Assembly: GCA_913058185.1 (NCBI GenBank)
Contig: CAJXQX010000016.1
Span: 1-58,326 of the forward strand
Direction: 5' to 3'
Source: an uncultured Verrucomicrobiota bacterium
GTDB lineage: Bacteria; Verrucomicrobiota; Verrucomicrobiia; Opitutales; Opitutaceae
DNA: 58,326 nt
The position numbers were made by a program, and so were the translations under genes. Each line of letters begins with the position of its first letter. Within the stretch, counting starts at the first letter, position 1. This document shows, piece after piece, positions 1-58,326 of the stretch. The notes beneath the pieces were generated by a model. That model had not been told where the DNA came from. It searched no databases and was given only the letters and a program-made list of their open reading frames with translations.

Positions 1-47
1 CTACACGTAAGGAGTCGTCGGCAGCGTCAGATGTGTATAAGAGACAG
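1..47. other. Illumina Nextera adapter and index (artefact)
   Basis: Positions 15-28 match the Nextera read-1 overhang (TCGTCGGCAGCGTC) and 29-47 the transposase mosaic end (AGATGTGTATAAGAGACAG). Positions 1-6 (CTACAC) match the end of the P5 sequence and 7-14 (GTAAGGAG) match the Nextera i5 index 505. The order P5, index, overhang, mosaic end is that of a library molecule, so these bases are non-genomic and genome sequence begins at 48. Confidence 0.98.
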
Positions 48-67
48 GGTGAAAGTCTGCGGCTTTC

Positions 68-1069
68 ATGCTGAAGTCCTACTGGAACCGCGGGGTAGAG
101 GCCCTGACATTACCGTCTCTCCTGACGCTATTTTTGAGCGCCGGGTTCATGGCGTTTGTCGGATGGGATCATTCGCACTGGTGGACCAATCGCGAGGATT
201 ATGGATTCGGCTGGTTGGTGCCGGTTTTCGTTCTGTTCATAGTGCATGAGCGCCGGCCCGATATCATTGCCGCGATTTCGACGTGTGGTGGATCGAACAG
301 CCCGCGAGCATCGGGCTGGCAAAAGTGGGTATTGAATCTACTCGTTTTCGGCGCGATGCTAGGAGTGGCATTGATGTTCCTGCTCGGGGCATTTTATCGG
401 GCGGGTGCGGGACCGTCGTACCCTGGATCACTTGCTCTTGCCATGGGAATAGGGGCAATTGTGCTTAGCCTGTTATTCGTCAATTCACCTGAAACCGAGA
501 ATCCCGCGCGGGTTGGTTTATTAGGCGATGACCGCGTGAAATTGACGACGTTGTTTTTGTTTCCAGCTTTGGTTTGGCTCGTTTCGGCTCCGATGGTTTC
601 GGTGATCGAAAACCAACTGAGCCTGTTTCTGCTAAATAAAGTGATCACGGTCGTATTCTTCACGTTCGACGTGCTGGGATTGCCGCTGCAGCGGGAGGGC
701 AACGTGCTCGTGTTGCCGCCGCTCGCCGATGGCGGTGATAATCGTGTTGGGGTGGAGCAGGCCTGCTCAGGAATTCGTTCACTAACCGCCTGTTTGTTTG
801 CGGGTTCGTTCTTAGCGGCAGTGTTCCTGGATAAACTCTGGAAGAAAATTGTGTTGGTGGTCGCGGCGATGGCTTTCGCGTTTTTGACTAACCTGATCCG
901 CAGCTTATTTCTCACGTCCTGGGTCTACAATTATGGACACGAAGCCATCGAAGGCACCGTGCACGATGTCGCGGGGTATTCGGTCTTAGGGCTCACGGTT
1001 GTCGGGCTCCTCATGATGCTGCCCCTATTTCAGTTCGAGTGGTCCAACCTCAACGAAGAGGAATCATGA
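68..1069 (+). CDS. Exosortase/archaeosortase family protein
   Basis: Polytopic inner-membrane cysteine transpeptidase-like enzyme of 333 aa. Exosortases process PEP-CTERM-type sorting signals on exported proteins, usually linked to exopolysaccharide production. The family triad is visible: Cys233 in VEQACSGIRS, Arg278 in NLIRSLFLT and His299 in VHDVAGY, each at a membrane segment. The N-terminal YGFGWLVPVFVLFIVHERR block is also typical. The ATG at 68 lies only 20 bases inside the genomic sequence, so upstream context is lost to the contig end. Its stop overlaps the next start (ATGA), so the two are translationally coupled. The exosortase subtype cannot be assigned, and no PEP-CTERM substrate was recognised in the window. 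Confidence 0.9.
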   Translation: MLKSYWNRGVEALTLPSLLTLFLSAGFMAFVGWDHSHWWTNREDYGFGWLVPVFVLFIVHERRPDIIAAISTCGGSNSPRASGWQKWVLNLLVFGAMLGVALMFLLGAFYRAGAGPSYPGSLALAMGIGAIVLSLLFVNSPETENPARVGLLGDDRVKLTTLFLFPALVWLVSAPMVSVIENQLSLFLLNKVITVVFFTFDVLGLPLQREGNVLVLPPLADGGDNRVGVEQACSGIRSLTACLFAGSFLAAVFLDKLWKKIVLVVAAMAFAFLTNLIRSLFLTSWVYNYGHEAIEGTVHDVAGYSVLGLTVVGLLMMLPLFQFEWSNLNEEES

Positions 1070-2769
1070 TCGCTTGGATTCGTCGCAATTGGTGGTGGTT
1101 TGCTGGGGCAATTCTGGCTGCTTACAAACTGTCGCTTTTACGGAGCCAGCACATCTTTGCGATTAGCAACGCGCATCATGATGACGGGTTGTTCATGAAA
1201 CTCGCAACGCATGTTGTGCGGGGGGAGTGGTTTGGCCCTTACGATCAACTTACGCTCTCCAAGGGGCCGGCGTATCCGTTATTTATCGCGGTTAACTTTT
1301 GGGCGGGTCTGCCACTCGCACTCACCCAGCAACTGCTCTATGTCGCCGGATGTGTGGCCGTAGTTTGGGCACTCAAGCCTGTGATTCAAGCGGGTTGGGC
1401 TCGGTTTCTAGCATTTAGTTTTCTGGTCTACAATCCACTGACTTACGAAGGCGAAACGATGACTCGATTGTTGCGGCAACATCTCACGGTTCCGTTGGCG
1501 CTGTTGGTGATCGCGGGAGTGATTGCGCTGTGTTTGCGGCGCGATGCGGGTCGCCCGATTCGCGGCTTTTGGGCGCTGGCGACCGGAGCGGCTTTGGGCG
1601 TATTTCAACTCACTCGGGAAGAGGGTATTTGGATCGCGCCCATGCTTCTCCTCTCGGGTGCAGCATTGACGGCGGTGACGTGGCGCGAGGGAAAGATCAA
1701 GCGAATCGAAACCGGGGGCTTAGCGGTTCTCATCTTGGTGGCTTCGGCTGTTCCTGGTTGGTGGATTTCAGCGCAAAATCGCGCTCATTACGGATGGTCG
1801 GGCACCGTCGATTTTAAGGCTGAGTCTTTTGCGGATGCGGTGGGCGCATTGTCTCGGGTCAAAATCGGTCCGGATTGGGGCTATGTGCAGTCTAATCCAG
1901 AAGCTCGCGCCGCGATTTACCCTCACAGCCCGGCGTTTGACGAACTGCGGCCGCACCTCGAATCGGGCCCCATTGCAGATAAGTGGATGGAGACCGAAAA
2001 GCACCCGACCGACGCGCGATTCTACATGACCGGTTGGTTTCATTGGGCGCTGCGTGACGCCATTGCCGCGGCGGGGCACGCGACAAATCCGCAAGCGTTT
2101 ATCGACTTCTCCGAACGACTGGCGGCTGAGGTGAACGCAGCGTGTGACGACGGAAGGCTTGAATCGGTCGGACCTCGCTCTGGCTTTTTGCCCCGGTGGC
2201 ATGAGGACTATGGCGTGGCGATGCGTGCTGAATGGCGGAGGTATCTGGGAGAGGCGATGAATCTGACGCGTTTCGAAACGATCGTGCCGGGGAGCACCGG
2301 CTCTGATGACGAGATCCGACCATTCGTTGATCTCTGTTACGACAACCTGAGCCCCGCCCCCAGGGCGACCTACTTTCATAAGCCGGATCAAATCGAACTC
2401 AACCGGCTGAAAATTGATCGCTTGCGGAGCATCTCGAACGGTCTGCGCGGAAAATTTGAAGTGCTCTTCTGGGTCGCGTTTGGACTGTTGGTCGTGCGGG
2501 TGGTGGAAGCGACGGTGAGGCGCACTTGGAGTTGGAGCACGTGGCTCGCCGTAGCGGTATTAGCCACTGCATTGGCCGAGTTGGTGATAAGCTTTCTCGT
2601 GCACACGATGGCGTTTGAGAACCTTTATCCGGCGGCCTTTGCGCCCGCTTATCCGTTGCTCCAAATCATGACGATTTTGGTCTTCGCCGATGTCGCTAAG
2701 GCTTGGATACAGCCGGGATTTAAGCTGCTCTGGACGCGCTTCAAGCCGCTGGCGAACCAAGCGGCTTGA
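1066..2769 (+). CDS. Polytopic membrane protein, GT-C glycosyltransferase-like
   Basis: About 567 aa with a hydrophobic N-terminal half, a long soluble loop in the middle and further membrane segments at the C-terminus. HHDDGLF at residues 37-43, after the first membrane helix, resembles the acidic first-loop motif of GT-C lipid-sugar-dependent glycosyltransferases such as GT39/GT83. The start at 1066 is chosen over an in-frame ATG at 1039 because it gives an ATGA overlap with the exosortase stop and has AGAGGA just upstream. Pairing with an exosortase suggests a role in surface polysaccharide or glycoprotein assembly. No family is assigned with certainty. Confidence 0.7.
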   Translation: MIAWIRRNWWWFAGAILAAYKLSLLRSQHIFAISNAHHDDGLFMKLATHVVRGEWFGPYDQLTLSKGPAYPLFIAVNFWAGLPLALTQQLLYVAGCVAVVWALKPVIQAGWARFLAFSFLVYNPLTYEGETMTRLLRQHLTVPLALLVIAGVIALCLRRDAGRPIRGFWALATGAALGVFQLTREEGIWIAPMLLLSGAALTAVTWREGKIKRIETGGLAVLILVASAVPGWWISAQNRAHYGWSGTVDFKAESFADAVGALSRVKIGPDWGYVQSNPEARAAIYPHSPAFDELRPHLESGPIADKWMETEKHPTDARFYMTGWFHWALRDAIAAAGHATNPQAFIDFSERLAAEVNAACDDGRLESVGPRSGFLPRWHEDYGVAMRAEWRRYLGEAMNLTRFETIVPGSTGSDDEIRPFVDLCYDNLSPAPRATYFHKPDQIELNRLKIDRLRSISNGLRGKFEVLFWVAFGLLVVRVVEATVRRTWSWSTWLAVAVLATALAELVISFLVHTMAFENLYPAAFAPAYPLLQIMTILVFADVAKAWIQPGFKLLWTRFKPLANQAA

Positions 2770-2796
2770 AGTTGAAATTAGGCGTTGCCGCTTAAA

Positions 2797-5637
2797 TTAC
2801 TCCGGGCGGGAGATGATCTGGAAGGCTTGTTTGTCGCGAAGGTATTGGTCGGCGAGATCGTTGATCTCTTCGATCGTGATTGCTTCGTTGTCGTCGTAGC
2901 GGGAGCGGGCCCAATCGAGCCGTTGCGGTTGCTCCTGCGCCTGGCTGAGGACCGCTCCCAACCAATATCCGTTGGTGCGTTCGCTTTCACGTAGGCCCGT
3001 CAAGATGGGTTGGATGGCACGCTTTAACTCGTCTTCGTTGGTTCCCTTGCGAGCCAATTCGTCGGCGAGTTCTCGGACGACCTTAGCGACGCGTTTGGTC
3101 TGCTCGGGATCGACGGTGACGGATGCTTGGATCGATCCATAACCAGGATAGGTCCCGCTCGTGCTACTGCCTGCATTGGGACTGTAGGAGTCGCCCAACT
3201 CTTCGCGGATTTTGAGGCGTAGACGATCACCGAGAATATTTCCGAGGACTCGCAGTCGGCGGTCGGTGTGGACCTCCATACCGTCGTCAGTTGGCCAGTG
3301 TAGGGATACGATCGCCTTGGGGATTTCGGTAGGAACCCGATATTCCTTGTCGAAGGGCTTGGCCGGGAAACTGACATCGCGGCGATTGGCGTATTCAGCG
3401 CGCGATTTGCGTGGAGCTAGGGCGCCAAAGGTCTCGGCAACAGCAGCGATGGTCTCGTCGATATCGAGGTCACCTACGATAGCGATCTCGATGGCGTCGG
3501 ATTGCAAATGAGGCACGAGCCAGTCGCGAGCTTCTCCCAGATTGCGCTGATCGAGCACGGACTCATCGGGGAGGCCGAATCGGGTGTCACCACTAGCGAG
3601 GAGTCGAGGCACTTCGGTTTGGAGCGGCCCTTGAGGGATGTGGGCGAGGCGATCGTAGTATTGGGTGATAGCTTTACGCATCTGGCGATCGGCCTCGGGT
3701 CGAAATCCCGGATCAACAATATAGGCGGCGGCGAGTTGCAGTTGGAGTAGCAAGTCGTCGGGGGTGGTCCGTCCCGAAAGGTTGAACGCGTCTTCGCCTA
3801 CGCCGAATCCAGCACCCACATTGCGTCCGGCAAGGATGCGCCGAAGCTCATCGGCGGAGTGGGCGCCGAGGCCTCCTTGATTGAAAGTATTGGAGACATA
3901 GACGCCGAGGCCTTCTAGCGCGGTCGGTTCGGTGAGGAGTCCACTGCCGATCCGAATGCTCATGCTGATACTCTCGGCTGAATAGTCGGTTTTCTTAAGG
4001 TTGAGGCGCACCCGATTGGAAAATTCAACCAACGTGATATCGAGATCTTCGATGTATTCCTTTTTGTAAATGTCTCCGGCGGGACCGAAGTCCGTGTAGG
4101 CCCACGCGGCCTCTTCGATTTCTGCGGGTGGCTCGAGAGCGACGTCGGTAGCGCGGGCAAAGATGCCCGCGATCAGGGTGTCGGCATCCGGGCCAACGGT
4201 ATCGCCCGTATTACCGACAACGGTGATGAAGCGGTGCTCGCTGGACCAGGCGTCGCGGAAGGCTTGGTTGCAGGCATCAATCGTCACTTCGTCGAGTGCA
4301 GGCATGAATAGGTCGAAGGATGACTGGGGTGTGGTGAAGACGGTTTCGTCGGCGACGGCAGAGAGAATACCCATAGCCAAACTGGAAGAGCGACGGGTGG
4401 GGGAGCGGCGGACTGCTTGTTCGAGACCGTTACGCATCCCGGCGGCGACTTCGCGGAGTTCGGCGGATTGGAAACCAAATTGGAGCGCGCGACGCAGTTC
4501 GTTTTCCGCTACCGCAAGTGCTTCCTGCCAACGGTCGGTTTGGGAACTGAGTTCCACCGAAACGTTTTCGGCGACTTGGTAGAATGACCCGGCTCTGCCT
4601 CCGCCTCCGATGAACGGAGCTCCTTCGGATTTGGCTATTTCCGAGATCCGCCGGTTGAATATGGAGAATGCGAGATCACGGGGCAGGTCTTTGATGCGAT
4701 TGGCCGCAGTGTCTTCTTCTTCGGTGTAGGGCGCGACGGTCTGGATGCCGACGGTGACATTGCCGGCTTCAGACTCAGCGTGATGCAAAACGTGAATACC
4801 TTCCACCGTGGCGACGGTGTCGGTGGGTGGCTCGTTGCGAGCGGGTCCGCGCGCGGTGAGATCGGAAAACGCGTTGGTGATCTTCTTTTCGAGATCGTCG
4901 ATGTCGAAATCACCGACGGCGACGATGGTCATTTTTTCGGGCCGATACCAGGTGTCGTAGAAGTCGACAAAATCCTCGCGAGTAGAGTTGGTGAGAATTT
5001 CTTCGGTGCCGATGGGGAGGCGGTGCGCGATGCGGGTGTCACCGTAGAAGAAGTCGAGTTCGGCGAGAAAGGAGCGCCATTCAACAGAGTCGCGGGTGCG
5101 TTTTTCGGAGAGCACGATTCCCCGTTCACGATCGATTTCTTCTTCGAGAAGCAACATGCCGCCGGCGTAGTCGCGAAAGACCTGCAGGCCTTCTTCCATA
5201 TTGTCGTCGGTCGAGTCGGGCAGATCGACCATGTAAACGGTGCGGTCGAAGCTAGTGAAGGCATTGGTGTCGCCCCCAAAGCTCATACCCATGCGCTGGA
5301 AGAACTCGATGAGCGTGCCGGGTTCGTAATTCTCACTCCCGTTGAACGCCATGTGCTCGAGGAAATGGGCGAGGCCGAGTTGGCTTTCCTTTTCTTGGAG
5401 CGAACCGGCTTCCACCAGCAGACGTAGCGCGGTGCGATCACGTGGCTCTTGGTTGGTTTTGAGGGCGTAGCGCAGGCCGTTGGAGAGGCTGCCGTAGCGC
5501 ACGGTTTCATCGACCGGCAGATCGCTGGACTCGTGAGTGAAGGTGGGGGCGGCGGTCAGTGACGCTGAAAAGAGCGCCCCGAGGCAGAGAATCCCGAGAG
5601 ATCGGACGAAGCGGGGGAGGTTGAGGGGAGACTTCAT
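2797..5637 (-). CDS. M16 family zinc metallopeptidase (insulinase-like)
   Basis: A 946-aa secreted or periplasmic protease with a signal peptide (hydrophobic segment about residues 11-29, cut near TAA-PTF). The inverted zinc motif HFLEH is at residues 91-95, with a downstream glutamate in the ERGIVLSEKR block as the likely third ligand. The length fits two tandem M16 modules: a catalytic N-terminal half and a C-terminal half lacking the motif, as in bacterial PqqL-type proteins. It converges on the membrane protein gene (27 bp between stops) and is separated from the divergent LPS genes. Likely roles are peptide degradation or processing outside the cytoplasm; the substrate is unknown. Confidence 0.92.
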   Translation of the reverse strand: MKSPLNLPRFVRSLGILCLGALFSASLTAAPTFTHESSDLPVDETVRYGSLSNGLRYALKTNQEPRDRTALRLLVEAGSLQEKESQLGLAHFLEHMAFNGSENYEPGTLIEFFQRMGMSFGGDTNAFTSFDRTVYMVDLPDSTDDNMEEGLQVFRDYAGGMLLLEEEIDRERGIVLSEKRTRDSVEWRSFLAELDFFYGDTRIAHRLPIGTEEILTNSTREDFVDFYDTWYRPEKMTIVAVGDFDIDDLEKKITNAFSDLTARGPARNEPPTDTVATVEGIHVLHHAESEAGNVTVGIQTVAPYTEEEDTAANRIKDLPRDLAFSIFNRRISEIAKSEGAPFIGGGGRAGSFYQVAENVSVELSSQTDRWQEALAVAENELRRALQFGFQSAELREVAAGMRNGLEQAVRRSPTRRSSSLAMGILSAVADETVFTTPQSSFDLFMPALDEVTIDACNQAFRDAWSSEHRFITVVGNTGDTVGPDADTLIAGIFARATDVALEPPAEIEEAAWAYTDFGPAGDIYKKEYIEDLDITLVEFSNRVRLNLKKTDYSAESISMSIRIGSGLLTEPTALEGLGVYVSNTFNQGGLGAHSADELRRILAGRNVGAGFGVGEDAFNLSGRTTPDDLLLQLQLAAAYIVDPGFRPEADRQMRKAITQYYDRLAHIPQGPLQTEVPRLLASGDTRFGLPDESVLDQRNLGEARDWLVPHLQSDAIEIAIVGDLDIDETIAAVAETFGALAPRKSRAEYANRRDVSFPAKPFDKEYRVPTEIPKAIVSLHWPTDDGMEVHTDRRLRVLGNILGDRLRLKIREELGDSYSPNAGSSTSGTYPGYGSIQASVTVDPEQTKRVAKVVRELADELARKGTNEDELKRAIQPILTGLRESERTNGYWLGAVLSQAQEQPQRLDWARSRYDDNEAITIEEINDLADQYLRDKQAFQIISRPE

Positions 5638-5738
5638 GAAGAGTTATTGGAGAGCTGAAAAAGGAATCGGTTCCAGTGAGGGGAACGATTCAGCGGGTGA
5701 TTTGAAAGAGTCGAGCGGGGCGGTGAGGTGATTTTCAC

Positions 5739-6419
5739 CTAAGTTGTCGCTGGTGATTGAGATAAATTGAGGTTGCTGGGGAGCTGATGTTTGGCGATCG
5801 CGCGGTTCCAACGGCGGTAGTGACGGTCACGTAGCTCGGATCCCTCGGTGGTGACGTGCGCGGCTTTATCGAAGTCGATGAGGTAAAGCTTCTGCTGTTC
5901 ATCGACCAAGATATTGCCGGGGTGGAGATCGACGTGATGGATCTCTTGATCGACGAGCAGATCGATGAGACGCCCCACCTCAGGCAGGAGCGAAACGGCC
6001 TGAGCGGTGTCATCTTGGGCGATTTGGGCTAAGGTGTTGGCTCTGGGGATCTCAGCAAGAAAGAGCCAGGTCTGCACCAATAGTCGGCCGCTTTCAGCCC
6101 AGCCCAACGGTTGGGGGACAGGTAAGCCGGCGGCGTGGAGGGACTGCAGCGTGCGAAACTCGAGTTCGCCGCGCGAGGCGCGCCCCCGGAAATGGTGGCG
6201 TTGGGAAAAGTGCCGCATCAATCCGCCGCGCATATAGTGTTTCACCACGAGGTTCCCCCATTCTGGCAGGTGGAGGAAATCGACTTGAGCGCGCCCGCGC
6301 AATGGATCGGTTGAAGCAGAGGCGGGTTTCCTCAAGTGGTCGATGAACTGGTCACGGGACTCGTCTCCGAGAGGAGATGCGAAACCGAGGCGATGCTTGC
6401 GATAGGTTTCAACGATCAT
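5739..6419 (-). CDS. kdkA: 3-deoxy-D-manno-octulosonic acid (Kdo) kinase family protein
   Basis: A 226-aa lipopolysaccharide kinase of the Kdo/WaaP fold, which phosphorylates Kdo in the LPS inner core at the cytoplasmic face. Kinase signatures are present: HHVDLHPGNILVD (residues 161-173; catalytic Asp164, Asn169) and the metal-binding block LIDFDKA (about 180-186). It lies divergently from a clear Kdo transferase gene (waaA), which supports the assignment over other small protein-kinase-like families. The symbol rests on family motifs and neighbourhood, not on tested activity. Confidence 0.85.
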   Translation of the reverse strand: MIVETYRKHRLGFASPLGDESRDQFIDHLRKPASASTDPLRGRAQVDFLHLPEWGNLVVKHYMRGGLMRHFSQRHHFRGRASRGELEFRTLQSLHAAGLPVPQPLGWAESGRLLVQTWLFLAEIPRANTLAQIAQDDTAQAVSLLPEVGRLIDLLVDQEIHHVDLHPGNILVDEQQKLYLIDFDKAAHVTTEGSELRDRHYRRWNRAIAKHQLPSNLNLSQSPATT

Positions 6420-6585
6420 CGGCTGGGGCGGTGAGGTGTCGCAAAAGCATGGCTGTTTTAGAGGCTAGGAGATCCTGCCAGTGCGACACAAGCTCCTGAA
6501 CGAGGGAGGTGGTGATTCAAAATGGGCCGGGAGAAGTCGCATGTGAGGTTGTGTTGCCGATGTTCAATCTTTTCGCTCGCCGAGA

Positions 6586-7884
6586 ATGTTTCTGATCATG
6601 TGGTTTTATCGAATCTTGTTCATCCCGCTGTTGCTGGTGATTGGTCCGATCTATCTGTGGAGATCACGGGGCCGCACAGGGGCGAAGTCGTCGTATGGTC
6701 AGCGCATGGGTAGTATGCCGGATTTGCCGCCAAAATCTCCCGGGATCAAACGGGTGTGGATTCAGGCGGTGAGTGTGGGGGAGTTTTTGGCCGCGCGACC
6801 TATCATTGATGCGTTGCTCGATGACAGTGGGGTCGAGGTCGTGCTCACCACCACGACGATCACGAGCCAAAAAATCGCCGAAGAGCGGTATGGTGACCGG
6901 GTTTTATTGCTGGGGTATTTTCCGGTCGATTTTTGGCCTTGGGTAACGAAGGCATGGGATCGTCTTGACCCAGATCTGATGTTGTTAACCGAAGGTGAGT
7001 GGTGGCCGGAGCATCTTACTCAAGCGAAGCGTCGGGGTGTGCCGGTCGTTTGCATGAATGCCCGCATGAGTGATCGCAGTTTCCGACGGATGAGCGGGGT
7101 GCGAGCACTGTTGTCGCCGGTCTTGGGTGGGCTGACCCGATTGCTCGCATCTTCGGAGGCGGATGCGAATCGGTTCCGAGCGTTAGGGTTTCGGTCGGAT
7201 CAGGTCACGGTCACCGGCAATATCAAAGTTGATCTCGTGATCAACCAAGTGACAGCCGCCGAAGTGGCAGAACTGAAAGCGAGTTTGGGGTTTGCGGAAG
7301 AGGATCTGGTTTTATTGGCCGCTTCAACCTGGCCCGGTGAAGAAGTGGCTTTGCTCAAAGTCTGGCAGCACGTGCGCGAGATTGCGGGTGATCCGGTTCG
7401 ATTGCTTTTGGTGCCCCGACATGCGGAACGCCGAGGGGACGTTGAAGCGGCGGTGGCCGCGAGCGGTGTCCGGTATGCTCTGCGTTCACGGGATCCCGTG
7501 GATGGCCCGCTGGACGTGTGCATCGCCGACACGACGGGTGAGCTGCAAAAACTAACCCAGGTCGCAGACATTGTTTTTGTGGGCCGGAGCCTGCCACCGC
7601 ACCGAGATGGACAGACGCCGGTCGAGGCGGCGGGACTTGGCCGGGCATTAATCTTTGGGCCGGTGATGGCGAACTTTCGAGCGATCGCGAGTGGACTCGT
7701 TGCCAGCGGCGCGGCACGACAAGTGAGGGACGAAGCGGAATTAACCAAGGTGGTGGGGGAATTGGTGGGAGACTCGGTTGAGCGCGAGCGACTGGGCAAA
7801 TGCGGCCGGGATTGGCACCAGGCTAATCGAGGCGCGTTGGAACTCACGCTTCACGAGGTTCGCGATGTGCTGGGACAATCATAG
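6586..7884 (+). CDS. waaA: 3-deoxy-D-manno-octulosonic acid transferase
   Basis: A 432-aa GT30 Kdo transferase that adds Kdo from CMP-Kdo to lipid A precursor. It has an N-terminal membrane anchor (about residues 3-24), the family motif AVSVGE with its catalytic glutamate near residue 66 and a TEGEWWPE block. The C-terminal GT-B half carries VFVGRSLPPHRDGQTPVEAA, the family's nucleotide-sugar site. The start could be 6586 or the next ATG at 6598; both keep the anchor. Divergent from the Kdo kinase gene with about 165 bp between, which probably holds both promoters. It shows that the organism makes Kdo-containing LPS. Confidence 0.93.
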   Translation: MFLIMWFYRILFIPLLLVIGPIYLWRSRGRTGAKSSYGQRMGSMPDLPPKSPGIKRVWIQAVSVGEFLAARPIIDALLDDSGVEVVLTTTTITSQKIAEERYGDRVLLLGYFPVDFWPWVTKAWDRLDPDLMLLTEGEWWPEHLTQAKRRGVPVVCMNARMSDRSFRRMSGVRALLSPVLGGLTRLLASSEADANRFRALGFRSDQVTVTGNIKVDLVINQVTAAEVAELKASLGFAEEDLVLLAASTWPGEEVALLKVWQHVREIAGDPVRLLLVPRHAERRGDVEAAVAASGVRYALRSRDPVDGPLDVCIADTTGELQKLTQVADIVFVGRSLPPHRDGQTPVEAAGLGRALIFGPVMANFRAIASGLVASGAARQVRDEAELTKVVGELVGDSVERERLGKCGRDWHQANRGALELTLHEVRDVLGQS

Positions 7885-7961
7885 CGTCGCTCCAAAGGTT
7901 CGCGACGGGGGAGCTTGCGGTCGGTCAAAGGCTTCCGCTTAACTGCGGACCAATCATCGCG

Positions 7962-8870
7962 ATGGACGCAGTGGATTCTTCAACCCCGACCCCCAATTGG
8001 CGCACTCGCCTTGCGCTGACGTTTTATCGTCTGGCGCCAGGACTACGTTTGCCGGCGAGCTGGTGGGTGCCGGATATGAAAAAGGCGCAGGCGGAAAGCC
8101 CCGAGGTACGTGATCCTCTCGAGGTGGAAGTGGTGAGCCACTGTTGGAACTACTCACACATGCTCGCCTATCAGCTGAGCTCCGTGGTGACGAATCCACC
8201 GAGTAAGGTGAAGTTGATCATGACCGTCTGTTATTGTCCGGAGGATAAGGGCACGGTCGATTTACTGGAGTTTTTTGCCGGCAAGACGGTGCCTAATGTG
8301 GCGTGGAATTGGCAATCGATGCCCCGCGCGGAATTGATGCGTCGAGCGATTGGACGTCACCGGGCGGCGACGACGAGCACGGCAGATTGGGTCTGGTTCA
8401 CCGATTGTGATCTGTTATTTCATGCAGGATGCCTCGATGGGCTAGCACCAGCATTGGTGGGCCGCACGGAGGCGCTGGTCTTTCCGCAGGAAGAACGCTG
8501 CACGAGTATGCTGGCGGCAGATGATGCGATGCTCACCGCGGCGACGGCGCGCCCGAAACTCGTCGAGATTGATCCCCAGCGGTTCGAGATTCAGCGACCC
8601 AAAAAAGCCACCGGGCCGTTGCAAATCGTGCGCGGAGACTTGGCCCGTAAGTTTGGGTATTGTGGCGCGATTCGATGTTACCAAACCCCCACCGACGTGT
8701 GGCGGAAGACCTACGAAGACCGAGCCTTTCGGTGGCTGCTCGGCACGCATGGGACGCCGATCGATGTCCCCGGAGTCTATCGTATTAAGCACATTGAAAA
8801 AGGCCGCTATCATGGTTCAAAACTCATGAGCCGGATGCGTTCGGAAATTCGTCAGGCCAAAGCGCGATAA
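7962..8870 (+). CDS. GT-A-like glycosyltransferase
   Basis: A 302-aa soluble protein. The central block ADWVWFTDCDLLF carries a DxD-type metal and nucleotide-sugar motif (DCD at 148-150), as in GT-A glycosyltransferases. The start of the catalytic region (VEVVSHCWNYSHMLAYQLSSV) also looks like family 2 enzymes. The N-terminus lacks a signal peptide, so it probably acts in the cytoplasm on a lipid-linked or LPS acceptor. It follows waaA on the same strand (77 bp gap) and precedes a FkbM methyltransferase gene, suggesting a small surface-glycan set. Acceptor and donor are unknown. Confidence 0.7.
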   Translation: MDAVDSSTPTPNWRTRLALTFYRLAPGLRLPASWWVPDMKKAQAESPEVRDPLEVEVVSHCWNYSHMLAYQLSSVVTNPPSKVKLIMTVCYCPEDKGTVDLLEFFAGKTVPNVAWNWQSMPRAELMRRAIGRHRAATTSTADWVWFTDCDLLFHAGCLDGLAPALVGRTEALVFPQEERCTSMLAADDAMLTAATARPKLVEIDPQRFEIQRPKKATGPLQIVRGDLARKFGYCGAIRCYQTPTDVWRKTYEDRAFRWLLGTHGTPIDVPGVYRIKHIEKGRYHGSKLMSRMRSEIRQAKAR

Positions 8871-8918
8871 TTTTGTTTCAACCCATCTCTTTTCGGTAAA
8901 CCTGCCTCTATCCCCATC

Positions 8919-9728
8919 ATGTCTGATTCCGATCTTCCTGTCGACGAACTCACTACCGGCCAACGACTCGGTCATCGCCTCTCATTTATGTGGCAGCGCC
9001 TACTTGGGCGGGACTACGCCATGACCGTGCCGATGTTCGGGCAGCCGGTGACTTTGGTGGTATCGACCTCGCGGGAGTTGAAGCGCGCGGCAGAGGTTTC
9101 TTACGAGGGTTTTTTCCTCCAACGTATCCTCTCTAGTTTGAGGGAAGGGGACGTGTTTTTTGATGTGGGTGCCAATATCGGACTGGTGAGTCTGATCGTA
9201 GCGCGCCAGCCGCAGTTTGCCGGAGGAACGGCCCATGCGTTTGAGCCGGAGCCACGCAATTTGGCGCACATGAAACGTAACGTCTCGGCCAATGGTTTGG
9301 ACGAACAAATCAAATCCCATGGCGTTGCGCTCTCGAAGGAAGAAGGCACGGCATCGCTTTTTGTGCGGGGTAAGGCGGGCGAAGGACGCCACTCGTTGGT
9401 TTCAGAAAAAGGGTCCACCGGCTCGATCGAAGTCCGATTGACGACCATGGCGTGCTTCTGTCGCGAGCAGAGGGTTACTCCTACGGTCGTCAAGATTGAT
9501 GTGGAGGGGGCCGAGGGGGAGGTTCTGGCCGGGATGAAGGACATGCTGGCTGAAAATCGCCCTCGGGAGCTCTTCATGGAGATCCACAATAAGGGCGGTG
9601 AGGACCGGATGCCGGATGATACCTTGATCGATGACTGGCTCGCGGAGCGAAATTACGAACGAGTTTGGGAAAAACGCCGCGGACATGGCCGTCACCGGCA
9701 ATACACCGACCGTAGTGTATCATTATAA
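8919..9728 (+). CDS. FkbM family SAM-dependent methyltransferase
   Basis: A 269-aa class I methyltransferase. The SAM-binding glycine-rich loop is DVFFDVGANIG (residues 78-88). The acidic ribose-binding block HAFEPEPRN follows, and the FkbM hallmark VVKIDVEGAEGEVLAGM appears near the middle. FkbM enzymes mostly O-methylate sugars or small metabolites. It sits 48 bp after a glycosyltransferase gene, so methylation of a surface glycan is a reasonable inference. Confidence 0.85.
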   Translation: MSDSDLPVDELTTGQRLGHRLSFMWQRLLGRDYAMTVPMFGQPVTLVVSTSRELKRAAEVSYEGFFLQRILSSLREGDVFFDVGANIGLVSLIVARQPQFAGGTAHAFEPEPRNLAHMKRNVSANGLDEQIKSHGVALSKEEGTASLFVRGKAGEGRHSLVSEKGSTGSIEVRLTTMACFCREQRVTPTVVKIDVEGAEGEVLAGMKDMLAENRPRELFMEIHNKGGEDRMPDDTLIDDWLAERNYERVWEKRRGHGRHRQYTDRSVSL

Positions 9729-9834
9729 ACTTCTATTGATTAATTTGTTACATAGTTTTTAAGGATTTTACCGATCAGGTTAAATTGGGATTGCTCGGTA
9801 GGGTGATCACTCTACGTTCTTATCTTTTCCTTGA

Positions 9835-12435
9835 ATGCAGTCGCACGGCCCCAAGCGCGTTTATACCCCTAAGTCCCTCGAATTCTGGTTCGGACAGTTG
9901 TCGGACGAGTGGGAATCAAACTTTACTGAATCGCAGCTCGAAATCGGGCATCGATTGTATCGCGACGGTGACGTGCGCGAACTCGAGCTGACCGATGGCG
10001 ATGCCATCGTTCACCATCGGGTGGAGAAAAAGGATGAGTATGCCGTCATCGAATGGGATAACGGAAAATTGTCCGTGCGTTCCTCTTCGACCGATCCTGA
10101 GGTGGCTCGATCGTTAGCCGTAGCGGGATTGCATGAGATCGAAGAGTTGGTGGCGGATGAGATCTCACCCTTGCCGGAGGATCGAGGGAATGAGTCAAAG
10201 AGTGAGGCTGATTCAGCCAAATCGAATGGCTCCAATCCACCACTGGATCTGGCGGCGCGGCGCAATCGTCGTCCGACCCCACTTTCGGCGCGAGGCGCTA
10301 CTCGGAAACTGGTATTGATTTTCAAAACCCGAGTGACGGGGCTGAGTTTTAAGGCCTATTGGCAGAATCGGGCCAAGAAGCGTATTCCCGCTCTCGGCGA
10401 AGTGGCGCATGCCGACGGCAATGGCCATGTGACTTCGAGCGAACGAGCCAAGCTGATCGGCTTGGCCGCCTACGCCCGTAAGGCTCATTTTCAGTTCAGC
10501 AACAAGACCGGCGTCTATTTGATGACCAACGTCGCGGAGATTCCGACGTTCCTGAAGGGCACCATGACCGGCTGGCGGCGGTTGTTCACCATCGAGCTCG
10601 ACAACAATGTCGGCAACCTGATCAAGGATTCGAAAAAAATTCACGTTGAAGCGGTTGCCGGGCGGAAGATGTCGGGTGAGGGGAGTGGTCGTGATGGCGG
10701 ATCGTTGGATCTGCGGTGGGTTTTCAAAGCCGGCGAACAACTCCTGACCGATCAGGAAGTGCGCTCGCTGCTGAAGCGCGGAAAATCGCCCACGATTTTG
10801 CCGAGTGTGGGGATTGTGGAATTACCCACGGAGCAGATTCAAGCGATCGAATCATGGCGTAAGAACGTCGAGGAGACCCACGGCGAATCTGAGTTGTCGC
10901 CGTATTTGGTGTTCTCTCTTTTCCACGATGATCGCTTCAAATTGACCGTTTCACCGGAGCTACAGGAATGGCGCGATGATGTTGTCAAACCCGCCGTGGT
11001 GGAAACGCCCCTGCCTGAGTTGCTGCGTCCTTATCAGCGGCGTGGTGTCGAGTGGATGCATCATTTAGCGGATGTCGGATGTCACGGACTACTGGCTGAT
11101 GAGATGGGACTGGGTAAAACGTTGCAGGTGATTTCGCTGCTCTCGGCTCGCCCCGTTGAGGGAAAGCCAAACCTGGTGGTATGCCCGGCTTCGGTCGTGC
11201 CCGTTTGGCGAGAGGAAATTCAAAAACACTTTCCTGAGCTCGAAACGGATGTGCTCAAGACCGGAAACGATTTTGTTCTGAACGATAAGCCGATCATTTG
11301 GTTGGCGAGCTACACCCAATTGCGTAAGCACCGCGAGTTGTTGCCCAAGGTGGAATTTGGTTACGCCGTGCTCGATGAAGGTCAGTTCATCAAGAATCCG
11401 GATGCGAAAGTGACTCAATCCACCTACGCGATTAAGGCGCGTCACCGCTTGATTTTGACCGGCACGCCGTTGGAAAATCGTCAACTGGATCTGTGGTCGA
11501 TATTCCGATATCTGTTGCCGAGTTTGCTGGGGTCACGATCAAGTTTCGAAACTCAGCTTAATGCGAATCGCCCTGACTCGATGGCCCGGTTGCGGGCCCA
11601 GTTGGCTCCGTTTATTCTTCGTCGCACGAAGAGTGAGGTTGCGACTGAGTTACCGCAGAAGGTGGAGATGGATCTGTATTGTCCGATGACGGGTGTGCAA
11701 CGGGCGGAATACGCCAAAATTTGCTCCGAAGGTTTACAACGACTGGGCGACGATGTGGGCGCGGCGATTCGGGAGAAATCCTTTGGTTTCCTCGCGCTTC
11801 TCACCCGACTGCGTCAGGTGTGTTGCGATCCCGATATGTTGCCCTGGCGCGACTCTCCGCTGACTGACTCCGGTAAGATTGGATTGTTGATGGAGAAATT
11901 GGCGGAAGTGATCGAGAGCGGTCACAAGGTCGTCATCTTCTCACAGTTCGTGATGCTCTTGAATCGGGTGAACGAAGCCCTGAACCAGCATTATCCCGAC
12001 CTCACTCAGTTTGAGCTCACAGGTATGACGCTGGATCGGCAAAAGCCGGTGCAGGAGTTCCAAACCTGCGAAAAACCTGCGGCGATGTTGGTATCACTCA
12101 AAGCGGCGGGAACCGGTATTACGCTGCATGCGGCCGATTACGTTTTCTTACTCGACCCGTGGTGGAATCCAGCGGTCGAAGCCCAGGCGGTTGATCGGGT
12201 GCATCGCATTGGTCAGACCAAAACGGTATTCGTCTATCGCATGGTAACGGCCGGCACGATTGAGGAACGGATTCAGGAACTCAAAGAGTCGAAACGAGAC
12301 TTGTTTGATAAACTGGTTGGCGGTCTCGGAGGCGACTTCGATTTGAGCCAGCATTTCACGTCCTTACAGGATCTCGTCACGCTCACTCAGGCGACCACGG
12401 AGCACGACTCCGATACGCCGGAGAATGGCGATTAA
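9835..12435 (+). CDS. SNF2/Rad54-family helicase-like ATPase
   Basis: An 866-aa double-stranded DNA translocase. The N-terminal 250 residues resemble the SWIM-helicase arrangement, but the CxC/CxH zinc-binding cysteines of a true SWIM domain are absent. The ATPase core has motif I LLADEMGLGKT (DEMGLGKT starts at residue 422), motif II DEGQ (514-517) where most members have DEAH or DEGH, motif III LTGTPLENR, and the C-terminal motifs SLKAAGTGITLHAADY and AVDRVHRIGQ. Likely role: DNA repair or remodelling of DNA-bound proteins. It has its own intergenic region on both sides. Confidence 0.92.
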   Translation: MQSHGPKRVYTPKSLEFWFGQLSDEWESNFTESQLEIGHRLYRDGDVRELELTDGDAIVHHRVEKKDEYAVIEWDNGKLSVRSSSTDPEVARSLAVAGLHEIEELVADEISPLPEDRGNESKSEADSAKSNGSNPPLDLAARRNRRPTPLSARGATRKLVLIFKTRVTGLSFKAYWQNRAKKRIPALGEVAHADGNGHVTSSERAKLIGLAAYARKAHFQFSNKTGVYLMTNVAEIPTFLKGTMTGWRRLFTIELDNNVGNLIKDSKKIHVEAVAGRKMSGEGSGRDGGSLDLRWVFKAGEQLLTDQEVRSLLKRGKSPTILPSVGIVELPTEQIQAIESWRKNVEETHGESELSPYLVFSLFHDDRFKLTVSPELQEWRDDVVKPAVVETPLPELLRPYQRRGVEWMHHLADVGCHGLLADEMGLGKTLQVISLLSARPVEGKPNLVVCPASVVPVWREEIQKHFPELETDVLKTGNDFVLNDKPIIWLASYTQLRKHRELLPKVEFGYAVLDEGQFIKNPDAKVTQSTYAIKARHRLILTGTPLENRQLDLWSIFRYLLPSLLGSRSSFETQLNANRPDSMARLRAQLAPFILRRTKSEVATELPQKVEMDLYCPMTGVQRAEYAKICSEGLQRLGDDVGAAIREKSFGFLALLTRLRQVCCDPDMLPWRDSPLTDSGKIGLLMEKLAEVIESGHKVVIFSQFVMLLNRVNEALNQHYPDLTQFELTGMTLDRQKPVQEFQTCEKPAAMLVSLKAAGTGITLHAADYVFLLDPWWNPAVEAQAVDRVHRIGQTKTVFVYRMVTAGTIEERIQELKESKRDLFDKLVGGLGGDFDLSQHFTSLQDLVTLTQATTEHDSDTPENGD

Positions 12436-12440
12436 TCGAC

Positions 12441-12479
12441 GTCAAAAAGACGCTGTTTTGACACCTGATTGTCGTCTTT
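12441..12479 (+). terminator. Terminator-like overlapping stems after the SNF2 gene
   Basis: Two overlapping, mutually exclusive stems follow the helicase stop: GTCAAAA (12441-12447) with TTTTGAC (12456-12462), and AAAGACG (12446-12452) with CGTCTTT (12473-12479). There is no long U-tract, so factor-independent termination is only a possibility. Confidence 0.3.
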
Positions 12480-12508
12480 GTTACGCACCGGTTCCGCAGC
12501 CGTAACAA
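12478..12508. promoter_or_regulatory. 8-bp inverted repeat upstream of the TonB receptor
   Basis: TTGTTACG (12478-12485) and CGTAACAA (12501-12508) are perfect inverted repeats separated by 15 bp, just upstream of the receptor start at 12537. The half-site GTAAC is the same core as the repeats in front of the porin-pst operon, so a PhoB-like regulator could bind here. The 11-bp direct spacing of a standard Pho box is not met. Confidence 0.35.
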
Positions 12509-12536
12509 GTTAGCGTCGCCGTCATATTCGGTTTGA

Positions 12537-15470
12537 ATGGACCGGTGGACGTGTGCCGTGTTCGCCGGCATGTTATGTCAGACCCGCCGCAACGGTGCCT
12601 TCAATAAAGTAGATTGGTTTTTAGGAGCGATCGTATCGCTGGTGCTGGCTGTGGCAACGTCCGCTCAAGGGAACGAGCGGGGTGGAGTTGCCGGTCGAGT
12701 GCTGGACGAAAACACCGGGTTTGGCGTCGTCTCGGCTACCGTGACAGTAGTGCAATCCGGTGATTCGGCTACGACCGATCTGCGCGGAAGTTACAATTTG
12801 CGCGATATTCCTGCTGGTAGTGTCACGCTCGTGGTCACGAAAGACGATTACAAGTCCGTGACGATCACGGGTGTGCAGATCCCGGTCGGGGGTAACGAGA
12901 GTCTCGATATTCCGTTGTTGGCCAGTGGCGGTCCGGTGGTTCGCATGGAGGCCTTCACAATTTCCGCGGATATTGTGAAGTCTTCCGACATCGGTTTGCT
13001 CGTTGAACGCCAGAAGGCGTCGTCGATCAGCGATGCCATCAGTTCCGACCAGTTCAGCAAACTCGGGGCCAGCGATGCTGCCGAGGCGTTGAGTAAGGTC
13101 ACCGGGGCCAGCGTGGTGGATGGCAAATACGTGTTGATCCGCGGCCTCGGCGATCGCTACTCCAATACGCTGATGAACGGTTTTTCCGTGCCCAGTGCTG
13201 ACCCGGATAAGCGCGCGGTGCAGATGGACCAGTTTCCGGCTGACTTGATCGAGAGTATTGTGACCACCAAGTCCTTCACGCCGGATCAATCTGGGGCCTT
13301 TTCCGGTGGCAGCGTGAATCTCAAAACCAAGTCGTTTCCCGAGAATACATTTGTATCTCTTTCCGTTTCGGGTGGACAGAACGGTCAGGTGGAAGGCGAT
13401 CCGATTTTGGTGACGACCGGCAATGCGGGTGCCGCACCAGATGTGCCCCGAGTTATCCCCAACCGGACGCAGGCCGAGTTACGGGCGGAGTTCTTTGGTT
13501 CTTTTGAGTCCGCGGGTGAAATCGACGCCGCGACCAAGGCGTTTGGTCCGTCCGGATTGTTTCCCACCACCGGGTCAGGTTCTTGGAATACGGGTTACGG
13601 CATTGCTGCGGGGCATCGGATTGAATTCAGCGAGGAGAGGATCATCGGAGTCACCGCGAGTTTCAATTCCAGTCGATCAGGTCGTGCTTACGAAAGGGGT
13701 GAGGCTGGGCGCTACTCTGGAACCCCGGATGCGCCTCAAGCGGATTTGATTTTTACGGCCGATGAGAATTTGCTGAGTTTTGGGCGAGCAGATGTTCCGG
13801 CGGGCACCCCTTTATTTGGCGTATCCTCGGGCACCGTCAGCGAGTCTTTCGGTGGGTTAATCAAGCTGGCGGCGCGGCCCAGCAGGGATCACGAGGTCAG
13901 TTTTGATCTGATTTACAATGAGAGCGAAGACGACACCGTGCGACGTGGGGTAGGTGAGGAGATTGTCAATTACGAGGGGGCGATATATGAAGTCTACGAT
14001 CTGCTGCGCACGGAGCGCGCGGTGGGATCAGCTCAACTCGCGGGCAAGAGTCTGTTCGTGGGACTCAATGAATTGGAAGTGGAGTGGCGTTTGTCCCAGT
14101 CCGAGAGCACGCAGGATCAACCCGATTACCGGACGATGGCGGCGGTATACGACACCCGGGGACGTCCCGTCAACGCGACGGGTGTGCAACCGAATCGCTT
14201 CTTCCGCGAACTCGACGAAGAGGCCTTCGAGGGGGGGATTGATTTCACGATACCGATTTGGTTCCACGGTCAGGAACACCGCCTGAAATTCGGAGGCATG
14301 GCGTCGGCCAATGAGCGCAATTACGAGGAAGAGCGTTTCCAGTATTTCTCGGTCCCCCGTAGTCGAGCAGAACTGATCGCCTTCCCGGGTGCAGTCGGGA
14401 TCGTCGAACAGACCGCCAATGGGGTCGAGTTTGGCAATACGATCAGCCGACTTTTAGAGCCGAATCAGTATAATGCCACCCAAGACATCACCGCGGTATA
14501 TGGGATGATGGATGTGACGCTAAGTGAGCGGTGGCGTTCGATCTTCGGAGTCCGTTACGAAAGCACGGAAATCGTGGCCAACCCGGTCGAAGTGCCGGGA
14601 CTGAATCCTCGGATCGGAGAGATCGACGATGCCAACATCCTTCCCGCGTTAAATTTTGTTTTCGCGCAAAATTCCAAGATGAATTGGCGCTTCGCCTACG
14701 GCCGCGCCATTGCTCGTCCGACGTACAAGGAGCTGACCGATATCCGTTACGAGGATGTTTTTACCAGCGATATTTACGTAGGAAACCCGGATCTGGAACT
14801 CACAGTGATCGATAATTTCGATCTTCGATGGGAGTGGTTCCCCGCCAAAGGAGAAACGGTGGCGGTCAGCGCATTCTACAAGGATATGAGAAACCCGATT
14901 GAAGTGCTGTTCTCCCCCGGTGTCGGTTCGATCCAGCCTCAGAATGTCGCGTCGGCTGAAGTCATGGGCGTGGAGTTCGAGTTTCGCCGGAATCTTACCT
15001 TTCTATCCAGCGCACTCGAGCGATGGTCCGTTGGCGGTAATCTGACCTTCGTCGAATCTAAGGTGACGATTCCAGAGGCCGAGCGAGCGATTCTCAAAGC
15101 TTACGATGCCGGGGCCTCGACCACGCGAGAGCTCCTTGGACAGTCACCCTATGTTTTTAATGCAGACGTCAACTACACGCGAGATGAGTGGGGCACCTCA
15201 GTAACGATGTCTTACAATATGGTGGGAGAGCGGCTCGACCTCGTGATTTTCGGACCACTTGGGGATGTTTATGAGCAGCCTGCTCCCGATCTGACTTTCG
15301 TCCTATCGCAAAATCTGGGCCGAGGTTGGAAACTCAAATTGTCCGCGAAGAACCTGCTCAATTCCGCCAAAGAGAAGCTCATCGATATCCCCGGTGGAGA
15401 GAGCCTCGTCTACAACCGCTACACATCGGGCCGCAGCATCAGCCTTTCGCTCAGCTGCCTGTTCGAATGA
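12537..15470 (+). CDS. TonB-dependent outer-membrane receptor with carboxypeptidase-like N-terminal domain
   Basis: A 977-aa transporter. An N-terminal export signal is followed by a CarboxypepD_reg-like beta-sandwich (GGVAGRVLDENTGFGVVSATV, about 42-110). The plug domain includes YVLIRGLGDRYSNTLMNGF, and a large beta-barrel ends in an aromatic C-terminal strand (SISLSLSCLFE), as expected for BAM-dependent insertion. The start is uncertain: 12537 puts 30 residues before the hydrophobic segment, and an ATG at 12570 shortens this. The neighbours are a beta-helix surface protein and a phosphate operon, so phosphate or organophosphate uptake is inferred. No SusD partner is present. Confidence 0.88.
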   Translation: MDRWTCAVFAGMLCQTRRNGAFNKVDWFLGAIVSLVLAVATSAQGNERGGVAGRVLDENTGFGVVSATVTVVQSGDSATTDLRGSYNLRDIPAGSVTLVVTKDDYKSVTITGVQIPVGGNESLDIPLLASGGPVVRMEAFTISADIVKSSDIGLLVERQKASSISDAISSDQFSKLGASDAAEALSKVTGASVVDGKYVLIRGLGDRYSNTLMNGFSVPSADPDKRAVQMDQFPADLIESIVTTKSFTPDQSGAFSGGSVNLKTKSFPENTFVSLSVSGGQNGQVEGDPILVTTGNAGAAPDVPRVIPNRTQAELRAEFFGSFESAGEIDAATKAFGPSGLFPTTGSGSWNTGYGIAAGHRIEFSEERIIGVTASFNSSRSGRAYERGEAGRYSGTPDAPQADLIFTADENLLSFGRADVPAGTPLFGVSSGTVSESFGGLIKLAARPSRDHEVSFDLIYNESEDDTVRRGVGEEIVNYEGAIYEVYDLLRTERAVGSAQLAGKSLFVGLNELEVEWRLSQSESTQDQPDYRTMAAVYDTRGRPVNATGVQPNRFFRELDEEAFEGGIDFTIPIWFHGQEHRLKFGGMASANERNYEEERFQYFSVPRSRAELIAFPGAVGIVEQTANGVEFGNTISRLLEPNQYNATQDITAVYGMMDVTLSERWRSIFGVRYESTEIVANPVEVPGLNPRIGEIDDANILPALNFVFAQNSKMNWRFAYGRAIARPTYKELTDIRYEDVFTSDIYVGNPDLELTVIDNFDLRWEWFPAKGETVAVSAFYKDMRNPIEVLFSPGVGSIQPQNVASAEVMGVEFEFRRNLTFLSSALERWSVGGNLTFVESKVTIPEAERAILKAYDAGASTTRELLGQSPYVFNADVNYTRDEWGTSVTMSYNMVGERLDLVIFGPLGDVYEQPAPDLTFVLSQNLGRGWKLKLSAKNLLNSAKEKLIDIPGGESLVYNRYTSGRSISLSLSCLFE

Positions 15471-15517
15471 TCCCTTTCAGTGTCAGTTAACACCATAAAA
15501 ACTAAACGATACATCCC

Positions 15518-17332
15518 ATGAAATTGAAATCCCTACTCGCCCTGGCCCTTGCTGGTGCCACGGCGTCCCTCCCAGCTGCCGACGTCAACGTCAGTGGCTC
15601 CATCACCTCCAATACCACTTGGACCGCCGACAATATTTACAACCTCAGCGGTTACGTCTTCGTAGCCGGCGGTTCTACTCTCACCATCGAACCGGGAACG
15701 GTTGTGAAGGGCGCAGTCAGCACCGGCGCGGGCGCCGCTGCCCTCGTGGTCACAGCGGGTTCGAAGATCATGGCGGAAGGCACGGCCGACAAACCCATCA
15801 TTTTCACCTCGGCGCTCGATAACCTCGACGGTTCACTTGGTTCCGACCGCAAGGGACTCTGGGGTGGTTTGATCGTGCTCGGTAATGCTTCGATCAATTC
15901 ACGCTCGGACAAAGCAGCCACGGGCACTCCCACCCAGGATCAGATCGAGGGCATGTCGGTCAGCACTGATCAAATCCCTCTCATCACGTTCGGTGGCACC
16001 AATGACGCCGACAACTCCGGTATCATCAAGTATGTCTCGATCCGCCACGGTGGTGCGACCATCGGCACGGGTAACGAGATCAATGGTCTCACCATGGGTG
16101 GCGTCGGCTCCGGCACGACCGTCTCCTACGTCGAAGTCTACTCCAACCAAGACGACGGTTTTGAGTTCTTCGGTGGCACGGTGAATGGTGATCACTTGGT
16201 GGCCGCGTTCTGTGGTGATGACAGCTTCGATTTCGACCAAGGATTCCGCGGTTCGTTGCAGTGGCTTTTCACCGTTCAGATCCAAGATGGCGAACCCGGT
16301 GACAAGGCCATCGAATGGGACGGCGCGACCTCTCCTTTGACCGCTACGCCTATCTCCAACGTGACGGTTTCCAACCTCACTGCGATTGGTTTGGGCACCT
16401 CCGGCACCGGCGACGGTTCCAATGCTCCGATCAACCCACGCGATGCCGCCACGGTTAACCTGCACAACTCGGTCTTCGTGAACTACGAGCGCGGCATCGA
16501 GATCGAAAGCGACATCGGTAACGTCGCTCCAGTGATTTCCTCCAACGTTTGGTGGAGCCACGTTTCGGCTAACAACACCACCGCGAACTGGGGCACCTCC
16601 CAAGGTTCCTCCAGCGACCAGGATGCTACGTCCTACTTCACCACGGCTTCGCTCAATAATTCCATTGCTGATCCGATGCTGAAGGGCATCGCCTACACGG
16701 CTGGTTCTCAAGGTCTCGACCCTCGGGCCTCCGGGGCAACGTCACCGATCTGGACGCTTCCGACCGTGGCCCTCACCGGACTCACCGCCACTGACTACGT
16801 TGGTGCGTTTGGCAACAACCTCTGGATCTCCGGTTGGACCAACCTCGCGATTGCCGGTTACTTGCCGATCGATCTCGGGGGAGGAGATGATCCGGTTGTG
16901 TCGATCACGGAAGACACCTCGGTGGCGATCGTTCGTGGTTCGTCCTCGAAGGCAGTGAATCTCTCGTCCCGTTCGGACGTGACTACCTCTTCGCCGATCA
17001 CCGCAGGTTTCGTCATCGGTGGTTCGCAAGCCCAGACGGTGCTCATCCGCGCGGTCGGTCCGTCGCTCGCCAACTTCGGGGTCGCGAACCCGTTGTCCAA
17101 TGTCCAACTCCAGCTCTTTGAGCCTGGTGCGACCACGCCGTTGGTTACCAGCAGTGTCGTCACGACGCAGTCGGTTGCCCTCTCCGCTGAGTTGGGTGCC
17201 TTCGCTCTAACCGCTGGATCGGAAGACGCGACTCTCGTCGCGGTATTGAGCCCAGGGGCCTACACCGCGATTGTGAGTGGGGTTGATGGCGCCGTCGGTA
17301 ACGCCCTCGTCGAGATCTACGAACTCGATTAA
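15518..17332 (+). CDS. Secreted beta-helix-like surface protein with C-terminal module
   Basis: A 604-aa exported protein with a signal peptide (MKLKSLLALALAGATASLPA). Residues about 25-420 are rich in Gly, Thr, Asn and Asp with repeated short strands (LTIEPGTVVKG, GLWGGLIVLGNA, GIIKYVSIRHGG), consistent with a right-handed parallel beta-helix. A separate C-terminal module (about 490-604) contains VLIRAVGPSL and PGAYTAIVSG, a pattern I know from many verrucomicrobial secreted proteins. It lies 47 bp after the TonB receptor gene and probably shares its transcript, so it may be a surface partner of that receptor. No catalytic motif was recognised. A perfect hairpin follows its stop. Confidence 0.75.
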   Translation: MKLKSLLALALAGATASLPAADVNVSGSITSNTTWTADNIYNLSGYVFVAGGSTLTIEPGTVVKGAVSTGAGAAALVVTAGSKIMAEGTADKPIIFTSALDNLDGSLGSDRKGLWGGLIVLGNASINSRSDKAATGTPTQDQIEGMSVSTDQIPLITFGGTNDADNSGIIKYVSIRHGGATIGTGNEINGLTMGGVGSGTTVSYVEVYSNQDDGFEFFGGTVNGDHLVAAFCGDDSFDFDQGFRGSLQWLFTVQIQDGEPGDKAIEWDGATSPLTATPISNVTVSNLTAIGLGTSGTGDGSNAPINPRDAATVNLHNSVFVNYERGIEIESDIGNVAPVISSNVWWSHVSANNTTANWGTSQGSSSDQDATSYFTTASLNNSIADPMLKGIAYTAGSQGLDPRASGATSPIWTLPTVALTGLTATDYVGAFGNNLWISGWTNLAIAGYLPIDLGGGDDPVVSITEDTSVAIVRGSSSKAVNLSSRSDVTTSSPITAGFVIGGSQAQTVLIRAVGPSLANFGVANPLSNVQLQLFEPGATTPLVTSSVVTTQSVALSAELGAFALTAGSEDATLVAVLSPGAYTAIVSGVDGAVGNALVEIYELD

Positions 17333-17357
17333 GCGCGTAGCTTTAGGAAATTATTCA

Positions 17358-17385
17358 CGAGGTTGGTCCCCTAGGGCCAACTTCG
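17358..17385 (+). terminator. Hairpin after the beta-helix gene
   Basis: A stem of about 12 bp pairs 17358-17369 with 17374-17385 around a 4-base loop (CCTA), starting 25 bp after the stop at 17332. It includes GTTGG/CCAAC and two G-T pairs. Only a short T-rich stretch follows, so termination efficiency is uncertain. Confidence 0.55.
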
Positions 17386-17406
17386 TTCTGATCTCTCTCA
17401 ATATCG

Positions 17407-17436
17407 CCGATTTCGTAATGTATGTTACGGAAATCG
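17407..17436. promoter_or_regulatory. Long imperfect inverted repeat before the porin-pst operon
   Basis: CCGATTTCGTAA (17407-17418) pairs with TTACGGAAATCGG (17425-17437) around a 6-base loop, with one bulged base. It lies between the hairpin after the beta-helix gene and the Pho-box-like repeats. It could be a second terminator, an mRNA structure or an operator; the sequence does not decide. Confidence 0.4.
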
Positions 17437-17471
17437 GGCAAATAAGTGACAGAATGAATGAAATCGCAGGC

Positions 17472-17500
17472 ATGTAACACTGCCGTAACAATTCTGTAAC
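17472..17500 (+). promoter_or_regulatory. Pho-box-like tandem repeats upstream of the porin-pst operon
   Basis: Three 7-bp units are spaced exactly 11 bp apart: ATGTAAC (17472-17478), CCGTAAC (17483-17489) and CTGTAAC (17494-17500). Four-base spacers separate them. The 7+4 geometry is that of PhoB sites. CTGTAAC resembles degenerate E. coli Pho half-sites (consensus CTGTCAT). The block ends 66 bp before the porin start, a suitable position for activation of the operon during phosphate shortage. Confidence 0.7.
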
Positions 17501-17566
17501 ATAGGTTACCCATGGTGGCTGGATGTTCTGAGGATGAAGTATCCCGGAACGAACTAATCCACATCC

Positions 17567-18826
17567 ATGATCACACACCGGCTAAAACTACTCGTGTCTC
17601 TATTCGTTCTTGTTGGCGGGCTAACCGTCACGCTTCCTGCTCAGGATAGCGGCGCACTACTCAATGTATTAGTGAAAAAAGGTATCCTCTCAGACCAGGA
17701 AGCCAAAGACATTCGCGCTGAGCTTGCCCATGACTCGCACGCTGCGGTCACGAAATCGGTCTCAGGCGGCAAGTCCACGAACTCGCTCGCCATCAGCGGT
17801 CGCCTCCAAGTCCAATATGCGGGCATTGGTTCCGAGGCGATTGGCAAGGCCAACACCAACCATCTTTTCCTGCGCCGTTTGTATTTCGGCGCCAAGGCCT
17901 CGTTGGGCACGGGATGGTCGGCCAACTTCATCTATGATTTCGCCGGCGAGAATTTCGACAAGGCTTACATCGAGTATGCCAGCGTTATGGGGGATCAGCC
18001 CTTCGCCGTCCAAGCAGGTATCCGCAAAGTGAATTTCGGTGTGGATGAAATCACCTCCAGCGGAAGTTTGGATGCGATTGAGCGCTCCGGCGCCACCCGC
18101 TATTTTGTTGAAAGCAACAATGGCCGCCGACTCGGCGCAGGTTCCTACCACGTGGGATTGTTCTACGAGGGAAACCCCAATGCGCGTAAACAGAAGACGA
18201 CCGGTTGGTTTTATGGTGGAGCCATCACCAACCCGGAACGCTCCGCTGGCGTGAGTTTGGCGTCGGGGTCGGGTAACCAGATTACCAATACCCAGGCTTT
18301 TTGGGCCGGCTTTGGTTACAGCGGCGAATTAGGCGCAGATGCAGTGGGTAAATACCAAGTAGGTTTCGAAGCCGCCCAACTCCTCGATCAAGGTGGCAGT
18401 CAAGGCGCGGAAGGCAGCGATCTGACCGTGTGGAGCACCTACGCAAAATTCAAATCTGGTAAGTTCAAACTAGCGGGTGAATTCCTCGCAGCCGACGTCG
18501 AAGATGGCGCTGGTGTGGGCACGGATGCCTCCCCTTGGGGAGCCTGGGTGCAAGGGTCCTATTTTACCAGCGACGTCTTCGAATTGGTCGGTCGCTACAG
18601 CTACACCAATTCCGATGGTCGCGGCATCAAGGTATCGGACGGCGTTCGCTCCGCTCCGGCCAGCCTCACGGGTGATAACCTCACCGAATATTACCTCGGC
18701 TTGAATTACTACTTCGTGGGCAACGATCTCAAGTTGCAGCTCGGCTACGTTCACGGCACGGCCGAGCGCGGCAATCGCAGTGAATCAGCCGATGGCCTGC
18801 GCTCCCAGCTGCAGGTCAATTTCTAG
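17567..18826 (+). CDS. Phosphate-selective porin OprP/OprO family
   Basis: A 419-aa outer-membrane porin with a signal peptide (cut near LPAQ-DSG). A short N-terminal helical stretch (VLVKKGILSDQEAKDIRAELA) precedes a barrel made of alternating strands (RLQVQYAG, LFLRRLYFGAKASLG, KAYIEYASV, AVQAGIRKVNFG) and ends with an aromatic residue (LQVNF). Members pass phosphate or polyphosphate through a basic constriction. It is the first gene of the pst operon, 31 bp before pstS, with a Pho-box-like array upstream. Confidence 0.88.
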   Translation: MITHRLKLLVSLFVLVGGLTVTLPAQDSGALLNVLVKKGILSDQEAKDIRAELAHDSHAAVTKSVSGGKSTNSLAISGRLQVQYAGIGSEAIGKANTNHLFLRRLYFGAKASLGTGWSANFIYDFAGENFDKAYIEYASVMGDQPFAVQAGIRKVNFGVDEITSSGSLDAIERSGATRYFVESNNGRRLGAGSYHVGLFYEGNPNARKQKTTGWFYGGAITNPERSAGVSLASGSGNQITNTQAFWAGFGYSGELGADAVGKYQVGFEAAQLLDQGGSQGAEGSDLTVWSTYAKFKSGKFKLAGEFLAADVEDGAGVGTDASPWGAWVQGSYFTSDVFELVGRYSYTNSDGRGIKVSDGVRSAPASLTGDNLTEYYLGLNYYFVGNDLKLQLGYVHGTAERGNRSESADGLRSQLQVNF

Positions 18827-18857
18827 TCGTCCCTAATCTCTCTTTTTTTAATCCATC

Positions 18858-19667
18858 ATGAAAAATATCATCTCATTCCTCGCGCTCGGAGCACTGCTCA
18901 GTGCTCCCGCCATCGCTCAGCAATTGGTCATCAAAGGTTCTGATACCCTCGGGGCCAAACTCGTGCCGCTTTTAGCGGAAGGCTACCGCGCGAAGGTGCC
19001 GAGCATCTCGTTCGAAATCGCGGCCGAAGGTTCCTCGACCGGCATCGCTGCCGTCATCGATGGCACGGCTCAAATCGGCATGTCCTCCCGTGCGGCCAAG
19101 CCGACCGAGGTTTCCTCAGGTTCGGCCAAAGGAGTGACGCTCAATCCGATCATCGTGGCCTACGACGGTATCGGAATTTTGGTGAATGCGAACAATCCGA
19201 TTAAGAATCTGCGCAAGCGTCACATCGAGCAGATCTTCACCGGCGACATCACCGACTGGTCAGCGGTTGGCGGCAAGCCGGGACCGATCTCGATCTACAC
19301 CCGTAACACCGCCTCCGGCACCTACTCGGACTTCAAGGCTCTCGCGATGAAGCGCCGCGATTACGCGCAATCCTCGCAAAAGATGGCCGGAAACGAGCAG
19401 ATCGCTTCCGAGGTGGCGGGTAACCCGAATGGAATCGGCTACGTCGGCCTGGCTTACATCGATACCCCTGGCACCACGGTCGTTTCGATCGATGGCAACC
19501 TGCCGGATAAGGATTCGGTTCAGGCCAAAAAGTATCCGTATGCTCGCCCGACATTTTACTACACCAACGGTGAGCCCGAAGGTGTCGCCGCTGATTTCGT
19601 GGAATACACCCTCAGTGCAGAAGGTCAGAAAGTCGTCGGCGAAATCGGATTTGTGCCGGTAAACTGA
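18858..19667 (+). CDS. pstS: Phosphate ABC transporter substrate-binding protein
   Basis: A 269-aa periplasmic phosphate-binding protein with a signal peptide (MKNIISFLALGALLSAPAIA-QQ). Phosphate-contact blocks are VIKGSDTLGAKL near the N-terminus, AAEGSSTGIAAVIDGTAQIGMSSR in the middle and YTRNTASGTYSDF later. It delivers phosphate to PstC/PstA. It follows the porin gene by 31 bp and precedes pstC by 48 bp, so one transcript is expected. Confidence 0.95.
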   Translation: MKNIISFLALGALLSAPAIAQQLVIKGSDTLGAKLVPLLAEGYRAKVPSISFEIAAEGSSTGIAAVIDGTAQIGMSSRAAKPTEVSSGSAKGVTLNPIIVAYDGIGILVNANNPIKNLRKRHIEQIFTGDITDWSAVGGKPGPISIYTRNTASGTYSDFKALAMKRRDYAQSSQKMAGNEQIASEVAGNPNGIGYVGLAYIDTPGTTVVSIDGNLPDKDSVQAKKYPYARPTFYYTNGEPEGVAADFVEYTLSAEGQKVVGEIGFVPVN

Positions 19668-19715
19668 TTCTCTCACCTGAGAATCCACCGCCCTTCATCG
19701 TGCCCATCACCAGCC

Positions 19716-21311
19716 ATGCCCGATTCTGATCGCCCCGCATTTGCGATCCGCAAAACGCGGACCCGGTTCTTGGGGCTCACCATGGATGAGTGCATTCAAG
19801 CCTTCTTTGGCGGCAATGCATTGGTGGCGGTCCTCGTGCTCGGGTTGATCACGGTGTTTCTGTTTCGAGAGGGTTCCGGGTTTTTCAAACAGAATCAGTC
19901 CAACATCGAGGTCTATCGGACTGCAGGCTTGGAATATGTCGATCATCTGAAGCGGCAGGAGGCAGATCACACCGCCCTGACTCGTTATCTGTTCGACCTG
20001 CGTGTCCGGGTGTTTAAGCACCACACCGAGGTCGAAGGGGCGACCTTGGGGGAGGCCAACCAGCAGCTGATCGCGTTTGACGATTACTCCTACGATTTCG
20101 GCGACACGGTGGAACCCTTGCGGGAGGCGGTTTACGATCTTTCGGAGTCGGTTACGGCGACGAAGACCCGAATGTTGGTCAATGAAGACAGGTTGGTGGA
20201 ACGCCAACAGTTGCGTGATGCGGGAGCGGTTGAGGCGGCGGAGGCGGTCGTAATCGAGGAGATTGATCTGGTGGCGGCGCGACAGCCACTGCTCGCCTTT
20301 CGGCCCGTCTATGGGCAGATCAACGGTCAATTCGCCGCGAGTTTGCTAAGTGTATTGGCTGCGGAGGCTCCCGCGATGCCGACAGCGGAACTTGAGGCTC
20401 GTTTTACCCGATTCCACGAGTTGGTGGAGCAATACATCGATGGGTTTCCGACGGTTGAAGCAGCACTAAATACGTGGGATCCAAATGAACCCATTCCTAC
20501 CTGGAAATCATGGACCAGTTTTATCACCGGAGAACGCTGGCTCACCGCCAGTTTCTGGCAGGATTGGTATGGGGTGCTACCGCTGCTTACGGGGTCGTTG
20601 ATGGTCTCGATGGTGGCCCTGATTATCGCGGTGCCGCTTGGCGTCGGCGCGGCGATTTACGTCAATCAATTGGCCTCCGTTCGGGAGCAGAATATCATCA
20701 AACCGTGCATCGAATTTATCTCCGCGATTCCGTCGGTGGTTTTAGGTTTCTTCGGAATCGCGGTATTGGGTCAAGCGATTCGGATCATTTCGCAGTGGGA
20801 CTGGCTCAGCTGGGTTCCGGGCTTTCCGGTCGTCGAACGGCTTAACGCGCTGACCGCCGGGGTGCTACTCGCCCTGATTGCGGTGCCCACGATTTTTACG
20901 CTGGCCGAGGATGCGCTGCAAAATGTGCCGCGGGCCTTTAAAGAAGCTTCCTTCGCTCTGGGAGCGACGAAGCTGCAGACGATCATTCGGATTGTCATAC
21001 CGGCCGCATTGTCAGGCATTATTTCGGCGGTGTTACTGGGGTTAGGTCGGGTTGTGGGCGAAACCATGGTCGTGCTCCTTTGCGCCGGAAACCGTATCGC
21101 GATTCCTGATTTCACGACGGGCATCGCGGCCTTTACTCAACCGGTGCATACGATGACCGGAATCATCGCCCAGGAGATGGGTGAAGTGGTGCAGGGCGGC
21201 ATCCATTACCGAGCCCTTTTTGTCGTCGGTATCGTGCTCTTTTTTATCGCTCTGTTCATCAACTTCATGGCGCAGAAGATTGTGCAACGCTACCGCATCT
21301 CCATTGGCTGA
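19716..21311 (+). CDS. pstC: Phosphate ABC transporter permease PstC, extended form
   Basis: An inner-membrane permease of 531 aa, clearly longer than the E. coli protein (about 320 aa). After the first membrane helix (VLVLGLITVFLFREG) there is an insertion of about 200 mostly soluble, helix-prone residues, and then the usual helices of the permease core. The EAA-type loop that docks the ATPase is ALGATKLQTIIRIVIPAALSG. It is followed 9 bp later by pstA. The function of the periplasmic insertion is unknown. Confidence 0.93.
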   Translation: MPDSDRPAFAIRKTRTRFLGLTMDECIQAFFGGNALVAVLVLGLITVFLFREGSGFFKQNQSNIEVYRTAGLEYVDHLKRQEADHTALTRYLFDLRVRVFKHHTEVEGATLGEANQQLIAFDDYSYDFGDTVEPLREAVYDLSESVTATKTRMLVNEDRLVERQQLRDAGAVEAAEAVVIEEIDLVAARQPLLAFRPVYGQINGQFAASLLSVLAAEAPAMPTAELEARFTRFHELVEQYIDGFPTVEAALNTWDPNEPIPTWKSWTSFITGERWLTASFWQDWYGVLPLLTGSLMVSMVALIIAVPLGVGAAIYVNQLASVREQNIIKPCIEFISAIPSVVLGFFGIAVLGQAIRIISQWDWLSWVPGFPVVERLNALTAGVLLALIAVPTIFTLAEDALQNVPRAFKEASFALGATKLQTIIRIVIPAALSGIISAVLLGLGRVVGETMVVLLCAGNRIAIPDFTTGIAAFTQPVHTMTGIIAQEMGEVVQGGIHYRALFVVGIVLFFIALFINFMAQKIVQRYRISIG

Positions 21312-21320
21312 TCTCCTGCG

Positions 21321-22388
21321 ATGAAATCCACCGAACGCCATATCTATTCTTTGCGTCCCAGTTTCCATCGACGGGTGGAAGGAGCCGTCGTTTGGGTCCT
21401 GCGTATTGCCACGTTGATAATCTTGGTCGCAGGGCTGGCGGTATTTGGGGACATTATTTTCAAGGGATCGCGCACCGTTTTTCAGACGTCATTCCCGTTT
21501 GTGAATGTCGCTTTTTTGACCGAGGCGCCAAAGACACTTTATGTTTTTGAGCATGAGGGGGCGTCTTTTGAAATGGCGGACGACGACTTCCGCGCCTTTC
21601 GCACCGGATTGGAAGAAGAGGCGGCTGCCGCAGGACTGCCCGCCCCGCAGCTTAAGACTAAGTCCTACGTTTATTCCGCCGGGGGGGTTTTCCCCAATAT
21701 TGTGGGCACAATTCTGCTGGTGATGGGTTCGATGACGATCGCACTCTCGCTCGGAGTCGCGAGTGCGATCTACTTAAATGAGTATGCCAAACAAGGTCCG
21801 GTGGTGCGCTTTATTCGTTTAGCCATTCTCAATCTGGCGGGCGTGCCTTCCATCGTATTTGGGCTTTTTGGATTCGGCATGTTTGTGATCTATTTTGGTT
21901 GGAACGTCTCGTTACTCGCGGGTTGGTTCACGTTGGCATTTATGGTTTTACCGGTGGTGATCACGGCATCAGAGGAGGCCCTCAAGGCTGTGCCTAAAGG
22001 TTTTCGCGAAGGTTCCTTGGCTCTGGGTGCGACCAAGTGGCAAACGATCCGCAAGGCGGTTTTGCCCTACGCCACTCCCGGTATTTTGACGTCGTCCATT
22101 CTCGGCATAGCTCGGGTGGCGGGGGAGACCGCGCCGATCATGTTCACGGCCGCTTATGTCGTGCGGGACAAGTTACCGTGGGAGGTCGAGCGGGCGATAG
22201 ACTTCTTGTTCCAAGGCGTGATGGCGCTGCCTTATCACATCTATGTGGTTAGCTCAAAAATCCCGCAAAACGAGTATTCCGAACGCGTGCAATATGGCAC
22301 GGCATTCGTCTTTCTCGGCATTGTGGCTATCATCGCCACCACCTCGATTGTTCTTCGCAACCGCCTCCGTTCCCGCTACCGCTGGTAG
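21321..22388 (+). CDS. pstA: Phosphate ABC transporter permease PstA
   Basis: An inner-membrane permease of 355 aa, the partner of PstC. The first helix ([17 protein letters not shown]) is followed by an extracytoplasmic segment of about 70 aa, then the permease core with [25 protein letters not shown] as the ATPase-coupling loop. It is longer than the E. coli protein (about 296 aa) because of the N-terminal segment. It lies 9 bp after pstC and 18 bp before pstB. Confidence 0.94.
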
Positions 22389-22406
22389 AGGCACGACGCA
22401 CTCAAC

Positions 22407-23252
22407 ATGTCTGCCCATACTCTCATGGAAATTACGCCCACGACTTTTGCCCCGCCGATTGCGGATAAGCCTGCCCAGGCTGACTCCGAGGTGCATCAGA
22501 CCCTGATCGATATCGCCAATTTGGATTTCTTCTATGGCGAAACAAAAGCGCTTCATGATATTTCCCTGAAAATTCCGGAGAAGGAAGTGACCGCGTTCAT
22601 CGGTCCATCGGGGTGTGGGAAATCGACTTTGTTACGCTGTCTGAATCGCATGAACGATTTGATCGATATCGCCCGCGTCGACCGGGGCACGATTCGCATC
22701 CGTGACATCGATATTTATCAGCCTGATGTCGATGTGATCGAACTGCGGAAGCGCGTTGGCATGGTCTTCCAAAAATCCAATCCGTTTCCCAAATCAATCT
22801 ACGAGAACATCACCTACGGACTCCGTTTACAGGGCGTGAGCGCCAAAAGCCGCTTGGACGAAGTGGTGGAGCGTTCGCTACGCGGAGCCGCCTTGTGGGA
22901 TGAAGTGAAGGACCGCCTGCATGAAAGCGGACTGAGCCTGTCGGGTGGGCAGCAACAGCGCCTGTGTATTGCTCGGGCCATCGCAGTGGAGCCGGAGATC
23001 ATTCTCATGGATGAGCCGTGTTCGGCCCTCGATCCCATCGCCACCGCGCGAGTCGAAGAGCTCATCCACGAGCTCAAGTCCAAATATACGATCGTGATCG
23101 TCACGCATAACATGCAGCAGGCCGCTCGATGCTCGGACCGCACGGCGTTTTTCTATCTCGGTCGGTTAGTGGAGTATGCCGACACTCAGACCATCTTTAT
23201 GAAGCCCAGTGATGCTCAAACTGAAGCCTACGTGTCCGGTCGATTTGGGTAA
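22407..23252 (+). CDS. pstB: Phosphate ABC transporter ATP-binding protein
   Basis: A 281-aa ATPase that powers phosphate import. Walker A is GPSGCGKST (residues 66-74), the signature is LSGGQQQRL, Walker B is IILMDEP, and a switch histidine lies in [11 protein letters not shown]. The phosphate-transporter-specific block [17 protein letters not shown] is present. The first 30 residues before the nucleotide-binding fold are variable, so a start at the Met at position 7 (22425) is also possible. Position in the pst operon fixes the substrate. Confidence 0.96.
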
Positions 23253-23270
23253 TCAGGAGTCCCTCCTATT

Positions 23271-23948
23271 ATGAAACGTTTTTTCGATACCGAACTAGAA
23301 ACTTTCCGCTCGAATCTGGTGATGATGGGCGAGATTGCCGTGCGCCAAGTCCGCGATGCGATGAAGGCCTTGATTGAATCCGATCTGAGCCTGGCCGATC
23401 AAGTGGCCGCGGCGGATGACGAGCTGGACCAGCTCGAAATCAAAATTGATGAGGAAGCGATCCGATACATGAGTCTGCGTTCGCCGGTAGCGACCGAGTT
23501 GCGCTTGGTGGTCGTCGGGATGAAGGCCAGTCACGATCTTGAGCGGGTGGGGGACGAAGCGACCAATATCGTGCGTCGGGTGGCCCGTTTGAGTGCTGAG
23601 CCACCGATCAAACCCTACGTTGACCTGCCCCGTATGGCGACCATCGCGATTCAGATGCTCCGCGATGCCATGGACTGTTTTTTGCAGATCGATGCCGAGA
23701 AGGCTCTCCTTATCTGCCAACGCGACAAGGAGGTGGACGACCTTAACCGTCAGCTCTACCGCGAGTTGTCCAGTTACATGATTGAGCGCCCTGAGACCAC
23801 GAGTCGGGCCCTGGAATTGATGTTTATTTCGAAATCCATCGAACGTATTGCCGATCATGCGACGAATATCGCCGAAGAGATGATCTACCTCGCGAAAGGG
23901 GAAGATGTGCGCCATACGGAGCAGACTCGGAACCCGGATGCCGGTTGA
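23271..23948 (+). CDS. phoU: Phosphate signalling complex protein PhoU
   Basis: A 225-aa all-helical protein with two PhoU repeats (each with an E/DxxxD-type metal-binding pattern, as in HDLERVGDEATNIVRRV and SIERIADHATNIAEEM). PhoU links the state of the Pst transporter to the PhoR histidine kinase and represses the Pho regulon when phosphate is plentiful. It is the last gene of the operon, 18 bp after pstB. No phoB or phoR gene is in the window. Confidence 0.95.
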   Translation: MKRFFDTELETFRSNLVMMGEIAVRQVRDAMKALIESDLSLADQVAAADDELDQLEIKIDEEAIRYMSLRSPVATELRLVVVGMKASHDLERVGDEATNIVRRVARLSAEPPIKPYVDLPRMATIAIQMLRDAMDCFLQIDAEKALLICQRDKEVDDLNRQLYRELSSYMIERPETTSRALELMFISKSIERIADHATNIAEEMIYLAKGEDVRHTEQTRNPDAG

Positions 23949-23974
23949 TTTCTGCGTTGAATGCAAACGCGGGG

Positions 23975-24003
23975 TTGACAGAGCAGAATCAGGCAGGGAT
24001 TTC
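23975..24003 (+). promoter_or_regulatory. Promoter of the degenerate tRNA copy
   Basis: TTGACA (23975-23980), a 17-bp spacer and GATTTC (23998-24003) resemble the tRNA-His promoter at 24435-24463 (TTGACA, 17 bp, GATTTT). The downstream leader up to the tRNA 5' end is also similar. This shows that the duplicated segment includes a promoter. Confidence 0.6.
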
Positions 24004-24016
24004 CCCCGTCCCTTGT

Positions 24017-24090
24017 GGCGGCCATAGCTCAGTTAGTTAGAGCATTCTGCTGTCCAACAGAATGATTATAGGGCGCGCGGGTTCTGGACC
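24017..24090 (+). pseudogene. Degenerate tRNA-His-like copy (5' half)
   Basis: From the G at -1 through the D arm (24017-24043) this differs from the intact tRNA-His at 24477 at one position only. The anticodon arm differs: TTCTG pairs with CAGAA, but the loop has 8 bases (CTGTCCAA) rather than 7. The T arm pairs poorly, and no partner for the acceptor strand GCGGCCA exists downstream, so a mature tRNA cannot form. It retains a promoter and is followed at once by a GIY-YIG gene. I read it as a duplicated tRNA 5' half with a replaced 3' half. Confidence 0.7.
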
Positions 24091-24114
24091 TCATAGGTAG
24101 AAGGAAATTTTGGC

Positions 24115-24405
24115 ATGTATTTTGTGTATATCCTGATATGCCTCCGAACCGGCCGCTCTTACGTTGGGCAAACGGACAAGCTTATCCGTCGTTTCCATCA
24201 ACATCGGGATGGGTTGGTCCGAACCACACGTGAAAAGTTAGTGGCTCCGGTGATGCTGCATTGGGAGGAATATGACACCCGCAGCGAAGCCATGCGGCGC
24301 GAACGGTATTACAAGTCCGGTTCCGGACATCGAGCTAAACACGAACTCATCTCTCGAATGAGGGCGGAAATGTGGTCACCGGCGCCGGACGAGCTGCTTT
24401 CATAG
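24115..24405 (+). CDS. GIY-YIG nuclease family protein
   Basis: A 96-aa single-domain protein of the GIY-YIG superfamily, the usual size of stand-alone members. The two signature segments are YFVYILICLRTGRSYVGQT near the N-terminus; the catalytic Arg is expected in LIRRFHQHRDG, and a conserved glutamate in EAMRRERYYKSG. Proteins of this type can be tRNA-adjacent nucleases or DNA-binding endonucleases. Its start is 24 bp after the degenerate tRNA copy, and the intact tRNA-His follows its stop by 71 bp. Whether it drives mobility of tRNA-linked units is not shown. Confidence 0.85.
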   Translation: MYFVYILICLRTGRSYVGQTDKLIRRFHQHRDGLVRTTREKLVAPVMLHWEEYDTRSEAMRRERYYKSGSGHRAKHELISRMRAEMWSPAPDELLS

Positions 24406-24434
24406 GCTTCCGGTATAATAGAACCAACAAGAGA

Positions 24435-24463
24435 TTGACAGGCACCAACTGCCCCGTGATTTT
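24435..24463 (+). promoter_or_regulatory. Promoter of tRNA-His
   Basis: TTGACA (24435-24440), 17-bp spacer and GATTTT (24458-24463), with the tRNA 5' end at 24477, which places transcription start about 7 bases upstream of the mature end. Confidence 0.65.
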
Positions 24464-24476
24464 TTCCGACCCTTGT

Positions 24477-24554
24477 GGCGGCCATAGCTCAGTTGGTTAG
24501 AGCACTAGATTGTGATTCTAGGGGTCGCGGGTTCGATCCCCGTTGGCCGCCCCA
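24477..24554 (+). tRNA. tRNA-His (anticodon GTG)
   Basis: Intact cloverleaf: acceptor GCGGCCA (24478-24484) with TGGCCGC (24544-24550), D arm GCTC...GAGC, anticodon stem CTAGA/TCTAG with loop TTGTGAT (anticodon GTG), and T arm GCGGG/CCCGT around TTCGATC. The extra 5' G at 24477 and C discriminator at 24551 are the His identity pair, and CCA is encoded (24552-24554). It is the only intact RNA gene I find in the window. Confidence 0.97.
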
Positions 24555-24570
24555 TTTTAGCAGAACGTGC

Positions 24571-24900
24571 TCAGGCCTGCTTGGTGGGCACGAGCACGAC
24601 CGAACTCGGTTGCAAGTCAGTCAATGCAGTTAGGATCGCCGACACGAGCGGCCGCAGGTCTTCGAGTCGATTGAACGGCGCGCGCAGCACGACGACACCG
24701 AACGGTAGCGCGGCTGTTTGCTGTTGGGCTGGCAGGTTTTTATCGACGGTCAAAAACGCGTCGAAGTTGCCAGAGATCCGAGCGAGGAGTTTGCCGTTGG
24801 AGATGCCCGCCCAGCCCGCTTGCGAAACCGTTGAAACCAGATGGCCGGTCAGTTCCGGTCCGAGCCGTCGCGGTAGGCACTCGTCGAGAATAATGCGCAT
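24571..24900 (-). CDS. DUF5615 PIN-like toxin
   Basis: A 109-aa PIN-like protein of the DUF5615 family (N-terminal MRIILDECLPRRL with the first acidic pair; a later FLTVDKNLPAQQ block with the second conserved Asp). Family members are predicted RNA nucleases and normally follow a DUF433 antitoxin gene. Here the antitoxin gene ends 3 bp upstream on the same strand, which supports a toxin-antitoxin pair. The gene ends 16 bp beyond the intact tRNA-His. Confidence 0.85.
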   Translation of the reverse strand: MRIILDECLPRRLGPELTGHLVSTVSQAGWAGISNGKLLARISGNFDAFLTVDKNLPAQQQTAALPFGVVVLRAPFNRLEDLRPLVSAILTALTDLQPSSVVLVPTKQA

Positions 24901-24903
24901 GGC

Positions 24904-25116
24904 TCAGACGGCGGCAGCGACAAGTTGGGTGCGTGCTTCTTCCAGAAATGCGATCACCCGGACGCGACTGACTGATGGAAAATCCTCTAGGAAAAGATCA
25001 ATGGAGTCGCCGGCTTCCAGGCAATCGGTGAGGTTTTTGATCGGCACGCGCGTTCCGGCAAAAACGGGGGTGCTATCCAAGATATCTGGATCGGAGGTAA
25101 TGAGCCGCGTCTTCAT
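24904..25116 (-). CDS. DUF433 antitoxin
   Basis: A small DUF433 protein of about 70 aa with the family core GTRVPIKNLTDCLEAG, a helix-turn-helix-like fold, and FLEDFPSVSRVRVIAFLEEA. It precedes the DUF5615 toxin gene by 3 bp. The reading frame is open further upstream (to 25197), but conserved sequence begins only at MKTRLITSDPDIL; 25116 is chosen, with 25125 (MKRMKTRL) also possible. No good ribosome binding site decides between them. Confidence 0.8.
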   Translation of the reverse strand: MKTRLITSDPDILDSTPVFAGTRVPIKNLTDCLEAGDSIDLFLEDFPSVSRVRVIAFLEEARTQLVAAAV

Positions 25117-25246
25117 GCGCTTCATATGCGCACAAAGCATCTTGGATGCAATGGGCGAAAAACGCACATCACGCCAAATGAACCGTGGGTCGTTCACGGG
25201 CTCGTCGCAAAAAGTGAACGGCTTGGCGGGCTCTTGAACTACTATT

Positions 25247-25410
25247 ATCGGGAGCCCGAAGAGCCTTTAACCGGAAAGGAGCAGTCAGCGGCCTAAAAAT
25301 AGGTCCAAATCCCCACGAAATAAATCACCTTAAAAAGTTCGAAGAGCGTCCGGTTCGGGGGCCCGTTCTCCGTGAATGGGTTCGAAGAGCGTTAGGTTTG
25401 GGGCCCCAGG
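25247..25410 (+). repeat. Direct repeat copy 1 flanking the Fic gene
   Basis: A 164-bp segment nearly identical to 26700-26862: I count one 1-bp indel and one C/T difference. Within it, GTTCGAAGAGCGT occurs twice, 43 bp apart (25337 and 25380), followed by GC-rich stretches (GGGGGCCC and GGGGCCCC). The upstream 20-30 bp are also partly alike. It lies beyond the 3' end of fic, and the antitoxin gene start is on its other side. Confidence 0.93.
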
Positions 25411-25437
25411 ACCGTTCACGAAACTGGCTACGTCGGA

Positions 25438-26538
25438 CTATGACTCTAACGAATAGTTTAGGTAGTAGCGGGTGTGCTTGAGTTCACCTGTTTTCGTCAG
25501 GGCATTTTTCCGGAGGAGATCCGAAAGGTCGCGGGTGGCTGTGGCTCGTGAGGTCTTGGTGATGACGATGTAGTTTTCGGCGCTCAGGCCGCCGATGAAT
25601 CCGTTTGGTCCAGCTTCGAAAAGTCTCCGAATGGCTTTTGTTTGCCTGTCGTTGAGGTGCTCGCCGAGCTGGTCGAAAAACTTCGCCTTCGCTATTACGA
25701 ACTCCACGCGGACGAGGGTCGTTCGCTGCGCCTCGAGTACGGTTTCAGCGAAATAGCTTAGCCAGCTCGTGATTTCGTTCGATTCGTTGATGCTCTGCAA
25801 TGCGGTGTAGTAGGCCTTCTTGCTCTTCTCGATCGTCTGGGCGAGGGCAATGAGGGTCGGCCGGCCAAGCTTCTCCGCGAGGGCCTTCTCGGAAATGGCT
25901 CGTCCGATGCGGCCGTTTCCGTCCTCGAAGGGGTGGATGGAAACGAAATACGCGTGGGCGATGCCTGTTCTTGTGAGCGCGGGCAGGCTTTTCTTGGTGC
26001 GTTGGAACCATTTAATGAAGCGCTCCATTTCGAATGGAAGCGACTTGGAAGGCGGCGCTTCGAAATGCACCTTCGGCTTGTGGATGGCTCCTGAAACGAT
26101 CTGCATCGCGCCGTCGTCCGTTCGGTAGCGTCCGATCTCCTTGATGCCTCTTTGTCCGCCGAGAAGCATTGCGTGCCATCGGAAGAGTGTTCGGTGCTCG
26201 AGTGGGCTGTCGAAATGCTCGTACAAGTCGACCATCATTTCCGCGACCCCTTGCTCGCTAGGTGGAATATTGCGCGTTTCCGTTTGCAGGCCAAATTGCT
26301 TGCGAATCGACGACTGGAGGCTTTCGCGGTCGAGGTATTCGCCTTCGATTTCCGAAGTCTTGAGCGCCTCATCGCTAAGGAGGCTGACTGTGATGGTTTG
26401 CCGCTCGTCGCCGCTTAGGTGCTTGAACGCGCCGAGGAGCGTGCCGGATTCGCTCAGGAAGCGGTTCTCAAAGTCTGCGAGAGCTTCCTTGTCGTAGTCG
26501 AAGTTCGGCCAATTTTCCTGTTCCCAGTTCCATGCCAT
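25438..26538 (-). CDS. Fic family AMPylase-type protein with C-terminal winged-helix region
   Basis: A 366-aa protein. The Fic core motif HPFEDGNGRIGR (202-213) is fully conserved, including the catalytic His and the nucleotide-binding GNGR. An N-terminal helix carries TSEIEG (61-66), matching the inhibitory (S/T)xxxE(G/N) motif, so the protein belongs to the self-inhibited class with the antitoxin segment in cis. The last 80 residues look like a winged helix-turn-helix, so DNA binding and autoregulation are possible. Known family members transfer AMP or related groups to proteins. The gene alone occupies the segment between two 163-bp direct repeats, which suggests that it arrived as a unit. 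Confidence 0.9.
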   Translation of the reverse strand: MAWNWEQENWPNFDYDKEALADFENRFLSESGTLLGAFKHLSGDERQTITVSLLSDEALKTSEIEGEYLDRESLQSSIRKQFGLQTETRNIPPSEQGVAEMMVDLYEHFDSPLEHRTLFRWHAMLLGGQRGIKEIGRYRTDDGAMQIVSGAIHKPKVHFEAPPSKSLPFEMERFIKWFQRTKKSLPALTRTGIAHAYFVSIHPFEDGNGRIGRAISEKALAEKLGRPTLIALAQTIEKSKKAYYTALQSINESNEITSWLSYFAETVLEAQRTTLVRVEFVIAKAKFFDQLGEHLNDRQTKAIRRLFEAGPNGFIGGLSAENYIVITKTSRATATRDLSDLLRKNALTKTGELKHTRYYLNYSLES

Positions 26539-26699
26539 GAGTTATAGTTTTTGCCTATATAGCTCACAAATACAATATATTTGAGTTATAAAAAGATATT
26601 TTATGCCTCATGACTGAATATGAGGAATGCAGGCGTGAACCGTGGACTCGCCAGATACGGCTGGTTCGCTGGCGGCTTGGGGGCTTCTGAACACCTATG
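26539..26699. promoter_or_regulatory. AT-rich fic promoter region
   Basis: The 160 bp upstream of fic are much more AT-rich than the surroundings. Two direct copies of GAGTTATA (26539-26546 and 26583-26590) flank a segment with a partial palindrome (CTCACAAATA and TATTTGAG around 26572-26586). This could be an operator for the winged-helix part of Fic; nothing else was seen. Confidence 0.35.
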
Positions 26700-26862
26700 A
26701 TCGGGAGCCCGAGAGCCTTTAACCGGAAAGGAGCAGTCAGCGGCCTAAAAACAGGTCCAAATCCCCACGAAATAAATCACCTTAAAAAGTTCGAAGAGCG
26801 TCCGGTTCGGGGGCCCGTTCTCCGTGAATGGGTTCGAAGAGCGTTAGGTTTGGGGCCCCAGG
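26700..26862 (+). repeat. Direct repeat copy 2 flanking the Fic gene
   Basis: Nearly identical to 25247-25410. It ends 40 bp before the GH28 start (26902), so it probably contains or borders that gene's promoter. The two copies are in direct orientation 1,453 bp apart with only fic and its promoter between them. Confidence 0.93.
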
Positions 26863-26901
26863 GTGTTCTTCGTAGGGAAGACGACAGCCACTAATCAAAA
26901 G

Positions 26902-28272
26902 ATGAAATCGAAATCTATACTTTTCGGATTAGCGCTACTGGGATCAATGCTTGCGACCTCCGTGGTCCAAGCCGCATCAGAAGCGGTGGGTTGGGATGCC
27001 TTGCCGCAGATCCTCGCCAAGATTAAAGCGCCTGAATTTCCTGATCGGAGTTTCGATGTGACCGACTTCGGTGCCAAGGAGGGGGGCGAGGTCTTATGCA
27101 CGGAGGCCATTAAGGAGGTCATCGCCGCCTGCGTGAAAGCGGGGGGAGGCAAGGTCGTCGTGCCGGCGGGACGTTTTCTGACCGGACCGATTCATTTGCA
27201 GAGCAATGTGAACCTAGTGGTGAGCAAGGGGACCACTTTGGTGTTCAGCGATAACCCCGAGCATTACCTACCGGCGGTTTTGGTGCGTTGGGAAGGGGAG
27301 GAATGCTACAATCTCTCGCCGTTGATCTACGCCAATGGCTGCGAGAACATCGCCATCACGGGCGAGGGAACATTGGACGGTCAGGGGCCTAAATGGTGGG
27401 AATGGCGGGAACGTGAGGGCGATCCTTATCGTGTCGCCAATAATATTAAAATGGGTTGGGCCCGCGAGGGGATGCCGGTTGAAGAGCGCGTTATGGGTGA
27501 GGGCGATATGCGCTGGTGTCCGACTTTTATCAGTCCCATTAACTGCAAGAATGTTTTGATCGAAGGACTGACCTTGATCGATGGTCCTTTTTGGAACGTG
27601 CAGCCGGTTTATTGCGAAAACGTCACGATACGTGGTTTGGAAATCATCAACGATGGTCCCAATGGCGATGGCTGTAATCCTTCGTCCTGTAAGTATGTAT
27701 TGATCGAGGATTGCGTATTCAAAACCGGCGACGATTGCATCGCGATCAAGTCAGGCAAAAACGAGGACGGTCGACGGGTGGGAAGGGCTTCGGAATATAT
27801 TGTGATACGCAACTGCGTTATGAAGGACGGCCACGGCGGCGTGGTGATCGGCAGCGAGATGTCAGGGGATGTTCGCAATGTTTACGCGGAGGATTGCGTG
27901 ATGGATAGTCCGAATCTCGATCGAGCCTTGCGCATCAAGACGAATTCGGAACGCGGCGGAGTGGTGGAAAACGTTTACATGCGGAACGTAGAGGTCGGTC
28001 AGGTGGGTCAAGCGGTTCTCAAGATAAATTTCTTTTATAGCGATGTGGATGTGGGCGATCACACGCCATCGGTTCGCAATATAAATTTGGAGAATGTGAC
28101 CTGTGAGAAAAGCGATTATGGAATTTGGATAAAAGGTTATGAGCGATCACCCATCACGGGAGTGACGCTCATTAATTGCTCTTTCAACAACGTCGAAAAA
28201 GGAAACGTATTGGAGGGAGTGACCGATTTGGAATTGAGGAGAGTAACAATCAATGGTGAGCGCGTTCATTAG
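26902..28272 (+). CDS. GH28 polygalacturonase-like glycoside hydrolase
   Basis: A secreted 456-aa parallel beta-helix hydrolase. The start at 26902 begins a signal peptide (MKSKSILFGLALLGSMLATSVVQA). GH28 blocks in order: GDGCNPSSCKYVLIEDC, the catalytic pair in FKTGDDCIAIKSGK, GHGGVVIGSE and RALRIKTN (the RIK-type substrate site). GH28 enzymes hydrolyse alpha-linked galacturonic acid or related uronic or rhamnosyl linkages. It is the first gene of the carbohydrate block and converges on the DUF1961 gene. The real substrate is unknown because the neighbours suggest a sulfated glycan, not plain pectin. Confidence 0.92.
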   Translation: MKSKSILFGLALLGSMLATSVVQAASEAVGWDALPQILAKIKAPEFPDRSFDVTDFGAKEGGEVLCTEAIKEVIAACVKAGGGKVVVPAGRFLTGPIHLQSNVNLVVSKGTTLVFSDNPEHYLPAVLVRWEGEECYNLSPLIYANGCENIAITGEGTLDGQGPKWWEWREREGDPYRVANNIKMGWAREGMPVEERVMGEGDMRWCPTFISPINCKNVLIEGLTLIDGPFWNVQPVYCENVTIRGLEIINDGPNGDGCNPSSCKYVLIEDCVFKTGDDCIAIKSGKNEDGRRVGRASEYIVIRNCVMKDGHGGVVIGSEMSGDVRNVYAEDCVMDSPNLDRALRIKTNSERGGVVENVYMRNVEVGQVGQAVLKINFFYSDVDVGDHTPSVRNINLENVTCEKSDYGIWIKGYERSPITGVTLINCSFNNVEKGNVLEGVTDLELRRVTINGERVH

Positions 28273-28388
28273 CGGACTCCCCGCCGAGGTCTCGGCGTAG
28301 CTACGGCGCAGGGTGCTGCCATCCGGCTAAGATGTGAGACGAGGTGGTGAGGTTGCCCTGAATTGATGGACAGAGCGTTGGAACACGT

Positions 28389-29135
28389 TTAGTTCTGCAC
28401 GGCCCACACCTTAAAGTTACGATAGCGGAAGCGGGTCCACTGCATCTGACGTAGACCAATTTTGCCGGAACCAAGCGGAGCTCCATTGATCTCGCCCGGG
28501 TCGATCCAGTCGATAATGAGACGTTCGTCAATGAATAGGCGGATATGAGCGTCCTCTTTGATCAGGGTTATTTTATGGGGGCGATCGCTCGATACTTCGA
28601 TGCCAGGTGGTCCTTCTTGGACAATATTTTTACCGGGATTTTTGCGGAGTCGAGCGACGGGGCGAGCGGGTAGCTTGGGAGTGCGGGCGTAATAGGAGAT
28701 ATGGTAGTTTTGTAGAGCTTGGTTGTTGTATTGGCTAAACGTCCCATCTCGTTTCGGTAGTGAAGTATCCATTACGTCTTCGCCTTTCAATCCGGTAGCG
28801 GCGAAAAACACGATGCACAGGCCAGCATCCATATTCTGGTTTTGCATTTCCCATTGGGCAACGAACCGAGAGGGAAAGGTTTCGGGGCACCAGTACACAT
28901 GGTGCATTTCTTCATCAGGCGACTCCATGCTCATCCACGAATCGTCAAAGGTGAGTCGTCCTGGTCCTTCCATCACCCAGTCTTTGACGTTCTGCTCGGA
29001 TGCCATAGCTGATTGGTAGAGGATCTGACCGGTCCTAATGCCGAAATCGGAAGGCGTTTGCGCGTTGCTCACCGAGCTGAGGGCGATTAGAATACCGGAG
29101 GCAACAAGCGCGGTTCGAAAGTGATTTGCAGTCAT
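28389..29135 (-). CDS. Secreted DUF1961 family protein
   Basis: A 248-aa protein with a signal peptide (hydrophobic stretch ALVASGILIALSSVSNA). The start at 29135 is preferred because the longer frame to 29273 has no export signal at its N-terminus. The body has the DUF1961 pattern, including YNNQALQNYHISYYARTP, a basic NPGKN segment and KITLIKEDAHIRLFIDERL, with beta-sandwich (concanavalin-like) periodicity. Members cluster with polysaccharide degradation genes; no activity can be assigned from sequence. It is divergent from the PL6 gene and convergent with GH28. Confidence 0.75.
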   Translation of the reverse strand: MTANHFRTALVASGILIALSSVSNAQTPSDFGIRTGQILYQSAMASEQNVKDWVMEGPGRLTFDDSWMSMESPDEEMHHVYWCPETFPSRFVAQWEMQNQNMDAGLCIVFFAATGLKGEDVMDTSLPKRDGTFSQYNNQALQNYHISYYARTPKLPARPVARLRKNPGKNIVQEGPPGIEVSSDRPHKITLIKEDAHIRLFIDERLIIDWIDPGEINGAPLGSGKIGLRQMQWTRFRYRNFKVWAVQN

Positions 29136-29540
29136 GAGTGAATTGAATGAGAGGCCGGCACCTTGCTGAAGGAGATTCTCGATGCCGGAGGCAATTTGTC
29201 CCAGTGGACTTGTAATGGCTATAAGAGGGCAACCGAGACTAGCGTGCGGTGATGTTATTATGCCAACCGACATTCGCCTCAGTCTATGAGGTTTTCGATC
29301 TATCGAGTTTTGGGCGCGTCATTTACCGGGGACGGTTTGTAGTTCCCGGTGGAATACTTGTGATAGATAGGCCGATGCTTGATATGATATTTTTCATGCT
29401 CATGTTAGGGGGGATGGATGGCGTTTAGAGCAGTGAGTGGGAGTTGGAGAAAACACTTTCCGACGCGGTCTTTTTGCCGGAGGTTAGGTGGGCGCAAGCG
29501 CATCATTCTCGGAACAGTAAAATTTCCTATCAACCCTCCC
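29136..29540. promoter_or_regulatory. Divergent intergenic region between DUF1961 and PL6 genes
   Basis: About 405 bp without a convincing gene. It must contain the promoters of both divergent genes. An AT-rich patch (TGATATGATATTTTTC at about 29381-29396) is the best promoter-like stretch. No operator or repeat shared with other promoters of the window was recognised. Confidence 0.4.
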
Positions 29541-31598
29541 ATGGAAAGAAGCAAAAACATCACACGCCGTATCGCGCTGCTACTGTGCATCGGGGCACTG
29601 GGTAATAGTGGGCTAGCCAAAGAATGGCCCGTCTCTTCAGCCCAACAGTTCGATTCCACGCTTAATCTGGCAAGTCCCGGTGACGAAATCGTGTGGGAGG
29701 ACGGTATCTATTCCGATGTGGATCTCACGCTCGACCAGGACCGTTTGGTGTTCAGGGCGGAAACCCCCGGCGGGGTTATTTTCAAGGGGGAGTCCAAACT
29801 CAATTTGACCGGCGATGGAAATACGGTGAACGGCTTTCGATACGTGAATAGCAATGTGGGCCCCAAAGGCGTCATACTGAATGTTGAAGGCAGCTATAAT
29901 ACCTTCACTGAAATTGACCTAAGGAATTGCCGGGGAAATCGCTACCTCAACATCAGGTCTAGGTCGCAGCATAATACGTTCGAATACTGTAATTTCTCGG
30001 GATTCAATTTTCTCCCGAACGATCCATCTGAGCAGTTTTATTATGCCGGTAGTGCGATGATCAACATCATCACAGAAGACGGATTTCCTTCCTACGCGAC
30101 CTTCAGGCGATGTTCCCTTAAGGATGTTTTCCTGCACGAGAGCAGCGATGTGACGAACCACGAAGCTATCAAGGTGGGATCTGGCGCTCAGGGTCCCGGC
30201 GGCAATGAAAATGACACTCCCCGGCAATGGCCTTCACACTGCCTCGTAGAGTACTGCTACTTCGAGAACTGCGAGGGCGATCCTGAGATTATAACCAGCA
30301 AGTCGGAGGGTAATATTTATCGTTACAATACCTTCTACAGTTGTGCGGATGCTGGTCTCACTCTGAGGAACGGTTGGGAGTGTGTCGTCTACGGAAATTT
30401 CTTCATCGGCGGGGGGAGGGGCGTGAGAGTGAAGAACGGTTCGAGGTCAGTGATTTTTAATAACTATTTCGACGGTGTTATGCAGCCTATTAAGCTCGAG
30501 TTCGACCGGGGGGGGTTCGCCGGAGCGCCGGGAGAAGACTGGACCCTTCGTGACGTCACGATTGCCAACAACACGTTCGTCAATGCGCAGTCGCCTTGGT
30601 CGATGGGCTTGCAGGAGGGAGAACCCAGTCCGGAGAATATCGTGATCGCCAATAACCTATTCCACCAGGGCAATGAGGTTTGGCGGGAAATCACCCGTGA
30701 CGGTTTTGAGTTTCCCCAAAAGAGGGATGGAACGGTCGGAGATTGGGGGTCGTTTAAGGATACGTCGCTCGCCGATGATGACTGCATGCTGGAAAACCAT
30801 CACGAGTTCGCGGCAGAGGGGGTCTTCTCCGTTCGCCTGAGAGACGATACCGATGCATCGATTCTGGAGCAGGACAGCGCGGCGGCATACGATCTTTCCG
30901 CGTATGCAAAACTTCAGGTGACATTCGATGCCCTTTCCGTGGATCAACGTTCAGGCGACTCCTTCGATCTTCAATTCTACGATGGTTCGGACTGGCAGAC
31001 CGTGAAGCGTTTTGCCTACGGCGATGACTATGGGAATGGGCTTACCTTCCTCGGACGGGTGAGCTTTGGGTCGGATGACGGTTTCACTTTCGGTTCCGAT
31101 TGCAGAATCCGGTTTAAGAACAAGACAGCCGATGATACTCGAAAAATCTATTTCGACACGATCGTCGTGTCGGGACTGAGCAGTGGGGAAATCTTCGCTG
31201 GAGAAACGGGCAATGAGAAATGGATCGGAAATATCTATAATATCGAATCGGGATCAAACGACGTGTTGGGCTTGGCGCAGGTGCCTTCGCGTGGGCTTGA
31301 TGGAGTCGATCCGAAACTGGTGTTGAATGGGTATGGCCATCACCAAATTGGCGAGACCAGTCCTGCCATCGATGCGGCGGTGGGGAGCGAATTTATCGAC
31401 ATGCTGGAGATTCCGTATTTTCAGGACCTGGACGATAGCAGAATCGAACTGGACCTGATGAAGAACCGCAGAAACAGCCCCAACGACTCCCGAGACGTAG
31501 GTGCCTTTGAATACTCCGCCCACGCAGCCGCCGTGAAGCCGCATGCAACGGCGGACAATACCGGCCCGTCCTACCTTGGTATCTTAGGCGATGATTAG
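29541..31598 (+). CDS. PL6 family polysaccharide lyase (alginate/chondroitinase B type)
   Basis: A 685-aa secreted beta-helix lyase. The start at 29541 gives a signal peptide (MERSKNITRRIALLLCIGAL...). PL6 core blocks: NLTGDGNTVNGFRYVN, IITSKSEGNIYRYNTF with the Brønsted base Lys254, and GLTLRNGWECVVYGNFF with catalytic Arg276; the 22-residue spacing fits the family. A separate sandwich-like domain (about 445-560, VTFDALSVDQRSGDSFDLQ) interrupts the C-terminal half. The family cleaves alginate or dermatan/chondroitin-type chains by beta-elimination. Substrate here is unresolved; neighbours encode sulfatases, GH28 and a GlcNAc-6-P deacetylase-like enzyme. Confidence 0.92.
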   Translation: MERSKNITRRIALLLCIGALGNSGLAKEWPVSSAQQFDSTLNLASPGDEIVWEDGIYSDVDLTLDQDRLVFRAETPGGVIFKGESKLNLTGDGNTVNGFRYVNSNVGPKGVILNVEGSYNTFTEIDLRNCRGNRYLNIRSRSQHNTFEYCNFSGFNFLPNDPSEQFYYAGSAMINIITEDGFPSYATFRRCSLKDVFLHESSDVTNHEAIKVGSGAQGPGGNENDTPRQWPSHCLVEYCYFENCEGDPEIITSKSEGNIYRYNTFYSCADAGLTLRNGWECVVYGNFFIGGGRGVRVKNGSRSVIFNNYFDGVMQPIKLEFDRGGFAGAPGEDWTLRDVTIANNTFVNAQSPWSMGLQEGEPSPENIVIANNLFHQGNEVWREITRDGFEFPQKRDGTVGDWGSFKDTSLADDDCMLENHHEFAAEGVFSVRLRDDTDASILEQDSAAAYDLSAYAKLQVTFDALSVDQRSGDSFDLQFYDGSDWQTVKRFAYGDDYGNGLTFLGRVSFGSDDGFTFGSDCRIRFKNKTADDTRKIYFDTIVVSGLSSGEIFAGETGNEKWIGNIYNIESGSNDVLGLAQVPSRGLDGVDPKLVLNGYGHHQIGETSPAIDAAVGSEFIDMLEIPYFQDLDDSRIELDLMKNRRNSPNDSRDVGAFEYSAHAAAVKPHATADNTGPSYLGILGDD

Positions 31599-31776
31599 GT
31601 GGAATCACTCGTCCTGTTCATTGTCTCCCTCGGGTGTGCTCCGAATTGAGCCCAAAATACGGTGGGCTTCAGTCTCGGGACCTAAATCGAAGTGGTCCTT
31701 TGGTTAAACGCACTCCTCCGGATTTACCCTCAGCGTATGCATTGCCAGAGATTAGATTATCCATAGCGTCAGGAAT

Positions 31777-33498
31777 ATGGATACCCCTCGAAGACTGTTT
31801 CTCAAACAATCAGGATTGGCAGCAACCGCGGTTAGCCTGTTTCCGAGTGAAGTGTTTTCCCAAGCGGCAGGGGGAGGTCTCGGAAGTGATGAGCTTTTGA
31901 AAATGCTCACGGAGATTAATGACGAGCTGATTGAAGGGTTGATTTCTCAACAAGTCAGTTTGCCAGGTGAACGTTGGGATGGGGGTGTGGCGGATCGGTT
32001 TGAGGTGCTAAATATCAACAGCACGCTTGGGTTCGCGGGCCGGCTCGCGATCTCCTATTCGTCGCCGTCGTCGCGGTATTATCTTTCGAGTCGTTTGGAG
32101 GGACCCATGGATCAGGCGATGGCCTGCGTGTTGAAGGTCCAACATGAAGATGGAACCACCGATTTACACACCACGAATTTTCATTCGACGCCGGATGCTG
32201 CTTTTTTGGTGAATTATATCAGTCCGATATTCGTGAATCTAACGCGTTTAGCTCGGCCAGGGTTGTTAGGCGTGACTGGAAAGATGGAGCAGTTTTTGAG
32301 GAACGCGGGGAAGGCACTGGCGGTGGGCGGAATTCATACCCCGAATCATCGTTGGGTCGTCTGTTCCGCGCTGGCCCGGGTCAATGCGTTGTTTCCGTCG
32401 CAAGCCTACGTTGATCGTATTGATGACTGGCTGGGCGAAGGGATTGATATCGACCCGGATGGACAATTCACAGAGCAGAGTGTGAGTATCTATTCTCCCA
32501 TCTGTGATACCATGTTCCTGACCATCGGGCGTTTGTTGAAACGTGACGAACTGATGGATATCGTGCGGAGAAACTTGGATATGACCTTGTATTATATCCA
32601 GCCGGGAGGGGAGGTCCTCACGGACGCTTCGGGTCGGCAAGACAGCGCCCGAATCGGGTATATCGCTAATTACTATTACGCTTACCGTTACTTCGCGCTG
32701 AAGGATGGTAATCCGGTGTATGCGGCCGTTTGTCGATTAATCGAAAACCTGATGCCAGAAAGAATTGTCCGGTATGTTCCCGAACTATTGGAGAGTCCGG
32801 AGTTGCTCGAAGAACTGCCGGTCGCGTCAAAGGTCCCCGACAACTATGCCAAGCGATTCGCTCATTCGGGCGTTTTCAGAATCCGTAGCGGCGACGCTGA
32901 TCTTTCGGTCATTGAAGAGAACCCGACCTTCATGTCCTTCATGAAGGGGGCCTCGGTTTTGCAGTCCATCCGATTGGCGGCGGCATTTTTTGGCAGCCGA
33001 GGCATGTTTATCTCCGAGGGCGCGGAATGGTCGGGACGGACGGTAGTTCTGACCAAGTCCCACACGCACGGCTACTATCAACCCTTCCCGGAAGACGAGC
33101 GAACGCCGGATGGCGACATGGAGAAGATGCCCCGGGAAAAGCGAGCGATGAGCGAGCTGCAGACACTCGACTATCGGGTCGAAGTCACCGAGTCGAAAGG
33201 TAAGGTCAGTATTGATATCCGAATCGAGGGCACACCTCATGTTCCGGTTTCCATGGAAATGAGTTTCCGCTCGGGAGGTCAATTGAGTGGCGTGGTGGCT
33301 GACAAAAATCTGGCCGGCTCGCACTTTCTGGAGAACGGAATGGGCCAGTATACTCAAGGTGATGATGTCATCACGTTTGGCCCCGGGATAGCGGAGCACA
33401 AGTGGGCGGAAATCAGAGGGATGTTACCCAAGCAAAAAGGAGAGAGTGTCTACCTAACCGGGTTTACCCCTTTCAGACACACCCTGCATTTGGAATAG
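31777..33498 (+). CDS. Secreted protein of unknown family, candidate polysaccharide lyase
   Basis: A 573-aa exported protein with a twin-arginine-like start (RRLFLKQSG). Residues about 50-330 are predicted helical with a central block HTPNHRWVVCSALARV (His and Asn/Arg/Trp), then DGQFTEQSVSIYSP and RQDSARIGYIANYYYAY, all with potential catalytic side chains. The remainder (from about 345) looks like beta-sandwich sequence. This (alpha/alpha) barrel plus beta-sheet layout is seen in heparinase II/III- and PL8-type lyases, but I do not recognise the family. It stands between a PL6 lyase and an NagA-like gene, which suggests a role in the same degradation. Confidence 0.6.
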   Translation: MDTPRRLFLKQSGLAATAVSLFPSEVFSQAAGGGLGSDELLKMLTEINDELIEGLISQQVSLPGERWDGGVADRFEVLNINSTLGFAGRLAISYSSPSSRYYLSSRLEGPMDQAMACVLKVQHEDGTTDLHTTNFHSTPDAAFLVNYISPIFVNLTRLARPGLLGVTGKMEQFLRNAGKALAVGGIHTPNHRWVVCSALARVNALFPSQAYVDRIDDWLGEGIDIDPDGQFTEQSVSIYSPICDTMFLTIGRLLKRDELMDIVRRNLDMTLYYIQPGGEVLTDASGRQDSARIGYIANYYYAYRYFALKDGNPVYAAVCRLIENLMPERIVRYVPELLESPELLEELPVASKVPDNYAKRFAHSGVFRIRSGDADLSVIEENPTFMSFMKGASVLQSIRLAAAFFGSRGMFISEGAEWSGRTVVLTKSHTHGYYQPFPEDERTPDGDMEKMPREKRAMSELQTLDYRVEVTESKGKVSIDIRIEGTPHVPVSMEMSFRSGGQLSGVVADKNLAGSHFLENGMGQYTQGDDVITFGPGIAEHKWAEIRGMLPKQKGESVYLTGFTPFRHTLHLE

Positions 33499-33591
33499 AA
33501 GTGCTTCATTCGCGTAGTGAATCAGTCTATTGGACTTTAATTTCGGATGGCGAAGCAAACGAGCGATCAATCAGAAAGTAGGGGGTGCTCA

Positions 33592-34758
33592 ATGCTCGTT
33601 ATACGAAATGTGCGAATCGTTGAACCGGGGAAGGGGATATCTTCAGGGGACATTCTGATAGAGAATGAGCGCATTGCGGAGATCGGTTCGATCCCGGTGA
33701 CAAACCCTGGGAGGGTGAAGGAACTTGATGGGCGAGGTCGCTTACTGACGCCGGGGTTGATCGACCTGCATACCCATGGCATTCTGAACCATTTTTACGC
33801 CGAGGGGCGGGAGGATCTTTTGTTGGGCGGGAAGGCGCTGGCCCAGTTTGGGGTCACCACCGTGTTACCCACGATTGTTCCTCAGGTGGAACCGGGGTGG
33901 CTTGATAAGATCGCCGAAATTTGCGCCGCCTTGGATGATGTTCAGGGCGTGAATATGCCGGGGTTACATTTGGAAGGCCCGTTTATGGCGATCAAGGGGA
34001 CGGCGGCGGCGACCCTCGAGGGTGATCTGGAAATGTTGAAAGATATCCTGGCCGCTTGCGGAGGACGTTTGCGGGCGATGTCGCTGAGTCCGGAGAACCC
34101 GCAGATCATTCCCGTGGTTGAAATGCTCCGGGCCAACGGGGTGACGGTTTTTCTAACCCATACTCGAGCATCGGTTGAGCAAACCGAGTCGGCGATAGCC
34201 GCCGGGGCCACGCATGCTACTCATTTCTATGATGTGTTTTATTCGCCCCCCGAGACGGATATTGGGGTGCGCCCGGTCGGGGCGGTAGAGGCGATTTTGG
34301 CAGACCGGACTGTGTCGGTGGACTTCATTGCCGACGGCATTCATGTGCACCCCGCGGCGATTAAGGCAGCAGTGGCAGCCAAAGGCTACCGAGGCGTCAC
34401 CTTGATCACGGATTCCATTGTGGGCGCGGGATTGCCACCCGGGCGCTACGATACGCCCTGGGGCTTCCAGGTGCAGTTGGCTGAAGGAGATGCCCCGCGC
34501 ACGGTCGAGGGAAACCATCTGGCCGGAAGCAGCCTGACCATGAATCAGGGGATGCGTAATTTGCTGTCCTGGTTAGATCTGCCACCGGAGCAGGTGTGGG
34601 CCATGGGCACCAGTAATCCTGCCGATGTGGTGGGGCTCGAAGGTGTTGGCCGCCTGCACGTGGGTGATTGGGCTGATTTGGTTTTATGGGACGACGATCT
34701 GCGACCGGCCCAAACGTGGGTTCGGGGTGAATTGACCTATGATCGAAGCCAATCATGA
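33592..34758 (+). CDS. nagA: N-acetylglucosamine-6-phosphate deacetylase-like amidohydrolase
   Basis: A 389-aa cytoplasmic metal-dependent hydrolase. The start at 33592 has a strong Shine-Dalgarno-like AGGGGG upstream. Signatures: first metal pair DLHTHG (H60, H62), LHLEGPF with the catalytic-site glutamate, LTHTRAS and DGIHVHP with further ligands, and ITDSIVGAGLPPG, where NagA has TDA. The HFYDVFY segment replaces the usual HLFNAM, so the acyl sugar may differ from GlcNAc-6-P. If it is NagA, the polysaccharide contains an N-acetylated amino sugar. It lies downstream of the candidate lyase. Confidence 0.75.
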   Translation: MLVIRNVRIVEPGKGISSGDILIENERIAEIGSIPVTNPGRVKELDGRGRLLTPGLIDLHTHGILNHFYAEGREDLLLGGKALAQFGVTTVLPTIVPQVEPGWLDKIAEICAALDDVQGVNMPGLHLEGPFMAIKGTAAATLEGDLEMLKDILAACGGRLRAMSLSPENPQIIPVVEMLRANGVTVFLTHTRASVEQTESAIAAGATHATHFYDVFYSPPETDIGVRPVGAVEAILADRTVSVDFIADGIHVHPAAIKAAVAAKGYRGVTLITDSIVGAGLPPGRYDTPWGFQVQLAEGDAPRTVEGNHLAGSSLTMNQGMRNLLSWLDLPPEQVWAMGTSNPADVVGLEGVGRLHVGDWADLVLWDDDLRPAQTWVRGELTYDRSQS

Positions 34759-34786
34759 GATCTGGCATCGGGTTGCTCAGGGGAAC

Positions 34787-34918
34787 TCAGTCCTCAATCA
34801 AAATGACACTGTGACTGCGCAGAAGGCCCCCTCGGATTTCGGATTGCCCGTCCGACCGAAGGTAGCCGAGGAACGTGGCTCGGTGGGGACCCCGCTCGAT
34901 TAAACGTGGACGATGAGT
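34787..34918 (-). pseudogene. Possible coding remnant
   Basis: Between the deacetylase gene and the next gene, one minus-strand frame is open for 43 codons and ends with a natural-looking stretch (ATFLGYLRSDGQSEIRGG) before a stop at 34787. It has no start and no recognised family. It may be the C-terminal scrap of a lost gene, or chance. Confidence 0.3.
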
Positions 34919-34953
34919 TTACCGGGGTTGAACCGATTTTAAAACGGGCCATG

Positions 34954-35862
34954 TCAGTCCGTTTTCGTCGAAACGTCCTCTTCTAAGATTTCGAGTTCAC
35001 CGATGGAGACATCGACATCTTTGCCGAATGGCACTTTAGCCCGTTCCAGCCCGTCGAGATTTTTCCCAAAAAATGGAGCCGCGGCGCGACCGAGAGCAAA
35101 ATGAGCCTCTTCGAAATTTGTGCCGGGCGATCGCACGCTGAAACGCGTAGTCCATTGCAGGGCGAGTTCCTTTTCTTTGAGGAGTTTTTGGCAATCGTAG
35201 GCCATCACGATAATGAAGTAACGGTCTTCTTCCAGATCAGTCCGGAGATCGAATTCATCGTTATGATTGAGATCTCTTTTATTAAGTTGGCGGTCATAAC
35301 CCAGCAGCTTGGCATTGGATCCTGCGCCTGGGTTTTGATTTGAGGGTTGGGAGCCGTAGCTGACATCGAGGCCCAGTTCAACGCCTCCGGTTTCATAACT
35401 CGCGCTACTCGTGGTGCTGCCGTAGAGCATCTCCTCTTCCTCTTGGGAAGTGATACCCATGAGCTCATCCCAGGGTGTGTCCACGGCCGCAACGCCGTAA
35501 TGGACGATGAGCAATAAATCTCCCGTTCTGATATCATCGCCGGGCAAATAGTTTTGCTTCGCCAGATTCGGAGCAAGCCCCTCAACGATCTCCTGAAATG
35601 TCACCCGCTCCAGGCTCTTGTCCTTACTGATTCCACCGAAGTATTGGCCCTCCATGAAGTGGATGGTCTCGATGTCACCGGGGGCACGCGCGTCCTGGAT
35701 TTTTTGATATTCCACAGATGCCTCGGAAGCCACGGACACCCGGGCGGAGTTACCGAAAAAATTGATACTGAGCCCGATTGATGGAGTGAAGGCACCCACT
35801 GCGACGAGCATGATTACACGGATGAAATTGGATTTTGGCATGACGATAATCAAAGGTTTCAA
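34954..35862 (-). CDS. Uncharacterised exported protein
   Basis: Protein of about 302 aa (295 from the Met at 35841) with a signal peptide (IRVIMLVAVGAFTPSIGLS). The mature part is acidic and contains SVEYQKIQDARAPGD and HNDEFDLRTDLEEDRYFIIV; a low-complexity GSTTSSASYETGG linker lies in the middle. No catalytic motif or known domain was recognised. It is transcribed opposite to the upstream and downstream genes, so it is a single-gene unit. A role in the cell envelope is only inferred from the export signal. Confidence 0.65.
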   Translation of the reverse strand: MKPLIIVMPKSNFIRVIMLVAVGAFTPSIGLSINFFGNSARVSVASEASVEYQKIQDARAPGDIETIHFMEGQYFGGISKDKSLERVTFQEIVEGLAPNLAKQNYLPGDDIRTGDLLLIVHYGVAAVDTPWDELMGITSQEEEEMLYGSTTSSASYETGGVELGLDVSYGSQPSNQNPGAGSNAKLLGYDRQLNKRDLNHNDEFDLRTDLEEDRYFIIVMAYDCQKLLKEKELALQWTTRFSVRSPGTNFEEAHFALGRAAAPFFGKNLDGLERAKVPFGKDVDVSIGELEILEEDVSTKTD

Positions 35863-36089
35863 AGTAAGAGACTCCTAAAACTCCCGTTTGGTTACGAATA
35901 CATCAGATTTTTTGGTCGGTATACTCGGGGTGGCGAGTCGGAAAATTGACCCTCATCTCTCATAAATTGGAATACAGTCCGCCCTGGGCGATGATCCGCC
36001 CGTGGAATTGGGGAACTTGAGGGAGCCGGCTCACGTCGCAATAGAACGGGTTTGTCGTGGGTCGAAAACGTCCACAGACTGGGAAGGAT

Positions 36090-38456
36090 ATGACCTCGGC
36101 ATCAGATACGCGCCAGAATCGCATTTCACTCGATGGAGCATGGGAGCTGGTGGGTGGTCCCCATCAGGAAGTGTCACCGCAGTTCGCTGCGTTTGAGCAC
36201 CAGACCGAAATCCGTATTGCTGCACGCGTGCCGGGCAACGTGGAGGACGACCTCGTCGAAGCAGGTTTGCTGAAGCCGCTCGAGATGGGGGAGGCCGCTT
36301 ATCAGACCTTGGACTACGAGGGGCACCGTTGGTTTTTCCGCAAGTCCTTCGAAGCGCCTCTGATTGATCAATCGGAACAGTTGCGCCTTGTTTTTGAAGG
36401 AATCGATACCCTCGCCGAAGTCTTCCTCAACGGACAGTCGTTGGGTGAAACCCGCAACATGCTGATTCCTCATTCGTTCGAAATTGGAAACACGATTCGG
36501 CGAGGCGAAGCCAATGAATTGATCGTGAGAATTGATCCGGTGGTGGTGGCCGGGCGCGAGCGGGAGCCGGAACCTTGTGAATTCGTCAACGGTTTCACCG
36601 AACGAGCGGCGATTCGGAAGGCCGCGCATATGTATGGCTGGGATATTTTGCCGCGCATGGTATCCGCCGGATTGTGGCGACCCGTTTATCTGCAAACGGT
36701 GCCAGCGGTTCATTGGCGGCAGGTGTTCCCGCAGACCCTGTCGATTGACCGGGAGCAACGCAGCGCGGAGGTCGCGGTTTTCTGGGATTTTGTCGTGCCC
36801 CATGTCAGCCTCAAGGGTTGGCAGCTCGCGATATCTCTCGATGACAGTCAGGGGATTCGTCGGGATCTCAAAAAAGACCCGCTGTTTGCGTGCAGCGGTC
36901 ACCTCATGCTGAGTCTGGAGGACATCGAGTTCTGGTGGCCGAAGGGACTGGGTGAGCCCACCTTATACACGCTGCGGCTTGAGCTGCTCGATCCGGAAGG
37001 AAATATTGCGGCAGAGCATCTGCAGAAGGTCGGGTTGCGCACGCTGGAATTGGTCAAAAGTGAAATTACGACCGAGGCAGAACCCGGCGAGTTCGTCTTT
37101 GTCGTAAATGGCGAGAAGGTCTTCATCAAAGGAACCAACCATGTGCCGTTGGATGCGTTGCACGGCCGCGATGAACGCCATCTGGAGGCGCTGATGGCGA
37201 TGACTGCGGACTTGAACTGCAACATGCTCAGAATCTGGGGTGGGGGTGTTTACGAAACGGACACGTTTTATGACCGCTGCGACGAACTGGGCATTATGGT
37301 GTGGCACGATTTTATGTTCGGCTGCGCCCTCTACCCCCAGACGACTGATTTTCTGGAGCAGACGCGCGAAGAAGCGGAGATCATTGTGAAGCGCTTGCGC
37401 CATCACGCCTGTATGGCGCTTTGGAGCGGAAACAATGAGAATGATGTGGCTCACGACTGGTTCCCGCTGCACAGCAAACTCAATCCCAACGACGATCGCA
37501 TAAGCCGTGAAATTCTACCGGAAGTGCTGAGGCGCTTGGACCCGCTGCGCTCTTACTTGCCGAGTTCGCCCTACGTGAGCCAAAAGGTCTTCGAACGCGG
37601 GAAGAAGACCTCGGAAATACCCGAAGATCACCTCTGGGGACCGCGCGATGATTTCAAAGGACTGTTCTACACCAATTCGCCAGCTCATTTCGTCAGTGAA
37701 ATTGGATACCACGGGGCTCCGTGTCTGGAGTCGCTCCAACAGATGATTGAACCGGACCATCTGTGGCCGTTTGAGCAAGATGGGAAAATTGATTCCCAGT
37801 GGCGGGCGAAGGCGATTGCCAGTTTTCCGGACGAATCGCTCCATGATGGTCGCATCCGACTCATGGCGAACCAGGTTGCGATTCTGTTCGACGCGATTCC
37901 CGATCAACTGGAATCGTTTATCCGAGCTTCCCAGATCAGCCAAGCCGAGGCGATGAAGTATTTTATCGAGCGATTTCGGATGGGTAAATGGCGCCGCACC
38001 GGAATCCTATGGTGGAATATCCGTGATGGCTGGCCCCTGATTTCCGATGCGGTGGTCGACTACTACAACCGTCCGAAATTGGCCTACGCGTTTATCAAGC
38101 GAGTCCAGCAAGACGTCTGTGTCATGGTAGCTGAGCCGGAGAACGGCAGACACCCAATCATTGCGGTTAATGATACGCTGAACGATGTCATCATCGAGGT
38201 AGTCGTGAGCTCAATCGAACAGTCCGCCCCACTATTGCAACACACGCTGACGGTGCCGGCAAATGGTCGCGCCGAAGTCGGCGACGTGCCGGTTTCCTCC
38301 GGGGCTGATCTCTATCAGCTGACCTGGCAGGGCGCTGGATCAAGCGGTCGCAACCACTATTTGGCGGGCCCCCGGCCGTTTGACTTGGAGCAATATACGC
38401 AATGGGTGGCTCAACTTGGGCTCGAAACGGAGATACCGGCGTTCGCGACCGTTTAA
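36090..38456 (+). CDS. GH2 family beta-mannosidase-like glycoside hydrolase
   Basis: A 789-aa enzyme without a clear signal peptide. The start at 36090 is preferred over an in-frame ATG at 36057 because a purine-rich GGGAAGG lies just upstream. The N-terminal jelly-roll (ISLDGAWELVGG) is followed by Ig-like domains and a TIM barrel. WGGGVYETDTFYDRCDELGI is the usual beta-mannosidase block, the acid/base is Glu450 in WSGNNEND, and the nucleophile is Glu537 in FVSEIGYHG. It would release terminal beta-mannose-type sugars from oligosaccharides, probably in the cytoplasm. It ends the plus-strand carbohydrate block. Confidence 0.92.
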   Translation: MTSASDTRQNRISLDGAWELVGGPHQEVSPQFAAFEHQTEIRIAARVPGNVEDDLVEAGLLKPLEMGEAAYQTLDYEGHRWFFRKSFEAPLIDQSEQLRLVFEGIDTLAEVFLNGQSLGETRNMLIPHSFEIGNTIRRGEANELIVRIDPVVVAGREREPEPCEFVNGFTERAAIRKAAHMYGWDILPRMVSAGLWRPVYLQTVPAVHWRQVFPQTLSIDREQRSAEVAVFWDFVVPHVSLKGWQLAISLDDSQGIRRDLKKDPLFACSGHLMLSLEDIEFWWPKGLGEPTLYTLRLELLDPEGNIAAEHLQKVGLRTLELVKSEITTEAEPGEFVFVVNGEKVFIKGTNHVPLDALHGRDERHLEALMAMTADLNCNMLRIWGGGVYETDTFYDRCDELGIMVWHDFMFGCALYPQTTDFLEQTREEAEIIVKRLRHHACMALWSGNNENDVAHDWFPLHSKLNPNDDRISREILPEVLRRLDPLRSYLPSSPYVSQKVFERGKKTSEIPEDHLWGPRDDFKGLFYTNSPAHFVSEIGYHGAPCLESLQQMIEPDHLWPFEQDGKIDSQWRAKAIASFPDESLHDGRIRLMANQVAILFDAIPDQLESFIRASQISQAEAMKYFIERFRMGKWRRTGILWWNIRDGWPLISDAVVDYYNRPKLAYAFIKRVQQDVCVMVAEPENGRHPIIAVNDTLNDVIIEVVVSSIEQSAPLLQHTLTVPANGRAEVGDVPVSSGADLYQLTWQGAGSSGRNHYLAGPRPFDLEQYTQWVAQLGLETEIPAFATV

Positions 38457-38515
38457 GTGGCCGTCGGATTGTTCGCAAAGATTAGGCATCGACCCTTTTT
38501 TTCGGGCCTCAGTGA

Positions 38516-38749
38516 TCACGCACCCGCTTTGGAAACGCGTTCAGCCTCGAGCTCTGCCTCGAACTCCTCCTCTTCCTTCTTCTTGGCATCCTCCACGAGC
38601 TTCTCAGCAGCTGCCTTCTCGGCTTCCTCCTCGGCGACTCGCAGAGCCTCGACCTTCTCAGCTTTCGCTGCATCGCGAGCCATGCGCTTCTCTAGCTTCC
38701 TGTGCTCGCGCTCCTTGCGTTTGTAATCTTTGCTTGGTGTGACAGCCAT
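38516..38749 (-). CDS. Small highly charged coiled-coil protein
   Basis: A 77-residue protein in which almost half of the residues are Lys, Arg or Glu (KEREHRKLEKRMARD; EKAAAEKLVEDAKKKEEEEF) with a heptad pattern that predicts one long helix. No signal peptide and no known family. There is no strong ribosome binding site. It lies 59 bp after the end of the GH2 gene, convergently, and next to a REP-like element. It could be real, or an accident of low-complexity sequence. Confidence 0.5.
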   Translation of the reverse strand: MAVTPSKDYKRKEREHRKLEKRMARDAAKAEKVEALRVAEEEAEKAAAEKLVEDAKKKEEEEFEAELEAERVSKAGA

Positions 38750-38776
38750 CGGTTAAACTTTCTATTTGGAGGAGGC

Positions 38777-38883
38777 AAAAGGGGTCAAACGCTTACTCAC
38801 AACATTGCCGGTGGGGCGTCGTAACCCTGTCGCCATATGAGTGAATTGCAGGGGATGTAGATATTGAGCGTTTGACCCCGTTT
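38777..38883. repeat. REP-like inverted-repeat element A
   Basis: GGGGTCAAACGCT near 38781-38793 is repeated inverted near 38868-38880 (AGCGTTTGACCCC), giving a 107-bp element with ends extended by A-rich bases. It is one of several intergenic elements in 38.7-45.6 kb that share a GGGTCA-NNN-CTTA-type terminus. Confidence 0.7.
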
Positions 38884-38944
38884 AGGCGCCCGACCGCTTT
38901 TTAGCGCCCGATTCTTACATGCATTGGTGTAGACAAGTGACGAC

Positions 38945-39147
38945 ATGACCCCTTTTCAGGCCACCGCCGACCATCGCGCTGCGCTTGATCGTGTCGAAGC
39001 CCTGATGGATTCCGCGCCCGGCAGCGCGGAAGAGCAGGCCCTAGAGCTCTGGGCGCTGCTGATCGAGAACTACGAAGCGAAGCATCAGCCCGTGCCCCCG
39101 CCTGATCCCATCGAAGCGATCCGTTTTCGCATCGATCAACTCGGTCT
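38945..39147 (+). pseudogene. HigA-type antitoxin, truncated
   Basis: The first 66 or so residues (MTPFQATADHRAALDRVEAL, then LELWALLIENYEAKH and [11 protein letters not shown]) match the N-terminal part of HigA-family antitoxins, which normally continue with a helix-turn-helix. Here the family sequence stops at QLGL and the frame runs into unrelated DNA. No HigB toxin gene is upstream. The frame stays open to 39385, but that extension is out of frame over a methyltransferase fragment and is not expected to be functional. Confidence 0.75.
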
Positions 39148-39357
39148 CATCTGCAGCGGGACGGACATGCCTACATTCATCATGATCCACTACAGTGCCG
39201 AAGTTGGAGTGTCAGAGAAGCTGCCAGAGCACAGACATTCCCGGATAATTACTTCTTTGATGGGCCACCCACCAAGCAGTATGGGCAGGTGGGTAACGCA
39301 GTCCCACCGCTACTCGCGAAGCAAATCGGAGAGATCGTGGCCAAGCTGCTTTCGTAG
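39145..39357 (+). pseudogene. C-terminal fragment of a C5-cytosine DNA methyltransferase
   Basis: In the frame ending at TAG 39355-39357 the DNA reads [18 protein letters not shown], then [17 protein letters not shown] and [20 protein letters not shown]. These are the late motifs IX-X of Dcm-type enzymes, including the QVGNAVPP block. All earlier motifs (SAM binding, PC catalytic loop, ENV) are missing. The fragment joins the HigA fragment within a few bases of 39145, which is the scar of a deletion between two defence-type genes. Confidence 0.85.
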
Positions 39358-39641
39358 GCCGGGCTCGACGGTTAGTAGCAATTGAGGGGCTGAAAAAGGG
39401 TCATTCCTTACTGTTTGATATCAGAGCTGGGGGAGCAAAAGTGGACATGCTATTACTTTCGACAAATTTGAGGGCCCGAAGGGGACAGCCCAACGATTCA
39501 TGAATTCCCAGAATCCCACCGAAGCGATAACGCAGCTCGCCATCGGCTACGCAAAATCGTAACCTCCCTAGAAACATCCTAGAATAATTCCGCGTCGTCG
39601 AAGAATCGCTAAATTCGAAGAATTAAAAGAAAAAGATTAAG
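39358..39641. other. Intergenic stretch with a REP-like half element
   Basis: No gene. AAAAAGGGTCATTCCTTACT (39393-39412) resembles one terminus of the REP-like family in this region, but the matching inverted end is not clear. A second A-rich segment (GCAAAAGTGGACATGC) begins at 39435. The last 60 bp are AT-rich and could hold a promoter for the truncated nuclease gene. Confidence 0.4.
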
Positions 39642-39870
39642 ATGCCCAAACTTGGAAGACTAGAACCGGTGGAGTTGCGTAAAGAGTGGCAGAATGAGGC
39701 AGGTGATTTCACTCCGTGGTTGGCTGAGGAAGAGAATTTGGCGTTCCTTGGGGAGACGCTTAATCTCAATTTTGTGTTAGAAGGGATTGAACAAGGTGTA
39801 GGCCGATTCAGCGCTGACATTGTTTGCCGGGAGGCGGATTCGAATTCCGATCGAGTCATTCTGATAGGAG
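39642..39870 (+). pseudogene. DUF4268-type PD-(D/E)XK nuclease, N-terminal fragment
   Basis: About 76 residues (MPKLGRLEPVELRKEW, DFTPWLAEEENLAFLGETL, VGRFSADIVCREADS, RVILIG) match the N-terminal nuclease part of DUF4268 proteins, including the D of the first acidic position. Family members continue with a conserved IENQ block and several hundred more residues; here the sequence ends within six bases of the REP-like element at 39876. This is a gene cut at a repeat. Confidence 0.8.
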
Positions 39871-39875
39871 CGTGC

Positions 39876-39993
39876 AAAAGACGTCAGGTCTCGACTTTTG
39901 ACAAATAACCTAGCCTCAGAGGCGAGAGGAAGATGTCAGTCTGCTGACCTCGTTTTATCATAGCTAGTAAAGGGTAAAGACCTGACGTCTTTT
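39876..39993. repeat. REP-like inverted-repeat element B (perfect 16-bp ends)
   Basis: A 118-bp unit with perfect 16-bp inverted ends: AAAAGACGTCAGGTCT (39876-39891) and AGACCTGACGTCTTTT (39978-39993). No ORF lies inside. It follows the DUF4268 fragment directly and precedes the sulfatase pseudogene's 3' end. Related, more degraded copies are at 42344-42362 and 44231-44388. Confidence 0.85.
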
Positions 39994-40040
39994 TGGAAGC
40001 CGCCGTTCCCGACCCTCCGTTTCCCCTAATGACTTGCTGC

Positions 40041-41696
40041 TCATTTTCGTTTTGGGTTTTCGCGTTTGGCCGAGGCTTCGCTGATAGTGGTGGAGGGATC
40101 CGATTGATAGTCGGACCATTCCCAGTGAATTGGAGCTGCATCATTGTTTCCTTTTGGGAGTGGCTTTACCAAGCGGGACATGAGGTGCGCGGTGTCCGTG
40201 CCCATCGATGTCCACTGCTTTTCCATGGATTTGACGCGTTCGGGATATTTGTCGGCTAGATTCGTTTGTTCCGCTCGGTCTTGTTTGATGTTGTAGAGTT
40301 CCCACGGGCCACCTTGTAAATTTACTATTTTCCAGTCGCCGTCGCGGAGACCGCGGTCGGTTTGAAAATGGAGGAAAATCGGGTTCTCTCGAGAGAATGG
40401 TCCTCCCGCGAGCAGCGAAGCGAATGACTCTCCGGAGACGTTGGTCAGATCGCGCTTAGGCCATGCGCTGGGAATATCTGTTTGGGTGACCTCGGCGATG
40501 GTGGGGAGGATATCGATAATGTGAACGGGAGTGGATACAGTTGAGCCGGCTTTCGTTTTTAGACCTGCGGGCCAGTGGACAACGGCTGGGGTGGAGGAAC
40601 CACCTTCGTATTGGTTCTGTTTATACATTCGAAAGGGAGCGTTGCGCGCCCAAGCCCACCCCGTGCTGTCGTTCCAATTCGAGGCGCGGTCGTAGGGAAA
40701 GAGTTCGCGACCTTTGCTAGGACGTTCGTAGGGACAGGCGCCGTTGTCGGAAAGAAAGAGAATAATCGTGTTGTCGAGTTCGCCGGCTTGTTCGATGTCC
40801 TCTACGATTCTTCCGATTTCTTGATCGAGCCGATCGACGAGTGCGGCGTAGGCGGCGCCGCGGCGAACCTCGAAGTTTCGCTGTGCAGCGGAGAGGTCTT
40901 TCCAGGCGGGAATATGCTCGGGGCGTGATGGCACGTCCACGTTGTGGTCGAATAATGCCATGCTTTTTTGTCGGGCGATTCGAGCTGCATGGATCTCGTC
41001 CCAGCCTTTTTCGTAGAGCTCTTCATACTTCTCGTAGTCCTCTCTAAGCGGCTGCAGAGGGGCGTGAGGAGCGTTGAAAGCCATATAGAGAAACCACGGC
41101 TGGTCGCCGTCGCCTTGCCGGGCTTCGTCGAGGAAGGTGAGCGCGTAGTCTGCCTTGTCAGTGGTGGCATAAAATCCGGTCGTTGGGATTGACCAAGCTT
41201 CGCGGTCCAGGCGCCAAGTGTTGTCGCCGGAGAAATAGTTGGTAGCGCCGCTGAGGTGTCCGAAATAGCGTGCGAAGCCGTAGTCCTACGGTTCGTTGTT
41301 GAGGTGCCATTTACCTACCATCGCGGTGTAGTAGCCTTGTGCGGAAAGGTTTTCCGCGATGGTGGTCGATCGATCGATGGACTTGTTGCCATCTTCGGCG
41401 ATACCGGCTTGGTAAGGATATCGCCCGGTGAGGAGGCTAATCCGCGAGGAATGGCATTTTGCGGTGTTGTAGAATTGAGTGAACCGAAGTCCGTTTTCAG
41501 CCAACCGGTCAAGCTGGGGCGTTTCTATTTCGCCGCCGTAACATCCGAGGTCTGAGTAGCCAAGATCGTCAGCTAGAATAACGAGGACATTGGGTTTCGC
41601 GGCGTCGGTTTTACTCTCTTCTGCCTGAAGCGAACCCCCCGAAGTGAAATGAAATAATAAGGTGGCCGCGGTAAGCGCCATTCGTGGAAGAGACAT
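40041..41696 (-). pseudogene. Sulfatase gene interrupted by one in-frame amber codon
   Basis: A single frame from 41696 to 40041 encodes a complete S1-type sulfatase of about 550 codons, but codon 137 (41288-41286) is TAG. Before it are a signal peptide, LADDLGYSDLG metal ligands, the formylglycine site Cys81 in KCHSSRISLLTG and GKWHL; after it DYGFARYFGHLSGATNYF and all C-terminal blocks continue in the same frame. CHSSR has Ser instead of Pro/Ala at the third position. The rest shows no decay, so this is a recent mutation, an assembly error or a strain-variable position. Protein initiation inside the second half would lack the active site. Confidence 0.85.
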
Positions 41697-41803
41697 GGAG
41701 TGAAGAGAGTTGTGTTTGTTGGCTTTGTCGAAATGAGAATTTCAGCTGGGTTGTCTGGCGCGACGAAAAAGAACTTCTTAGGACGAGTGCGGGCAATCCG
41801 ACG

Positions 41804-41914
41804 GGGTCATGTCGTTACATGTTACATTGAAAACACTAAGTTAGTCATAGGAAGCCCCCAACCTGACGGTCGCCTTCATACCGACCAAAAATGTTATAAG
41901 TAACGACCTGACCC
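41804..41914. repeat. REP-like inverted-repeat element C
   Basis: GGGTCATGTCGTTAC (41804-41818) is mirrored by GTAACGACCTGACCC (41900-41914), with one mismatch in 15 bp. The similarity goes on inward for about 10 bp (TGTTAC and GTTATA). No gene inside. Confidence 0.75.
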
Positions 41915-42108
41915 TATAATTAGCCGTCGGGTCCTGGCTCATGGCTGTCTGTTTCGGGCGAGGCGGAGTGACGGGCGTAGAGCCCGACCCACGGGCAAAG
42001 CGATGAAACGCCGTGGGGCAGATGCGGAAGACCCCATTTCTTCTCTTCTTTCGGATGGGGCTGAAACTGGGGCGAACGCAAAAGATAACGATCTGAACGA
42101 CCCGGTTC

Positions 42109-42273
42109 ACGTTGGTTTGATCAAGTGCTCCGGGGATATTTATTGAGGGGGGATCTGAGGGGGTGGATCACGCCGGATTCTGGGCAGATCTTTCCGCGGC
42201 ATTTTGCGCCATGGTTGCTTCCAGTTCTTGCTCAAGCTTGTAATCGATCTTGTAAAATAGGGTGACGAAGGCG
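42109..42273 (-). pseudogene. Duplicated 3' end of the GPH transporter gene
   Basis: This 165-bp segment aligns without gaps to 45562-45726, which is the 3' end and downstream flank of the transporter gene. On the minus strand it encodes the tail YKLEQELEATMAQNAAERSA and a stop at the same place. The similarity stops sharply at GGTGACGAAGGCG. Less exact similarity continues outward over CGAACGCAAAAGAT (42073 and 45528), and this short block is found a third time at 44093. Confidence 0.85.
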
Positions 42274-42343
42274 AGGGATGTGCGATAAGCGGTGATGGGA
42301 ATGGGCAGTGCGGATCCCCGTCGGATCGTTGTCGGTCAAGAGT

Positions 42344-42362
42344 CAAGACGTGACGTCTTTTG
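42344..42362. repeat. REP-like element, one end only
   Basis: AAGACGTGACGTCTTTTGG resembles the right end of element B (39977-39995, one mismatch plus one indel). The matching left end was not found, so the copy is truncated. Confidence 0.55.
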
Positions 42363-42388
42363 GCTGCTCCCGACCCGCTGCATTCAAA

Positions 42389-44038
42389 TCACTTTTGGAT
42401 TCTTCTCTTATCCTGCCTCGTCGCTTCGAGCTGGGCCTCGATAACCTTTTTCGATCCGAACTTTTCGACTTCTTCAAAAAACCTACCGTTTTCGATGAGG
42501 CGAGGATCGCCTGTTTCGCGCAGCTCGGTCATCAACGTGTTGCGGAGTGCCTCAAGCACCTGCCGGTAGGCGGGATTGGCCGCGACGTTATTCATCTGGT
42601 GGGGGTCTTTTTTCAGGTCGAATAATTCCAGTCTCAGACGCTTGCCATAGGCGTCGTCGAAATAGGATTTCCATTGAGGATCTTTCCTATTGGCGACAAT
42701 CCACGCTTTGGTCGGCCCAGCGTCTTCGTCGGGCAGCGTGTTAAATGTGTTCTGCTCCATTTGCGCCACGGTCGGCTCTTCCGGGGTATCCAGTTTATAG
42801 GGATCCCCGAGCGGATAACGATCCGGCTTAAAGTTGATGATCAACAGAAAATCCTTAGTGCGGATCGCCCTCTGCGGATAGGGAAGGTCACCGGCTCGGG
42901 CACTATAAACGTGGCGTTCGCGACCGATGTAGACCTCCGTGCGGGACGGATCGACCCAGCCCTCGGACTTCGACTCCAGCACCGGCCAGAGCGACTTTGC
43001 GGTCATCTCCTCCGGCGGTGCGACATGGCCCGCCTCCAGAAAGGTCGGGGCGAGATCCGGTAGCGTCACAAAATCATCCACGACCCGACCGCCCTTGATC
43101 CCCGGTCCCGCCAAGACGAGTGCCACTTGGGATCCAAAGTCATAGAGATTGCACTTACCGTGCGGAAAACCCGGCGCGCCATGATCACCCGAAATGGCAA
43201 TCACCGTATTTTCATATTCACCGATGCGCTTCAGCTCCTCTACGAGAACGCCAATAGCCATGTCGAAGCCCATCGCCTCGCCCAGATAGTCGTTCAGATC
43301 TTCGCGCACCGCCGGGACGTCCGGCAGGAATGGTGGCATCTTGCCTTCGAGACTCTTCGGATCCGTCCCCCAAATCGCCTGGCCCGAACCCTTGATCCAC
43401 TTGCGGTGCGTGTTGGTGGGGCCGAACCAGTAGCAGAACGGATCGTCTTGCGAGCGAGCGGCCAGAAATTGCCGGAAATTCACGCGCGTCTGCTCCATCA
43501 ACGCTTCCTTCGCCTCTGCGACCGCAATGCCCTTGGCCATCTGCCCCGTCACAAACTGCGAAAACGAATTTACGTTGCTGCCACCTTTTTTGTATTCGTT
43601 GCGCGCTCCACCATAAGGTGCGTTCCGCACGCTACCCGGTGACCACACTTTGTGGCTAAACCCGATGTGGTAGCCGTCCTCTTCGAGCAACAGCGGGTAG
43701 GTGGGAATCTTCGCGTCCCACACCGCGCCCTGAAGAATCGCGCCCCAGCCTGTCCGCCAGAAATGTTGACCAGAAAGCAGTGAGCTGCGGCAGGGCGTGC
43801 ACGACGGCGAGCTCACGTAGGCATTGGTGAAGAGCACCCCTTCCCTGGACAACGCATCAAAGTTCGGGGTGTTGACGACATCGTTGATCGTCCCCGCACC
43901 CTCCAACTCGGCATAGATGCTCGCGTGCCGTCCCCAATCGTCCGCAAACAGAAACAGAATATTGGGACGCTTCGCCGTCGCTCCTTCAAGCTTTACGGCA
44001 AACAATAGAACCACCGCGATTGGATATATCCACTTCAT
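42389..44038 (-). CDS. S1 family sulfatase (N-sulfoglucosamine sulfohydrolase-like)
   Basis: A secreted sulfatase of 549 aa from the Met at 44038 (signal peptide MKWIYPIAVVLLFAVKLEGA). A start at 44056 adds six residues. Metal ligands LFADDWGRHAS, formylglycine Cys79 in the canonical CTPCR, and VIAISGDHGAPGFPHGKC are present. The conserved gap between blocks and the DDWGRHAS block resemble heparan N-sulfatase-like enzymes. It removes a sulfate ester or N-sulfate from a glycan after formylglycine maturation; no maturase gene is in the window. Flanked by REP-like DNA on both sides, it is a single-gene unit on the minus strand. Confidence 0.88.
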   Translation of the reverse strand: MKWIYPIAVVLLFAVKLEGATAKRPNILFLFADDWGRHASIYAELEGAGTINDVVNTPNFDALSREGVLFTNAYVSSPSCTPCRSSLLSGQHFWRTGWGAILQGAVWDAKIPTYPLLLEEDGYHIGFSHKVWSPGSVRNAPYGGARNEYKKGGSNVNSFSQFVTGQMAKGIAVAEAKEALMEQTRVNFRQFLAARSQDDPFCYWFGPTNTHRKWIKGSGQAIWGTDPKSLEGKMPPFLPDVPAVREDLNDYLGEAMGFDMAIGVLVEELKRIGEYENTVIAISGDHGAPGFPHGKCNLYDFGSQVALVLAGPGIKGGRVVDDFVTLPDLAPTFLEAGHVAPPEEMTAKSLWPVLESKSEGWVDPSRTEVYIGRERHVYSARAGDLPYPQRAIRTKDFLLIINFKPDRYPLGDPYKLDTPEEPTVAQMEQNTFNTLPDEDAGPTKAWIVANRKDPQWKSYFDDAYGKRLRLELFDLKKDPHQMNNVAANPAYRQVLEALRNTLMTELRETGDPRLIENGRFFEEVEKFGSKKVIEAQLEATRQDKRRIQK

Positions 44039-44486
44039 GATTTTTTCTTGGTTCATCTCAATATACTGAATCATTTGGGAGCCGAAAAGGATCGAACGCA
44101 AAAGATAAAGATCCCGATCGAGCACTTGATTTGCACTCCTCACGAGCCGTTCCCGGAGCCTGCTACCTTATCATCTTTATCCGGTTCGCTCATCTACCGG
44201 AGGGTCTTCTTGGCATCCTCCAGAGCGATCAAAAGACGTCAGGGTTCGACATGAGACAAACTGTTGGGAGATCAGGAGCTGTCGGGGGCAGTCAAAACGG
44301 GTCAATACTTAATGTTTGTGGTAAGTATCGAGCCCGTTTGGAGCGCACCGTTTTCAGATCAGTTAAAAAGCAAGACCTCACGTTTTCTGACTGACCGGGT
44401 TTACTTTAAGCGTTTGCCCCCGTTTTCGGCCTCAAACATTCTGAGCTGGCCGGACTATCGCGCCAAAATCTAATTTCCTATCAGTA
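44039..44486. other. Intergenic cluster of REP-like elements
   Basis: About 450 bp with no supported gene. It holds the short block CGAACGCAAAAGATAAAGAT (44093-44112) shared with two other places, a degraded copy of element B (44231-44388) and a small perfect-looking hairpin nested inside it. CTGACCGGGTTTACTTTAAG at 44389 may be a further fragment. Confidence 0.6.
44231..44388. repeat. REP-like element B, degraded copy with a nested hairpin
   Basis: The left end AAAAGACGTCAGG (44231-44243) and the right end AGACCTCACGTTTTCT (44373-44388) match element B with a few changes. Inside, AAACGGGTCAATACTTA (44295-44311) faces TAAGTATCGAGCCCGTTT (44322-44339), a second inverted repeat with a terminus of the GGGTCA type. 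It looks as if one repeat was inserted in another. Confidence 0.7.
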
Positions 44487-45395
44487 ATGAGTAAGTCGCC
44501 CCATTCTGCTCCAGTGCTCACTGACCTTCGCGACCAGTGGTGGTCAGCAGACTTCTTACAACTTTTAGTCGAAAGGCTCGCGCTTGGCGAGTGCCAGAGC
44601 ATCGCTGACATTGGCAGTGGACAGGGCCACTGGGGGCAACTCCTCCTCCGACTTCTCTCAGGCAGCGCCACCCTCCAAGGAGTAGATCGAGAATCAGAAT
44701 GGGTGCAGCGCGCTCAGGAACGTGCTGACAGCCTCGGCCTCGGTAGCCGCTGCAGCTATCAGCAGGGGGCTGCGGAGACTTTGCCCTTCGCGGATGAGCA
44801 ATTCGATATGGTCACCTGCCAAACTCTTTTGATGCACGTCGCAGATCCTAAGCAGGTGCTTCAGGAGATGATTCGAATATTGCGGCCAGGCGGCCGTTTA
44901 CTGCTTTTAGAGCCCAACAACGTTGCGCAACAGATGATTGCTGACAGCGTAAACCGGGCATTAAGCGCAGAGCAGCTTGCGGGTGTCTTCTCCCTCTTCG
45001 TCACCTGTTCACGCGGACGAGCAGCACTTGGTCGTGGTGATGACTGCATCGGAGATCTGCTGCCAACGCTGCTATCAGACCTCGCCCTTGAAGACATGCG
45101 GGTGTTTCAAAACGAACGCGTCCACTGCATCCAGCCTCCCTACAGCGCGGCAGATCGAGACGAGCTCCAACAGTCGGCCAACCATGCCGAGAATAAGTTT
45201 TGGCTCTGGGACAAGGAGGATGCCAAGGCCCTATTCGAGGCCGGCGGCGGCGACCCCAACACATTCGCAGATTGCTACCAGGCCTTTGAGCGCCGAACAG
45301 AGCTATTCGCCGAGCAGGTGGAGGCTCAGACCTATGCCTCCAACAACGCCTCGCTCCACTATGTTGTCTGTGCGACTCGGCCACTTTGTCGCTGA
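44487..45395 (+). CDS. Class I SAM-dependent methyltransferase
   Basis: A 302-aa soluble protein. The SAM-binding loop is IADIGSGQGHWG (about 40-50), followed by the acidic GVDRESEW, the GAAETLPFADEQFDMV block and the post-motif IRILRPGGRLLLLEPNN. This is the Methyltransf_11/UbiE-like layout. The C-terminal third is specific and unassigned. No gene nearby suggests a substrate. It lies between REP-like DNA on both sides and is on the strand opposite to the sulfatases, so it may be a cargo of this unstable region. Confidence 0.82.
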   Translation: MSKSPHSAPVLTDLRDQWWSADFLQLLVERLALGECQSIADIGSGQGHWGQLLLRLLSGSATLQGVDRESEWVQRAQERADSLGLGSRCSYQQGAAETLPFADEQFDMVTCQTLLMHVADPKQVLQEMIRILRPGGRLLLLEPNNVAQQMIADSVNRALSAEQLAGVFSLFVTCSRGRAALGRGDDCIGDLLPTLLSDLALEDMRVFQNERVHCIQPPYSAADRDELQQSANHAENKFWLWDKEDAKALFEAGGGDPNTFADCYQAFERRTELFAEQVEAQTYASNNASLHYVVCATRPLCR

Positions 45396-45621
45396 CCCCT
45401 TTTCGCCGCTTTTACTTAGGTGAGCTTCTCTTTTGATCCTTGCTGAAATAAATAGAGAGATCAAAAGGATCGATGCTTAATGTTTGGGGTTTAGGTGCCC
45501 AAAATTGAGGGGGTCTGAAAAGGGGGCGAACGCAAGAGATGAAGATCCGAATACTTCGAGTTACGTTGGTTTGATCAAATGCTCCGGGGGTATTTCTGGA
45601 GGGGGAATCTGAGGGAGTGGA
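45396..45621. other. Intergenic stretch with REP-like fragments
   Basis: No gene. AAAAGGATCGATGCTTAATG (45465-45484) resembles the terminus of the nested hairpin at 44295, and CGAACGCAAGAGATGAAGAT (45528-45547) is a copy of the block also at 42073 and 44093. The part from 45562 belongs to the duplicated segment. Confidence 0.5.
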
Positions 45622-47016
45622 TCACGCTGGACTCTGGGCTGATCTTTCCGCGGCATTTTGTGCCATGGTTGCTTCCAGTTCTTGCTCAAGCTTGTAATCG
45701 ATCTTGTAAAATAGGGTGACGAAGGCGGTCAGAAATGCGATGGAGGCGGGGATGACACTCATGAGCATAACGATGCCATTCAGGGTATCGGGAGCCTGCT
45801 CCATGTTTGCTTCGAAACCGTAAAACCCGAGGAGGAATCCCGCGGAAGATCCGCCGAGCGTCCAACCGAGTTTCTGCGAGGTCGTCCCGGCAGAGAAGAT
45901 CAGGCCCGTGGCACGTCGGCCCATTTTGTATTCCGCGTAGTCGGCGGTATCGGCGAACATCGCCCAAGTCAGAGGCATGAGTGGCGCAGCGAGAAAGGAG
46001 CCGACCAGATGGAGACTGAACAAGAGCACGATATCTGTCGGACCGATGAAGTAGAAGCCCAGTAGCAGGATCGCATTGATCAGAGTCAGACTGATGTAGG
46101 CCCGCCGTTTGTCGCGAAACTGCGCGACAATGAACTTCGTGCACGATACGCCCGCGATGGCCAGAACGGTTCCGGAGACCAGAAAGCTGGTGGCGAGACT
46201 CAGGTCTCCGATGTAATACTTGAAGTAATACAATATCGCGCCGCCCCGCACCGAGATATGGACGAGCGTGAGCACGCCCACCACGCAGAATACCAACCAG
46301 GGTCCATTTTTAAGGAGATCCTTCAGATCTTCCCAGACCTTGTTCTGGCGCGGCGGGGGAATGACACGCTCGCGGGTGAATTTGAACGTAATGAAAAACA
46401 GTCCGCCGGCGGCAACCGCATACACGCACATCGTCAGAAAGTAGCCTTGTTGGTCATTTCCTTGCCCCAGGGTGGCCACCAACCACAGCAGCGTTCCTCG
46501 CACAATCAAACTGCCGGAATTCGCGCCGAGAAATCGAAATGAGGCGAGAACCGTTCGTTCCTCTGAGTTCGATGTCATGACGCCCATCAAGGCCGAGTAG
46601 GGGACATTGATCGCGGTATAGGCCATGCCGACCAAGGAATAGGTGACATAAGCCCAAATCAGTTTCCCGGTCATGCTCAGGTCCGGCGTCATAAATACCA
46701 AAATTCCGGTAATCATGAAAACCGGGATCATCCAGAGAATCCAGGGGCGGAACTTACCATGGCGGGATTTGGTGCGATCCGCAATCATACCCATGATGGG
46801 GTCATTGGCCGTATCCCAGAAGCGCGTGATCAGGAGCATCAAGCCGGCCGCAATGGCACTGATGCCAAAAACATCCGTGTAAAAAAACATCAAGAACTCG
46901 GCCAAGGTCGTATAATAAAGACACGATGCGGTGTCCCCTAGTCCATAGGCTACTTTCTCGGTGAGGGGGAGTTTGCCTCCCGGTTTGTCGGCGGGAGGTG
47001 GGAGCGGGGATGACAT
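45622..47016 (-). CDS. GPH-type MFS sugar transporter
   Basis: A 464-aa inner-membrane symporter of the glycoside-pentoside-hexuronide:cation family, with about 12 membrane segments. Signatures: KVAYGLGDTASCLYYTT at the N-terminus, ITRFWDTANDPIMGMIADRT with the conserved Asp pairs, and SRHGKFRPWILW after helix 3. These permeases import mono- and disaccharides, often uronides, with Na+ or H+. It is the last gene of the minus-strand sulfatase operon, 17 bp after a sulfatase gene, and the likely import step for the product. Part of its 3' end is duplicated at 42109-42273. Confidence 0.92.
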   Translation of the reverse strand: MSSPLPPPADKPGGKLPLTEKVAYGLGDTASCLYYTTLAEFLMFFYTDVFGISAIAAGLMLLITRFWDTANDPIMGMIADRTKSRHGKFRPWILWMIPVFMITGILVFMTPDLSMTGKLIWAYVTYSLVGMAYTAINVPYSALMGVMTSNSEERTVLASFRFLGANSGSLIVRGTLLWLVATLGQGNDQQGYFLTMCVYAVAAGGLFFITFKFTRERVIPPPRQNKVWEDLKDLLKNGPWLVFCVVGVLTLVHISVRGGAILYYFKYYIGDLSLATSFLVSGTVLAIAGVSCTKFIVAQFRDKRRAYISLTLINAILLLGFYFIGPTDIVLLFSLHLVGSFLAAPLMPLTWAMFADTADYAEYKMGRRATGLIFSAGTTSQKLGWTLGGSSAGFLLGFYGFEANMEQAPDTLNGIVMLMSVIPASIAFLTAFVTLFYKIDYKLEQELEATMAQNAAERSAQSPA

Positions 47017-47033
47017 GGGAAGGGGGACTGTTT

Positions 47034-48368
47034 TTATTTCGGCGGGTAGACGCCGCGCACCTTGAGGTAGTCGATTCGGGTGCCTTTGCTGGGGTAAGCG
47101 TTGATCGCGGCTTGGAGGTTCCGGTGGGCTTGCTTCACCGTGGGAGCAGCCACTTCAAGATCGATGACGGCTGTCTCCATGACATCCACCTGGGTGTCGT
47201 AGAGATCGCCGTTGTCATAGAGCTTGTAGCGTCGATCCCGGGCATACCGCACCTCGGGGTGATTGTTTGAGTCGTTGAACTTTTTGGCGTAGGGATGCGG
47301 GAAGTAGTAGCCGTAGATCCACTCCCGTGGGTTTCCGCATTCACTCAGGCATTGGGGCCAAAAGCTTACGCCGTCGGCGTCGGTTGATTCTTTAGGGGGC
47401 AGGCCCGCGGCCTCGACGATGGTAGGAAAGAAGTCAGAAAAAGCGATCAGGTCGCGGTTGACCTGCTTTGCCGGAATACGCCCCGGCCAGTTGGCGATCA
47501 GAGGCACATGGGTGCCGTGGTCGCGCGTGTATCCTTTGCCCCCGCTGATGCGTTGGCCGTTGAATTCGGAAACGAGGTTTTTGTTGGTCCCGTTGTCTGC
47601 GGTAAAAATAATCAGCGTGTTGTCGCGCACTCCCTGGGCTTCGAGTGTATCGACCAGGCGACCCACCAGCGCATCCATAGTGTTCACCATATCGATGAAG
47701 TTCTTCTTATCGCTGGTCTCGCCTCGGTCCTTGCTGTTCGGGGTGGGGAGAAAAGGGTCATGCACGAGAATCATCGGGTAGTAGGCGAGAAAGGGCGTGT
47801 CGGTCTCGGCGCAAGACGTGATGAACTCGGCCAGAAAATCCGTGCAGGCATCTGGACCGTAGCTGTCGTCCGGTAGACCCATTAAGGCACCGTCTTTTTC
47901 AAGGGAAGGGTTCCAGTAACGCTCGCGAGAGGTGAGGGGAGTGTTCCACAAGCAGTAGGTATCGAATCCCGCTTCATTAGGATGGGTGCCACCTTCGGCG
48001 GTGAGCAATTGCCACTTGCCCGCGACGGCGGTCGCGTAACCCGATTGGCGGAATTGATGGGCGAAGGTGGGTTCCCCGGCGGGGTAGATGCCGAAGTCCT
48101 CATAATTGAATACGTTGGACTTCCCCGACAGGAGATTGACGCGACTCGGCGTGCAGACCGGTGTGGAGTGACAGTTTTCGAACCGAATTCCCGCTGCAGC
48201 CAGAGCGTCCAATCGAGGGGTCGAATACTCTTTGCTACCGTAGCTGCTGAAACACTCGAACCCGATATCATCAGCCATGATGAGCAAGACGTTTACCGTT
48301 TTGTCAGCAGCCGTGGCGACAGAGGCCAGCATCCCCAGAACAGCCAGGGAGAGGTTAAATATCTTCAT
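47034..48368 (-). CDS. S1 family sulfatase
   Basis: A secreted sulfatase of 444 aa. The start at 48368 begins a signal peptide (MKIFNLSLAVLGMLASVATAA); the frame is open further upstream (48395) but without export signal there. Metal ligands MADDIGFECF, formylglycine Cys72 in CTPSR and FTADNGTN with the late ligand pair are present. It resembles arylsulfatase-type S1 enzymes with a short C-terminal region. It lies between the transporter gene and another sulfatase gene (10 bp gap to the latter). Substrate position and sugar are not predictable. Confidence 0.9.
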   Translation of the reverse strand: MKIFNLSLAVLGMLASVATAADKTVNVLLIMADDIGFECFSSYGSKEYSTPRLDALAAAGIRFENCHSTPVCTPSRVNLLSGKSNVFNYEDFGIYPAGEPTFAHQFRQSGYATAVAGKWQLLTAEGGTHPNEAGFDTYCLWNTPLTSRERYWNPSLEKDGALMGLPDDSYGPDACTDFLAEFITSCAETDTPFLAYYPMILVHDPFLPTPNSKDRGETSDKKNFIDMVNTMDALVGRLVDTLEAQGVRDNTLIIFTADNGTNKNLVSEFNGQRISGGKGYTRDHGTHVPLIANWPGRIPAKQVNRDLIAFSDFFPTIVEAAGLPPKESTDADGVSFWPQCLSECGNPREWIYGYYFPHPYAKKFNDSNNHPEVRYARDRRYKLYDNGDLYDTQVDVMETAVIDLEVAAPTVKQAHRNLQAAINAYPSKGTRIDYLKVRGVYPPK

Positions 48369-48378
48369 GGCCTGAAAT

Positions 48379-49800
48379 TCACTTGGTGGTGGCATTGGTG
48401 GCGGCCACTTCGGGGAATTGATATTTTGCTCGTTTTGTCTTTCGGGCCACGGGATCGGGGTAGTGCTCCGCTCTCCAAGTGGAATGAAGCTCGGCCATCT
48501 CCGATACCATTTCGGGATACTGGTCGGAAAGATCGCGCTCCTCGGATATATCAGATTTAAGGTTATAGAGTTCAGGCTCTTTCCAGAATTGATGCACGAG
48601 CTTCCAATCGCCCCGCATCACCGCCAGATTGTGCTTCGTCTCCCAGTGAATGGCATCCGTTCTGGAATAGTCACTCCCGGTCAGTAAGGGCATCAGTGAG
48701 TGCCCATCTATTTCCATGTTTTCCGGAACAGGCATTTTCACGGCATCAAGAATCGTGGGGAGCACATCCATCGTCACGGCGATTCCATCACGCTGGAGAC
48801 CGGCAGGAATACGGTCGGGCCAACGGGCGATGAAGGGCACGCGAATACCGCCTTCGTAGGTGGAGAACTTCCATTCGCGCAGGGGACCATTAGAGATATT
48901 GGCCCCCCTGGGGCCGTAGGCTTTGCTTTCGGCCGAAGGCCCATTATCGGACATGAATATGACCAGGGTATTTTCGCCGAGGCCAAGGTCATCAACGACG
49001 CTCATTATTCGGCCGATACCCGTGTCCAGTTGCTCGACCATAGCCGCATAAATCGCAAAAAGCTCATGGTCGTATTTCGCGCGGTATTTTTCGATAAGAT
49101 CCGCGGGAGCTTCCATCGGTGAGTGGGGTGCAGTGTAAGACAGAAACATGAAGAACGGCTGGTGGGTTTCCTGCGTCTTCAGGTAATCAATGGCTTGGTC
49201 GGTGATCGCGTCCGTGTAGTAGTCGGTGATTGGGATGGGCGTTTCGTTGTGATAACTGCCGGTTACATCGTAGTAGTTAGATTGGCCGGCCAGGGTGCCC
49301 CAAAATTCATCGAATCCATGGGTGCGGGGCCAAGAGCTGGGATCGTATCCCAGATGCCACTTTCCGATCAGGATGGATTGATAATCACCCGCTTTGAGCA
49401 CTTCGGGTATCGTGACCGCTGAATGATCCAAAGAGAGTCTCGGGCTTCCTTCCTTCGCCTCGGGCGCGGCGAGCTGGGGCATTCCCACGCTATGGGGATA
49501 CCGACCGGTTAGGAGTGCCGCTCGGGTGGGTGAACAGATCGGCGCGGACGCATAGAAGCGAGACAGGCTTACCCCATCCTGGGCCAATTGATCGAGATGC
49601 GGCGTGTCTATGTTGGAAGCGGGCCCCAGGTCGGCCCAGCCCATATCGTCGGCGAGGATCACCAGTATGTTCTGGGGCGGGGACGAACCGCCCGGTAGCG
49701 CGCAAGCGGATAGAATCAAACTCCCTGCGAGCAGAAAATGGAACAGATTATGGGGTGTGTGCTTCTTCAATGCTCTCAGGTGGTTCTTAGCCGTTATCAA
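48379..49800 (-). CDS. S1 family sulfatase, predicted lipoprotein
   Basis: A 473-aa sulfatase. The N-terminal signal ends in a lipobox (LSAC, Cys33), so it is probably anchored in the membrane, unlike the other sulfatases here. Metal ligands LADDMGWADLGP, formylglycine Cys89 in CSPTR, KWHLGYDPSSWP and FMSDNGPSAE are present. The layout is like arylsulfatase A-type S1 members (about 470 aa). It lies 10 bp before the next sulfatase gene and 12 bp after the Gfo/Idh/MocA gene. Confidence 0.9.
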   Translation of the reverse strand: MITAKNHLRALKKHTPHNLFHFLLAGSLILSACALPGGSSPPQNILVILADDMGWADLGPASNIDTPHLDQLAQDGVSLSRFYASAPICSPTRAALLTGRYPHSVGMPQLAAPEAKEGSPRLSLDHSAVTIPEVLKAGDYQSILIGKWHLGYDPSSWPRTHGFDEFWGTLAGQSNYYDVTGSYHNETPIPITDYYTDAITDQAIDYLKTQETHQPFFMFLSYTAPHSPMEAPADLIEKYRAKYDHELFAIYAAMVEQLDTGIGRIMSVVDDLGLGENTLVIFMSDNGPSAESKAYGPRGANISNGPLREWKFSTYEGGIRVPFIARWPDRIPAGLQRDGIAVTMDVLPTILDAVKMPVPENMEIDGHSLMPLLTGSDYSRTDAIHWETKHNLAVMRGDWKLVHQFWKEPELYNLKSDISEERDLSDQYPEMVSEMAELHSTWRAEHYPDPVARKTKRAKYQFPEVAATNATTK

Positions 49801-49812
49801 CTGTCGCGGTTT

Positions 49813-50943
49813 TTAAACTACGTTCATGCGTTGGCCTGATTCAGCCGAGGTATGGGCGGCTTCCAAAACTTGAATCACGCCGAGGCCATCGGAGAAATCG
49901 GGCGAGATGGGTTGTCCGGTTGAGATCGCAGCCAAGAAGTCTGCCACCGCATGAACAAAGGTATGCTCATAGCCGATGGTATGACCCGGCGGCCACCATT
50001 TCCCGACGTAGGGATGCTCCGCTTCGGTAGCGAGAATGGAGCGATAACCTCTGATGTGGATGGGGTCGTCATTCGAGTAGAATTCCAGTCGATTGAGATC
50101 CTCAAGGTTCCATCTCAGTGCTCCCTTGCTGCCAAATATCTCAAACTGATTCGCATTGCGTTGACCGGTCGCGAACCGGGAGGACTCAAACGATCCCAGC
50201 GCGCCGTTGGCAAATTTCACCAGCATTTGGGAAGCATCATCCACATCGACCGGGCCCATATCGGCACTCCCGGATTCAAGGGGTCGTTGGTGGATGAAGG
50301 TATTTTTTTGGCAATATACGGATTCGATTTTGCCCACCAAGAAATGGGCCAGATCCACACTGTGGGAGTTTAAATCTCCGTGCGGCCCGAACCCGGCATA
50401 CTCTTTCTTCAGCTTCCATCCCAACGGAGCCTCAGGGTCTACCAGCCAGTCTTGCAGATAGGCCCCACGCCAATGTCGGATCTCTCCGATGCGGCCTTCG
50501 TCGATGATTTGTTTCGCCAAGGCAACGGCCGGGCTACGGCGATAGTTGTAGTTAACATAGTGGCGGATATCAGCTGCTTCAGCCTCCTGTAACATGGTCT
50601 GGGCCTCTGTCCCGGTCAGAGCCATGGGTTTCTCGCAAAACACGTGCTTGCCGCATTTGGCGGCCGCGATGGCCACTTCGGGTTGCATGGATTGGGGCAG
50701 AGCCAGATCGACCACATCCACGTCGTCGCGTTGAATCACGGTTCGCCAGTCGGTCGAGGAATCCTCGAACCCCCATCTGCGGGCGAAGGTTTTGGTTTTC
50801 TCTGGGTCGCGTCCGCACACCACTTTAAGGACCGGTTCCAGGTCGGGTTCGAAGAAGGGAATCACTTGTCGCCACGCATTGGAATGCGTTCGACCCATGA
50901 ATTCAGTGCCGATGAGAGCGATGCGTATTTTGTCCTTACTCAT
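49813..50943 (-). CDS. Gfo/Idh/MocA family oxidoreductase
   Basis: A 376-aa NAD(P)-dependent enzyme without a signal peptide. The Rossmann start IRIALIGTEFMGRTH, the EKP motif in CGKHVFCEKPM (the Lys is the catalytic base) and the C-terminal alpha/beta domain are all present. Family members oxidise or reduce sugars and inositols, and some act at C3 of glycosides. In this operon it sits next to the GMC/subunit-3 pair, so it could handle a keto-sugar made in the periplasm. Its product direction cannot be read from sequence. Confidence 0.9.
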   Translation of the reverse strand: MSKDKIRIALIGTEFMGRTHSNAWRQVIPFFEPDLEPVLKVVCGRDPEKTKTFARRWGFEDSSTDWRTVIQRDDVDVVDLALPQSMQPEVAIAAAKCGKHVFCEKPMALTGTEAQTMLQEAEAADIRHYVNYNYRRSPAVALAKQIIDEGRIGEIRHWRGAYLQDWLVDPEAPLGWKLKKEYAGFGPHGDLNSHSVDLAHFLVGKIESVYCQKNTFIHQRPLESGSADMGPVDVDDASQMLVKFANGALGSFESSRFATGQRNANQFEIFGSKGALRWNLEDLNRLEFYSNDDPIHIRGYRSILATEAEHPYVGKWWPPGHTIGYEHTFVHAVADFLAAISTGQPISPDFSDGLGVIQVLEAAHTSAESGQRMNVV

Positions 50944-50969
50944 AGGTCGCGGGATTTTTGGGCGCCTGC

Positions 50970-52682
50970 CTAAATATTTCCTTGGCGCATTTCCTCGACG
51001 GCGTGGTGGGCGGCGCGGGCGGTGATCGCCATATAGGTCAACGAAGGGTTTTGGGTGGACGTTGAGGTCATGCAGGCTCCGTCGGTGACCAAAACATTCT
51101 TACAGGCGTGCAACTGATTCCAGCCATTGAGGAGCGATGTTTTGGCCTCACGGCCCATCCGCACTCCGCCCATTTCGTGGATGTCGATTCCGGGGGCATC
51201 CTGCTTGTTGGTGGTTTTAATATTACTAAATCCGGCTGCGGCAAACATCTCGGAGAGTTGCTCGGTGGCGTCGGCCTCCATCTTCCGATCATTTTCATCA
51301 AAATCGATATTGATTCGAAGGAGGGGCATACCCCATGCATCCGTTTTTTGGGAATCCAGCGTCACGGCATTGCTTTCCTTGGGAATCGTTTCGCCCATCA
51401 TTTGCGCCCCGGCAGACCAACCGCCCAGCTTCGGATTCAGCAGGCTTTCCTTTAGATCTTCGCCCGCGCCTGATTGGTTGCTGCTCAAATTTCGACTGGC
51501 CGAAAAGGCGGTGGCGTATCCCCGTAGGAAATCGGTTTCCTGCTTAAACATATTCCTAAACCGAGGAATGTAAGTGGACCCGGGACGACCGCCGAAGGGG
51601 GCAAACTCGTTGAGTCCGTCGAACTGCGCGCGGACCTTGATATTGTAGTTATGGAAGGCGACGAACTTGCCCAATAACCCGTTGTCATTCCCCAAGCCGT
51701 TCGGGAAACGCTTCGAGGTGGAATTTAGCAGGATGAGATTGGTGTTAATGGCCGAGGCATTAACGAAAATGACCTTCGCGTAATATTCGGTGACTTCCTT
51801 GGTCAGGCTATCGATGACCCGCACGCCGGTCGCTTTGCCCTGCTTATCGTCGTAGATGACGGAGTGCACCACCGAGTGGGGGCGTAGCGTGAGGTTTCCG
51901 GTTTTCTCCGCCCAGGGCAGGGTGGATGAGTTGCTGCTGAAGTAAGCGCCGAAAGGACAGCCGCGCTTACAAAGTCGCCGGCTCATACATTGATAGCGTC
52001 CTTGCGCGAGCTGGGTAGGCGTTGATTTGGTCAGATTGGCGAAGCGAGCGGCGATCAGATGCCGTCCTTCGAACTTCTCGTCCAAAACGCGTTTAAAATG
52101 GTCCTCCACCGCGTTGAAGGGATTGGGGGGCAGGAACTCCCCATCGGGCAATTCGGCGAGTCCGTCTTGGTTTCCAGATATCCCGGCGAACGATTCCACA
52201 TGACTATACCAGGGAGCAATATCCTCGTAACGAATCGGCCAATCGACCGCGAACCCATCGCGGGCCGGGCCTTCGAAATCGTATTGGCTCCAGCGCTGGG
52301 TCTGCCGCGCCCAAAGCAGCGACCGGCCGCCCACTTGGTATCCGCGAATCCAATCGAAGGGTTTCTCCTGAATGTAGGGATGCTCATCATCCTTCACGAA
52401 GAAGTGGTCGGTATCCTCTTTCCAGGCGCCCGCTCGACTGAGGATCGGATTGGCTTGGCGGGTCTCGTGCGGTATCTGGTTCCGGTGCTTGAACTCGTAA
52501 GGCATTTTGTTGGCCGTCGGATAATCCACGTTGTGCTTCACATCGCGGCCCCGCTCGAGGACCAGAGTCTTGAGTCCTTTTTCCGTGAGTTCTTTGGCCG
52601 CCCAACCTCCGCTGATACCTGAGCCCACGACGATGGCATCGTAGGTGTTTTGTTTGATTCCGTTAATACTGAGGTTGGCCAT
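50970..52682 (-). CDS. GMC family oxidoreductase (FAD-dependent sugar dehydrogenase)
   Basis: A 570-aa flavoenzyme. The FAD motif is DAIVVGSGISGGWAAKEL near residue 15, a second motif GYQVGGRSLLWARQ follows, and the C-terminal catalytic region contains HEMGGVRMG and TSTQNPSLTYMA. There is no signal peptide. The gene overlaps the subunit-3 gene by 1 bp (TGATG), showing translational coupling. Homologous pairs (glucoside 3-dehydrogenase and gluconate 2-dehydrogenase types) oxidise sugar C3 or C2 hydroxyls and are exported together on the partner's Tat signal. That is the likely route here. Confidence 0.92.
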   Translation of the reverse strand: MANLSINGIKQNTYDAIVVGSGISGGWAAKELTEKGLKTLVLERGRDVKHNVDYPTANKMPYEFKHRNQIPHETRQANPILSRAGAWKEDTDHFFVKDDEHPYIQEKPFDWIRGYQVGGRSLLWARQTQRWSQYDFEGPARDGFAVDWPIRYEDIAPWYSHVESFAGISGNQDGLAELPDGEFLPPNPFNAVEDHFKRVLDEKFEGRHLIAARFANLTKSTPTQLAQGRYQCMSRRLCKRGCPFGAYFSSNSSTLPWAEKTGNLTLRPHSVVHSVIYDDKQGKATGVRVIDSLTKEVTEYYAKVIFVNASAINTNLILLNSTSKRFPNGLGNDNGLLGKFVAFHNYNIKVRAQFDGLNEFAPFGGRPGSTYIPRFRNMFKQETDFLRGYATAFSASRNLSSNQSGAGEDLKESLLNPKLGGWSAGAQMMGETIPKESNAVTLDSQKTDAWGMPLLRINIDFDENDRKMEADATEQLSEMFAAAGFSNIKTTNKQDAPGIDIHEMGGVRMGREAKTSLLNGWNQLHACKNVLVTDGACMTSTSTQNPSLTYMAITARAAHHAVEEMRQGNI

Positions 52683-53224
52683 CAGGCTTTGCCTCCCAAT
52701 TTGCTGGCCGGATAATAACCGTCGTAGGGCTGTGGGATCATTTCGTGAGGAAGCACGTTTGTCATCACGTATTTGGATTGAAGATACCCCTGAATGGTTC
52801 GTCTCTTCGTGATCTGGATGAATGCCCTTATTTCCGCACTGGCGTCGGGACTCCCGCCCATGCTTTTGATGGCCTCAACTCGAGTGGTGGCATCGCACGA
52901 CAAAAACGGTTGCCCAAAGTGTTGGACGACGAATGCATCCATGTCGCGTAGGCCGGAGTAGAAGGCGGCCTGATCCTTCGCGTCGTGACAGTCATTCACC
53001 ATGAGCAAAACGAATTGATCCACCTGCAGCTCCTTGGCGCCGGGAGTATCCGTCGCCGGAATCATGGTTGCTACCACTGACTGTAGTAGACGCTTCTCGG
53101 TGGCGCCAAGAATGGCGTCTGACGAGTGGGGTAGACGTGATGTTTGCCCCCGTAATAAGGGCGGAAGGAACAAAAATCCTCCCCCGATCAGGGCAGTGCT
53201 CTTGATGGCTTGGCGTCGGTTCAT
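52682..53224 (-). CDS. Gluconate 2-dehydrogenase subunit 3 family protein
   Basis: A 180-aa Tat-exported partner of the GMC enzyme. The N-terminus MNRRQAIKSTALIGGGFLFL carries a twin Arg and a hydrophobic core. Family blocks follow: LLQSVVATMIPATDTPGAKE and DVQ-like segments, then LRDMDAFVVQHFGQPF and RTIQGYLQSKYVMTNVLPH. It has no redox centre of its own in this sequence and is thought to act as chaperone and export carrier. The gene is directly upstream of GMC with a 1-bp overlap. Confidence 0.88.
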   Translation of the reverse strand: MNRRQAIKSTALIGGGFLFLPPLLRGQTSRLPHSSDAILGATEKRLLQSVVATMIPATDTPGAKELQVDQFVLLMVNDCHDAKDQAAFYSGLRDMDAFVVQHFGQPFLSCDATTRVEAIKSMGGSPDASAEIRAFIQITKRRTIQGYLQSKYVMTNVLPHEMIPQPYDGYYPASKLGGKA

Positions 53225-53257
53225 GGCGGTAGACAGTTTAAGGTGTGCGTAACGATC

Positions 53258-54298
53258 CTAGGACGATTTCCCCAATGACTCGAGCGTGCGGTTGATCAAT
53301 GATTGGGTGAGACGAATGCCCTCCATTTCGGGGATGGTCTTTCCCTCATATTCGATGCCGATATAACCCGAATAGTCGGAGTCGGATATGATTTTAAGCA
53401 TGCGATGATAGTCGGTATTGATTTCGTTTCCTTGCGCATCGAAATCATGTGATTTGGCACTCAGTCCCTTGGCGAAGGGCATCAGATCGGCCACCCCTTG
53501 GTAACGGTCATACTCCAAACCAATCTCATCCTCTTGGTAAACGGGATCATTTTCGTAGGGTTTTTTGGCCAAGGCGTAGCGCTCAGGGCCGACCTTGTTG
53601 CGAGCCACATAAAAATTCCCAAAATCGGGTAGGGTGCCGCAGTTATCGAGACCGACGCCGGAGATCACGGCCGCCAGCCAGGCCCCGTTGGATGAGAGTC
53701 CGCCATGGTTCTCGACGATCACGTTGAGGTCGTGCGATTGAGCGAACGTGCAGAGCCTTCCCAGACCATCAATGCACAGTGCCTTTTGCTCTGCCGCAGG
53801 GAGTGATGCGTCGGAGGCCGCGTTGACTCGAATCGAATGACAACCGAGTGACTTGGCGGATTCCACCCACGCATAGTGCCCTTCGATCGCATTGTTTCGT
53901 CGTTTCTCATCGGGATCTCCGAGGTTCCCCACTTTGTCACACATGATGAGCAGGTTGGCTACCCCGAGATCATCGGTCGCGCGTTTGATCTCGGCGAAGT
54001 ATTCCTTGCTCTTGGGTTGAGCTCCCAACCGGGGATGATCGACGTAGAGAAATTGGCCTGACCATTCCACCGCATCCAGGCCGAAGTTCTCCCGCGCAAT
54101 GCGCGCGAAATCAATATTGTCCAACTCACCCGCCCGCAGGGCGCGGTGGAGCGACCATTGCGCCAACGATATTTTGAACCGAGCCTGCGCAACCAAATCC
54201 TCCGTGTAATCCTTTTTCTGGCACGCGGCTAAGGCACAACTGCCGAGCAGAACGGCGGAGGATTTTAGGAATGTCCTGCGATGGATTGAAGCACTCAT
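53258..54298 (-). CDS. TIM-barrel sugar isomerase/epimerase-family lipoprotein
   Basis: A 346-aa protein of the xylose isomerase-like TIM-barrel superfamily. The N-terminus has a Tat-type RRTFLK and a lipobox (LAAC at about residue 25), so it is probably a periplasmic lipoprotein rather than a cytoplasmic isomerase. Metal-site candidates are in NVIVENHGGLS, DFGNFYV and IGIEYEGKT. Family relatives in GMC-containing operons have been reported to cleave 3-keto-glycosides by elimination. The gene lies 33 bp upstream of the subunit-3 gene and 25 bp downstream of a sulfatase gene. Confidence 0.85.
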   Translation of the reverse strand: MSASIHRRTFLKSSAVLLGSCALAACQKKDYTEDLVAQARFKISLAQWSLHRALRAGELDNIDFARIARENFGLDAVEWSGQFLYVDHPRLGAQPKSKEYFAEIKRATDDLGVANLLIMCDKVGNLGDPDEKRRNNAIEGHYAWVESAKSLGCHSIRVNAASDASLPAAEQKALCIDGLGRLCTFAQSHDLNVIVENHGGLSSNGAWLAAVISGVGLDNCGTLPDFGNFYVARNKVGPERYALAKKPYENDPVYQEDEIGLEYDRYQGVADLMPFAKGLSAKSHDFDAQGNEINTDYHRMLKIISDSDYSGYIGIEYEGKTIPEMEGIRLTQSLINRTLESLGKSS

Positions 54299-54323
54299 GG
54301 TTTACGGGGTTGGAGTCACTGCG

Positions 54324-55715
54324 CTAGGGGGATTTTGGTTTGATTCGCTTGGGCATGCTTGGGAGTGGCGCCGTGGGTAGAGCCTTCGATAGGCGCTCGA
54401 TGATGGCGGCACTGCCGGGACGGTTGGCGATATTGTTAAGCTCGCGCGGATCGTTAGCATGGTCGAACAACGCCTCGGCGTTGTAGGTTTTGAAATAGCG
54501 ATAACGTCCATCGCGCACGGCGTGATAGTTCTCGTTCTTCGAGGTGACGATGGCTCGATTGAGATCCGTCTTTGCCTCGATAATCGGGAGTAGATTCTCG
54601 CCGTCGTTGTTTTTGTTCGCGGGTAAATCCGCCAGAGCGAGCAGGGTGGGGTAGACATCCACCAAGCTTACTGCGGTATCGACTTCTTGCTGTTGCGCGC
54701 CGGGCTTCAAGATGAGTAGTGGGACCCGCGTGGACTCTTCCCAGAGCGTAAACTTGGAGAAATGCTCCTTCTCTCCTAAGTGCCAGCCGTGATCCGTCCA
54801 GATCACGACGATCGTATTGTCCGCAATCGGTGAGGCCCTTAGGCCCTCCAAGAGTCTACCCAGTTCAAAATCCGCATAACTAATACACGCGGCATAGCCA
54901 CGACTCGGGCCCGGGGTTTCGGCAAACTCCTTGAATCGCCGAGGTGGTAGAAGAGGTTCCGGAATGTTCTTATCCCAGTCAGCTGGATTGGTGGGAGGGG
55001 TGATTTCAACATCCTCATACTGATCGTAGAACGCGTCTGGAACAAACCAAGGCATATGCGGGCGATAGATCCCGACGGCCAGAAAGAGCGGTTCATCGCG
55101 AGAAGTCTCAAGCTGCTCGATTGCCCAGTTTACGACCTTATGGTCGCCCATATCCTCTAGCGGCTTACCGGTGCCGCCCCAATCGAACTTCCCTTCGCCA
55201 CGATCCGGCAGGACCTCCGGCATACTCTGCACCGGCAATTGCGCGTCGAAGGACGGAAAGAAATCATCCCAACCTCGAGGCGAAAAAAGCCCTTTCCGCT
55301 CGAATGCGCTTCCCTGATTCGCGTGATAGATCTTCCCGCCTCCCAGCGTAGCGTAGCCATGCTTTTTGAAATATTCCGGGAGCAGGAGAATGTCATCGAA
55401 TCGTGCGTTCGCCAACCAGTCATGACCGTTGCCATAAACGCCGGTCGACGCGGGATGGAGCCCCGACATGATAGAGGCGCGGGAGGAGTTACACACCGGG
55501 GCATTGCAGTGGGCGTTTCTAAACAATATCCCTTCAGCTGCCAGCGAGTCGAAGTGGGGCGTATCCACATCGAACGGCTCACCGTTCAGCTGAGTGGGTC
55601 CCCAGTCATTGAAGTCATCAATCGACACAAACAGGATATTGGGTCGACTGGCACCGAGGCAAAAGAACAAGGGCTGAAGGAGAATGAATAGAACGAGCGT
55701 GAGGTATCGGTTCAT
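54324..55715 (-). CDS. S1 family sulfatase (iduronate-2-sulfatase-like)
   Basis: A secreted 463-aa sulfatase with a signal peptide (LVLFILLQPLFFCLG). Metal ligands SIDDFNDWGP, formylglycine Cys75 in CNSSR (Ser at the third position, as in the pseudogene), LPEYFKKHGYATLGGGKIYH and VIWTDHGWHLGEKEHF are present. DFNDWGP, GKIYH and HGWHLGEK are hallmarks of the iduronate-2-sulfatase branch. That branch acts on sulfated uronic or hexose residues. Between the TIM-barrel lipoprotein gene and an SIS isomerase gene. Confidence 0.9.
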   Translation of the reverse strand: MNRYLTLVLFILLQPLFFCLGASRPNILFVSIDDFNDWGPTQLNGEPFDVDTPHFDSLAAEGILFRNAHCNAPVCNSSRASIMSGLHPASTGVYGNGHDWLANARFDDILLLPEYFKKHGYATLGGGKIYHANQGSAFERKGLFSPRGWDDFFPSFDAQLPVQSMPEVLPDRGEGKFDWGGTGKPLEDMGDHKVVNWAIEQLETSRDEPLFLAVGIYRPHMPWFVPDAFYDQYEDVEITPPTNPADWDKNIPEPLLPPRRFKEFAETPGPSRGYAACISYADFELGRLLEGLRASPIADNTIVVIWTDHGWHLGEKEHFSKFTLWEESTRVPLLILKPGAQQQEVDTAVSLVDVYPTLLALADLPANKNNDGENLLPIIEAKTDLNRAIVTSKNENYHAVRDGRYRYFKTYNAEALFDHANDPRELNNIANRPGSAAIIERLSKALPTAPLPSMPKRIKPKSP

Positions 55716-55730
55716 GAAAATTGGTTTTGG

Positions 55731-56300
55731 CTACGCCGATTTATTTTCGATAAACCAGAATGCGATCAGGTGATAGATCATCATCTGCATATCTTCTACG
55801 CGGCCATAGTGCTCATCGGGCAACACGATGGGCAGGGTGGCCAAATCGGACATTCGGCCCCGTCGGGAGCTGGTAATTGAAACCGTGGTCAGTTCCTGAG
55901 CATTGGCCCACTCGAACGCTTTCACCAAGTTCGGCGAATTTCCGCTGACACTGCCGCTCAGCACGACATCCCCGGGACGGGCATAGTTCTCCAGCTGGCG
56001 CACAAATACATCATCGTAGGCGTAGTCGTTGCCGAGGGCAGTTAACCACGCGGCGTTGTCGTTGAGCGTAATGACCCGGAAACGTTTCTTCAGCACATCC
56101 GAGGCGCCTTTGCCCAAATCGCAGGCCAAGTGCGAAGCGCTGGCCGCATTGCCGCCATTGCCAAAGAGAAAAATCTGACTGTCACGGGTATGAGCCTTTT
56201 CGAAGATATCGATGAGCGCGGTAATTTTTTCAGTCGGCAGTGACCTGATAAGTTTCACCTCCGCATCGAGGTATTGGTTTATCCAAGTTTCGCTAGTCAT
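55731..56300 (-). CDS. SIS domain phosphosugar isomerase-like protein
   Basis: A 189-aa sugar-isomerase domain protein similar to GmhA (phosphoheptose isomerase) by length and motifs: IFLFGNGGNAASASHLACDL, VLSGSVSGNSPNLVKA and VEDMQMMIYHLIA. No signal peptide, so it is cytoplasmic. In the operon it may isomerise or sense a phosphorylated product of the glycan; an LPS heptose role is also possible but LPS genes are far away in the window. It lies 15 bp upstream of the sulfatase gene start. Confidence 0.85.
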   Translation of the reverse strand: MTSETWINQYLDAEVKLIRSLPTEKITALIDIFEKAHTRDSQIFLFGNGGNAASASHLACDLGKGASDVLKKRFRVITLNDNAAWLTALGNDYAYDDVFVRQLENYARPGDVVLSGSVSGNSPNLVKAFEWANAQELTTVSITSSRRGRMSDLATLPIVLPDEHYGRVEDMQMMIYHLIAFWFIENKSA

Positions 56301-56387
56301 TATTAATTTTGTAGAAGTCTTGTTTTAATTTCTTTCCTGAAGTGATCGCCTGATCGGGTGGTGAATTACCCAGCATTCTGCTCTGAA

Positions 56388-57830
56388 TCATTTCTGGTCC
56401 TTGGCGGGATAGTCGGGATTACGGCTCGGGAAATTTGCACTCATTTCCCATAAGCTGGAGGTGAGTTCCGAACTCATATCCTGCACAATTTTTCCGCGCT
56501 GGGCGGAGAGATCGTGGGACTCAGTGGGGTCTTTCGCCAGGTCGTATAATTCAAACCGCAGCCCTTCCGGGGTGTAATACTGGAGGAGTTTCAGGTCTCC
56601 TTTGCGGAGCGCAGAAACCGGCGTCGTTCCGCGGTAGTAGTGAGGGTAGTGAAAGACCAAGGATCGGGGTTTCCCTTGATTAAATTCCTTTTGATAGAGC
56701 AGGGGTTTCAGTGACGTGCCATCGGATGCCGATTGATCCGGATGATCCACCTCCGTCAAATCCAGCAGAGTGCTCAGGAGGTCGGTTGTCGTAACCGGAG
56801 TGTCCACCTTGTGCGGCGTATTTATGCCGGGAATCTGCATGAACCAAGGAATGCGAACCCCGCCTTCGTAGAGCGTTCCCTTACCCGAGCGGAGTGGGGT
56901 GTTGTCGGTAACCGTTTCGCCTTCCCACTCACCGGTCACACCTCCGTTGTCTGAAACAAAAACCACGATGGTGTTTTGGTCTTTCCCGGTTTTTTTGAGC
57001 CAAGCGAGAATTCGTCCCACGCCATCATCCAGCGATTTGACCATGGCGGCGTAGCCAGGATTGCGGTGCCTATTGTCAGGGCCAATGCGAGCGGAAAAAT
57101 CGTCGACGTAGGCGGGTTTTCCGTCGATCGGAACGTGAGGAACGAAGAAGCAAAGATTGAGGAAAAAGGGCGTATCGCCGGCATTTTCCATCAGGTTGAT
57201 CGCCTCGGTAGTAAGCCGGTCGGGCAGGTATTCCCCCTCCTTCCATCCATGCAAACCCGGAACATAGCGCGGCTCCCGATAAACCGTCCCGCGGTAGGGG
57301 GCGAAAAACGTGGAAGGGGCGCCCCAGTGGTGCCCGCCGATATTGACGTCGAAGCCTTGGACTTCCGGGTAGAAACTCGCTTCTCCCAGATGCCATTTGC
57401 CGATGTGAAAGGTGTGGTAGCCGGCTGCTTTGAAGCGTTCGGCCAAAGTGATTTCCTCCAACGGAAGATTACCTACGCTGTCGGCAGGAATCATGGGCTT
57501 ATCAAGCTTGGGTCCCCGCAGGGCATGCTCACTCCAGATGGTCATGCGCAGACGGGCGGGGTTCTTGCCGGTCATGATGGAGGCTCGGGTGGGCGTGCAG
57601 ATCGGGGCGGCAGCATAGGCGCTGGTAAACTCGATTCCCGACGCGGCGAAGCCATCCAAGTGGGGCGTTTCGTGCAGATCGGAACCATGGGTGTTCAAAT
57701 CATGGGCACCCAAGTCATCTGCCACAATGAGCACGACGTTGAGCGGGTCAGCTCCGTGGACCGGAGTGAGGCTGCCAAGGAGCAGAGCACATAAGAAACT
57801 CAGAGATGAGGGGAGGGGCTTTATCTTCAT
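56388..57830 (-). CDS. S1 family sulfatase
   Basis: A secreted 480-aa sulfatase with a signal peptide (LSFLCALLLGSLTPVHGA). Metal ligands VADDLGAHDLN, formylglycine Cys78 in CTPTR, KWHLGEASFYPEVQGFD and VFVSDNGGVTGEW are present. The layout is close to arylsulfatase A-type S1 enzymes of about 480 aa. An 87-bp gap with no clear promoter separates it from the SIS gene, so it is probably the same transcript. The 3' half shows no damage. Confidence 0.92.
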   Translation of the reverse strand: MKIKPLPSSLSFLCALLLGSLTPVHGADPLNVVLIVADDLGAHDLNTHGSDLHETPHLDGFAASGIEFTSAYAAAPICTPTRASIMTGKNPARLRMTIWSEHALRGPKLDKPMIPADSVGNLPLEEITLAERFKAAGYHTFHIGKWHLGEASFYPEVQGFDVNIGGHHWGAPSTFFAPYRGTVYREPRYVPGLHGWKEGEYLPDRLTTEAINLMENAGDTPFFLNLCFFVPHVPIDGKPAYVDDFSARIGPDNRHRNPGYAAMVKSLDDGVGRILAWLKKTGKDQNTIVVFVSDNGGVTGEWEGETVTDNTPLRSGKGTLYEGGVRIPWFMQIPGINTPHKVDTPVTTTDLLSTLLDLTEVDHPDQSASDGTSLKPLLYQKEFNQGKPRSLVFHYPHYYRGTTPVSALRKGDLKLLQYYTPEGLRFELYDLAKDPTESHDLSAQRGKIVQDMSSELTSSLWEMSANFPSRNPDYPAKDQK

Positions 57831-57930
57831 GGGGGTTTTTGGGAAAACAGTTATCTGGGGAAATAATCAGCGGCGCGGCAGTAGGATGCCAGCTTGGGGA
57901 ATGGGTTAAGAATCAGTTCGTTGGTTCGGT

Positions 57931-58326
57931 TCAAATCTTTCGTAGCATGACCGACTTGATATCAGCCATTTCTTTGCCTGGTTTACGCTTCACCCGTAGT
58001 TGCAGCAGGTGCTCCCCTTTATCCAGGGCAAGTGTCCCTGCTTCCCACGTCCTCCACTCCCGGGACAAATACCATCCTGGTTCCTTGGCGCCTTGCTCTG
58101 CGGCGGGATAAGGCGCGGATACCCACGGCTCTTTGATTTCGATATCGAGGCTGTTTTCACCCGCAACCAACTCGAACACGGATCCGACCGAAGTCGCATC
58201 ACAGGCATATTGAATGGATACCGCATAGGATCCTGCTTCAACCACATCAATGGGACATTCGGCGTAGGCCGTTTCGTCCGTCCAATCCTGAATCCACTGA
58301 TTCGACCACCCGCGGGGCAAACAATA
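57931..58326 (-). CDS. C-terminal domain of a sulfatase-like secreted protein (partial)
   Basis: The frame is open through the window's right edge, so the gene continues beyond 58326; the TTG at 58320 is not a reason to start there. About 131 residues are visible. They form a beta-sandwich domain (WSNQWIQDWTDETAYAE, VFELVAGENSLDIEI, EHLLQLRVKRK, MADIKSVMLRKI) of the kind found at the C-terminus of many arylsulfatases. The catalytic part is outside the window. It precedes the operon's first visible complete gene by about 100 bp. Confidence 0.65.
   Translation of the reverse strand, partial: YCLPRGWSNQWIQDWTDETAYAECPIDVVEAGSYAVSIQYACDATSVGSVFELVAGENSLDIEIKEPWVSAPYPAAEQGAKEPGWYLSREWRTWEAGTLALDKGEHLLQLRVKRKPGKEMADIKSVMLRKI

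Follow-up and report, generated by a model that had tools for sequence, protein, structure and literature searches.

A sulfatase operon of an uncultured Opitutaceae bacterium with a candidate periplasmic oxidation-elimination route

The Caulobacter LacABC complex consists of a GMC protein, a subunit-3-like protein and a cytochrome. As described, this three-component dehydrogenase oxidises C3 in the periplasm, and cleavage is proposed there too, by a DUF1080 (PF06439) putative 3'-ketolactose hydrolase that is not a TIM barrel (PMC9007349). A published set from Rhizobium and Agrobacterium comprises GlycDH with a TAT-pathway signal protein, the eliminase OGE, a hydratase and a Gfo enzyme; it is represented by GlycDH and its TAT protein in Rhizobium sp. 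GIN611 and by GlycDH-AtOGE-AtHYD-Gfo in Agrobacterium tumefaciens, and is described as running through oxidation, elimination, hydration and reduction (PMC10628242). The substrates are plant phenolic glucosides; sulfatases go unmentioned in the sections consulted, and the terms 'periplasm' and 'signal peptide' do not occur in its main text. The Bacillus smithii LgdA-LgdB1-LgdB2-LgdC pathway also uses a Gfo-type C3 dehydrogenase, and its eliminase and hydratase are annotated as sugar phosphate isomerases, but it is NAD-dependent, has no flavin dehydrogenase, acts on an anhydrosugar and has no sulfatase in the described cluster (PMC7676230).

We analysed a stretch of 58,326 nucleotides (the window) from an uncultured Opitutaceae bacterium, in which a flavin dehydrogenase with a Tat-type partner, a TIM barrel protein and a Gfo enzyme likewise occur together, in line with the sequence-only reading that homologues of these genes form oxidation-elimination routes (PMC10628242, PMC9007349). 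The likeness extends to the proposed order of oxidation, elimination, hydration and reduction. The GlycDH/OGE operon has two TIM proteins (the eliminase and a putative hydratase), whereas the operon in the window has one.

Ten genes on the minus strand, running from 57830 to 45622, form an operon-like array in which neighbouring genes are separated by -17 to 87 bases. From sulfatase a to the GPH importer the gaps are 87, 15, 25, 33, -1, 26, 12, -17 and 17 bases, which points to an operon-like array rather than a chance neighbourhood, notwithstanding a sulfatase-crowded genome (151 sulfatase matches in 4.09 Mb, 150 of them listed). The array opens with S1 sulfatase a (56388–57830), exported as judged by eye, whose closest solved relative is a kappa-carrageenan sulfatase of S1_16 (9fo1, 355 bits). 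It is followed by a GmhA-like SIS-domain protein (55731–56300), which is not classed as GmhA because it scores 107 bits against a gmhA cut-off of 209, and by S1 sulfatase b (54324–55715), for which the nearest solved structures are choline sulfatases, arylsulfatases and then iduronate-2-sulfatase (135–107 bits). The quartet of TIM barrel protein, subunit 3, GMC dehydrogenase and Gfo enzyme comes next, and S1 sulfatase c (48379–49800, with a lipobox by eye), S1 sulfatase d (47034–48395) and a GPH-type sugar:cation symporter (45622–47016), which passes TIGR00792 at 370.4 bits against 231.35, complete the array. For sulfatases a–d, hints to the glycan come from the nearest solved relatives only, at a level above subfamily. 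A scan for promoters and terminators gave signals at the level of shuffled sequence. The domain matches thus confirm that the four genes lie side by side between 49813 and 54298, all on the minus strand, and that, as had been read from the sequence, they sit between sulfatases on both sides with a GPH importer in the same array.

The GMC FAD dehydrogenase (50970–52682; PF05199, PF00732), a proposed glycoside 3-dehydrogenase, aligns with the fructose and glucose dehydrogenases of membrane complexes as its nearest solved structures. H502 and N545 occupy the catalytic positions in all nine aligned sequences (the window protein and eight relatives) and align with fructose dehydrogenase; this His/Asn pair has the catalytic role in such dehydrogenases. 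C232, C238 and C242 are likewise kept in 9/9. In the alignment they correspond to the cysteines that ligate the 3Fe-4S cluster of FAD-GDH, and their spacing equals that described for Cys212/218/222 (PMC6719666). The GMC protein has no signal sequence by eye, and its gene overlaps by one base that of subunit 3 (52682–53224; PF13618 at 94.9 bits, cut-off 23.4), the proposed hitchhiker partner; PF13618 also matches in the Caulobacter control genome. Homology supports the view that the two proteins fit the architecture of an FAD dehydrogenase complex; C3 is the predicted position of oxidation. LacABC has three components as described (PMC9007349), whereas in the window no heme gene was seen, the CxxCH motif being absent from every open frame of at least 120 amino acids within it.

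The TIM barrel protein (53258–54298; PF01261, 87.6 bits against a cut-off of 31.1) is a proposed 3-keto-glycoside lyase. Its N-terminus reads RRTFLK and then has a lipobox, LAAC, and that of subunit 3 reads MNRRQAIK. By eye, these motifs make both proteins look Tat-exported, with the TIM protein also lipid-anchored, as the sequence-only reading had it; an RR, a crude motif, lies within the first 45 residues of 25 of the 28 aligned TIM members. The profile search placed an uncharacterised Planctomyces limnophilus xylose-isomerase-domain protein at the top (4ovx; 462 bits, 56% identity, Z 41.6), the only solved member of the window TIM family found here. C-glycoside deglycosidase chains followed at 62, 62, 61, 42, 41, 36, 33 and 27 bits, compared with 37 bits for the isomerase Art22 and 22 bits for tagatose 3-epimerases, which supports the view that the protein has a profile more like that of 3-keto-glycoside eliminases than that of 3-epimerases. 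YcjR, a 3-keto-D-glucoside 4-epimerase, fell short of E 0.01 in this search, yet it is among the fold matches of the TIM model (pLDDT 87.8), where deglycosidases and 3-epimerases are nearly tied at Z of about 25–27 each. Of 288 genomes sampled across the phylum, 19 (own genome included) hold a relative with an E value of 1e-40 or lower, and 62 hold one at E 0.001, many of these weak.

Within the active site, E196, H198, D225, K282 and E316 are kept in 28/28 aligned members and E318 in 27/28; their counterparts in AgCGD2 are E147, H149, D179, K271, E305 and E307 (PMC8563793). In E196-N-H198 the catalytic His lies two residues past the strand-5 metal ligand, as it does in OGE and CGE, where the equivalent pairs are His132/His134 of AtOGE and Glu147/His149 of AgCGD2 (PMC10628242, PMC8563793). 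The described heterodimers DgpB/C and CarB/C share with the window protein the TIM barrel, the Glu/Asp/Lys/Glu metal ligands and an aligned His/Glu catalytic pair; they differ in their metal-binding His and in having a partner subunit (PMC8563793), and a second CGE-type subunit is absent among the ten operon genes, all of which match other families. Four of the five eliminase metal ligands are kept (E196, D225, K282, E316). The fifth, the strand-7 His (His189 in OGE), is Ser280 here, with Ser in 26/28 members, Cys in 1/28 and His in 1/28, and 4ovx also has Ser at the equivalent position. Ala mutants of the metal-binding His are reported as inactive in eliminases (PMC10628242, PMC8563793). The TIM protein does not hold the full eliminase metal site, and its lyase role stays a proposal because the essential metal His is replaced by Ser280. 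Of the non-hydrolytic cleavage that had been suggested, the eliminase-like profile and the catalytic His hold up and the full metal site does not. A plain isomerase was also considered for this protein; the profile and the active-site residues disfavour it, and the fold would accommodate one.

The Gfo/Idh/MocA oxidoreductase (GFO; 49813–50943; PF01408, PF22725, PF02894), a proposed 3-keto-sugar reductase, has levoglucosan dehydrogenase (NF052479), the Lgd-type enzyme, as its best curated model, at 365.8 bits and under the cut-off of 650. Among structures it matches 6a3f (317 bits; entry title 'putative dehydrogenase'), which we take to be levoglucosan dehydrogenase, better than the scyllo-inositol/L-glucose dehydrogenase 5ya8 (249 bits). 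It has no signal sequence by eye and is therefore probably cytoplasmic, so that only part of the route would be periplasmic, which corrects the earlier placement of the whole route there.

We then compared gene neighbourhoods in relatives. Among 13 plasmid records annotated at the match, from 25 listed of 599 matched, all four genes occur together in six, and in many the neighbours of the GMC relatives (44–66% identity) include TIM, Gfo and PF06439 genes. The Bacteroidota loci are the best 80 of at least 581 GMC relatives (at least 592 stretches), several on short contigs, and their counts therefore hold for the nearest GMC relatives only. With widened labels, TIM was found at 16/80, Gfo at 12/80, PF06439 at 4/80 and sulfatase at 2/80 of these loci; the first BLAST labels gave Gfo at 7/80 and sulfatase at 2/80. 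The order TIM-SUB3-GMC, with TIM directly preceding, occurs in 8/80, with another TIM type than that of the window. A conserved Bacteroidota cassette of the quartet was rejected, the window-type TIM being present in 0/80 of these best 80 loci. Only one of 31 loci with a window-like TIM (L037–L066 and L070) has a GMC match nearby, and hence this TIM family is independent of a GMC neighbour.

In the phylum sample, TIM was found at 9/36 GMC/subunit-3 loci against 1/20 controls and Gfo at 11/36 against 0/20, an excess that is partly circular because the TIM, Gfo and PF06439 references come partly from the case loci L126 and L127; the reference set also drew on TIM loci such as L061 and L067. The sample held 20 new case loci of 10–16 kb, 16 older ones of about 20 kb and 20 controls of 16 kb. 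Nineteen of the controls share a contig with a subunit-3 locus at a distance of 100–200 kb, and the remaining one comes from a genome that lacks subunit 3. Sulfatases, detected by BLAST with the four window sulfatases only, were not enriched at GMC/subunit-3 loci in this sample (7/36 against 4/20 control stretches). Sulfatases close to GMC and subunit 3 were also found in Catenovulum, Alteromonas and Algoriphagus. On the Catenovulum adriaticum plasmid pCadTS8_1, TIM, DUF1080, GMC, subunit 3 and sulfatase genes are annotated on one strand; that stretch differs in lacking Gfo and in having a CxxCH heme protein and a GH43 gene, and a search with the window TIM does not reach its TIM at E 1e-5. 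The addition of sulfatases to oxidation-elimination genes is thus recurrent, as in Catenovulum, though rare. The sequence-only reading knew of no described pathway with this combination, a view that does not survive the published GlycDH/OGE/Gfo set and LacABC with DUF1080. The sulfatase addition alone is left, and even this has its annotated Catenovulum plasmid counterpart, without Gfo and with another TIM. Among the matches listed in a literature search, no publication joins GMC, subunit-3, TIM and Gfo genes with sulfatases.

We propose, at about an even balance of belief, that the operon serves periplasmic C3 oxidation-elimination of desulfated oligosaccharides, with the ketosugar then reduced inside the cell. 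Exported sulfatases would strip sulfate esters and free the C3 hydroxyl. Subunit 3 would carry GMC through the Tat pathway, and GMC would oxidise the glycoside, probably at C3, in the periplasm, its electrons passing by way of FAD and the 3Fe-4S cluster to a heme protein whose gene lies outside the window. His198 of the lipid-anchored TIM protein would take the acidic C2 proton and the C1 substituent would leave. The products would be a shortened saccharide and a 2-hydroxy-3-ketoglycal, and this or another TIM protein may hydrate the ketoglycal to the 3-keto-sugar. The GPH symporter would bring sugars in, cytoplasmic GFO would reduce the 3-keto-sugar with NAD(P)H, and the SIS protein may isomerise a later sugar phosphate. 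A more specific version can be offered only tentatively, and we lean against it: an outer-membrane or periplasmic route that opens sulfated oligosaccharides with no glycoside hydrolase, in which sulfatases unmask C3, the Tat-exported flavin dehydrogenase oxidises it and a lipid-anchored TIM of the uncharacterised, 4ovx-like Tat family eliminates through its Ser-altered metal site.

C3 oxidation may also be real while the TIM protein acts only as a hydratase on the ketoglycal or as an epimerase on the 3-keto-sugar, cleavage falling to a PF06439 protein encoded elsewhere. LacABC is proposed to act with such a protein (PMC9007349), and PF06439 is over its cut-off at 25 places in the genome, 15 of them no more than 5 kb away from a listed sulfatase, where uniform placement predicts at most 27%. 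Ser280 and the YcjR fold match fit this account as well. However, the operon holds no PF06439 gene (none of the 30 genome matches is on C16, the contig of the window), the TIM profile is nearest to eliminases, with YcjR below threshold, and the catalytic His and Glu are kept; we regard the account as somewhat unlikely. Less probable still, and by our estimate rather improbable, is that GMC and subunit 3 form a respiratory dehydrogenase of free monosaccharides, with TIM and GFO acting apart from it, as isomerase and dehydrogenase of sugars or inositols. The fructose and glucose dehydrogenases nearest to GMC and the match of GFO to 5ya8 speak for it, but GFO is closer to 6a3f, the TIM profile is not epimerase-like, and the TIM, Gfo and PF06439 neighbours of GMC relatives in many of the 13 plasmid records are the setting of glycoside 3-oxidation.

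The quartet may instead have recombined into a sulfatase array and serve an unrelated glycoside, with only transcription in common. GMC nests within Bacteroidota and looks acquired from there. Another genus carries a decayed copy, GMC'-GFO-sulfatase c' (same gene order, 75.7% across 1918 bases), whose GFO is intact with dN 0.12 against dS of about 1.9 (near saturation); this copy and a GMC paralogue (78%) on contig C65 suggest mobility. The very sulfatase-rich genome and the lack of sulfatase enrichment in the phylum sample point the same way. Against this stand the short distances (-1 to 33 bases) that separate the quartet genes from one another and from their neighbours, the GMC-GFO-sulfatase c order common to the decayed copy, and the recurrence of sulfatases by GMC and subunit 3 in the three other genera, and we give such recombination very little weight.

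Returning to oxidation-elimination in a sulfatase operon, the enzyme kit is already known elsewhere, and what merits testing is its union with sulfatases together with the unusual form of the cutting enzyme. Enzymes that open sulfated glycans are for the most part looked for in the glycoside hydrolases and the polysaccharide lyases. The window offers a clean test case for the Tat-exported TIM family. Should oxidation-elimination modules and sulfatases work together, some of the machinery that sulfatase-rich bacteria use for degradation would have been overlooked, labelled 'isomerase' or 'dehydrogenase'.

The operon comprises ten minus-strand genes running from 57830 to 45622, with intergenic gaps of 87, 15, 25, 33, -1, 26, 12, -17 and 17 bases; by family matches, their order is sulfatase, SIS protein, sulfatase, TIM barrel, subunit 3, GMC, Gfo/Idh/MocA, sulfatase, sulfatase and GPH symporter. 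The four genes that the sequence-only reading had picked out as a candidate oxidation-elimination route occupy exactly 49813–54298 on the minus strand: the PF01261 TIM protein (53258–54298), the PF13618 subunit 3 (52682–53224), the GMC flavin dehydrogenase (50970–52682) and the Gfo enzyme (49813–50943). The 3' part of another minus-strand gene (57931–58326, no Pfam family), truncated at the contig edge, lies 100 bases before the first sulfatase; further genes may therefore belong to the operon. Judged by eye, subunit 3 has a Tat-like signal and the TIM protein a Tat-like signal plus a lipobox; neither GMC nor the Gfo enzyme has an export signal. GMC would be carried out of the cell on subunit 3, which parallels the proposal for FAD-GDH, whose small subunit is termed a hitchhiker (PMC6719666); the Gfo enzyme would stay cytoplasmic.

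In the route we propose, the sulfatases would lay bare a C3 hydroxyl, GMC with subunit 3 would oxidise C3 in the periplasm, and the anchored TIM protein would expel the C1 substituent by elimination. The ketoglycal would then be hydrated, and after import via GPH the 3-keto-sugar would be reduced by the Gfo enzyme. Gene order, families and conserved residues are observed directly; the C3 position, the substrate, the direction of the Gfo reaction, the lyase activity of the TIM protein and the role of the SIS protein are what we infer.

GMC aligns over its full length with the fructose dehydrogenase of membrane complexes at 124 bits and with their glucose dehydrogenase at 92 bits. C232, C238 and C242 fall at the positions of 3Fe-4S ligands, and H502 and N545 at those of the catalytic His–Asn pair of GMC enzymes; all are present in 9/9 aligned sequences (the window and eight relatives). 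We found no heme-c motif in window open frames of at least 120 aa, so the electron acceptor is probably encoded outside the window. The company of neighbouring genes suggests that GMC is specific for C3. For the Gfo enzyme, levoglucosan dehydrogenase is the top-scoring curated model (366 bits, below its cut-off of 650). Among solved structures, the highest matches are the functionally unannotated 4h3v (387 bits) and 6a3f (317 bits), the latter of which we take to be the levoglucosan dehydrogenase structure. That enzyme is described as specific for C3 in passages of PMC7676230. In another family of the same class, a PF01261 gene hit at 43 bits by the window-type TIM profile is followed, after 42 bases, by a Gfo with 57% identity. 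A second set occurs at three further loci, namely L131 (locus positions 6854–11574; own-genome contig C19), L133 and L135. There, Gfo proteins 45–46% identical to the window enzyme stand beside PF01261 proteins with no visible signals, with no GMC hit at these loci and with sulfatases in the stretch at L131 and L135.

The TIM profile, built from 28 sequences including the window, matched the uncharacterised 4ovx best (462 bits), followed by C-glycoside deglycosidase chains (62, 62, 61, 42, 41, 36, 33 and 27 bits), with Art22, an isomerase, at 37 bits and 3-epimerases at 22 bits; the chains were identified from the titles of the fold-search matches. An AlphaFold2 model (pLDDT 87.8) gave Z of 41.6 for 4ovx and 29.7 for Art22. 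Deglycosidases and epimerases alike reached about 25–27, so the fold alone is indecisive for function. Parts of PMC8563793 give the metal ligands of AgCGD2 as Glu147, Asp179, His269, Lys271 and Glu305, and its base as His149 with Glu307 beside it. In profile alignments, for which other deglycosidase chains were used, these ligands correspond to E196, D225, S280, K282 and E316, and His149 and Glu307 to H198 and E318. E196, H198, D225, K282, E316 and E318 are each conserved in 27–28 of the 28 aligned members. Position 280, where AgCGD2 has the metal ligand His269, is Ser in 26, Cys in one and His in one. Changing the corresponding His to Ala left AtOGE with <0.1% activity, according to sections of PMC10628242, and strongly reduced the activity of deglycosidases, according to sections of PMC8563793. 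Of all the results, Ser280 speaks most strongly against simply carrying the eliminase label over, and implies either altered metal binding or shifted chemistry.

The GMC gene was probably acquired, since a FastTree of 110 sequences places it, together with its 78% paralogue from contig C65, inside a group that includes 48 sequences of Bacteroidota (local support 0.999). The genome collection contained at least 581 GMC relatives; the best 80, which were kept, are all Bacteroidota by title (59–71% identity). Subunit 3 is present at 67 of these 80, a sulfatase within the stretch at two and the window-type TIM at none. Another TIM type directly precedes subunit 3-GMC in eight, and in three of these a Gfo follows, in two after a second GMC. 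The paralogue's own locus (12423–19924 of L067) also holds a 46% subunit 3, a BD-FAE esterase, a divergent TIM protein and a sulfatase.

In the phylum sample, window-TIM relatives occur in 19/288 genomes at E 1e-40 or better (own counted) and in 62/288 at E 0.001; a GMC hit was found at one of 31 fetched loci with a window-like TIM. We compared 36 subunit-3 loci (37 of 39 matches; the window and a match under the cut-off were excluded) with 20 control stretches. TIM (9 vs 1) and Gfo (11 vs 0) were in excess, partly circularly, as part of the reference set came from the case loci, which also holds for PF06439 (4 vs 0); sulfatases stood at 7/36 vs 4/20. A locus in another genus of the same family (8930–11103 of L128, genome G223) keeps, in order, the GMC 3' end, an intact Gfo gene (80%) and the 5' end of the sulfatase that follows it in the window (48379–49800), with 75.7% identity over 1918 bases; this is a decayed copy of the operon.

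The GMC protein matched 599 plasmid records; of the 25 listed, we examined the 13 that are annotated where the match falls. Among these listed matches, annotated subunit 3 adjoins GMC in 10/13, a TIM or 'sugar phosphate isomerase' gene lies within the 7–9 kb flanks in 9/13 (in one about 7 kb off), Gfo and DUF1080 are each near GMC in 7/13, and a sulfatase in 2/13. The complete GMC, subunit 3, TIM and Gfo set is found in six, from Ketogulonicigenium, Xanthomonas, Paracoccus, Palleronia, Hymenobacter and Croceicoccus.

Such chemistry is already known, along with a similar set of genes (GlycDH/TAT, OGE, HYD, Gfo; PMC10628242), and Caulobacter LacABC/DUF1080 is a periplasmic version with DUF1080 as the putative cleaving protein (PMC9007349), whereas the putative cleaving partner here is a TIM barrel. 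New is the joining of four sulfatases and a GPH importer with oxidation-elimination genes in one operon; new as well are a Tat lipoprotein TIM family in the role of likely cleaving partner and its Ser280. The union of sulfatases with oxidation-elimination genes is not unique to the window, as three loci demonstrate. In Catenovulum adriaticum, TIM, heme protein, DUF1080, GMC, subunit 3 and sulfatase stand in a row (TIM and sulfatase confirmed); in Algoriphagus a sulfatase adjoins subunit 3-GMC; and in Alteromonas 76-1 a plasmid stretch combines subunit 3-GMC with rhamnosidases and sulfatases. That plasmid serves ulvan degradation according to passages of PMC6431674, which do not mention GMC.

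Elsewhere in the window lie polysaccharide genes (GH28, chondroitinase-B-like, DUF1961, amidohydrolase and GH2 domains; 26863–38456), with no Pfam family at 31777–33498, and a plus-strand phosphate-uptake-like set (Porin_O_P, PBP, two permeases, ABC protein, PhoU; 17567–23948). A minus-strand sulfatase with one in-frame TAG (40041–41594), whose N-terminal part is missing from the open frame 40041–41084, is either a broken gene or a sequencing error. The organism's own genome has 151 sulfatase matches (150 listed) and 25 places above cut-off for PF06439, the 3-keto-disaccharide hydrolase type; at 15 of these places a listed sulfatase is no more than 5 kb away, vs at most 27% of the genome under a uniform null that treats non-independent positions as independent. 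A genome-wide link between oxidative glycoside cleavage and desulfation is possible.
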